Shown here: piece after piece, positions 1 to 28,468 of the stretch
Numbering within the stretch: the stretch's first letter is position 1
How the letters are laid out: every line of letters begins with the position of its first letter
Program-made: the position numbers and the translations under genes
The notes under the pieces: generated by a model
The model's input: only the letters and a program-made list of their open reading frames with translations
Told to the model about the DNA's origin: nothing
Databases searched by the model: none
IMG/VR virus record: IMGVR_UViG_3300031578_000260
Coordinates: 1-28,468 of that record
DNA length: 28,468 bases
Source: a virus
Direction: 5' to 3' (one strand)

Positions 1-2
1 AT

Positions 3-1493
3 GTACTTAGAGCAGTCACTATCATTTCAGGTACCGGTGGTGGGGTCGGCATCAATTTTTCACGAATACGTCCAAAGGGTACTCTTATTCGTGGTACAGG
101 AGGTGAGGCTACCGGCGCAGTTAGTCTTATGCGAGCAATCAACGCTGTCTGCAATGAACTGCGTGAGGGCGGAGGTAGAAGATCGGCTTTAATGTTTTGT
201 CTCAACTATGACCATCCAGATTTAATAGAATTTCTCGAAGCAAAATTGGATAGAAAAGAACTGAGCAATGCAAATATCTCAGTTTGTATAGATGACACCT
301 TCTTAAAATTACTAGACGAACAAGGAGAGGTAATTTTCAAGTGGCAAGGCGATGAAATAGGAAGGATCGCGGCCAAAGATATTTGGGACAAGATTGTTAA
401 AAACGCCCTAGAAAGTGGAGACCCAGGATTGTTAAATATAGGTTTAGCCAATACCATGAACACAATTTCTTATCGACATGATTTGGTGAGTACAAATCCC
501 TGCGGTGAAATTTGGATGCCACCATATGATTGTTGTTGTCTTGGTGCCGTGAATCTTTACACTCATGTTACGGACGGCGATATTGATTGGGATATGTTAG
601 AAGAAACTATAGCAATAGGTGTGCGGTTTTTGGATAACGTTTTGGATCAAAATAATTACCCTATGCCAATTATTCAAGAAACGTGTCAGAAATATCGCAG
701 GATTGGTCTTGGTGTCATGGGACTCCACGATATGTTGTTAGAACTTGGTTTGAAATACTCTAGTCAAGCAGCAAGGGATGTAGTTGATAAAGTTATGGGC
801 TTTGTAAAAAAACAGGCATACCATGCCAGTATTGCAATTGCCATCGAAAAGGGGTCATTCCATGCGTTCGATGTAAATCAACACGTTAAGACCGGATTTA
901 TTAAAAAATGTCTTGGACGAAGACATCATCGATTAATAAAAGAACATGGTCTTCGTAATTGCGCTCTGCTTTGCATCGCGCCAACCGGGACCACATCTAT
1001 TGTTGCAGGTTGTTCGTCTGGAATTGAACCGTTATTTCAACCAGTATATAAGCGAAGATTTAACCGGCATAAAGACATGCACGACGAAAAAAGGAACGGG
1101 GCATCGGAAGTTGTGATACATCCGCTTCTGAAACAGTTTCTACAGCGTGGTCGGTCAGTGAAGCATTTTCAGGGGGCTCATGATATTTCTCCAGAGGCTC
1201 ATTTGATGATGCAGGCAGTGTGTCAAAAACACCTAGATAATTCCATCTCCAAGACGATCAATCTGCCAACAGACTATCCTGTCGAGCAATTGTCTAGGGA
1301 AATGAGCAAATACATAAGAGAACTCAAGGGTATCACTGTATATAGAGATGGTAGTCGGGGTACATCTCCGTTGACTCCGATTTCTCCATCAGAAGCTCAA
1401 AAATATCTAGAAAATGCGATAGAAGAAGCAGCCGTAAATGATTGTCCAAGTGGTGTGTGCGATATACCCGAACACGAGAAAGGTGTTGAGTAG
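3..1493 (+). CDS. nrdJ: Class II (B12-dependent) ribonucleotide reductase, 5' partial
   Basis: Reduces ribonucleotides to deoxyribonucleotides for phage DNA synthesis. The frame is open from base 3 and the first visible residues already match the RNR barrel (GGGVGINFSR, RGTGGEATGAV), so the start lies upstream of the window; the ATG at 129 is internal. The thiyl-radical signature N-P-C-G-E (Cys codon 501-503) is followed 11 residues later by the partner cysteine in a CCC run. The APTGTTS and SSGIEPLF motifs and the ending ELKGITVYRDGSR are typical of NrdJ. The tail carries a C-x4-C pair (CPSGVC), expected for re-reduction by thioredoxin or glutaredoxin. There is no class I C-terminal Tyr-Tyr radical path and no NrdB-like subunit nearby, which supports class II. 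The stop (TAG) directly abuts the next ATG. Confidence 0.93.
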   Translation, partial: VLRAVTIISGTGGGVGINFSRIRPKGTLIRGTGGEATGAVSLMRAINAVCNELREGGGRRSALMFCLNYDHPDLIEFLEAKLDRKELSNANISVCIDDTFLKLLDEQGEVIFKWQGDEIGRIAAKDIWDKIVKNALESGDPGLLNIGLANTMNTISYRHDLVSTNPCGEIWMPPYDCCCLGAVNLYTHVTDGDIDWDMLEETIAIGVRFLDNVLDQNNYPMPIIQETCQKYRRIGLGVMGLHDMLLELGLKYSSQAARDVVDKVMGFVKKQAYHASIAIAIEKGSFHAFDVNQHVKTGFIKKCLGRRHHRLIKEHGLRNCALLCIAPTGTTSIVAGCSSGIEPLFQPVYKRRFNRHKDMHDEKRNGASEVVIHPLLKQFLQRGRSVKHFQGAHDISPEAHLMMQAVCQKHLDNSISKTINLPTDYPVEQLSREMSKYIRELKGITVYRDGSRGTSPLTPISPSEAQKYLENAIEEAAVNDCPSGVCDIPEHEKGVE

Positions 1494-2672
1494 ATGAATA
1501 ATGAGCGAACAATTTTGCAGGAAGCCGTAGATATAGTTAAAGAACACGGTTCAATAACAGAAGCCGCTAAGGAATTGGGTATTCCTCGCAAAACATTGAG
1601 TGGTAGATTTCATAAGGCTATCGACAGGGGATACACAGCGAATGCCCCGGTGATAGATGTGGATCAAGAAGTACAATTAGATGCCAAATTGAAGACTGCT
1701 ACGCGAGACAAGAGATCGTTACAAAAGAAGTATAACGAACTTCTTACGATGTTTGAAAACCAATCTGGTAGGATTAGTGCAATAGAATTATTCAGCAAGA
1801 ATATGGATTTAGTACATGAGCAGCCGATCAGAATTAGTCCAGACAGCAAGCAGTCCGAATCGACAGCCGTTATTTTGTGTTCCGACATCCATTTTGAGGA
1901 ACAGGTTGATCCAGGTACAGTTGATGGTCTCAATGAATATAATATCACAATAGCTAAACGAAGATTCCAAAATGTCTTTACCAATGGATTGAAACTAGTA
2001 GAAATGGGACGAAGTAAATCGGCTATAAAGAAATTGGTATTGTGGTTGGGTGGCGATCTAATTAGTGGATATATACACGAAGAATTAATGGAGAGCAACG
2101 CTTTATCTCCAATAGAAGCTTCAATTGAAGTTTATAAGTTGTGTAAATCTGCTATCGACTTCTTGGTCACCAATGGAGATTTTGAGGAAATAGTTGTGAT
2201 GACAAGTGTGGGTAATCATGGTCGCACTACCCCCAAAATAAGAATTTCTACTTGTGTGGAAAATAGTTTTGAGTGGCTTGTATATAATTTCCTAGCTACT
2301 CATTACGCAGAATCCGAGACAGTCAGATTCAAGTTATCTCGTGGATATTTCAATTATCTAGACGTGTACGGATATACACTTAGGTTTCATCATGGTAATT
2401 ATGTCAGGTATGCTGGTGGGGTAGGCGGATTAACTATTCCACTGAATAAGGCTATTGCCCAATGGAATCAAGCGAGACCTGCCGATTTGGATATTTTTGC
2501 CCACTGGCACCAAAGAATGTCTGGAAAAAATTATGTTGGCAACGGTTCTATTATAGGTTATGGACCATATGCTCTCAGCATTAAGGCGTCATTCGAGAAA
2601 CCGCAACAATCGTTTTTCCTCATGCATCCACGTTGGGGCAAAACAGTTGAGGCTCCAATTTGGGTTGATTAA
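1494..2672 (+). CDS. HTH domain fused to calcineurin-like metallophosphoesterase
   Basis: 392 residues. The N-terminus (about 8-42) reads as a helix-turn-helix (ITEAAKELGIPRKTLSGRF), followed by a charged probable coiled coil (about 58-90). Residues 125-345 carry the metallophosphoesterase motifs in order: S-D131-I-H133, G-G-D188, G-N241-H242, H299-H300-G and H337-W-H339. These bind a two-metal centre that hydrolyses phosphodiesters or phosphomonoesters. The DNA-binding N-terminus suggests a nucleic-acid substrate, but that is inference. It starts one base after the RNR stop with AAAGG about 9 bases upstream, so it is probably translated together with RNR. It could be a nuclease or a phosphatase involved in DNA processing; the sequence does not decide. 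Confidence 0.85.
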   Translation: MNNERTILQEAVDIVKEHGSITEAAKELGIPRKTLSGRFHKAIDRGYTANAPVIDVDQEVQLDAKLKTATRDKRSLQKKYNELLTMFENQSGRISAIELFSKNMDLVHEQPIRISPDSKQSESTAVILCSDIHFEEQVDPGTVDGLNEYNITIAKRRFQNVFTNGLKLVEMGRSKSAIKKLVLWLGGDLISGYIHEELMESNALSPIEASIEVYKLCKSAIDFLVTNGDFEEIVVMTSVGNHGRTTPKIRISTCVENSFEWLVYNFLATHYAESETVRFKLSRGYFNYLDVYGYTLRFHHGNYVRYAGGVGGLTIPLNKAIAQWNQARPADLDIFAHWHQRMSGKNYVGNGSIIGYGPYALSIKASFEKPQQSFFLMHPRWGKTVEAPIWVD

Positions 2673-2686
2673 AGGGAGAAAACCAG

Positions 2687-3643
2687 ATGGGTAAACAATT
2701 TGTACAAACTTATGCGTGGTCTGAGAGCCGTGTTAAGTGTTTAAGAGAATGTGCTTGGAAATATAATTTAACATATAATGTGGCCTGGGAAGGCTGGTTG
2801 GCCAGTGCGCCTCAAGAGAAGCGCAGAGCATATATGTTGAAAAACATGACAAATCTTCCTATGTTTATTGGCTCGATTGTCCACAATATAATAGAAGACA
2901 TTATCACTGAAGGTCGCAAGACAGGAAAGTGGAAAACACTAGAACAAGCACAACACGATGGTGTCCAAGCTCTGCGCAAGGGATGGAAGCAATCAACCGA
3001 CAAAAGATGGCAGAGTAGCCCTAAGTATAATATTAATCTTGCCGAACATTTCTATCAGGAAGAGGTTGACAAGGAACAGCTCAATGCTTTCAAACAGAAG
3101 GTGTTTACATCATTAAAGGCATTTTATGATATGCCATTGTTCAAAGTTTTACAGGGTCTTGAAAAGGATGCATGGCTTACTCTCGAAGACTTCCAGAAAT
3201 TCCAATTAAATACCGGTGAAGAAGTAGCTGTTAAAATAGACTGTGGATTTAGGTATCAAGGAAAAGTTTATCTTTTGGATTGGAAAACAGGGAGAGTTAG
3301 TGACAGTGTGATAGACCAGCTTGTAACTTACAGTATGTACGCATTAAAGCAGGGATGGGCAACGAAGCCAGAAGATATAGTAATCATCCCAGTGTATCTA
3401 GCAGCGTTTGTAGAATTAGGAGAAAGAGCGATTCCACATCTTGATGTCACAATGCAACACATGAAGAGACAGGCTGGTATTATTCGTAACGAATATCCCT
3501 TATTGGCCAAAACTTTTGAGAATAGAAATAATCCATCTTATTTTACAAAAACCGATAACGAAAAAGCCTGTGTGAAATGTCATTTCAGAGACATGTGTGA
3601 TGGCTCACGGACAGATATAGATGAGAATGAAACTCCATTTTAA
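2687..3643 (+). CDS. Cas4/AddB-like PD-(D/E)XK nuclease with Fe-S cysteines (copy A)
   Basis: 318 residues. The PD-(D/E)XK core is visible: G-S-I-V-H66, D185 in KIDCG, D198-W-K200 in LLDWKTG, and Q211 of the QxxxY helix. Cysteines near the N-terminus (C18 or C22) and a C-terminal C295-x2-C298-x5-C304 cluster fit the 4Fe-4S site of Cas4 and AddB nucleases. The family degrades or trims DNA ends, usually as a 5'-3' exonuclease. In a phage replication region it probably acts in recombination or DNA-end processing. No cas1, cas2 or CRISPR array is present, so a CRISPR adaptation role is not supported. AGGGAG lies directly before the start. The gene is followed by a homing-endonuclease-like gene, as is the second Cas4-like gene at 14669. 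Confidence 0.88.
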   Translation: MGKQFVQTYAWSESRVKCLRECAWKYNLTYNVAWEGWLASAPQEKRRAYMLKNMTNLPMFIGSIVHNIIEDIITEGRKTGKWKTLEQAQHDGVQALRKGWKQSTDKRWQSSPKYNINLAEHFYQEEVDKEQLNAFKQKVFTSLKAFYDMPLFKVLQGLEKDAWLTLEDFQKFQLNTGEEVAVKIDCGFRYQGKVYLLDWKTGRVSDSVIDQLVTYSMYALKQGWATKPEDIVIIPVYLAAFVELGERAIPHLDVTMQHMKRQAGIIRNEYPLLAKTFENRNNPSYFTKTDNEKACVKCHFRDMCDGSRTDIDENETPF

Positions 3644-3658
3644 TTATGGAAAAATAAA

Positions 3659-4300
3659 ATGTCAAAATTTATCGATTTAACGGGACAAAAATTCGGGAGA
3701 CTGACTGTTATTGAGAGGGTTTCTAACAGCAAGCACAGTCGGTCCATGTGGTTATGTAAGTGTGATTGCGGAATAGAAAAGATTATTTTAGGTAATGATC
3801 TACATAGAAACCATACCAAAAGTTGTGGGTGTTTACGGAAAGAAACAACAAGACAACGATTTACAAAACATGGCCATTCTAAAAAGGGTAAAGTAACTAA
3901 AATTTATTCAATATGGTTGAGTATGATCCAGCGATGTACTAATCCGAAAAATAAAAATTATCACCACTATGGTGGTCGAGGAATCACGGTTTGTAAACGA
4001 TGGAGTAATTCATTTGAGAATTTTAATAAAGATATGGCCAAGGAGTGGAAGTTAAAACTTACGATCGAACGAAAAAATAATGATAAGGGTTATTGTAAGA
4101 ATAATTGTTATTGGGCCACCTGGAGTCAACAACAAAGAAACAAACGAAATAATCGTTTGATTTCATATCTCGGCAAATCTCAATGTATCGCCGCCTGGGC
4201 AGAAGAAATGGATATTCCAGATTATATTATTGATCAACGCATTAAGCGTGGTTGGGATATAGCGAAAGCCCTAGAAACGCCAGTAAGAAAAAAACATTAA
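3659..4300 (+). CDS. HNH-like putative homing endonuclease, YGGRGI/NCRWAT family (copy 1)
   Basis: 213 residues. The N-terminus (KFIDLTGQKFGRLTV) is followed by a zinc-finger-like set (C33, C35, C37, C56, C58). The central core has Y104-G-G-R-G-I and then a GYCKNNCYWAT segment (about 144-153), typical of a phage family often annotated as HNH or homing endonuclease. The C-terminus (CIAAWAEEMDI, RIKRGWDIAKALETP) resembles a small DNA-recognition helical module. Two intact relatives (15615, 17628) and a decayed one (25230) lie in this window. Its stop overlaps the RNase H start (TAATG), and it lies between two unrelated genes as a free-standing insertion. Nuclease activity is assigned by family recollection; I cannot point to proven catalytic residues. 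Confidence 0.75.
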   Translation: MSKFIDLTGQKFGRLTVIERVSNSKHSRSMWLCKCDCGIEKIILGNDLHRNHTKSCGCLRKETTRQRFTKHGHSKKGKVTKIYSIWLSMIQRCTNPKNKNYHHYGGRGITVCKRWSNSFENFNKDMAKEWKLKLTIERKNNDKGYCKNNCYWATWSQQQRNKRNNRLISYLGKSQCIAAWAEEMDIPDYIIDQRIKRGWDIAKALETPVRKKH

Positions 4301-4734
4301 TGATGGAAATAAAATTGTTTACAGACGGGGGAATCCGAGAAGGAGTTATGGCCCTGGGTTTCGTGGCATACGATATTGATGATAACGAAATTTTCTCAGG
4401 TAATCGTCGTTGTGGAAATAATGGAACATCAAATATTTCAGAATATAGGGCGCTAATAGCTGGATTAATAGCGTCATTGACCCACAAAGTTGATGTAGTT
4501 CATGTGTATTCAGATTCACAATTGATGGTCAAACAAGTAATCGGAGCCTTCAAAGTCAACAAGCCAGAACTCAAACAACATCGTGATCGTGTACGAGAAC
4601 TTCTAGAACAGTTTGAAGATCACTCAATTAGGTGGGTGCCACGACATGAAAATAAACGAGCAGATGCACTTGTAAACGAGGTTTTTGAAAAAAGGAAAAA
4701 TAAATGTTCAAAGCCAAAACCAAAAAAACGTTAA
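4300..4734 (+). CDS. Ribonuclease HI-like protein
   Basis: 144 residues. The RNase H fold acidic residues are all visible: D9 (LFTDGG), E48 (SEYRAL), D72 (YSDSQL) and D122 (NKRADALV), with H116 before the last. It would cleave RNA in RNA-DNA hybrids, for example Okazaki primers or R-loops, alongside the primase and polymerase in this window. The frame is open further upstream (to 4252), but that extension overlaps the endonuclease gene and lacks RNase H sequence. ATG 4300, overlapping the preceding TAA by one base, is the natural start, with an ATG one codon later as an alternative. It lacks the HBD domain of eukaryotic RNase H1 and resembles short bacterial YpdQ-type proteins. The Lys-rich tail overlaps the next gene. 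Confidence 0.87.
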   Translation: MMEIKLFTDGGIREGVMALGFVAYDIDDNEIFSGNRRCGNNGTSNISEYRALIAGLIASLTHKVDVVHVYSDSQLMVKQVIGAFKVNKPELKQHRDRVRELLEQFEDHSIRWVPRHENKRADALVNEVFEKRKNKCSKPKPKKR

Positions 4735-5294
4735 AAGAATTAGCACCGATGGCATTAGTGGCGACTGTGCTGGCGATCATCGCCCTATTCTTGTGTGTCG
4801 GGCCAGGGTGTGTATCACCCGATGCGGTTAAAACGGAGATTCAAGGTGTTCGTAACGACATGGGTAAACTTGAAAAAGTAGTAGAACAAAAAGCAGAAAT
4901 TACAACAATTGCTGAAACCATAGAACACTTTAAGCAAGAAGTTAATCAAAATTTGTTAGCTATGAGTAAGACTATAAACAATTCTGGCACAATAAAATAC
5001 GGAGGCGGTGGGTGGATTGTAGTCGGTACCAGTTTAATCGCAATCATTTTTGTGGGTGCGGGGTTGTTGTTAGTGCGAGCATTTATGAAACGAGGCGACA
5101 TGTTAACTCTCTTGACTGGCACCATTAAGAATGCGGGCAAGAATTCACCAGAAATCGCACAAATTATTAAAAAGCAGCTTAAAATCGATACATCAAATGG
5201 AGGTCCATTTACGGAACGACATCGTAAAAGTTTAGGTAATTTCACAAAAAAAGTGGGAACTTTTATGGAACAAAAGGTCGATTCGGAGGTATAA
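4704..5294 (+). CDS. Unknown membrane protein with two hydrophobic segments and a central coiled coil
   Basis: 196 residues, not recognised. A basic N-terminus precedes a hydrophobic segment at about 14-35. The region 40-92 is polar and heptad-like (probable coiled coil), followed by a Gly-rich stretch (YGGGGW) and a second hydrophobic segment at about 103-126. The tail is basic and probably cytoplasmic. C36 follows the first segment, but the preceding residues do not make a good lipobox, so a lipoprotein is unlikely. Size and topology could suit a lysis or membrane-anchoring role, but there is no endolysin beside it and I do not assign one. It starts inside the RNase H gene with an AAGGA site. 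Its last 30 bases recur at 26943. Confidence 0.7.
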   Translation: MFKAKTKKTLKELAPMALVATVLAIIALFLCVGPGCVSPDAVKTEIQGVRNDMGKLEKVVEQKAEITTIAETIEHFKQEVNQNLLAMSKTINNSGTIKYGGGGWIVVGTSLIAIIFVGAGLLLVRAFMKRGDMLTLLTGTIKNAGKNSPEIAQIIKKQLKIDTSNGGPFTERHRKSLGNFTKKVGTFMEQKVDSEV

Positions 5295-5295
5295 T
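5265..5295 (+). repeat. 31-base dispersed repeat, copy 1 (tail of membrane protein plus downstream initiation region)
   Basis: This segment encodes MEQKVDSEV-stop at the end of the membrane protein and contains a GGAGG site and a TATAAT string. It matches 26943-26973 at 26 of 31 positions by eye. In both places the next gene's ATG follows the TATAAT after exactly five bases. It may be a copied translation-initiation module or a shared regulatory element. Confidence 0.6.
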
Positions 5296-5300
5296 AAGTC

Positions 5301-5615
5301 ATGCCAACCTATGAATACGAATGTGCTGTATGTGGTCGTGCATTAGAGGCATTTCACAGTATGTCAGCAGAGCCCCTTACGGAGTGCCCCGAATGTCATA
5401 AGCCCACATTGGTTAAGCTGATCAGTTGCGGGGCGGCTGTGATAGTAAGAGGTACTGAAACGCCTTGTCGGGGTTTCCGAGGCCGCAAGACACCGCTAGA
5501 TCGACTGGGCGAAGGTAAGAATGTGGGTAAAAAACCTTTCTGGAGAGAAGGCCCTGTTGATAAAAATATTCTAAAAAATCCAGAAAAATACATAAAAAAG
5601 GGGGAGATAGATTAA
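5301..5615 (+). CDS. FmdB-type zinc-ribbon protein
   Basis: 104 residues. The opening MPTYEYECAVCG and the paired C8-x2-C11 and C29-x2-C32 are characteristic of the FmdB/CxxC_CxxC_SSSS zinc-ribbon family, common as small proteins in bacteria and phages. The molecular role is not established; some members are described as putative regulators. The C-terminal half is basic (RGFRGRKTPLDR, then Lys-rich), which would suit nucleic-acid binding, but that is inference. The ribosome site GGAGG lies about 13 bases upstream, inside the dispersed 31-base repeat. The stop overlaps the next start (TAATG). Confidence 0.83.
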   Translation: MPTYEYECAVCGRALEAFHSMSAEPLTECPECHKPTLVKLISCGAAVIVRGTETPCRGFRGRKTPLDRLGEGKNVGKKPFWREGPVDKNILKNPEKYIKKGEID

Positions 5616-5947
5616 TGGATAAAACAGAAATCCAGACTGGTCCACCAGACAGAGATGATAGACCACTCAAGGGACTACAAGATACAGGTAAGATTAATTT
5701 TGAATGTGCCAATTGTTGTCGCTCCTTATTGGTGTTACAATTAGCGGCAATAGAAGGTGCTGGTCAATCAACAGTTCTTACTAGAGTGGCAGTAAAGTGT
5801 GGTTTTTGTGGATGCTATTCTAATATACAACAGGTATCAGGACAATTTTACCCTGGTGCACCTAACGACCGTATGGCATTTGATATTGCAGATGATTATG
5901 CTGATGCTCCAGATACAGATGTTTTGTTTGAAGCGTGGAGTAAATGA
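5615..5947 (+). CDS. Small unknown protein with possible zinc-binding cysteines
   Basis: 110 residues, not recognised. Two cysteine groups (C31-x2-C34-C35 and C62-x2-C65-x-C67) are separated by about 27 residues, consistent with a treble-clef or ribbon zinc site. The C-terminus is acidic (IADDYADAPDTDVLF). A strong GGGGGAG ribosome site lies about 10 bases upstream. The start overlaps the FmdB stop and the end overlaps the next gene (ATGA), so it is translationally coupled on both sides. No function can be given. Confidence 0.68.
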   Translation: MDKTEIQTGPPDRDDRPLKGLQDTGKINFECANCCRSLLVLQLAAIEGAGQSTVLTRVAVKCGFCGCYSNIQQVSGQFYPGAPNDRMAFDIADDYADAPDTDVLFEAWSK

Positions 5948-6252
5948 AAGTAATTGTAGTTGATATCAACGGGACACCACACGAAATATCTGAGGGGGTA
6001 CGGCCCGATTTCGATGTGGCAGCAAGATGGTCAGGACATAGATATCTGGTACTTGCCTCAAACGCTGGTGATCTATTTGATCCCATGGATGTCAATAATA
6101 AGATACATAAGAGAGATCGTGAACGTGGCGGATTGTTTTGGAGACTAAGAACATGTAGTCGGGAGTGTTATCAGCGATATACTACTTTCCTGCGAAGTAA
6201 AAATAGAACACCGTTTCTTCTGGCTCAAAGGAGATTTCGAAATGACTTTTGA
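5944..6252 (+). CDS. Small unknown basic protein
   Basis: 102 residues, not recognised. It begins with a beta-strand-like segment (MKVIVVDINGTPHEI) and ends in an Arg-rich half (RDRERGGLFWRLR, then LAQRRFRNDF). It starts with an ATGA overlap with the preceding gene. An AAGGAG near its 3' end serves the next gene, which begins 11 bases before this one stops. Another open frame begins inside it (5960) but has no ribosome site and gives a less protein-like translation. The Arg-rich tail hints at nucleic-acid contact, but nothing firmer can be said. Confidence 0.6.
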   Translation: MKVIVVDINGTPHEISEGVRPDFDVAARWSGHRYLVLASNAGDLFDPMDVNNKIHKRDRERGGLFWRLRTCSRECYQRYTTFLRSKNRTPFLLAQRRFRNDF

Positions 6253-6592
6253 TGAATTCAAGAAAAATTTTATGGACTTTTTGTGTGGCTCAAATGTAAA
6301 TTTGGGTCGCCTACGCAGTAAAACACGAGGCGTATTTTTGGAAACCGCAGCTAAAAGATTTGATGCTTACGGTGGGTTTGACGAAAAGGATTTCGAGAAT
6401 TCTGATGAGACACTTCCAGAATCAAAAACCGCGCCTATGGATGATCGTGTTCTATGTATTAAACCGAAGAATCGACGGAGAGTTCTTGATGCTGGAAAGG
6501 GAGTTCATGCTATGACGCCAGGCGAATCAGCGCTAGCAGACGAACAACTGAACCGTTCCCCATACACAAACAGGTCTGGAAAAAAGGAATAA
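6242..6592 (+). CDS. Small unknown hydrophilic protein
   Basis: 116 residues, not recognised. The sequence is hydrophilic, with an N-terminal probable amphipathic helix (MTFDEFKKNFMDFLCG), a mixed-charge middle and a Lys/Arg-rich C-terminal half. There is no signal peptide or membrane segment. The start is supported by AAGGAG at about 6228-6233, eight bases upstream. It belongs to a run of small overlapping unknown genes typical of phage accessory blocks. Confidence 0.65.
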   Translation: MTFDEFKKNFMDFLCGSNVNLGRLRSKTRGVFLETAAKRFDAYGGFDEKDFENSDETLPESKTAPMDDRVLCIKPKNRRRVLDAGKGVHAMTPGESALADEQLNRSPYTNRSGKKE

Positions 6593-6595
6593 AAT

Positions 6596-7021
6596 ATGAA
6601 CGAAACAACAGGTGACTTAACTTTAGCATTTGGTGCCACTGATCAAACACCTACTATAAGATTTTTGGCATCGTTGTCAGATGGACGAACAGTTATCCAA
6701 GACGATCGTCCTGGTCAAAGACATGCCTGGGCTCGGCTTGACAAATGGCTTGACGCAAATAAGGATATCTCGATCACCGGTCTGCGACTTCAAGGACCAG
6801 GTGGTATTGACGTAAAGATGCCCCCTAATCAGGAAGGGTACTTTTTAGGATATAAGAAAAATGCTGTTTGGGGCGGTTCACAATACAATTATGCTGGTAT
6901 TGGATATTATGATGGACAAAAAATACTTGTGGTTTGGCATAGGCAACCCAAATTTGATCATTCATTTACCGAAGAACGAACTATTGCAAATGCGGGTTTC
7001 TTTTTGATTAAGAACTCCTAA
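6596..7021 (+). CDS. Unknown 141-residue protein
   Basis: Not recognised. The protein looks globular and beta-rich, with several Gly-aromatic turns (GYFLGYKKNAVWGGSQYNYAG is one such region, about residues 81-101, quoted as its key positions only in part: W91, Y96, Y98). An internal segment (PGQRHAWARLDKWLDAN) looks helical. There is no signal peptide or membrane segment. AAAGGA lies about 8 bases before the start. Its stop overlaps the next ATG. The aromatic and Gly pattern would suit a small beta-sandwich or binding domain, but this is only an impression. Confidence 0.6.
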   Translation: MNETTGDLTLAFGATDQTPTIRFLASLSDGRTVIQDDRPGQRHAWARLDKWLDANKDISITGLRLQGPGGIDVKMPPNQEGYFLGYKKNAVWGGSQYNYAGIGYYDGQKILVVWHRQPKFDHSFTEERTIANAGFFLIKNS

Positions 7022-7491
7022 TGGCAATAAGACACCAACCACAAAGTGACAAACATCCGTACGCATCTCCCACAACACCTGGGTTATACGTAGCATTCCG
7101 AGATTATATTATAGAACTGGTATGTTGTAACTTAGACCCAAAGATAGGTCCACGATTTTGGTCTGACACAAAATATTGGGCACCAAAATATAAACGAGAG
7201 ATACGGGGTATATCTAACATAGGAAAAGAACTGGATTTGACAGACACTCTAACTCAAACTGCTTTAACTCAGATTATTGACGAATACAAAATCAAAGCAC
7301 TTGTGGCTAAAACAACGGTGACAAAAGTCGTAAGACTTACCCGTCGTCGCATAGCTGATCTAAAAACACACCGTGCAGCTTTGAGTCAGAAGCAGCAACC
7401 GCCAACAATTGATTCAAGAAAAAATTCTACTTTTGTCGACATGGGTATACAAAGTAAATTGTCGAAGGTAAGAAAAACAGAAAATGGCTAA
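7021..7491 (+). CDS. Unknown basic protein upstream of recA
   Basis: 156 residues, not recognised. The middle region reads as two or three helices (LDLTDTLTQTALTQIIDEY, then KALVAKTTVTKVVRLTRR) and the protein is strongly basic. It starts by TAATG overlap with the previous gene with no good ribosome site, so re-initiation is likely. Its 3' end overlaps the recA-like start by eight bases. The position suggests a link to recombination or DNA binding, but nothing in the sequence proves it. Confidence 0.6.
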   Translation: MAIRHQPQSDKHPYASPTTPGLYVAFRDYIIELVCCNLDPKIGPRFWSDTKYWAPKYKREIRGISNIGKELDLTDTLTQTALTQIIDEYKIKALVAKTTVTKVVRLTRRRIADLKTHRAALSQKQQPPTIDSRKNSTFVDMGIQSKLSKVRKTENG

Positions 7492-8533
7492 GAAGAAACC
7501 AAATATTGATACCGAATCATTGGATGCATTTCTTATTCGAATGCATGGCACTGGAATTATTGCGACAGCCGACGAAGCACTACCTCCTAGTACCAGAGAT
7601 GTTCTGCATACCCCACTGTCTCTCGACATCGCTCTTAACGGTGGTATTCCAGATGGCACTATTTGTCTCATTACCGGGCGCCCAAAAAGTGGCAAAACCA
7701 CGTTGTGTTTAGAACTGCTCCGAAATGCACAGATTCTTAATCGTCCAACATTTTATATCAACATAGAACGAAGATGCACACCATCCCTGCTTTCTACCAT
7801 TCAAGGATTAGACCCAACGAAACTACAAGTTATTCCGCACAAAATAGATAAACCACTCACTGCCGAAGATTATTTGAATATCATAGAACGTATCGCCAAG
7901 ACACAAAAGAAAGCTGTTGTGGTAATTGACAGTATTGCTGCGCTTTCTACTATGACCGAACAGGAAGACGACATTGGTTCTAGCAGAGATATGGCTGGAC
8001 CCGCCAAGTTGCTATCTGCGTTTTTTAGACGGGCTCAACAGATTGTCGATGCGCAAGATGTGATTTTGATTTTTATATCGCAAATGATGACTAACAGAGA
8101 ACCTCGTGGTCCAAAATTTGTCGAAAAGGGTGGAGTTGCTATTCAATATGCTTGTTCTGTCTGGCTAAAAGTGGCCTGGACACAACAGTGGGAACGAAAT
8201 GCAGAAACAAACGCTCCGGATGGACATGATATGCACATTACAGTACAGTCATCGGCAATGGGTAGGCCATATCTTCCGTGCATATTACCTCTTCGATATG
8301 GTATTGGAATAGATGTAGTCAGAGATATCGTTACAACAGCAGAAGAATTGGGGTTGATTGAAAAGGCGGGCGCATGGTACTCAATTCCTATGTTCGCCGA
8401 TGTTACATCAAAATTCCAGGGATTGACGAGACTATCTAATTTTCTCAAAGAAAATCCAGACAAATTGAAACAACTGGAGACAGAAATAAGGAATATCATT
8501 TTTCCGCCAGAATCCGGAGCTAATAATGAATAG
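7484..8533 (+). CDS. recA: RecA-like recombinase
   Basis: 349 residues, close to bacterial RecA length. It forms filaments on single-stranded DNA and drives ATP-dependent strand exchange for recombination-dependent replication and repair. Walker A is G65-R-P-K-S-G-K-T-T73; the catalytic Glu region is NIERR (about 93-97); Walker B is VVVID149S. The GPAKLLSAFFRRA helix, the allosteric Gln (Q200 in FISQMM) and the C-terminal KAGAWYS string match RecA closely. Loop L2 (about 201-215) is diverged, as in other phage proteins. It lies in a block with a dCMP deaminase, a small nuclease and a possible mediator protein. A phage-type RecA or UvsX name would both fit. Confidence 0.93.
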   Translation: MAKKKPNIDTESLDAFLIRMHGTGIIATADEALPPSTRDVLHTPLSLDIALNGGIPDGTICLITGRPKSGKTTLCLELLRNAQILNRPTFYINIERRCTPSLLSTIQGLDPTKLQVIPHKIDKPLTAEDYLNIIERIAKTQKKAVVVIDSIAALSTMTEQEDDIGSSRDMAGPAKLLSAFFRRAQQIVDAQDVILIFISQMMTNREPRGPKFVEKGGVAIQYACSVWLKVAWTQQWERNAETNAPDGHDMHITVQSSAMGRPYLPCILPLRYGIGIDVVRDIVTTAEELGLIEKAGAWYSIPMFADVTSKFQGLTRLSNFLKENPDKLKQLETEIRNIIFPPESGANNE

Positions 8534-9080
8534 CACACAACTTAAACTTGATTGGTTGCCACAACCATTTGCCCTAACCACCAACATAATTGATAGACAC
8601 TTTTTGGAATTAGCATATCAACACGGCAACGCAACCAGTCCTGACCCCAGCACCAAGAATGGTGCTGTACTAGTTGGGTCAGATAGTAAAATTATAACGT
8701 ATGCGACTAACAGATTTGCTAGAGGAATAGCAGAAACGCGAACTCGCTTAACTGATAAGCCAACTAAATACCGAATGGTTGTTCATGCTGAAAATGGTGC
8801 GGTATTTAACGCTGCGCTACACGGGAAAAGCACACGAGATGCCACCCTGTATTGTCCGTTCTACGCTTGTTCTGAATGTGCAAAAGCTATTATTCAGTCT
8901 GGTATACGAAGGGTTGTCGGTCATGCTCAGTTCATGGCTATCGCATCTTCTCATCAGGCGTGGGTTGAGTCTATTATATATGGTTGGGGTATGATGCAAG
9001 AAGCTGGGGTAGAATGTGTTTTGTTCGATGGAATATTTGGCATATTAGCTAGGCTTAATTCTCAAGATATCGCGGTGTAA
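8526..9080 (+). CDS. Deoxycytidylate (dCMP) deaminase
   Basis: 184 residues. It carries the zinc-dependent cytidine/dCMP deaminase signature: H88-A-E90 and P111-F-Y-A-C115-S-E-C118, with D40-PSTKNGAVLV upstream as the family's N-terminal strand-helix. It would convert dCMP to dUMP and so feed dTMP synthesis, matching the RNR at the left end. The region 62-85 between the first strand and the HAE motif is longer than in minimal enzymes, a common site of allosteric-loop variation. No thymidylate synthase is seen in this window. The start overlaps recA by eight bases, with a GGAG just upstream. Confidence 0.9.
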   Translation: MNSTQLKLDWLPQPFALTTNIIDRHFLELAYQHGNATSPDPSTKNGAVLVGSDSKIITYATNRFARGIAETRTRLTDKPTKYRMVVHAENGAVFNAALHGKSTRDATLYCPFYACSECAKAIIQSGIRRVVGHAQFMAIASSHQAWVESIIYGWGMMQEAGVECVLFDGIFGILARLNSQDIAV

Positions 9081-9081
9081 A

Positions 9082-9441
9082 ATGGAAGTTAAACTCTTGA
9101 AAGGTGGAACAACTAAGATACGACTTAATAATAAGAAACTTCGCACAGAAGAAAAATCAAAATCAAAATTTCAACACTCTATAGGTAAACAATTGTGCGA
9201 ACAGTATCCTCATGATACAATATTCGAAGAAGTTATCGTTCCAGGAGATGGATTTGTACTAGATTTTTTTATTCCATCATTGAATTTAGTGGTAGAATGT
9301 CATGGTAGACAGCATACAGAACATGTCAAACATTTTCACAAAACTAAACGGGAATTTCATCGCCAGCAGGATGCTGATCAGAATAAACGAGATTTTTGTG
9401 AACTCAATGGGTTTAAGATTATAGAGATTTACGATGAGTAA
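9082..9441 (+). CDS. Small PD-(D/E)XK nuclease, DUF559/Vsr-like
   Basis: 119 residues. The strand pair VLD61FFIPSLNLVVE72CHGRQH78 followed by a helix with Q-x2-D-x3-K and then FCELNGFKIIEI is the layout of the very-short-patch-repair/DUF559 nuclease group, with D61, E72 and Q77-H78 as likely active-site residues. It could be a nickase for mismatch or branched DNA, or a freestanding mobile endonuclease. It starts two bases after the deaminase stop. Its neighbour order (deaminase, nuclease, possible mediator protein) suggests a DNA repair role. The N-terminal 30 residues are Lys-rich. Confidence 0.75.
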   Translation: MEVKLLKGGTTKIRLNNKKLRTEEKSKSKFQHSIGKQLCEQYPHDTIFEEVIVPGDGFVLDFFIPSLNLVVECHGRQHTEHVKHFHKTKREFHRQQDADQNKRDFCELNGFKIIEIYDE

Positions 9442-9850
9442 CTTGATCGATGAAACCAAGATATATAAAGATAAATTGGATCAGTGGTGTAGATCGCTCG
9501 GACTTTTCCAGTATCAACCATCTAATACAGAAGTTGAAACTATTCTTGGATTTACGCGAGAATCTCTGAGAGAACGATCTTCTGTGCAGTTGGCGGAAGA
9601 TGCTATTGTCTTGGCGCAATATGGTCTGTTTTTACAACAAAAAGCGAATGAATGTCAGACCTTTCTAAAATGGTCTAAGCAGGTAACTAATCGTTTGCTA
9701 GGAGATGATCGCCCCCTACTGCACCAATGGGTAAGACAAGCAGAATTAAGACTGGAACGAATACAGTACCTAGCTCGTCGAATCGAACTGGTAGGACAAA
9801 GTATCGGTGGTTTGGTAAGGGCTAGATATAATGAAGGGAGCAACCGATGA
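9434..9850 (+). CDS. Helical protein, possibly a UvsY-like recombination mediator
   Basis: 138 residues, largely helical, with many charged and Leu/Arg positions and no Cys-rich or membrane region. The size matches T4 UvsY (137 residues), and it sits two genes downstream of a RecA-like recombinase, where a loader protein would be expected. I recognise no diagnostic motif, so the UvsY link rests on size, helical content and location only. It begins inside the preceding nuclease gene (ATG overlapping the last codons) and ends with an ATGA overlap onto the next gene. It could equally be an unrelated small phage protein. Confidence 0.5.
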   Translation: MSNLIDETKIYKDKLDQWCRSLGLFQYQPSNTEVETILGFTRESLRERSSVQLAEDAIVLAQYGLFLQQKANECQTFLKWSKQVTNRLLGDDRPLLHQWVRQAELRLERIQYLARRIELVGQSIGGLVRARYNEGSNR

Positions 9851-10440
9851 GTCCAATAGAATATATCAAAGAAGGTATTCGTGAAGGCAACTGGGAAACT
9901 GTTTGTGAGGGGTACGAACGACTTACGGGTGAAGCTTTACAATTGCCAGGAACAACGACAGCATCAAATGATGCTGAGTGCGCACTTAGACAGATCGCCG
10001 ATATTGTATTGGGCTTGCCGAAAATTAAGTCTACTACAACATCTGTAGAAAAACCACCAAAATTAGAAAAGAAAAAATCGGGCAAACCAAAAGGAAGCAA
10101 AAATAGTAAAACTAAGAAAAAATCCATAGTTACCACTGATGGAGAAGACACTTCCATTTTGTTAAATGATAGTGACAGAACAACAGTCCAACGACAAGAA
10201 GGCGGTGTACGATTAATTACTAATGATCCTGATCCAAAAGAAGTAGAGAGAAACAAGAAGAGGGCTCTAAAAGCACGATCAAACAAACTGAAACTCGATA
10301 GACCCGTGGCTCGTAAATACGAAGCAATATGTAACGAGTGTGAAGGAACATTTGAGGCGGATCGCCCTAGTGGTGAGATGGGACAAAAATGTCCGAAGTG
10401 TCTTGGGGGACAGAAAAGTAGGTTCAATCATGGGAAATAA
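9847..10440 (+). CDS. Lys-rich linker protein with C-terminal zinc ribbon
   Basis: 197 residues, not recognised as a family. The N-terminal 60 residues look helical. Residues 60-100 are low-complexity, rich in Lys, Ser and Pro (for example KKKSGKPKGSKNSKTKKK), and probably disordered. The C-terminus is a four-cysteine zinc ribbon (C162-x2-C165 and C182-x2-C185). The architecture fits a nucleic-acid-binding accessory protein. AGGGAG precedes the start and its 3' end overlaps dnaB by 11 bases, so it is probably co-expressed with the helicase. A single-stranded-DNA-binding or helicase-loading role is possible but unproven. Confidence 0.65.
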   Translation: MSPIEYIKEGIREGNWETVCEGYERLTGEALQLPGTTTASNDAECALRQIADIVLGLPKIKSTTTSVEKPPKLEKKKSGKPKGSKNSKTKKKSIVTTDGEDTSILLNDSDRTTVQRQEGGVRLITNDPDPKEVERNKKRALKARSNKLKLDRPVARKYEAICNECEGTFEADRPSGEMGQKCPKCLGGQKSRFNHGK

Positions 10441-13135
10441 AACGAACGCCATATTGCAAGACCCAGGTATGGAGAGGGCTATTCTAGCCGGTATCACTAC
10501 GTATGGCACTAGTTGTTTCTTTGAAGTTGAAGACATATTAGATATTCAAGATTTCTATTGGACACACAATAAAGAACTTTTTAAGATTCTTTCACATCTT
10601 GTTCACAAAGAAGACGTTAAGACATTTGATACTCCAAGTATACAAGCCGCAGCAAAAATTTTAGGATATGACAATTTCACCAACGGCGGTAAACACTTAG
10701 AATACCTAGAAGCCATCATGGACGAAGTTTGTTCGTCTCAAGAGAATGTTCGATCGCTAGTGGTCGCAGTTTATAAGCTTTCATTGGCAAGGCGTGGGTA
10801 TTTGGTAGCCTTGACGATTCAACAGAATCTTCAAAAAATAACGGGTGCTGAAGATGTCGATAACATCATAGGTCAAATCGAAGAACCAATATTTGAATTT
10901 ACTAGTCAAATTATGACCCAGGGTGTTGGTATAATATCGCTTGGCAAGCAATTCGAACATACCATGACTACCCTGTCTGAATCGCCACAAGATATTGTTG
11001 GTTTACCAACGGGTTTTCCAGCCTGGGATATGGCAATGGGTGGTGGTTTTAGACCGGCTACAGTCAATGTCGTTGGCGCCAGAACCAAGGTCGGAAAATG
11101 CATTGATTCGTTTAATACTGCAATATTAACCAGTGATGGTATATTAATGCCATACGAAATGTTTCATGTAAAATGTGAATGGGGATTATATCATCATATT
11201 AAGCAACAATTACTGAATGAGCATGGTAAACTTGTTCAACCAGAATACGGATGGGTTAACGGCTATAAGGATGTGATTAAAATTTACACCAAGTATGGTG
11301 CTTCATTAACTATGACACCCAATCATCCCATTCGCGTTTTAGATTCAACCGGAGAAATAATTTGGAAAAATGCTGAAAACTTATCTCCGGGAGATTATAC
11401 GGTATGCCGACGTGGAGACAGATGTTGGGGAAACATTGCTGTAGACTTGGACGACGCATATGTTTTTGGTCTCCTGGTAGGCGATGGTTGCATTAACGAC
11501 AGAATTGTTGACTTAGCTTCTCTCGATGGAATTTGTAGAGAGCAATTTACAGCTTTTATAGAAAGATATAATGGAGATATTGGCACAATAGATGATAGAC
11601 ATTTGAGATGTAACAGAGTAGATGTTGCTAAAAAAATATCTTCATTTGGTTTCTACGATGAAAACAAATACAAAATATTCCCAAAACATATTCGTATGGC
11701 TAATGAAAAGGTTGTTTGTCAAGCATTATCTGGTTATTTTGATGCAGATGGTTGTGTCGAGCAACACGGTGTAACAGTAACAACAAATTCTCAAAAATTA
11801 GCGATTCAAACAAAAGCTATGTTATTGAATTTGGGGATATTATCTAAGACCAGAATGAGACACATTGTTCCACCAGGACACACAGAAACTCGTCTATATT
11901 GGGAAACTGCCATACACAATGTGGAGTCTGCCAGAATGTTCAGGGATTTAATTGGTTTTCGTATTAAAAGAAAAAAACAAGCCCTTGATCAGTTTTGTCA
12001 CAGAATGTCATCTACCAAAAACGATACTGTTCCTAATCTGAATATACCACTTAAAAAACTAAAAATAGCTATAAAAAATCATCGGGGATATTTTCTTCCA
12101 GGCCACAGAAACGATATGAGAGATGTTGTTAATAACTGGATTCGTGGTACAAGAATGGCCAGAAGAGATATTGTCCAAAAATTACTGAATCAATTGCATG
12201 AGTACAGCCATCTAGAAGAATACAAAATTATTCAAACATTAATAGATAAACACTTACTGTTTGATAGGATAATGACCCTGTCTGAAGATAAAACATGGAC
12301 ATCGGATTTTCATATCCCAGACGGGCATAGCTTTATTACAAATGGAATTATAAGTCATAACAGCTTCCTTTGTATGAATATTGCTCGCAACATGGCGGAA
12401 AATAACATTCCAGTATTATATCTAGACACTGAACTCACTAGTGAGTTACAACTTTATCGTCTTACATCGTTGGTATCTGGCGTTGAACTAAATCACGTTG
12501 AGACTGGCCAATTCAAGTACGATATACATGAATCAGAAGCTTTATGGGGATGTCAAAAACATATTGAACAACTACCAATAGATCACTTTTCGGTGGCTGG
12601 TTTAGCACCACATTCAATTATCTCCATAGCCAGAAGATGGTTATCTAAAACCGTAGGATTTACTGATAGCGGTGCAGCCAAGCCGTGCTTAATAATTTAT
12701 GATTATATCAAGTTAATGGATGATGGCGGATTCAAAAACAATCTACAAGAATATCAATTGCTAGGTTTTTTAACTACAGCACTGCACAATTTTGCAGTAA
12801 AATTTAAGTTACCTGTATTGGCTACGGTGCAACTCAATAGAGATGGTGTTGAAAAAGAAGGGTCTGAAGTGGTTTCTGGGTCAGATAGAATTGCATGGTT
12901 GTGTTCAAATTTCACCATCCTTAAACCTAAGACACAAACAGAATTAAATGAAGACCCACCATCTAATGGCACCAAAAAACTAATAGTGGTAGATACACGG
13001 TCTGGTGCTGGTATGGAGCGCGGTGAGTATATCAATGTTCTTAGCAATCTTAATGTTGGTAAATTATCTGAAGGCCAACCATTTTCGATGGTAACACAAT
13101 CGGCATTGGAGAATTCTTCACATGAGGCAGTTTAG
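10430..13135 (+). CDS. dnaB: Replicative DNA helicase DnaB, interrupted by an in-frame intein
   Basis: Unwinds DNA ahead of the replication fork as a hexamer. The start at 10430 gives a typical DnaB N-terminus (DPGMERAILAG); the frame is open about 90 bases further but that part overlaps the preceding gene. The precursor is 901 residues: N-extein 1-223, intein 224-644, C-extein 645-901. Removing the intein leaves 480 residues, normal for DnaB. The Walker A loop GARTKVGK is cut right after Lys and resumes with Ser-Phe-Leu, so the active loop exists only after splicing. Walker B (CLIIYDYIKLM) and the LATVQLNRDG sensor motif are in the C-extein. The 3' end overlaps the primase gene by 14 bases. 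Confidence 0.93.
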   Translation: MGNKTNAILQDPGMERAILAGITTYGTSCFFEVEDILDIQDFYWTHNKELFKILSHLVHKEDVKTFDTPSIQAAAKILGYDNFTNGGKHLEYLEAIMDEVCSSQENVRSLVVAVYKLSLARRGYLVALTIQQNLQKITGAEDVDNIIGQIEEPIFEFTSQIMTQGVGIISLGKQFEHTMTTLSESPQDIVGLPTGFPAWDMAMGGGFRPATVNVVGARTKVGKCIDSFNTAILTSDGILMPYEMFHVKCEWGLYHHIKQQLLNEHGKLVQPEYGWVNGYKDVIKIYTKYGASLTMTPNHPIRVLDSTGEIIWKNAENLSPGDYTVCRRGDRCWGNIAVDLDDAYVFGLLVGDGCINDRIVDLASLDGICREQFTAFIERYNGDIGTIDDRHLRCNRVDVAKKISSFGFYDENKYKIFPKHIRMANEKVVCQALSGYFDADGCVEQHGVTVTTNSQKLAIQTKAMLLNLGILSKTRMRHIVPPGHTETRLYWETAIHNVESARMFRDLIGFRIKRKKQALDQFCHRMSSTKNDTVPNLNIPLKKLKIAIKNHRGYFLPGHRNDMRDVVNNWIRGTRMARRDIVQKLLNQLHEYSHLEEYKIIQTLIDKHLLFDRIMTLSEDKTWTSDFHIPDGHSFITNGIISHNSFLCMNIARNMAENNIPVLYLDTELTSELQLYRLTSLVSGVELNHVETGQFKYDIHESEALWGCQKHIEQLPIDHFSVAGLAPHSIISIARRWLSKTVGFTDSGAAKPCLIIYDYIKLMDDGGFKNNLQEYQLLGFLTTALHNFAVKFKLPVLATVQLNRDGVEKEGSEVVSGSDRIAWLCSNFTILKPKTQTELNEDPPSNGTKKLIVVDTRSGAGMERGEYINVLSNLNVGKLSEGQPFSMVTQSALENSSHEAV
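11099..12361 (+). mobile_element. Intein with LAGLIDADG homing endonuclease, inserted in the DnaB P-loop
   Basis: 421 residues in frame with the helicase. It starts with Cys (TGC at 11099), ends with His-Asn (12356-12361) and is followed by Ser as the +1 nucleophile. The block B motif T-P-N-H lies at about residue 73 and the C-terminal block is HIPDGHSFITNGIISHN. Two dodecapeptide motifs of a LAGLIDADG endonuclease are visible, FGLLVGDG (about 124-131) and LSGYFDADG (about 210-218), so the element is probably both splicing-competent and mobile. The insertion point between Lys and Ser of GxxxxGK-S is a conserved site used by other helicase and ATPase inteins. All splice-junction residues look intact. 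Confidence 0.93.
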
Positions 13136-14294
13136 TACCCAAGATATTTCATTTATCCAGGATCGTGCTTGCGAGCGTGTGGTGGAAATATTCGATGCTC
13201 TTGGTCTTGAGTATATCGAACGACATGATTATTTACAAGCAGCCTGCCCCGTACATGGTGGCGATAATCAAAGGGCGATGTTCTGGGCTATCAGGTCTAA
13301 TCATTGGCAGTGCAAGACAAGGGGGTGTCACCGCGACCCAATAACAGGCCCATCGACAAGTATTTTTGGTTTGGTACGCGGCGCCATGACTCGCACGACA
13401 GAAAAGAGATGGAATTTTCAACAAGCGGTCAATTTTGTAGCACAGGTATTAGGTTTAGAACAATATCATGTTGACGCAAGTACGGCTCAGGATATAGAAA
13501 TAGCTAAGATAGTCAAACAACATCGAAAGAAACAAGTGGCTATGCAGGGTTGCGGAATACCACTAGCGACAATGGTATCGCATCTCAAACCAGACCAAGT
13601 GTATTATCCAAATCGAGGTATTTCACCGGAAATTATTGCCAGGTATCATATATCATTTTGTAATACAGAAAATAAGCCAATGTACAAAAGAGCATTTTTC
13701 CCCATCCTTGATGTAACAGGGAGATATATAATGGGATGGTCTGGAAGAAGTATCTACGACAAATGTCCACATTGCAAAATGCATCATCACCCAGAACGTT
13801 CAACTTGTCCCGATTCTCGATATAGTGGAATATATACTAAATGGAAACACTCGAAAGATTTTCATGGAGAATTGTGTCTTTACAATATATGGTATGCTAA
13901 GCATTTTATTAGTAAAACCGGTACAGTTATTTTGTGCGAGGGTCCGGGAGATGTTTGGGCATACGAGGCAGCAGGTATTCGCAATAGCGTAGCGGTATTA
14001 GGTTTGAACATATCTCGCCAACAACGACTGATGTTGCAAAACGCTGGTGCATTAACTGTTGTGTGTACGTTTGATAATGATGACGCTGGCCGGGAAGCTA
14101 TGATTAGATTGGAAAAACAATTGACACATTACTTCAGGGTATTCTGTGTCACGCCTACTACAGTAGGGGATGTGGGAGATATGCTAACTAGCGATATCGC
14201 AGAAAAAATAGAACCAATTTTGCAGCAGGCATCTAGGGCAGAAATGCTTTCGGATAGTTACGGAATGGAGGATAGTAATGTCGCAGCAATTTGA
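13122..14294 (+). CDS. dnaG: DnaG-type DNA primase (zinc finger plus Toprim)
   Basis: 390 residues, shorter than bacterial DnaG because it lacks the C-terminal helicase-binding part. It makes RNA primers. The N-terminal zinc site is C42-P-V-H45 with C64 and C69, the CHC2-type template reader. The Toprim core shows E273 (ILCEGPGDVW) and D318-N-D320 (TFDNDDAGRE). A second cysteine cluster (C215-x2-C218 and C229, with a His run) sits between the two domains. Its start overlaps the end of dnaB by 14 bases with a GGAG site, and helicase-primase pairing is standard for phages. The last codons overlap the next gene. Confidence 0.9.
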   Translation: MRQFSTQDISFIQDRACERVVEIFDALGLEYIERHDYLQAACPVHGGDNQRAMFWAIRSNHWQCKTRGCHRDPITGPSTSIFGLVRGAMTRTTEKRWNFQQAVNFVAQVLGLEQYHVDASTAQDIEIAKIVKQHRKKQVAMQGCGIPLATMVSHLKPDQVYYPNRGISPEIIARYHISFCNTENKPMYKRAFFPILDVTGRYIMGWSGRSIYDKCPHCKMHHHPERSTCPDSRYSGIYTKWKHSKDFHGELCLYNIWYAKHFISKTGTVILCEGPGDVWAYEAAGIRNSVAVLGLNISRQQRLMLQNAGALTVVCTFDNDDAGREAMIRLEKQLTHYFRVFCVTPTTVGDVGDMLTSDIAEKIEPILQQASRAEMLSDSYGMEDSNVAAI

Positions 14295-14682
14295 CACAAA
14301 AGATTCTGGAATACGCGAAGATTTTGACGGAGGTGCTGTCAGAGATACCCAGAAGGGTAAGCCACGTTATGATTTAATACCTCCAGGTCCACTAGAACGA
14401 CTTGCGATGTTGTATACTAGGGGTGCTGAGAAATATGATGAACATAATTGGACAAAGGGTATTCCTGTATCTCGCTGTATAGCTAGTTTATTAAGACACG
14501 TATATCAATTCATAAAAAGAGACACTGATGAGGATCATGGTGCCGCTATCATATTCAACGTAATGTGTATTATGCATTACGAAGAGGTGGGTCGAACAGA
14601 CTTGGATGATAGTTTCGATTGGCAAGCGGGTATAAGGAGAAACGAAGTTATTACTAAGAGTGAAACAGATGAAAATTGTTAG
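14278..14682 (+). CDS. MazG-like / DUF5664 nucleotide pyrophosphohydrolase
   Basis: 134 residues. The sequence KPRYDLIPPGPLERLAMLYTRGAEKY (given here by its key points: R30-Y-D-L-I-P-P, G49-A-E-K-Y-D-E-H-N-W58) and D84-E-D-H-G-A-A-IIFN match the N-terminal domain family called dATP/dGTP diphosphohydrolase (DUF5664), related to the all-alpha MazG fold. It would hydrolyse dNTPs to dNMP plus pyrophosphate, adjusting pools with RNR and dCMP deaminase. In phages with 2-aminoadenine DNA a related enzyme works with PurZ; neither PurZ nor DatZ is in this window, so that chemistry is not claimed. GGAGG lies just before the start. Confidence 0.78.
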   Translation: MSQQFDTKDSGIREDFDGGAVRDTQKGKPRYDLIPPGPLERLAMLYTRGAEKYDEHNWTKGIPVSRCIASLLRHVYQFIKRDTDEDHGAAIIFNVMCIMHYEEVGRTDLDDSFDWQAGIRRNEVITKSETDENC

Positions 14683-15613
14683 ATGTAGCGCTAGTTCAAT
14701 CGGATTATACAACCATTGTTCTTTCGCCTATTTCCTCCACTATATCTTGGGTCTAGAATCACGAGCAGGCAAAGCAGCGCTCCAGGGCAGTATTGTACAC
14801 CAGGCTCTAGAATGGATGGTCAAATTGCGCAAACGCGGCAAGACTAATGTCGATCCCATGTGGTTACTCAATAGGGCTTGGGACGAACACACAGCAGCAT
14901 CTCCCGAAATAGCCATAAGAAGAGTTACCACACGTATCGATAAAGAAACTGGTGGATTTAAGGAATGTGCGGATTTCAAAAAATGTCGAATAGCACTCGA
15001 AACAGTATTGGAGGATCAATTTTACAATCCGTACAATCTTAACGTTATAGATAGTGAACGATGGTTCGCGCTCGCAATGCCCGGAAAAGAATGGGAATGT
15101 GTCGATGAGGACGGAAAGACACACCAATTTGCATCACGGGGTTTTATAGACTTTACCCACGAACTCGACAAAGAAACATTAGAAATTGTAGACTGGAAAA
15201 CTGGTGCGAGAAAAAGTTTCTACACACAAGAATCAATTGATGAAGTAGTGCTGATGAAAGAAATACAGCCTAGACTTTATCATTTGGCAGCATATTTTTT
15301 GTATCCCAAGTATAAGAAATTTTTAATAACCTTTTATTATACAAATTCTGGTGGGCCAATTACGATTGCTTTGTCTCAAGATGACTTAGCTAAAACGATA
15401 GCTATTTTACATAGCTTCTTTACGACAGTTAAAAGGGATACATTAATTCGCAGAAACCGTCACTGGACTTGTAAAATGTGCGGTTTTAATAACAACGGAA
15501 TATGTTCGAGGGTGTGGAGCGATTTACACACAATGGGTGGCGATTATGTTGAAGACCGCTACGCTGGCCTGGATTGTGAAGGTCAGTTGGCTATTGGAAA
15601 ACCAGAGAAATAA
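14669..15613 (+). CDS. Cas4/RecB-like PD-(D/E)XK nuclease (copy B)
   Basis: 314 residues from ATG 14669; a GTG at 14660 in the same frame is an alternative. The start SASSIGLYNHCSFAYFL is the usual N-terminal motif of this nuclease group. Core residues: G-S-I-V-H44, D161 (RGFIDF), D175-W-K177 (EIVDWKTG) and Q200-P-R-L-Y. The C-terminal C268-x2-C271-x7-C279 with an early cysteine (C17) could hold an Fe-S cluster. It shares only family features with copy A (2687), so the two are diverged paralogues rather than a recent duplication. It overlaps the preceding gene by 14 bases and is followed after one base by endonuclease copy 2. Confidence 0.85.
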   Translation: MKIVRCSASSIGLYNHCSFAYFLHYILGLESRAGKAALQGSIVHQALEWMVKLRKRGKTNVDPMWLLNRAWDEHTAASPEIAIRRVTTRIDKETGGFKECADFKKCRIALETVLEDQFYNPYNLNVIDSERWFALAMPGKEWECVDEDGKTHQFASRGFIDFTHELDKETLEIVDWKTGARKSFYTQESIDEVVLMKEIQPRLYHLAAYFLYPKYKKFLITFYYTNSGGPITIALSQDDLAKTIAILHSFFTTVKRDTLIRRNRHWTCKMCGFNNNGICSRVWSDLHTMGGDYVEDRYAGLDCEGQLAIGKPEK

Positions 15614-15614
15614 A

Positions 15615-16265
15615 ATGCCAAAGTTCATTGATTTAATTGGGAAAAAATTTGGTAAACTTATTGTTATCAAATATGCTAATAAAAATCAATGGGGACAGAT
15701 AAAATGGCTATGTCAGTGTGATTGTGGCAAAGAAATTGTCGTTCTTGGTTATCATCTTAAAAGTGGTCATACTCAAAGCTGTGGGTGTTTCCAGAAAGAA
15801 ATGGTTGTACGACAATTAACTAAACATGGTCATAACACAAAAAATGGAACAACTGCAACTTATTTATCATGGCGAGGTATGATTCAAAGATGCACTGATC
15901 CTAATTTTAAGCAATATAAGGATTATGGCGGTCGAGGAATCACGGTTTGTCAACGATGGGAAAATTTTACAAATTTTCTTGAAGATATGGGAGAACGTCC
16001 ATCAAGACTTACTCTGGATAGAATTAAAAACGATAAAGGGTATTGTAAATCTAATTGTCGGTGGGCAACCAGAAAACAACAAGCCAGAAATAGACAAAAT
16101 AACCGTTTAATTACATATAACGGAAAAGCTCAATGTGTTGCAGCTTGGGCAGAGGAAACGGGGATACATAAGGGGACCATCTTAAGGCGTTTGAAACTTG
16201 GTTGGTCAACAGAAAAAGCATTAATAACTCCAGCAGGGAAACAAGGAAAGCAAAATAATGAATAA
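15615..16265 (+). CDS. HNH-like putative homing endonuclease (copy 2)
   Basis: 216 residues. Same layout as copy 1: KFIDLIGKKFGKL start, cysteines C33, C35, C37, C56 and C58, Y104-G-G-R-G-I, a full GYCKSNCRWAT core and a C-terminal recognition module (CVAAWAEETGI, LGWSTEKALITP). The region around GGRGITVC is almost identical to copy 1 at the DNA level, suggesting recent spread or gene conversion. The natural start is ATG 15615, one base after the nuclease stop; the frame is open further upstream but only inside the preceding gene. Its 3' end overlaps the polymerase N-piece start, and its last Lys codons double as an AAGGAAAG ribosome site for that gene. Confidence 0.78.
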   Translation: MPKFIDLIGKKFGKLIVIKYANKNQWGQIKWLCQCDCGKEIVVLGYHLKSGHTQSCGCFQKEMVVRQLTKHGHNTKNGTTATYLSWRGMIQRCTDPNFKQYKDYGGRGITVCQRWENFTNFLEDMGERPSRLTLDRIKNDKGYCKSNCRWATRKQQARNRQNNRLITYNGKAQCVAAWAEETGIHKGTILRRLKLGWSTEKALITPAGKQGKQNNE

Positions 16266-17628
16266 TCCAAAAACATATATTCCACTCCACCAGCATAGTT
16301 ACTTTTCACTTTTGGATGGTTTGTCGGCGCCGAAAGACATAGTTAAAAGATGTATAGAATTGGGTTTACCTGGATGCAGTATCACTGACCATGGAACCTT
16401 GGCTGGTATGAAAGCATTTTATGATGAATGTCAGAAAGCGAAAATCAAATGTATTGTTGGTTGTGAAATTTATCAGTGTGAACAACACGCAACTATCAAA
16501 AATAATGGCAACAATAAGAGAAATCATTTAATTATTTTAGCTCGAAACGATGCGGGAATAAAGGATTTAATGTCTCTTGTGAGTGAATCGAATAAGCCAG
16601 AACATTTTTATAGAAAACCTCGACTTAGCCTTGAACAAATCACGCCGTTTGCTAAACATGGTAATTTAATTTGCTTAAATGCCTGCATAGCCGGACAATT
16701 ACCGATGTCTTTATTCACTGATTTCAAAGCGGCTATCATGGCGGGTCGTAATGGAAACGCAGCGGGTTCGAGAGAATATCTCAAACCAGATTGGAAAGAT
16801 GTTGGCAAAGCTATCATTGCCGAGCATCTAGCCATATTTGGAAAAGGTAATTATTATCTTGAAATTCAACTCGCTGGAATGGATATGCAGGTAGTCGTAG
16901 CAGAATGTCTTCGTGAATTAAGTAAAGAAACTGGAATACCTGTTGTGCCGACGACCGATTCTCATTATTGTAGAAAAAATGACGCCGAGGACCAGAGACT
17001 TTTACTTTATGCTTCGCTTCACACAACTAAAGAGGCGCAAGATTATAAAATTTCTACCGGACAAGATGTTATGGACTTTTTTATATCAGATAATTATTAT
17101 ATACTTTCTTATGACGAGATGAGACAACACTTCACGGAGGAAGAACTTCAAACTACATTAGATATTGCAAATCGGATAGAATATTCAGGGTTGGGTCACA
17201 ACCCGTATTTACCGCTTTTCACAAATGACGAATCTACGAAACTCAAACTTAACTCAAATGAATATCTGAAATATCTCTGTATCGAAGGCGCAAAAACAAA
17301 GCTTACACACTTGACCCCTGAACAGAAAAGGATATATTGGGACAGACTACAGAGAGAACTTATTGTTATTATGGAAGCTAAATTGGCAGATTACTTCCTG
17401 ATTGTCTGGGACGCTTGCAAATTTGTAGATGAAAATCATGGTCCTAGAGGGAAGGGGCGTGGTTCTGGTGCTGGTTCTCTAATCAACTATCTCACGGGAA
17501 TTACCGGTATCGATCCAATCGAGTACGGACTATACTTCGAACGATTTTACAACAGTGGTAGAAACGTTCAAAAACATATATCTTTTGATGAATTTTCTTT
17601 CGATAAATTTATTCAGGACAATTATTAA
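16258..17628 (+). CDS. dnaE: DNA polymerase III alpha (DnaE-type), N-terminal piece: PHP domain and start of palm
   Basis: 456 residues. It opens with the PHP domain: H11-Q-H13, D44-H45, E70, H90, C143 and D234-S-H236 look like the complete metal-ligand set, so the PHP may be an active 3'-5' exonuclease rather than a relic. The palm begins with GRGSGAGSLINYL (about 400-412), followed by TGIDPIEYGLYFERFYNSGRN. After that the protein runs into a 20-residue tail unlike other DnaE and stops, just before the catalytic PDIDID motif that appears in the next polymerase piece. The stop overlaps the endonuclease start (TAATG). It must pair with the pieces at 18284 and 26979 to form an enzyme. Confidence 0.92.
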   Translation: MNNPKTYIPLHQHSYFSLLDGLSAPKDIVKRCIELGLPGCSITDHGTLAGMKAFYDECQKAKIKCIVGCEIYQCEQHATIKNNGNNKRNHLIILARNDAGIKDLMSLVSESNKPEHFYRKPRLSLEQITPFAKHGNLICLNACIAGQLPMSLFTDFKAAIMAGRNGNAAGSREYLKPDWKDVGKAIIAEHLAIFGKGNYYLEIQLAGMDMQVVVAECLRELSKETGIPVVPTTDSHYCRKNDAEDQRLLLYASLHTTKEAQDYKISTGQDVMDFFISDNYYILSYDEMRQHFTEEELQTTLDIANRIEYSGLGHNPYLPLFTNDESTKLKLNSNEYLKYLCIEGAKTKLTHLTPEQKRIYWDRLQRELIVIMEAKLADYFLIVWDACKFVDENHGPRGKGRGSGAGSLINYLTGITGIDPIEYGLYFERFYNSGRNVQKHISFDEFSFDKFIQDNY

Positions 17629-18287
17629 TGGAATATGCAAAACCAAAATTAATACAAATTCTTAAAAATGAATCAGATAATGGAAATATATGCGGAGAAT
17701 TTCAATGTTATTGTGGCAGAATTTTCAAAACTAGATTGTTATCAGTTAAAAGTGGCCATTGTAAAAGCTGCGGCTGTTTACAAAAACAATATGCGTCAAA
17801 AATTGGTAAATTAAACAAAACACACGGCCATACAATAAATGGGAAACACTCAAGAACACATCATATATGGATCGGAATGAGAAGGAGATGTAATAATCAT
17901 AATGATTCTGCTTATAAAGATTATGGAGGACGAGGTATCGCCGTATGTGAAAGATGGAACAATAAAAAAACTGGATATATAAATTTTTTGAATGACATTG
18001 GAGAAATTCCAGAAAGCAAAACTATTGATCGTATTGAGAACAATGGGAATTATTGTCCAGAAAACTACAAATTGTCAACCATGGCAGAGCAATCAAGAAA
18101 TAGAAGAACCAATCATTTATTAAAATATGATAACAAAGAATTATGTTTTGCGGAATGGGAGGAGATAACAGGAATAAAACAAGCGACGATACGATATAGA
18201 ATTAAAGTTGGTTGGTCTGTAAGGAATGCGTTAACAATTCCGGCAGATACGATGCATAATAAAAAAAGAAAAGGAGATCAACGATGA
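17628..18287 (+). CDS. HNH-like putative homing endonuclease (copy 3) splitting the polymerase gene
   Basis: 219 residues. It belongs to the same family (cysteines C27, C29, C45, C48 and C50; D98-Y-G-G-R-G-I; GIKQATIRYRI and KVGWSVRNALTIP at the C-terminus). It differs from copies 1 and 2 in lacking the KFIDLxGKKFG opening and in having NYKLST where they have the NCRWAT-type string, so its activity may be lost. It sits exactly between two polymerase pieces, overlapping both (TAATG at its start, ATGA at its end). This is the arrangement expected of a free-standing homing endonuclease that has broken an essential gene. The Lys/Arg-rich tail carries the AAGGAGA site that starts the next piece. 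Confidence 0.75.
   Translation: MEYAKPKLIQILKNESDNGNICGEFQCYCGRIFKTRLLSVKSGHCKSCGCLQKQYASKIGKLNKTHGHTINGKHSRTHHIWIGMRRRCNNHNDSAYKDYGGRGIAVCERWNNKKTGYINFLNDIGEIPESKTIDRIENNGNYCPENYKLSTMAEQSRNRRTNHLLKYDNKELCFAEWEEITGIKQATIRYRIKVGWSVRNALTIPADTMHNKKRKGDQR
18271..18277 (+). promoter_or_regulatory. Strong ribosome binding site for the polymerase middle piece
   Basis: AAGGAGA lies inside the last codons of endonuclease copy 3, six bases before ATG 18284. It explains how the catalytic polymerase piece can be translated as a separate polypeptide. Confidence 0.8.
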
Positions 18288-19222
18288 ATTTTCGTGAATT
18301 CATAAAAAATAAAATAAATAAAGAAAGATTTATACAAATTAAAGATAATAAATTCTTTACTTTAGAAGTTGATATATTAAAAGATATTAAAATACAAAAA
18401 TATTATCAGTACTTAATAGATAACGTAGATTTAGATAGAAATAATCCGAGCAATAGTTATGTAATGTGGATTGTTGAAAAGGTCAATAAGATATGTTTTG
18501 ATAAGCCCCCAATTATTAATCCTGGTCATATCAGCCTCCCAGATATAGACATAGACCTTTCAGTTGTCTTTCGTAGTAAGGTGATAGCATATCTCAAAGA
18601 GCGATGGGGCGAAGAATATGTTGCCCAGATGATAACATTCGGTCGGCTTCAAGGGAAAGCGGCTCTGAAAGAAGTATTTCGTGCTAATCCAGATACGGTG
18701 AGACATCTAATGAAGGTTAAGGCTCTGAAAGAAGGGAAAGATACGGATGATATTAGTATCACACCTCACGATTTATGCAATGATATTACACATCATATCC
18801 CAGAAGAAGCCACAATAACGGATGAATTGAGACAAGCGAGAGCAGAACAAGGGGATGATTACGGCATATTGCAGTGGGCTGTGCATAATATTGAATATGT
18901 TCAGGATGCCTATGAATGGTATAAACCACTATTTGATCAAGCGATACGTATTGAAGGAACCAAAAAGTCTCAGTCCAAACATGCTGCTGGAGTTGTAATT
19001 GCTGATAGACCGATAGCAGAATTAGTGCCATTAGCCTATGATACCAAGAGCAAAAATCGCGTTGTTGGCGTAGAGATGGGCCATGCCGAGGCAATGGGGT
19101 GTGTCAAGTTTGATTTCCTCGGTGTTGTAGCACTAGATAAGATGTGGAAAGCACAGGATTTGATTAACGGATGTGATGACGAAGTAGCTCTAGAGGAAGG
19201 ACTTATCAATGAAACAGACTGA
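18284..19222 (+). CDS. DNA polymerase III alpha, catalytic middle piece (palm)
   Basis: 312 residues. After an AT-rich, Lys/Asn/Ile-rich first 75 residues with no clear DnaE match, it shows GHISLPDIDIDL with D89 and D91 aligned to the first two catalytic aspartates. It continues with FGRLQGKAALKEVFR, then SKHAAGVVIADRPIAELVPL, and KFD277FLG carrying the third catalytic aspartate. So all three polymerase aspartates lie on this fragment. It ends soon after (ALDKMWKAQDLIN) with an acidic tail, just where intact DnaE would enter the fingers domain; the fingers are encoded at 26979. It overlaps the HAD gene by 14 bases. Confidence 0.9.
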   Translation: MNFREFIKNKINKERFIQIKDNKFFTLEVDILKDIKIQKYYQYLIDNVDLDRNNPSNSYVMWIVEKVNKICFDKPPIINPGHISLPDIDIDLSVVFRSKVIAYLKERWGEEYVAQMITFGRLQGKAALKEVFRANPDTVRHLMKVKALKEGKDTDDISITPHDLCNDITHHIPEEATITDELRQARAEQGDDYGILQWAVHNIEYVQDAYEWYKPLFDQAIRIEGTKKSQSKHAAGVVIADRPIAELVPLAYDTKSKNRVVGVEMGHAEAMGCVKFDFLGVVALDKMWKAQDLINGCDDEVALEEGLINETD

Positions 19223-19583
19223 TCACGCCGCACATATCAAGACGGTTTTTTGTGATATCGATGGATGTATATTAAAACATCATGGCAATATGACAGCTAT
19301 ACTTACTAATCCGTGTAAATTATTGCCTGGTGTACGAGAGGCTTTCAAACGATGGGGTTATAAAGGATATACGATTGTTTTAACAACGGGACGACCAGAG
19401 AGTCTTCGAAGCTTTACAAATCAACAATTACACGATACTGGTTTGTTTTTCCATAGTTTAATCATGGGACTGCCCAAAGGACAACGAGTAGTTATTAATG
19501 ACATGAAAGCCAAAACAATTGCCGAAACCGCCGCTTGCGTAAATCTACCTCGAAATAAGGGAATGGAACATGTTGACATCTAA
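19209..19583 (+). CDS. Small HAD-superfamily phosphatase
   Basis: 124 residues. HAD motif I is F-C-D16-I-D18-G, motif II is the TTGRPES string (Thr as the phosphate ligand), and the late INDMKAK region supplies the acidic motif. The short length, without a large cap, resembles phosphatases found in sugar-nucleotide and capsule clusters. It would remove phosphate from a small sugar phosphate. It starts inside the polymerase piece with an AGGAAGGA site about 8 bases upstream and overlaps the aldolase-like gene at its 3' end. The natural partner is the GatZ-like protein next to it. Confidence 0.83.
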   Translation: MKQTDHAAHIKTVFCDIDGCILKHHGNMTAILTNPCKLLPGVREAFKRWGYKGYTIVLTTGRPESLRSFTNQQLHDTGLFFHSLIMGLPKGQRVVINDMKAKTIAETAACVNLPRNKGMEHVDI

Positions 19584-20604
19584 TCTGGCCTGCGGACCAA
19601 TGAGTAAAGAAGTTATTGAAGCAGTTTTCCGCCATTCCAGTAGGTTCGGGAAACAGTTGATGCTCATATGTTCTCGTAATCAGGTGGATATTGATAGTGG
19701 ATATGTATTTACTACATCACAGTATATTGATTATTTGGCAAGCATGAAACATAAATACCCATATGCAAATGTTGCTATTTGCCGTGACCATTGTGGTCCT
19801 GGTTTCGGAAGCCCCAGCAATTCTCTGGAATCCGTTCAGGATACTATCCGTTGTGATTTGGAACATGGCTTCGATCTTATTCATATCGACTTATGCAATG
19901 CCACAACAAAATGGGATACGGATACATTGGCATTTGGACGAGCCATGTCGCATAAAGAAAAGATACAAAATACTATAGCATTAATGCAATTTGCCCTAGA
20001 CACAAGGCCAGATATAAGATTTGAAATCGGAACAGATGTCAATAGGGGGAAGGCCGAAGACGATGTCGATAGAATCGTAGAAGATGCCCGGACATGTCAA
20101 CAAATATCACACCCTGCTTTCTATGTCGTGCAGACAGGCAGTCTTGTGCGAGAAGCAAGTAACGTAGGATCGTTTGATATTGACAAAGTTCGTGTCATAC
20201 ACAAGGCGTTAAGCAAATTGGGTATCAAAACGAAAGAACATAACGCCGATTATCTAACCACCGAACAAATAGCTTATCGAAAAGGTATTGTAGGTGCTGT
20301 AAATATTGCTCCGCAACTAGGGGTCGTACAAACTAGTCATGTACTGTCTAAGGCTTTAATGTATGGTATAGATATTAAGCATTTTATAGATGAAGTTAAT
20401 AACGGCGGAAATTGGGAGAAATGGCTTTATGCATCCGTAGGGATGCGGCGAATACCATGTGCGTGGATAGCTGGCCACTATCACTTTAACGGGCAGGCAT
20501 ATCAACAAATTGTTGCAAAGCTTTCGAAAAAGATCAATATTCGTGAAAGTATTATTAGTGAAATAACAAGTGTAATCGAACATTACTTGTTTTCATTGGA
20601 GTAG
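19570..20604 (+). CDS. GatZ/KbaZ-like tagatose-bisphosphate aldolase family protein
   Basis: 344 residues. The order NQVD (37-40), R72-D-H-C-G-P-G78, a strand with HIDL, F-E-I-G-T-D-V-N-R-G, and KEHNADYLT matches the GatZ/KbaZ TIM-barrel family: SxNQV, GGDHLGP, IGTEV and AHSTDY in the bacterial proteins. In enteric bacteria GatZ supports the class II aldolase GatY, which makes or cleaves tagatose 1,6-bisphosphate; stand-alone relatives occur in surface-sugar loci and may be catalytic themselves. The start overlaps the HAD gene by 14 bases. It is shorter than E. coli GatZ (about 420 residues), mostly at the C-terminus. The real substrate is unknown. Confidence 0.8.
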   Translation: MLTSNLACGPMSKEVIEAVFRHSSRFGKQLMLICSRNQVDIDSGYVFTTSQYIDYLASMKHKYPYANVAICRDHCGPGFGSPSNSLESVQDTIRCDLEHGFDLIHIDLCNATTKWDTDTLAFGRAMSHKEKIQNTIALMQFALDTRPDIRFEIGTDVNRGKAEDDVDRIVEDARTCQQISHPAFYVVQTGSLVREASNVGSFDIDKVRVIHKALSKLGIKTKEHNADYLTTEQIAYRKGIVGAVNIAPQLGVVQTSHVLSKALMYGIDIKHFIDEVNNGGNWEKWLYASVGMRRIPCAWIAGHYHFNGQAYQQIVAKLSKKINIRESIISEITSVIEHYLFSLE

Positions 20605-20609
20605 AGACT

Positions 20610-20957
20610 ATGGAAGCTATTGGAAAACCGTGGGGTAAAGAAGAAATTCTTGCTAACACAGAAAGATATGTTGTCAAAAAAATATATATGTACAAAGGGC
20701 ATAGATGTAGTCTACAATATCATGAGTACAAAACAGAAACCATCTATGTATTAAGTGGTGCATTGTTAATTACCAAAAATTTTATCGGAGCTAAATCGAC
20801 TTGGGAAGATATTGTTTTGTATCCTGGTGATTTTTGCACTATTTTACCAGGAGAAGTACATCGCATGGAAGGTAAAGAAGACGCAATTTACTTAGAAGCA
20901 TCTACGACCGAATTGGACGACGTAGTAAGAGTTGAGGACGATTATGGGAGAGAATAA
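20610..20957 (+). CDS. Cupin similar to the C-terminal domain of type II phosphomannose isomerase
   Basis: 115 residues. KPWGKEE at the start, G30-H-R-C-S-L-Q36-Y-H38, E43 in the KTETIYVLSG strand and H84 in PGEVHRM are the cupin metal ligands and motifs of mannose-6-phosphate isomerase (ManC/WbpW C-terminal domain). Here the domain stands alone, directly before a nucleotidyltransferase of a different type. It would isomerise a ketose phosphate to an aldose phosphate, in line with the aldolase upstream, although stand-alone cupins can also be epimerases. It overlaps the next start by 14 bases. Confidence 0.82.
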   Translation: MEAIGKPWGKEEILANTERYVVKKIYMYKGHRCSLQYHEYKTETIYVLSGALLITKNFIGAKSTWEDIVLYPGDFCTILPGEVHRMEGKEDAIYLEASTTELDDVVRVEDDYGRE

Positions 20958-22509
20958 AACATACAAAGTACTAATTCCAACCGCTGGTGTTGGCTCCAGA
21001 TTAGGCAATCATTGCGATCATGTCAATAAGACATTGGTCCCAGTAGCCAATCGTCCAATTATTTCGTACATTATCGAGAAATTTCCGCCAAACATAGAAT
21101 TGATTATTGATCTTGGACACAAAGGGGAATTGGTAAAAGAATTTTTAACATTGGCTTATCCAGATCGTAAGTTCACATTCATATGGGCAAATAGAAATGG
21201 TCTTACGGCAGATTTATGTGATTACCAAGATATGCTACAATGTCCGTTTATATTTTTTACCAACGATGCGATAGTAACAGAAGATATTCCACCGCCAGAT
21301 CATGATTGGATAGGACATGCCAATGTCCGGGCTGGTCAAGATTATCGTTCTGTTGTCGTAGATTCATGGGATAACACAGTAGTAAAGGATTTAGGCGAAA
21401 AGGGTGTTCACACAGAAGCAAAAGCTTATATTGGAATTTGTGGTATCCACGATTACAAAACCTTCTGGGAAGCTATGGACGAAGCTTTGCAAAAAGGTAC
21501 CACCAATCAAGGAGAATCATTTGCCTTAGCTTCGATGATAAAAGAGCAGCCAATTAAAGGGGTTGAATTTACATGGTACGATACTGGTACAGTAGAATCG
21601 CTTGCGCACGCAAATAATATATTCCACCGAGAGGATGCCCCTAATATTCTTCCAAAAGAACAGGAACACATTTGGTTTTGCAATGATAGAGTCATCAAGT
21701 TCTCAACAGACCAAGAATTCATTGCACAAAGAGTTGAACGAGCTATCGCATTAAGTGGGCATGTTCCGATAATCGAAGGAAGTACTCCGAATATGTATTG
21801 TTACAAAATGATCGATGGTCAAGTTTTATCTAGAACTATAACCACATCATTATTTAGGAAGTTCCTTATTTGGATGGAAGAAATGTGGGGAGATAGACAA
21901 TTATTGACAGCCGATGTTCAAGATGTATATCTTCGATTTTACAAAGACAAGACTATTCAACGAGTATGTGATTACTTTGAACGTTTTGGATATCACGATT
22001 CAGCACAATGTATCAATGGTGTAGATGTTCCGCCTATATTTGAGTTACTGGACAAGATAGATTGGACGTGGATATCTACAGGAATTCCAGTCCGCTTTCA
22101 CGGCGACTTACATTTCGAGAATATTATAGATATGGATGGATATTTCTGTTTATTAGACTGGAGACAAAATTTTGGTGGGTTAAGTGATTACGGTGATATC
22201 TATTACGATTTAGCCAAACTGTGGCATGGACTAATTGTATCACACGGCATTATAAACAAAGGTTTGTATGAGATTGATATAAATGGTGACACAGTTAACT
22301 TTGATTTACTGAGAAGACAAACACTCATTGATTGTGAAACATGGCTACAACAATATTTGGTACGTAACCATTACGACTACCACAAAGTAAAATTGTTGAC
22401 AGCACTTATATATCTCAATATCGCAGCGTTACATCATCAACCATATGCAGAAATGCTATTTCACCTTGGAAAATTAATGCTAAATGAATTGGAGGAATAT
22501 AATGAATAA
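20944..22509 (+). CDS. Fusion: sugar nucleotidyltransferase plus choline/aminoglycoside-type kinase
   Basis: 521 residues from ATG 20944 (GAGG six bases upstream). The N-terminal half (about 6-235) is a nucleotidyltransferase: I-P-T-A-G-V-G-S-R-L-G, K29 in NKTLVPVANRPI, and a TNDA metal site near 107. The C-terminal half (about 270-520) is an APH/choline-kinase fold: H386-G-D-L-H-F-E-N-I is the catalytic loop and LLDWRQNFGG the metal-binding DFG equivalent, with DYGDIYYDLAKL after it. The pair would phosphorylate a sugar or alcohol and then couple it to a nucleotide, as separate enzymes do in the AmgK/MurU and LicA/LicC pathways. One chain carrying both steps is uncommon. It ends inside the next start. 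Confidence 0.85.
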   Translation: MGENKTYKVLIPTAGVGSRLGNHCDHVNKTLVPVANRPIISYIIEKFPPNIELIIDLGHKGELVKEFLTLAYPDRKFTFIWANRNGLTADLCDYQDMLQCPFIFFTNDAIVTEDIPPPDHDWIGHANVRAGQDYRSVVVDSWDNTVVKDLGEKGVHTEAKAYIGICGIHDYKTFWEAMDEALQKGTTNQGESFALASMIKEQPIKGVEFTWYDTGTVESLAHANNIFHREDAPNILPKEQEHIWFCNDRVIKFSTDQEFIAQRVERAIALSGHVPIIEGSTPNMYCYKMIDGQVLSRTITTSLFRKFLIWMEEMWGDRQLLTADVQDVYLRFYKDKTIQRVCDYFERFGYHDSAQCINGVDVPPIFELLDKIDWTWISTGIPVRFHGDLHFENIIDMDGYFCLLDWRQNFGGLSDYGDIYYDLAKLWHGLIVSHGIINKGLYEIDINGDTVNFDLLRRQTLIDCETWLQQYLVRNHYDYHKVKLLTALIYLNIAALHHQPYAEMLFHLGKLMLNELEEYNE

Positions 22510-23065
22510 ATCTAGTTTGCAGCATGGGCTTACACTAATCAATCCTAAATATAAACATGTTTTAGAATTTGGAGTATGTCATGGAGGAACCATTCGGACA
22601 ATTAGACAAACCCTAGACGAATCTTTTCAAGTATTTGGTTTTGATTCATTTGTAGGATTACCAGAAGCTTGGGTGGACAAAAACGGAAAAGTAGTTGTAC
22701 CGCCAGAATATTTCTCGACTAATGGAGTGATTCCTGATGTTAAGGATGTCAAATTCTATGCTGGATGGTTCACAGATACGCTATCAGATTACCTTCAGAT
22801 TGCCGAACCCATTGCGCTATTACACATAGATTCCGATCTATATAGTTCTGCTAAAGAAGTTTTAGAAGCACTTGATGACTATATAGTACCAGGTACAATT
22901 ATTGTATTTGATGAATGGTTTTATAGACACGATGAGAAATATGACGATCACGAACAAAGGGCGTTTAACGAATGGGTGTTAACGTTTGATCGTAAGTACG
23001 AAGTAGTCCATTTTGTAGACAAAACTACTTCCGGTGAAGAGCGTAAGATTGTTCGCACACTATAG
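22502..23065 (+). CDS. TylF/MycF-like SAM-dependent O-methyltransferase
   Basis: 187 residues from ATG 22502, with GGAGG at 22491-22495. SAM-binding motif I is E22-F-G-V-C-H-G-G-T, followed by VFGFDSFVGLPE (D48), GWFTDTL, and LLHIDSDLYSS as the metal-binding DxD-type motif of the TylF/macrocin O-methyltransferase family. VPGTIIVFDE is the following strand. These enzymes methylate hydroxyls on sugars or natural products. Its setting among sugar genes suggests it decorates the sugar made upstream. A small mammalian-type COMT activity is less likely given the VGLPE motif. Confidence 0.87.
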   Translation: MNKSSLQHGLTLINPKYKHVLEFGVCHGGTIRTIRQTLDESFQVFGFDSFVGLPEAWVDKNGKVVVPPEYFSTNGVIPDVKDVKFYAGWFTDTLSDYLQIAEPIALLHIDSDLYSSAKEVLEALDDYIVPGTIIVFDEWFYRHDEKYDDHEQRAFNEWVLTFDRKYEVVHFVDKTTSGEERKIVRTL

Positions 23066-23094
23066 GGCAAGGTACAGATAAAGGAAAACACAAT

Positions 23095-23814
23095 ATGGGA
23101 AAAGAAGGCATGATGCAGAATAATTGGGAGCGTAATCCATCCGATGTCGTTGGTCTTAAATATATACCGACAATAAAACCAGAATATTTAGACGACGAAC
23201 AAAGAATGTTCGTTAGAGTTAAAGATGGATTTGGTCTACCTATGTGTATTCATAATAATTTACCTGGGAATACCCCGCTAGTCCATAGTGGACCTTCCAT
23301 TAGACAGTCGCACGTAGATATGCTAAGTAATGCCATATCCTCTGATACTAAAACTATATTGGAAATTGGAATAAACGTGTATAAAAAACCATTACTATCA
23401 ACGACAAGAGCAATTTTAGAAAACAAAGAAGATGATTGTGTATATCTCGGAATTGATGTTAATGATAAATCAAGTATAAATGACGTAAGCAAAAATATAC
23501 ATACGATGAAGATTGATTCCAGTTTACGTAAAATCATCAGAGAAAAAATGCTGGAACTTGGAATGAAAACTATTGACCTATTAATGATAGATGGAGATCA
23601 TTCTATAACACTAATGGTCAATGATTGGTGTTTTACTGAATTCTTATCGCCGCGAGCTAATGTAATCATACATGATACCAATGTACATATAGGCCCAAGA
23701 TCAGTTTTTGATGCAATAGATGAAACATTATTCGATAAACAACTAATAGGTTCAGAAATAAAATCAGGCAAGTTCTTAGACTATGGCATGGGCATAGCTA
23801 GGAGATTATTTTGA
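23095..23814 (+). CDS. Probable class I methyltransferase-like protein
   Basis: 239 residues. The SAM-fold signals are ILE90IG, LGID121VN, and IDLLMID166GDHS followed by VIIHDTN (193-196). A 70-residue N-terminal extension rich in Pro and charged residues has no match I know. The D-G-D-H string resembles the metal-binding site of the methyltransf_24/TylF-type group. The glycine-rich loop of motif I is weak (IGINVYKKP), so SAM binding is less certain than in the neighbours. The start ATG 23095 has AAGGA at about 23081-23085; another ATG lies five codons later. It is next to TylF-like and glycosyltransferase genes. Confidence 0.65.
   Translation: MGKEGMMQNNWERNPSDVVGLKYIPTIKPEYLDDEQRMFVRVKDGFGLPMCIHNNLPGNTPLVHSGPSIRQSHVDMLSNAISSDTKTILEIGINVYKKPLLSTTRAILENKEDDCVYLGIDVNDKSSINDVSKNIHTMKIDSSLRKIIREKMLELGMKTIDLLMIDGDHSITLMVNDWCFTEFLSPRANVIIHDTNVHIGPRSVFDAIDETLFDKQLIGSEIKSGKFLDYGMGIARRLF
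23800..23804 (+). promoter_or_regulatory. Ribosome binding site supporting a TTG start
   Basis: AGGAG is six bases before TTG 23811, which overlaps the preceding TGA by two bases. With no ATG near the protein's first strand (MKIALCLNG), TTG is the best-supported start of the following gene. Confidence 0.75.
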
Positions 23815-24653
23815 AAATCGCACTATGCTTAAATGGTATGGCACTACATCCGGGCAAAAAAGTTGTCGGCGGCCAGATGTGGGATGGCAAGACAGGAAAG
23901 AGGACGCCTGTTGAATGGGAGAAGGGTTTAGAGCATTATCAGAAGCATATGTTTGCCCACAACGATATAGATGTCTTTATGCACACCCCAAGTGTTGATG
24001 CAGAACAAGATTTGAGAAATGCATATAAACCAAAAGCCGCGATATTCGAACCAGACCCAAAATTCAACATTAATGGAGCAAAGGTTGATAAAAATTACCC
24101 TGATGGTATTACGTCGAAAACACAGATAACCATTGCAAGATGGTATAGTATTCAGAGATGTATGCAACTCAAAAAAAAATATGAAGAACAACACGGTTTC
24201 AAATATGATATGGTTATGATTGGTAGATTCGATGTTGCTTGGATGACCGATGTACATTTTAATCAATTCGATCCAAACCATTTTTACGCTTCGAACTGGT
24301 GTGTTATGAGAATGTCAAATGGGCAAGGAATCCGACATGAAGATTGGTTTCTTCATGGATGGAATAAAAAAGAAAATAAGGAACTTCAACATATTCATAT
24401 AGGATACCCGCACACACCTAATTACCCGGCTTTGGCTGACTATTTTTTCTTTGGAGGCTCTGAAATCATGGATAAGTTTGGGAACTTGTATGATAATGTT
24501 AGCAAATTCCTGAAAGAAGGAGTTCCATCAAATCATGAATTTGCGATAAAACAATTGAAAATTACAGGATTATTGCCCAAATTAAAGTTCGCATTCCACA
24601 TCCATAATGACGTTTTCCTGGCTCGTTTTGTATATTTTGATTGGAGAAAATAA
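23811..24653 (+). CDS. Putative glycosyltransferase-like protein (TTG start)
   Basis: 280 residues. It begins with a Rossmann-like strand (MKIALCLNGMA). The central part reads QHGFKYDMVMIGRFDVAW (about residues 127-143) with an RFD motif like the metal-binding acidic motif seen in several surface-sugar transferases, preceded by a helix of SIQRCMQLKKKYEE. IHIGYP and ADYFFFGGSEIMDKF (about 218-232) match the pattern of DUF-type glycosyltransferases in capsule and phage loci. I do not know a named homologue, so glycosyltransferase is a family-level guess. It starts at TTG with the preceding AGGAG site. The extension of the 3' end into the FkbM frame is not supported. Confidence 0.6.
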   Translation: MKIALCLNGMALHPGKKVVGGQMWDGKTGKRTPVEWEKGLEHYQKHMFAHNDIDVFMHTPSVDAEQDLRNAYKPKAAIFEPDPKFNINGAKVDKNYPDGITSKTQITIARWYSIQRCMQLKKKYEEQHGFKYDMVMIGRFDVAWMTDVHFNQFDPNHFYASNWCVMRMSNGQGIRHEDWFLHGWNKKENKELQHIHIGYPHTPNYPALADYFFFGGSEIMDKFGNLYDNVSKFLKEGVPSNHEFAIKQLKITGLLPKLKFAFHIHNDVFLARFVYFDWRK

Positions 24654-24654
24654 T

Positions 24655-25230
24655 ATGAATAGAATATTTTTAGACGTAGGAAGTCATCAGGGCCAAACAA
24701 TAGAATTGTTGTTACAGCCCAGATTCAAAGTCGACCACATTATTGGGTTCGATCCATCTCCGTTGTGTCTCGACATTCTAAATAGAAAATTCAACAATAA
24801 CACAAGGGTAAAAATTGTTAAAGCTGGATTGTGGTCGGAGACGTGCGAGATGTTGCTTCATAATGAGGGTTCACAAGGGGGAACAGTCCATGAAGATTAT
24901 GAAACCACTTGCAACCCCGAGAAACGAGTGACGAGATGTCAATTCATAAAGGCATCCGATTGGTTTCGTGATAATATATCATCTGATGATGAAATATTTT
25001 TGAAAATTAATGCTGAAGGTAGCGAGTGTGAAATTGTTTTAGACCTTATTAATTCTGGCGAATATGATAAAGTTAAGGCAACGCTAATAGATTTTGATGT
25101 CCGCAAGAGTCCATCTCAGAAACACAAAGAAGATGAATTACGAGAACGGATGGAGGCAGAAAACATAAGTAACATTCATACGTACATGGGTGACGCGCGA
25201 CACATGTTATTGTATTCGGTGTTAAGATAA
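24655..25230 (+). CDS. FkbM-family SAM-dependent methyltransferase
   Basis: 191 residues from ATG 24655, with GGAG 8 bases upstream. SAM motif I is F-L-D7-V-G-S-H-Q-G-Q-T, followed by IIGFDPSP and KAGLWSET. F-L-K-I-N-A-E-G-S-E and LIDFDVRK are the later core strands typical of FkbM methyltransferases. These methylate hydroxyl groups on sugars and polyketides. It is the third methyltransferase-like gene of the island. The open frame continues to 24607 upstream but that part overlaps the glycosyltransferase gene and gives a hydrophobic segment with no ribosome site. The stop codon overlaps the ATG of the decayed endonuclease (TAATG). Confidence 0.85.
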   Translation: MNRIFLDVGSHQGQTIELLLQPRFKVDHIIGFDPSPLCLDILNRKFNNNTRVKIVKAGLWSETCEMLLHNEGSQGGTVHEDYETTCNPEKRVTRCQFIKASDWFRDNISSDDEIFLKINAEGSECEIVLDLINSGEYDKVKATLIDFDVRKSPSQKHKEDELRERMEAENISNIHTYMGDARHMLLYSVLR

Positions 25231-25360
25231 TGGGCAAATTCATAGACCTGTCTGGGAAGAAGTTCGGACGACTAATTGTAAATGTGGCTGGTCATTGACA
25301 AAAGCATTGACCACACCTGCTCGCAAATACAAGAAAAGGAAAAATAATGGGAAAACCTAA
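25230..25360 (+). pseudogene. Remnant of a fourth HNH-like homing endonuclease with a large internal deletion
   Basis: The first 17 codons read MGKFIDLSGKKFGRLIV, closely matching the start of copies 1 and 2. The frame then hits TGA at 25296. In another frame, 25280-25360 encodes KCGWSLTKALTTPARKYKK and then stops at 25358, matching the C-terminal KLGWSTEKALITP region of copy 2. About 500 bases between the two ends are missing. The original stop would have overlapped the next gene's first codons, as in the intact copies. The surviving tail still contains AAAGGA before ATG 25347, which probably serves the downstream gene. Confidence 0.85.
25335..25340 (+). promoter_or_regulatory. Ribosome binding site left in the endonuclease remnant
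   Basis: AAAGGA is six bases before ATG 25347 and lies in the Lys-rich C-terminal tail of the decayed endonuclease. It is the only good ribosome site for the downstream glycosyltransferase. Confidence 0.65.
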
Positions 25361-26096
25361 AATTTGGCTCTATTGGGATAATATTCCACCAGCAGTAGAA
25401 CCCCCTGCTTATATCAAGTTATGTCTAGAAACAATAGAAAGACACTGTCAGGAAGATTTTAACATCCACATGGTGACAACTGATAATGTAAAACAGTTTT
25501 TACCGAATATTTCTGAAACCTTTTTTCAAATTGCTCAAATCAATAATAAGTCCAATTATCTGCGGTATATGTTACTGAGAGAATATGGGGGGATATGGCT
25601 CGATTCTGATCTCATCCTATTTAGAAGTCTGAAACCAACGCTTGATCTATTAAAGGATGGAATTGATCTTATAGCGACCGCTTCCCCAACTCTTAAGTAT
25701 GGCGAACCAGAGTGTGGATTTTTGCTTTCGACGCAGCGCGGTGGAGTTATTTCAAAAGCCGTCAATCTAATTGAGCACGCCTTGAGCCTTCATGAACCGG
25801 GCCACATTTTCCGTTGGGGCGGACTTGGACCTTCTATAGTGCGTCAAGCTGTATCTGGATTGTCTTATCATCACCTGGATAACAAATTGATACAGCCTAT
25901 TGCCTCATGGGAGGCTTTCAGATTCGACGGAAAAGAACAGATCGACCGCGTCTGTATTGAGAACCCTTTTGGCGTCATGCTGTTTCATCAAATGTTCAAG
26001 CAGGGTAATTCCCAATCATTAAGAATGAACCGTGGGCAACTTCTTGAAGCTCCGACTCTTTTGGGGCAAATGTTTAGAAGGGCAATGGGTGAATAA
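25347..26096 (+). CDS. Glycosyltransferase with DxD motif, GT32/capsular type
   Basis: 249 residues. PKIWLYWDNIPPAVEPPAY at the start, a conserved NYLRYMLLREYGGIWLDSD segment (DSD at about residue 86) and a late WGGLGPSIV string match the sugar-transferase DXD family used in capsule and lipopolysaccharide synthesis (GT32, Caps_synth/Gly_transf_sug). The DSD binds the metal and nucleotide of the NDP-sugar donor. It would transfer a hexose, perhaps the activated sugar of this island, to an unknown acceptor. The start lies in the remnant of the endonuclease; the end overlaps the next ATG (TAATG). Confidence 0.85.
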   Translation: MGKPKIWLYWDNIPPAVEPPAYIKLCLETIERHCQEDFNIHMVTTDNVKQFLPNISETFFQIAQINNKSNYLRYMLLREYGGIWLDSDLILFRSLKPTLDLLKDGIDLIATASPTLKYGEPECGFLLSTQRGGVISKAVNLIEHALSLHEPGHIFRWGGLGPSIVRQAVSGLSYHHLDNKLIQPIASWEAFRFDGKEQIDRVCIENPFGVMLFHQMFKQGNSQSLRMNRGQLLEAPTLLGQMFRRAMGE

Positions 26097-26938
26097 TGAT
26101 GTGCGATGAGCATAAAATGCTGTTTATGACTGTAGCCAATAGGTCATATCAAAAATATGTCCCATGGTTTTTGTATTTCTTGAATAGAGCATATCCAGAA
26201 GCACATAAGTTAGTGATGCTGGACGAAACCATAACAGACGATGTTCGGGCCATGCTCGCTTTGTTGTCTGGCAACTTCGAGGTAAGAGAATTGTCTTTTG
26301 CCGAATATACACCAGAATACGGGTCAGCCGATGCCAATACTATAAAGTGCCTAAGATGGTTAGTGTATGAACCAGCATTTGAGCAATACGAATGCATGTC
26401 TATCGGCGATGTAGACATGGCTATTTATCGTGAGTTTCCATCTTATATGGACCAACATCTGGCTCATTGTCGACGATTAGGAATCCCATACAGCAATTTT
26501 ATCCGACCGCCCGTTGCTGGTCCTAGACGAATGGGTGGTATAAATGTAATCCAACCGAAAGAGTGGTTTGCGGCGATGCATCCAATGATCGATAAGTATC
26601 GTTCACGTCTTGCCCACGGTGATATTCGTTTACCGCCACTTGGCTTTAATGAACAACTATTATTGAAAATGATAATAGAATCAGATCTAGGTAAACCACC
26701 GTCAGATTTATCCGAGACTTATTGGCCCGCCCTAGTGACATCTAATCATCACGGGACACATATCCGATTGGCTGAACATGGTGGGATAATAGGACTTCGG
26801 GGAGCAAGGGGTTATCGGACACATAAACCCGAGGTTCTGGCTGCTGTTGAAACACCGCTTTTCAAACGGTTATCGGAAATGTCCCCGGATATCGGCTATA
26901 TATTGAAAACCGTTGCTAAGGCATACGAAAGTTTCTAA
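26096..26938 (+). CDS. Putative glycosyltransferase with GDVDM motif
   Basis: 280 residues. After NRSYQKYVPWFLYFLNRAYP it shows a CLRWLVYEPAF helix and I-G-D-V-D-M-A-I (about 102-109), an Asp-x-Asp metal site like those of GT8-type enzymes. Late motifs GFNEQLLLKMI and TSNHHGTHIRL resemble the closing part of the same fold. I cannot name the donor or acceptor. A second ATG follows one codon after the first; either may be used. It is the last gene of the island before the polymerase C-piece, separated by 40 bases that include the second dispersed repeat. Confidence 0.7.
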   Translation: MMCDEHKMLFMTVANRSYQKYVPWFLYFLNRAYPEAHKLVMLDETITDDVRAMLALLSGNFEVRELSFAEYTPEYGSADANTIKCLRWLVYEPAFEQYECMSIGDVDMAIYREFPSYMDQHLAHCRRLGIPYSNFIRPPVAGPRRMGGINVIQPKEWFAAMHPMIDKYRSRLAHGDIRLPPLGFNEQLLLKMIIESDLGKPPSDLSETYWPALVTSNHHGTHIRLAEHGGIIGLRGARGYRTHKPEVLAAVETPLFKRLSEMSPDIGYILKTVAKAYESF

Positions 26939-26942
26939 ATAT

Positions 26943-26973
26943 ATGGAACAAAAAATTGATTTCGAGGTATAAT
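26943..26973 (+). repeat. 31-base dispersed repeat, copy 2 (upstream of polymerase C-piece)
   Basis: It can encode MEQKIDFEV-stop, almost the same nine residues as the end of the membrane protein at 5265-5294, and includes CGAGG and TATAAT. It matches copy 1 at 26 of 31 positions, and the next ATG (26979) is again five bases after the TATAAT. The bases just upstream (26925-26942) do not resemble the upstream region of copy 1, so the shared segment is short. Confidence 0.6.
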
Positions 26974-26978
26974 GGGGT

Positions 26979-28468
26979 ATGATAGAGTTCAGCAATTGCG
27001 ATTGTAAAGTCACTCCTGGTGAATTCAGTATTAACGATATTTCACTGGATTGCCCTGCTACCTGGAAATTAATCTCAGGCGGTCATACTGTCGGTATTTT
27101 TCAGTTAGAGAAAAATCTGGGTCAAGATTGGGCCAAAAAAGTACGACCTAGCAATATTGAAGAATTGGCTGCTTTGGTAAGTATTTTGAGACCGGGAAGT
27201 CTTGATTCTGGAATGTCTCAGGATTATGTGGATATCAAATTCGGACGCAAAAAACATTCGTATCTACATCCGTTATTAAAGCCCATATTGGAACCGACTT
27301 ATGGTTGTCTAATTTTTCAAGAACAAGCCTTGCGGATTGCTACCGATCTTGCTGGATTCGATCCTATTGAAGCAGATATGCTAAGGTCTGCAATCGGTAA
27401 AAAATTAGCAGAGAAAATGGCATCTCTTAAAGATAAATTTATAGCAGGATGTCAAACCCATAGCCAAATTGGCAGGGGAATCGCAGAAGAAATATTCGGT
27501 TGGATTGAGAAGTGTCAAAGATATTCATTCAACTTAGCCCATGCAATGGGTTATGCTCTAGGAATAAGCTATCCAACAGCATGGTTAAAATGTCATTTCC
27601 CACAAGAATTTTTTACTAGCTATTTGACTTATTCCCAATATAAAGGTGATCCAAAAGAAGAAATTTATAAATTAGTACAGGACGCCCGATTATTTGGAGT
27701 GGATATTTTACCTCCCGATATTCGAAGGGGCAACATTCATTTTCAAATGACCGAAGAACCCCAGAAAGGCGTAGCATTCGGTCTGGCGCACATAAGGGGC
27801 GTAGGAGCCTCGGCTATCCAAAAGATCGTCACAGCGACCACCACAGGGGCCACAGTAGGGTCTCTAGAGACTTGGGCTCACTTCTTGGCGGCGGTTCCAG
27901 GTTTCCATAGGAATGTGGGAATAGCTTTGATAAAATCTGGTGCATGTGATTGTTACGACATGAGTCGTAATGAAATGGTACGAGAACTGGAAATTATACT
28001 TGGAACTACTGCCAGAGATTTGAACGGGAATAAGGTCGAGATTAAAGGGTTAACAAATAAAGAGAGAATTCATTTTTTCGATCAACTTCATCAGGGGGCG
28101 ATGACTACTCAAGAAATTCTGTTACAAATGGCTCAACCCCCAGGTAATAAGACCAAGACGATTGGTCAGATGATCAAAAAAGAACTAGTACAAACTGCGG
28201 TAGAATATCTAGATCAGGCCGAATCTGCATTTGATAGCATTTCGGATGGGGACAGTAAATTCGTATATACATCACCCAAGGAAAAAGAAGATTGGCTTGA
28301 TACCATAAAAAATCGAACCAAAAAAGATATTGAGGCCCTACTGATACAAAATGGCTACAAGGATATTGCGGTTAAGTCTCCGTGTGCAAGTGACGCTAGA
28401 CGAAAAGTAGTAGAGGCGAAGGCGAATTTGTTAGAAGGCACTATCAATGATACTAATACGGTGAATGC
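26979..28468 (+). CDS. DNA polymerase III alpha, C-terminal piece (fingers onward), 3' partial
   Basis: 496 codons to the window edge with no stop. After about 30 residues it matches the DnaE fingers: GHTVGIFQLE (35-44), NIEELAALVSILRPGSLDSG, EPTYGCLIFQEQ (105-116), EADMLRSAIGKK (131-142), YSFNLAHAMGYALGISYPTAWLK, ILPPDI and GLAHIRGVGASAI (helix-hairpin-helix). This continues where the middle piece stops, so the three parts together would form one alpha subunit. ATG 26979 has GAGG about 11 bases upstream. The first 15 residues (MIEFSNCDCKVTPGE) have no DnaE counterpart I know. The end of the gene and any beta-clamp motif lie outside the window. Confidence 0.92.
   Translation, partial: MIEFSNCDCKVTPGEFSINDISLDCPATWKLISGGHTVGIFQLEKNLGQDWAKKVRPSNIEELAALVSILRPGSLDSGMSQDYVDIKFGRKKHSYLHPLLKPILEPTYGCLIFQEQALRIATDLAGFDPIEADMLRSAIGKKLAEKMASLKDKFIAGCQTHSQIGRGIAEEIFGWIEKCQRYSFNLAHAMGYALGISYPTAWLKCHFPQEFFTSYLTYSQYKGDPKEEIYKLVQDARLFGVDILPPDIRRGNIHFQMTEEPQKGVAFGLAHIRGVGASAIQKIVTATTTGATVGSLETWAHFLAAVPGFHRNVGIALIKSGACDCYDMSRNEMVRELEIILGTTARDLNGNKVEIKGLTNKERIHFFDQLHQGAMTTQEILLQMAQPPGNKTKTIGQMIKKELVQTAVEYLDQAESAFDSISDGDSKFVYTSPKEKEDWLDTIKNRTKKDIEALLIQNGYKDIAVKSPCASDARRKVVEAKANLLEGTINDTNTVN

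Follow-up and report, generated by a model that had tools for sequence, protein, structure and literature searches.

Phage replicative polymerases that are encoded in separate genes have been described for Aeromonas phages 25 and 44RR, which carry gp43A and gp43B; phage 25 also carries a homing endonuclease gene, and its gp43A and gp43B co-purify with polymerase activity, according to PMC2988022 (citing Petrov et al. 2010). An essential phage enzyme split by a homing endonuclease is also known from phage Aeh1, in which NrdA is divided by mobE and the resulting NrdA-a/NrdA-b is fully active (PMC2988022). Within the C family, group 2.2 jumbo phages have a minimal split Pol III alpha, i.e., a C-family core on two standalone proteins, with a PolB replicase alongside (PMC7824862). 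In Bacillus phage KLEB27-3 (OM634661), DnaE is encoded by two genes, gp166 and gp164, with a phrog_374 HNH gene (gp165) between them, and in Rossellomorea phage phiT1 (PV767480) it is encoded by gp20 and gp18. All of the other cultured phages examined (8/8) have DnaE in one gene. In cyanobacteria, the replicative DnaE is encoded by two genes, DnaE-n and DnaE-c, and the products are rejoined by protein trans-splicing via a split intein.

This study analyzed a virus record of 28,468 bases (IMGVR_UViG_3300031578_000260, here referred to as the window), itself a fragment, in which a single C-family (DnaE/Pol III alpha) polymerase is spread over three ORFs, namely, pieces A, B, and C (Table 1). A preliminary description of the window had already placed one DnaE on three genes, and the Pfam matches of each piece bear out both the coordinates and the content. 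Piece A matches PHP (E=1.3e-37) and positions 1-99 of DNA_pol3_alpha, piece B matches positions 94-260 of the latter profile (E=6.5e-33), and piece C matches DNA_pol3_finger (E=1.8e-45) and HHH_6 (1.9e-12). Both catalytic aspartate motifs lie inside piece B, so the isolation of these residues on one small protein was also correctly described. Pieces A and B each have their own start and stop, and piece C has its own start; in most relatives piece C has a full length of ~615-650 aa, and the window copy ends with the contig. The domain order is that of DnaE (PHP, palm with the Asp motifs, fingers, and HHH), the C-terminal part being visible in relatives only, and the PHP metal-ligand motifs, the GS motif, PDIDID, KFDFLG, GIFQLE, and IGKK are all found in the three pieces. 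Foldseek confirmed the DnaE fold and nothing further. With profiles made from relatives, residues 4-639 of Taq Pol III alpha are covered by the N part and residues 642-966 by the C part, so that practically no sequence is missing at the second break, in agreement with the earlier remark that little is missing. Between the window and close relatives, pN is 0.09-0.17 vs a pS of 0.74-0.86 in A, B, and C, and amino-acid change has evidently been selected against in all three pieces.

Table 1. Features of the split polymerase locus in the window (coordinates in bases; pieces as named in the text).
Feature	Coordinates	Strand	Remarks
Polymerase piece A: PHP and first palm part (GS motif)	16258..17628	+	456 aa; C-terminus ...SFDKFIQDNY
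Left flank of the HNH gene, imported with it (final 24 codons of A)	17554..17625	+	21-33% identity to 22 relatives, 64% to L077
HNH homing endonuclease gene, maker of break 1	17628..18287	+	phrog_374, E=1.8e-49
Shine-Dalgarno AAAAGGAG and spacer ahead of piece B	18265..18283	+	Within the 3' end of the HNH gene
Polymerase piece B: catalytic part of the palm (PDIDID, KFDFLG)	18284..19222	+	312 aa
Right flank of the HNH gene, likewise imported (initial 80 codons of B)	18284..18523	+	AT-rich, ~25% GC
Island between the palm and fingers genes (old junction): ten sugar/methyl-transfer ORFs	19209..26938	+	ORF family matches
Conserved GAGGTATAAT element directly ahead of piece C	26961..26978	+
Polymerase piece C: Cys-rich start (CDC...LDC), fingers, HHH	26979..28468	+	496 aa, open at contig end

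The locus resembles the described systems in part. The gp43A/gp43B polymerase belongs to family B and consists of two pieces, whereas the window has a family C polymerase in three pieces with one break that lacks an endonuclease. The NrdA of Aeh1 is a ribonucleotide reductase and not a polymerase, and the flanks of the split in the window are common to a distant phage. The group 2.2 split lacks the other Pol III domains, whereas the lineage of the window has the full domain set and is cut between palm and fingers; the window is not of this minimal type, as PHP and HHH are present, and PolB was not found in ten relatives. The break in KLEB27-3 is located just inside the fingers, after GLFQIE, without an island, and phiT1 is cut at the palm-fingers boundary with only a 49-aa ORF between the halves. 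In the tree of palm and fingers, KLEB27-3 and phiT1 fall outside the clade of split members described below, although a single clade is not rejected (p-AU 0.49), and the different cut point of KLEB27-3 argues for a separate event. The cyanobacterial split has intein halves, whereas the breaks in the window have none. No account of a full-domain, lineage-wide palm-fingers split, or of a three-piece C-family polymerase, was found in the open-access literature searched. With gp43A/gp43B, the group 2.2 jumbo phages, KLEB27-3, and phiT1 as close precedents, the earlier statement that a DnaE broken in this way is not described was too strong; split phage polymerases are therefore already known, and it is the three-piece, full-domain C-family form that is new.

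The second break (break 2; 19222/26979) lies between palm and fingers. The fingers search covered the best 80 of 270 matches, which were joined with the N-part loci in order to count the loci with both pieces, and among the matches listed, all 95 such viral loci are split and none is fused (58 distinct N pieces). In a bacterial/archaeal genome collection, palm and fingers are fused at 77 of 80 loci, and the remaining three loci resemble phage contigs binned in MAGs. In the tree, a single clade (SH-aLRT 100) comprises the 44 sampled split members, which come from the lineage of the window and a wider group. Because the viral loci are split without exception among the matches listed and the split members form one clade, break 2 is ancient and lineage-wide. 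A recent island insertion was considered as the cause of break 2 and was rejected, since the split predates the island. In the members of the wider group that were inspected, an ORF of 62-82 aa and a DnaQ-like exonuclease (RNase_T) lie between the halves, with a gap of ~860 nt in most. DnaQ was not found in the clade of the window, except for one weak match in a single contig (L105), and an island of 5-12 kb mostly occupies the junction in its place. A Cys-rich start of piece C (CxC and the Cys in the LDC motif) is found in 64 of 75 C pieces and is absent or incomplete in the other 11, which suggests that it may steady the exposed N-terminus of C, possibly with a metal.

Break 2 might also be the work of a homing endonuclease that has since disappeared, with DnaQ or the island then filling the gap, which would concern the origin of the break and not its function. 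Such an origin is conceivable, though we rather doubt it. In its favor, the DnaE of KLEB27-3 is split near the same point by an HNH of the same PHROG, and HNH genes occur in or at the edge of the island in a few relatives. Against it, in the window itself no endonuclease is found at break 2, the junction shows no trace of one throughout the wider group, where DnaQ resides, and plain gene fission or DnaQ insertion accounts equally well for the split.

The island itself holds ten ORFs, as the preliminary description had counted, although three of these are without a clear family. The others are HAD phosphatase-like, GatZ/KbaZ-like, cupin/mannose-6-P isomerase-like, and APH-like ORFs, a TylF-type methyltransferase, a second methyltransferase (phrog_8156), and a Caps_synth glycosyltransferase. 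The order of the HAD-GatZ-cupin-APH-TylF set is kept in several relatives, whereas in others the junction is occupied by an HldE-like kinase and different glycosyltransferases. The island is exchangeable cargo at an old junction, outside the polymerase proper.

The first break (break 1) does contain the homing-endonuclease-like gene that had been noticed before, an HNH gene (Table 1). In relatives, A and B form a single ORF of ~760-830 aa, which is longer where an in-frame intein-like insert occurs. The comparison set for break 1 consisted of 44 contigs recovered with the N-part alignment, and in these an insertion of ~117 aa, located between 'FERFYN.SRN' and 'HISLPDID', is unbroken in 35, absent in eight, and broken in one (L077). 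Among the 35, contig 3300009788_002519 carries a frameshift at another place in the gene, which the very similar contig 3300024265_000059 does not share. The insertion is predicted by AlphaFold to be mostly a helical bundle (pLDDT ~90, residues 461-530), with the break site in its first helix. Piece A ends with DNY and piece B begins with MNF, and both correspond to one DNF in relatives (residues 452-454 of the L006 protein). As in other homing-endonuclease-fractured genes, the endonuclease gene thus lies within a gene that is intact in relatives. Since 35 of the 44 contigs hold the same insertion unbroken, break 1 is, by this comparison, young. The two breaks had been presented as one phenomenon peculiar to this phage, which is not supported: break 2 is shared by the lineage and break 1 alone is recent. 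Aligning the pieces with intact relatives, as had been proposed, succeeded for A and B but recovered no viral fusion of palm and fingers among the matches listed.

The HNH gene shares bases with both neighbors, its start with the stop of A (TAATG) and its end with the start of B (ATGA), and a strong Shine-Dalgarno sequence precedes B; because of these features, the pieces would be translated separately. Alternatively, the pieces could be rejoined by a split intein, an RNA intron, or ribosome bypassing into one or two polypeptides, for which the frequency of inteins in the lineage (in dnaB of the window and in the polymerase pieces of some relatives) and the cyanobacterial DnaE provide a rationale. 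We consider this very improbable. Pieces A and B match relatives right up to the break, at break 2 the N part stops a median of 27 residues past FDxLG and homology in C begins at residue 15, and an HNH ORF that overlaps both neighbors occupies the gap at break 1. As had been stated before, there is no intein at either break: no intein halves were found at the ends of the pieces by alignment to relatives or with profiles, and there is no extra domain at any end. A search for group I/II introns or other RNA elements gave no Rfam match, a result that applies to intron types already described. As for bypassing, the ribosome skips ~50 nt in T4 gene 60, and the gap here, at 660 nt, is far larger.

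Further evidence on the origin of break 1 comes from L077, a distant phage in which the break, the HNH, and the unusual flanks of the window all recur; the two HNH proteins are 66% identical. The right flank is mostly 8-31% identical to 22 relatives and 50-71% to L077 (66% over 94 aa when aligned directly), and outside the flanks the polymerase shows mostly 60-88% identity to the close clade of the window and 46-70% to L077. The pS relative to L077 is 0.38-0.67 in the flanks and HNH and 0.76-0.86 in the core; synonymous sites are saturated in the polymerase core, and omega is given for the right flank (0.23) and the HNH (0.15) only. Because L077 shares the break, the HNH, and the flanks while close kin differ, the HNH must have homed in and co-converted the flanks, with the mosaic of identities as its mark. 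This signature of transfer, i.e., the mosaic together with the lower synonymous divergence, is known from two contigs, the window and L077, one of which is just 4 kb, and when the HNH and the flank specific to the split form were used to look for other copies of the module, L077 was the only match. In L077, a GIY-YIG-like stretch lies upstream of the HNH in another frame. The same recurrence bears on whether the island or the HNH gene was joined in by misassembly, a concern for any single metagenomic contig. This is barely credible here, as break 1 recurs in L077 with the same junctions, HNH, and flanks, break 2 with cargo recurs in independent contigs of up to 181 kb, and GC and reading frames are continuous.

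Since the window is 28 kb, the question of other replicases was addressed in the genomes of ten relatives (113-181 kb). Each has a single gene for the palm and a single gene for the fingers, and polymerases of families A and B were not found in the same ten, so that the split Pol III alpha is probably the only replicase of the lineage. Homing endonucleases are known to disrupt genes, and a contig of this size leaves room for a second polymerase elsewhere; break 1 could then be a fresh wound, with the polymerase dead in this phage and its genome copied by another polymerase (its own, that of the host, or that of a co-infecting phage). This is unlikely, given that the ten larger relatives hold no further polymerase of family A, B, or C, that the reading frames of the three pieces are open and keep every motif, with pN far below pS, that the genes overlap and B has a good ribosome site, and that the same split form occurs in the distant L077 with a similarly constrained right flank.

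Taken together, we consider it quite probable, from sequence comparison, that an old two-protein Pol III alpha had its N protein recut by an HNH and that the three products assemble non-covalently. In a large uncultured phage lineage, C-family Pol III alpha has long been made as two proteins, an N protein with PHP and palm and a C protein with fingers, HHH, and the C-terminal part, cut in the palm-fingers linker. In the window, the HNH entered the first helix of the lineage-specific ~117-aa palm insertion, cutting the N protein again, and brought along flanks akin to those of the distant phage, ~24 aa on the upstream side and 80 aa on the downstream side. Pieces A, B, and C would then be translated separately and join into one active polymerase; by analogy with the gp43 and NrdA proteins, for which the evidence is experimental, non-covalent assembly, already put forward in the preliminary description, is retained as the likeliest outcome. 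As the AlphaFold models are weak overall (mean pLDDT 67 and 57), we infer the interfaces between the pieces: that at break 1 would consist of the imported flanks, which move together and make up the halves of one helical domain, and that at break 2 of the palm/fingers contact and the Cys-rich start of C. More tentatively, and as an idea that we would not favor over its opposite, the sole replicase may be an obligate non-covalent palm and fingers Pol III alpha, in which joining is an assembly step, and the HNH may carry matched interface halves, so that co-conversion swaps an uninterrupted domain for a self-assembling split one and spares the host the damage of insertion.

Replicative polymerases are usually regarded as single chains. 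A natural, lineage-wide cut between palm and fingers indicates that the C-family fold tolerates and retains a break beside its active site, and the position of DnaQ, between the halves in the wider group, suggests joint synthesis and assembly of alpha-N, epsilon, and alpha-C. In automated annotation, such polymerases may be labeled as 'partial' or 'truncated' DnaE. In the window there is a further cut, which is recent and can be compared with unbroken relatives; it makes the survival of an essential enzyme under a homing endonuclease testable and offers a naturally occurring case for asking into how many parts a replicative polymerase can be divided without losing its function.

The three genes for HNH endonucleases that the window carries within its 28 kb are mutually paralogous and 40-54% identical, and their paralogues in relatives lie at other positions, in some cases at the start of the island, i.e., the run of genes between pieces B and C of the polymerase. 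In L077, a distant phage with the same HNH-split polymerase, a GIY-YIG-like reading frame is found upstream of the HNH gene in a different frame, an arrangement that would fit either decay of a two-domain endonuclease or a sequencing error in its gene. A LAGLIDADG intein is located inside the DnaB-type helicase gene of the window and is absent from most relatives, and in-frame intein-like insertions occur in the polymerase pieces of the related loci L007, L014, L012, L024, L043, and others.

In the islands of three relatives (3300024265_000059, 3300037247_000655, and 3300007900_000584), the gene set of the window is replaced by glycosyltransferase-like ORFs and an HldE-like kinase containing SRISPEAPVPVV, with these families assigned by eye. 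A few bases upstream of the start of piece C lies AGGTATAAT, which is found in the same place in most relatives examined and has a second copy in the window; before piece C, it could be a -10 box yielding a near-leaderless mRNA, or else a ribosome site.

Coordinates of the features discussed
Feature	Sequence	Position
HNH endonuclease paralogues	window	3659-4300; 15537-16265; 17628-18287
GIY-YIG-like frame	L077	2059-2506
DnaB-type helicase gene	window	10340-13135
LAGLIDADG intein	window helicase	~ residues 273-674
Intein-like insertion sites	relatives, piece A	residue 69
Intein-like insertion sites	relatives, piece C	residues 76, ~135-141, 186/187
AGGTATAAT before piece C	window	26961-26978
AGGTATAAT, second copy	window	5287
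ORF and DnaQ-like exonuclease between polymerase halves	L121	9003-9882
	L161	9018-9915
	L150	8195-9416
	others	

Three loci of this phage group (L180, L181, and L182) were binned in MAGs named Flavobacteriales and Lokiarchaeota, which may weakly hint at hosts or may reflect contamination. In the wider group of related phages outside the window's own clade, the halves of the polymerase are separated by an ORF of 62-82 aa together with a DnaQ-like exonuclease, and the gene order at this locus is alphaN-epsilon-alphaC.

Follow-up and report, generated by a model that had tools for sequence, protein, structure and literature searches.

Several described systems resemble parts of the locus analysed here. 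Kinases are paired with nucleotidyltransferases in AmgK/MurU and LicA/LicC, and serotype loci, such as O-antigen clusters, carry variable glycan genes between fixed flanking genes. The Escherichia coli proteins GatZ and KbaZ are reported to be F6P/T6P C4-epimerases in PMC11907403, which names Lys279 and Glu44 as residues separating the GatZ family from class II aldolases, takes the roles of GatZ residues in metal binding and catalysis from a computed model and recounts an earlier study in which GatZ was without aldolase activity. In PolB of jumbo phage MIJ3 (PMC6892783) and the DNAP gene of OM43 phages (PMC10580990), an insert divides the replicative polymerase gene into separate ORFs; this insert is either a homing endonuclease accompanied by a putative split intein, or a small ORF.

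The DNA analysed here (hereafter the window) comprises 28,468 nucleotides of a virus (IMG/VR record IMGVR_UViG_3300031578_000260, positions 1 to 28,468). Its dnaE gene lies in three pieces (DnaE-N, DnaE-M and DnaE-C), and a cassette spanning 19209-26938 sits within dnaE, between palm and fingers:

16258-17628, + strand: DnaE-N, PHP domain and start of palm (PF02811, E 1.3e-37; PF07733, E 6.9e-27)
17628-18287, + strand: gene between DnaE-N and DnaE-M, its product presumably AP2/HNH-type homing-endonuclease-like; cross-matches of L011 and L095 ORFs show similarity to two further genes of the window; at E 0.01 Pfam gave no match
18284-19222, + strand: DnaE-M, remaining palm, stopping soon after the KFDFLG motif (PF07733, E 6.5e-33)
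19209-19583, + strand: HAD phosphatase (Pfam HAD families, PDB matches, residues)
19570-20604, + strand: GatZ/KbaZ-like enzyme, probable ketose(-phosphate) C4-epimerase (PF08013, profile comparison, fold, residues)
20610-20957, + strand: PMI-type cupin, probable ketose-aldose isomerase (PF01050, conserved residues)
about 20944-22509, + strand: nucleotidyltransferase-APH-type kinase fusion, NTK (APH, NTP_transferase, PDB and fold matches, residues)
22484-23065, + strand: TylF-type methyltransferase (PF05711, E 1.5e-13; phrog_6608, E 4.1e-36)
23095-23814, + strand: Methyltransf_24-like protein (PF13578, E 0.0012, below cut-off)
23811-24653, + strand: DUF7796-like / phrog_13607 protein (PF25072, E 4.2e-5, below cut-off; phrog_13607, E 3.4e-14)
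24607-25230, + strand: FkbM-family methyltransferase (TIGR01444, 39.4 bits, cut-off 37.7)
25347-26096, + strand: Caps_synth / DXD glycosyltransferase (PF05704, E 3.8e-12)
26096-26938, + strand: 280-aa protein without a family match, probably a transferase; homologues near the right end of several islands
26979-28468, + strand: DnaE-C, fingers and HhH domain, truncated by the window end (PF17657, E 1.8e-45; PF14579, E 1.9e-12)

The ORF list and strand confirmed the HAD (124 aa), GatZ-like (344 aa), cupin (115 aa) and NTK proteins as products of four real, consecutive + strand genes, as a preliminary description made from the sequence had named them. The same description called the genes overlapping, which fails at the junction of the GatZ-like and cupin genes, where there is a 5-base gap. 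For the NTK, which ends at 22509, the ORF list gives a TTG start at 20932, and an alternative in-frame ATG at 20944 is the likelier start. Beyond it, the cassette encodes three methyltransferase-like proteins, a DUF7796-like protein and a Caps_synth-type glycosyltransferase, besides the product of the unmatched gene. Both the reach of the cassette to 26938 and its location inside dnaE had been overlooked.

Because Pfam scores were weak, with several below cut-off, the names of the module proteins are remote-homology calls. For the HAD gene, Pfam HAD families matched at E values of 2.5e-5 to 0.04, all below cut-offs; its best PDB matches were Pnkp1 (4xrp, E 1.8e-8) and 1xpj (E 5.1e-7), and D16, D18 and T60 were invariant in 9 aligned rows. 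The cupin passed the PF01050 (MannoseP_isomer) cut-off (E 1.5e-8; 35.3 bits versus 23.6), and its metal set reads Gln-x-His...Glu...His instead of His-x-His, an arrangement that we take to be like that of phosphomannose isomerases. In an alignment of 129 rows, Q36 was conserved in 107, H38 in 109 and E43 in 109 of the 110 rows with a letter at these positions, and H84 in 109 of 109.

The GatZ-like protein matched PF08013 at E 1.6e-5 and 24.2-24.3 bits, under the gathering cut-off of 26.7, and profile comparison with E. coli GatZ/KbaZ gave a probability of 98.7%. Its predicted model (pLDDT 94.9) best fitted the GatZ family (2fiq, Z 32.7, rmsd 2.7, 332 residues aligned, 16% identity; 3txv, Z 32.0); the 2fiq stretch shown in the alignment differs very little from E. 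coli GatZ. Next came 4-epimerases at Z 24-27 (9kcs, a tagatose 4-epimerase, 26.6; UxaE 6il9, 25.7), followed by class II aldolases, the top of which (1gvf, Z 24.3) was level with the lowest epimerase rows. In the alignment, GatZ D87, H88, E171 and H257 correspond to window D73, H74, D/E156 and H224; D73, H74 and H224 were kept in 76 of 76 sequences, and position 156 was split between Glu (42) and Asp (34). Class II fructose/tagatose bisphosphate aldolases bind their metal through three His ligands; by alignment with GatZ the third ligand position here is Asp/Glu, and H303, also invariant, is a candidate third His. The protein shares with GatZ/KbaZ the fold over 332 residues and the positions of the metal ligands and catalytic Asp, but is shorter (344 versus 420 aa) and differs at both family markers: the Lys279 position is N245 in 76 of 76 sequences, and the Glu44 position (34) is Ala in 60, Cys in 10 and other residues in 6. 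Since it scores below the PF08013 cut-off and both markers are replaced, its substrate or reaction may differ from that of GatZ. Tagatose and tagaturonate 4-epimerases (9kcs, 9lhw, UxaE 6il9) likewise share the fold, but are longer (489-500 residues) and only 9-13% identical.

The preliminary description had called this protein an aldolase. A true aldolase would condense an aldehyde with dihydroxyacetone phosphate or dihydroxyacetone, so that the sugar would be assembled from small fragments, with the HAD enzyme stripping the leftover phosphate. The fold is indeed common to class II aldolases, the Asp-His pair is kept and Lys279, the GatZ-versus-aldolase marker in PMC11907403, is replaced by Asn; against this, the nearest structures are GatZ-family proteins and then 4-epimerases, and GatZ itself was without aldolase activity in the earlier study recounted there. 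We therefore regard a true aldolase as unlikely, though a serious contender, and from the model the protein is probably better read as a ketose C4-epimerase.

In the NTK, APH passed its Pfam cut-off (E 2.8e-5) and NTP_transferase fell below it (E 0.003). Catalytic and signature residues are present in both domains: H385, D387, N392 and D404 of the kinase in 60 of 60 sequences, and G14 (59), G16 (59), R18 (56), K28 (58), D107 (60) and D212 (60) of the nucleotidyltransferase. By sequence, the first PDB match of the latter domain was 3hl3, a glucose-1-phosphate thymidylyltransferase (E 1.2e-6), and the second was LicC (1jyk, E 2.9e-6), a phosphocholine cytidylyltransferase that tied for best by fold (Z 23.3; MurU, Z 21.1). 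The nucleotidyltransferase domain filled the list of fold matches, so that the kinase fold was barely sampled; the four PDB sequence matches of the kinase domain were all at E 0.2 or worse and none was convincing. Whole-chain comparisons with a viral fold library (TM-score ≤0.45 by query length) were uninformative on substrate. The APH-type kinase with a nucleotidyltransferase recalls AmgK/MurU and LicA/LicC, but the NTK is one fused chain and has GatZ-like, cupin and HAD partners. The LicC matches, together with the choline kinases that the APH family includes, would suit an NTK that works like LicA/LicC and activates an alcohol other than a sugar (choline, aminoethanol, a phosphonate or a polyol), the other enzymes making or modifying the substituent. 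The 3hl3 match, the frequent GatZ-like and PMI-type cupin partners and the cupin-NTK fusions point instead to a carbohydrate; we consider a non-sugar alcohol quite improbable, and choline activation in particular is disfavoured by the module partners.

These partners were counted in both directions. Among 73 GatZ-seeded viral loci (80 kept of 352; 5 duplicate loci dropped), an NTK was present in 59 and a cupin in 53, and in all 14 loci lacking an NTK the GatZ-like gene starts ≤1.4 kb from a contig edge. The NTK-seeded viral set (80 kept of 342) contributed 74 newly numbered loci, two of them repeating contigs already in the collection, with GatZ-like genes in 57, cupins in 56 and HAD genes in 54; the GatZ-like gene was absent from 17. 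A full NTK occurred in 34 of 80 cellular loci, with a further 8 of the 80, carrying partial or cut modules, falling outside both tallies (34 and 38). Module genes were also found fused (cupin-NTK, four cases; HAD-cupin, three), and 15 control loci contained no NTK, cupin or HAD gene. HAD, GatZ-like, cupin and NTK thus form one linked, recurring module, which bears out the earlier proposal that they act as a pathway unit, as does the conservation of their catalytic residues. Given the recurrence, the fusions and these residues, a sugar-activating pathway is likely. The genomic context is not that of the E. coli genes: gatZ and kbaZ adjoin PTS genes, whereas the window gene adjoins a cupin and an NTK.

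For the reactions, their order, the sugar and its target, we infer the following scheme. The GatZ-like metalloenzyme would use retro-aldol/aldol chemistry to invert a ketose phosphate at C4, the cupin would convert ketose to aldose, and the HAD phosphatase would act either before or after this conversion to remove phosphate. The kinase domain would then phosphorylate the aldose, most plausibly at C1, and the nucleotidyltransferase domain would form the NDP-sugar. From fructose 6-phosphate the route would lead to an NDP-aldohexose with talo or galacto configuration, which the methyltransferases and glycosyltransferases of the island may methylate and attach, a glycan of the virion or the host surface being the likeliest acceptor. 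Decoration of phage DNA through hydroxymethyl bases, another suggested destination, gained no support: 10 related records, possibly fragments, held no protein of PF00303 (thymidylate synthase family), which marks only one route to modified bases. The reported lack of dehydratases and epimerases of common routes holds for the window cassette but not throughout its relatives, as the island of relative L008 carries an NAD-epimerase gene and a cluster resembling NAD-epimerase, judged by eye, occurs in 30 of 57 other viral loci.

Like the interrupted PolB and DNAP genes, the window dnaE is a replicative polymerase gene broken by an insert, but the insert is a multi-gene glycan island, the break falls between palm and fingers, and no intein was matched there. 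The HAD gene overlaps the stop of DnaE-M by 14 bases and DnaE-C starts at 26979. DnaE-N and DnaE-M form a single ORF in relatives where both are seen. In all 10 related records scanned over their full length, the palm and fingers halves are encoded separately, and none of 25 loci (18 distinct dnaE contigs) joins them. The two halves would have to assemble as separate proteins. If the host polymerase were used instead, the pieces could be decaying remnants and the island a passenger in a broken gene: the window gene is in three pieces, whose products are presumed to assemble. However, both halves are open, without internal stops, in 10 of 10 related records, the C half retains 51-77% identity per matched piece, the half ends and starts at the break are alike among relatives, and inteins in the DnaE halves of some relatives leave the reading frame intact, so that decay appears very unlikely. 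Those inteins, and another in the window DnaB, raise the alternative of a split mended by protein splicing, as with cyanobacterial DnaE split inteins. The window DnaE-M and DnaE-C had no Intein_splicing match at E 0.01, the island-facing ends are short and variable, and the starts are conserved polymerase sequence; splicing is thus extremely improbable, and trans-splicing of the cyanobacterial type was rejected because no intein could be matched where the gene is broken.

Gene content between the separate halves varies, with the four-gene set in 7 of 13 contigs carrying both halves, window included. The types of island are not arranged according to the polymerase tree (five changes versus a shuffled mean of 4.6, on a tree with one starred branch only and with L178, L182 and L188 unlabelled, their whole islands being out of view). 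As in serotype loci, the site and its flanks are constant and the glycan genes between them vary, but here a phage carries the locus and a single gene, in two halves, supplies both flanks. On balance we favour, with somewhat more confidence than doubt, the view that the four genes supply the sugar within an exchangeable glycan island between two phage dnaE halves, operating as in the scheme above, exchange by recombination being part of the inference. More broadly, large phages of an uncultured group probably use this four-enzyme kit to build and activate an unusual sugar. A fuller picture, which we put forward tentatively and with some reserve, is of a phage lineage whose sole DnaE found is permanently in two pieces, the halves serving as homology arms for glycan-island swaps, and in which one island encodes an undescribed pathway to a rare aldose, such as talose, that is inverted at C4 and NDP-activated, the core enzymes being common to DPANN archaea, CPR bacteria, marine bacteria and many other phages. 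Among the literature matches listed, which covered few subscription papers and no preprints, there was no description of the module or of a dnaE split by a glycan island.

The module offers a testable pathway, with named enzymes, to an activated sugar for which the window offers no standard route, and the same kit is common to phages and poorly known microbes. If the interpretation of dnaE is true, it would represent a replicative polymerase naturally split where palm meets fingers, and its gene would mark a clear site at which phages swap glycan genes, which could explain fast change in phage or host-surface sugars.

Glycan-type genes also recur among the listed neighbours of the module, where the names PTS, transketolase, radical SAM, NAD-epimerase cluster and C-methyltransferase cluster rest on visual inspection of the ORFs except where a family match is given. 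AroE-like genes, for which the proposed route gives no role, adjoin the module in 29 of 55 other viral loci, and a HAD-type gene different from that of the module (one member scanned) does so in 40 of the 55, in line with a phosphatase step. A single-linkage cluster containing the relatives, in L246 and L194, of the window's DUF7796-like gene is a recurrent partner, present in 31 of 57 viral loci.

The stronger surprise in this IMG/VR virus record (28,468 bases) is a variable island of glycan genes within a split dnaE, which the preliminary description missed and which outweighs the sugar-activation pathway proposed there. That pathway is partly supported. The four genes on which it was built are confirmed among the open reading frames (ORFs) of the window, with family matches that are real but remote (apart from the cupin and the kinase domain, all score below Pfam's own cut-offs). 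They had been called consecutive and overlapping, which holds for the HAD and GatZ-like genes and not for the GatZ-like and cupin genes.

Features of the window
3659-4300, presumed AP2/HNH-like gene
10340-13135, DnaB helicase gene with an intein and LAGLIDADG domain (PF14890, PF14528)
15537-16265, presumed AP2/HNH-like gene
16258-17628, dnaE ORF N
17628-18287, presumed AP2/HNH-like gene, breaking dnaE between N and M
18284-19222, dnaE ORF M
19209-19583, HAD phosphatase gene, overlapping the GatZ-like gene
19570-20604, GatZ-like gene, starting inside the end of the HAD gene
20610-20957, PMI-type cupin gene, 5 bases after the GatZ-like gene
ATG at 20944 (or TTG at 20932) to 22509, gene for the nucleotidyltransferase-kinase fusion (NTK)
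3' of NTK, as far as 26938, genes for TylF-type, Methyltransf_24-like and FkbM methyltransferases, a DUF7796-like protein, a Caps_synth-type glycosyltransferase and a 280-aa protein without a family match
from 26979, dnaE ORF C

The three dnaE ORFs reflect two breaks. The N/M break, occupied by an AP2/HNH-like gene, is an extra one in the window, and relatives in which N and M are both seen carry them as one ORF of ~780 aa (longer in locus L095, which has an intein there). The break between the palm (N/M) and fingers (C) sides is common to the relatives, with both sides in one ORF in 0 of 25 loci. After setting aside L103, which lacks dnaE, and removing repeats and near-identical copies, 18 contigs remained, showing both halves (10), the N side only (3) or the C side only (5). 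When ten related records were searched end to end, both halves were found in all ten, each as one open frame in a single place, with no second dnaE; six of these records also carry a GatZ-like gene. The N/M ORF ends shortly past KFDxLG with a variable tail, and the DnaE-C ORF starts in a conserved region. Moorella phage MTATph1, which ranked first among named phages in the search with DnaE-C (32.5% identity), has a single polymerase gene of 3213 bp.

Other insertions were seen nearby. The three AP2/HNH-like genes of the window are related to one another, and the N-M stretch holding one of them varies among relatives. Intein_splicing matches occur at differing points in the DnaE halves of relatives (L183:9977-12592, L095:16772-20641, L009:7175-9523 and L095:6060-9653; the L009 and L095 N-side matches are below Pfam's cut-off), and one such intein presumably lies near the split site of cyanobacterial DnaE. 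The DnaB ORF is 480 aa without the intein insert in relatives such as L008 and L010.

Both dnaE halves were in hand for 13 contigs, including the window. The four-gene set lies between them in seven (the window, L008, L010, L012, L013, L095 and the contig of L002 and L009, counted as one although its two ends would have to join) and is missing from six. Of the latter, L174 and L183 have islands of FkbM-CapsGT type, L181 and L189 have radical-SAM-like and transferase-like genes (by eye) followed by CapsGT and the 280-aa protein, and L184 and L180 have another gene set. Among partial contigs, the N side is followed by the four-gene set in L011, L096 and L101, and L188, with only the C side in view, carries genes of the PfkB-type kinase, methyltransferase and glycosyltransferase classes. 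Island type is not clustered on the DnaE C-half tree (16 rows, 13 labelled), which required five changes compared to a shuffled-label mean of 4.6; starred branches alone force two, and with one starred branch only, this count is soft. L181, with another island, joins L008 and L095, with the four-gene set, at support 100/99. In L180, glycosyltransferase-type genes follow dnaE-C and a single-strand binding protein gene, so these phages may carry fixed glycan genes next to variable ones; other relatives have ORFs that look alike by eye. These L180 genes (L180:12948-18080) match phrog_2170 and phrog_44.

Linkage of the four genes is more than chance. Loci were scanned with HMMs from the window lineage and a few distant relatives. 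Using GatZ-like seeds (80 viral loci kept of 352 relatives; n = 73 after dropping five duplicates in L095-L172), NTK was found in 59 and cupin in 53 loci; in the 14 without NTK, the GatZ-like start is within 1.4 kb of a contig edge. Using NTK seeds only (80 kept of 342; 74 newly numbered, including L194 and L246, repeats of contigs L096 and L095, respectively), GatZ-like was found anywhere in the locus in 57 of 74 (missing from 17), cupin in 56 and HAD in 54. Fusion ORFs join cupin to NTK (L112, L263, L266 and L267) and HAD to cupin (L205, L230 and L236; the last two, equal in ORF length, may belong to a single lineage). A small set of 15 control loci (294 kb) scanned with these HMMs gave no NTK, cupin or HAD match, and the GatZ HMM matched there only two E. 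coli loci with gatZ and kbaZ. In marine virus AG-345-E15 (L003:11311-14483), HAD, cupin, NTK and GatZ-like genes are consecutive amid a long glycan-like stretch. Enterococcus phage Planchet (L005:5645-7617) combines HAD with a distant NTK (23% identity) in the vicinity of glycosyltransferase, thymidylate synthase/hydroxymethylase and DnaE genes; the HMM scan of this locus found no GatZ-like or cupin gene.

Among cellular loci (80 kept of 222), a complete NTK lies near GatZ-like in 34, NTK and cupin are both absent from 38, and the other 8 are partial. The 38, mainly Bacillota by title, encode longer GatZ-like proteins, often beside genes that look by eye like PTS permeases (27 of 38), as would suit a ketose-phosphate enzyme of catabolism; all ten of their rows placed in the GatZ-like tree make up one clade. 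Transketolase-like neighbours were also seen by eye in 10 of these 38 loci (L066, L074, L078 and 35 others). In the same tree, the split-dnaE phages group with L103 and L112 (support 91, not starred; 24 as a strict clade) and adjoin 19 cellular rows, mainly Woesearchaeota, Pacearchaeota and candidate-phyla bacteria (joint group 99, starred). We draw no direction of transfer between phages and cells.

The GatZ-like enzyme had been placed at the head of the pathway as an aldolase; fold ranking and alignment to GatZ make an epimerase more likely. Its AlphaFold2 model (76 sequences, pLDDT 94.9) ranked closest in VIA-align to 2fiq (Z 32.7) and 3txv (Z 32.0), which were each deposited under the name tagatose 6-phosphate kinase, and E. 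coli GatZ is near-identical to 2fiq over the stretch of 2fiq compared. Next came tagatose 4-epimerase 9kcs (26.6), UxaE 6il9 (25.7) and TsT4Ease 9lhw (25.4), with aldolases from Z 24.3 downward, the best of which ties with the lowest epimerase rows (24.4-24.6). One study (PMC11907403) describes conversion of fructose 6-phosphate to tagatose 6-phosphate by GatZ and KbaZ, loss of tagatose production on gatZ deletion, no recovery on re-expression of gatZ alone, after which a phosphatase was added, and a GatZ model with zinc ligands His88, Glu171 and His257 and Asp87 as base. Profile alignment to the E. coli gatZ and kbaZ products gave a probability of 98.7%. D73, H74 and H224 are invariant in 76/76 GatZ-like sequences and position 156 is acidic throughout (Glu in 42, Asp in 34), whereas GatZ Lys279 and Glu44 are substituted. 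Judged from sequence and model, the protein is probably a functional metal enzyme with the fold shared by epimerases and aldolases, C4-epimerase being the likelier activity, and with a substrate pocket that differs.

The other enzymes also keep their key residues. Alignment to quercetinase, using ligand numbers that we assume for that enzyme, places the conserved cupin residues Q36, H38, E43 and H84 at four metal positions; phosphomannose isomerases have the metal set Gln, His, Glu, His. NTK retains GxGxR, K28, D107 and D212 in its nucleotidyltransferase and H385, D387, N392 and D404 in its kinase (56 to 60 of 60 across all positions). HAD keeps its Asp pair, and 40 of 55 other viral loci have an HAD-type gene of another kind beside the module (cluster 2; the single member scanned matches Hydrolase_3), in keeping with a need for dephosphorylation. 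We infer the order of steps and the identity of the sugar from these parts. Differing ways of finishing the product elsewhere are suggested by AroE-like genes, present in 29 of 55 viral loci (the viral and the cellular member scanned each match Shikimate_dh_N), and by C-methyltransferase-like genes, recognised by eye in 15 of 57. A shikimate-dehydrogenase-like gene near NTK and GatZ-like was also seen in 8 of the 34 cellular modules, with a viral example at L159:9274-10014.
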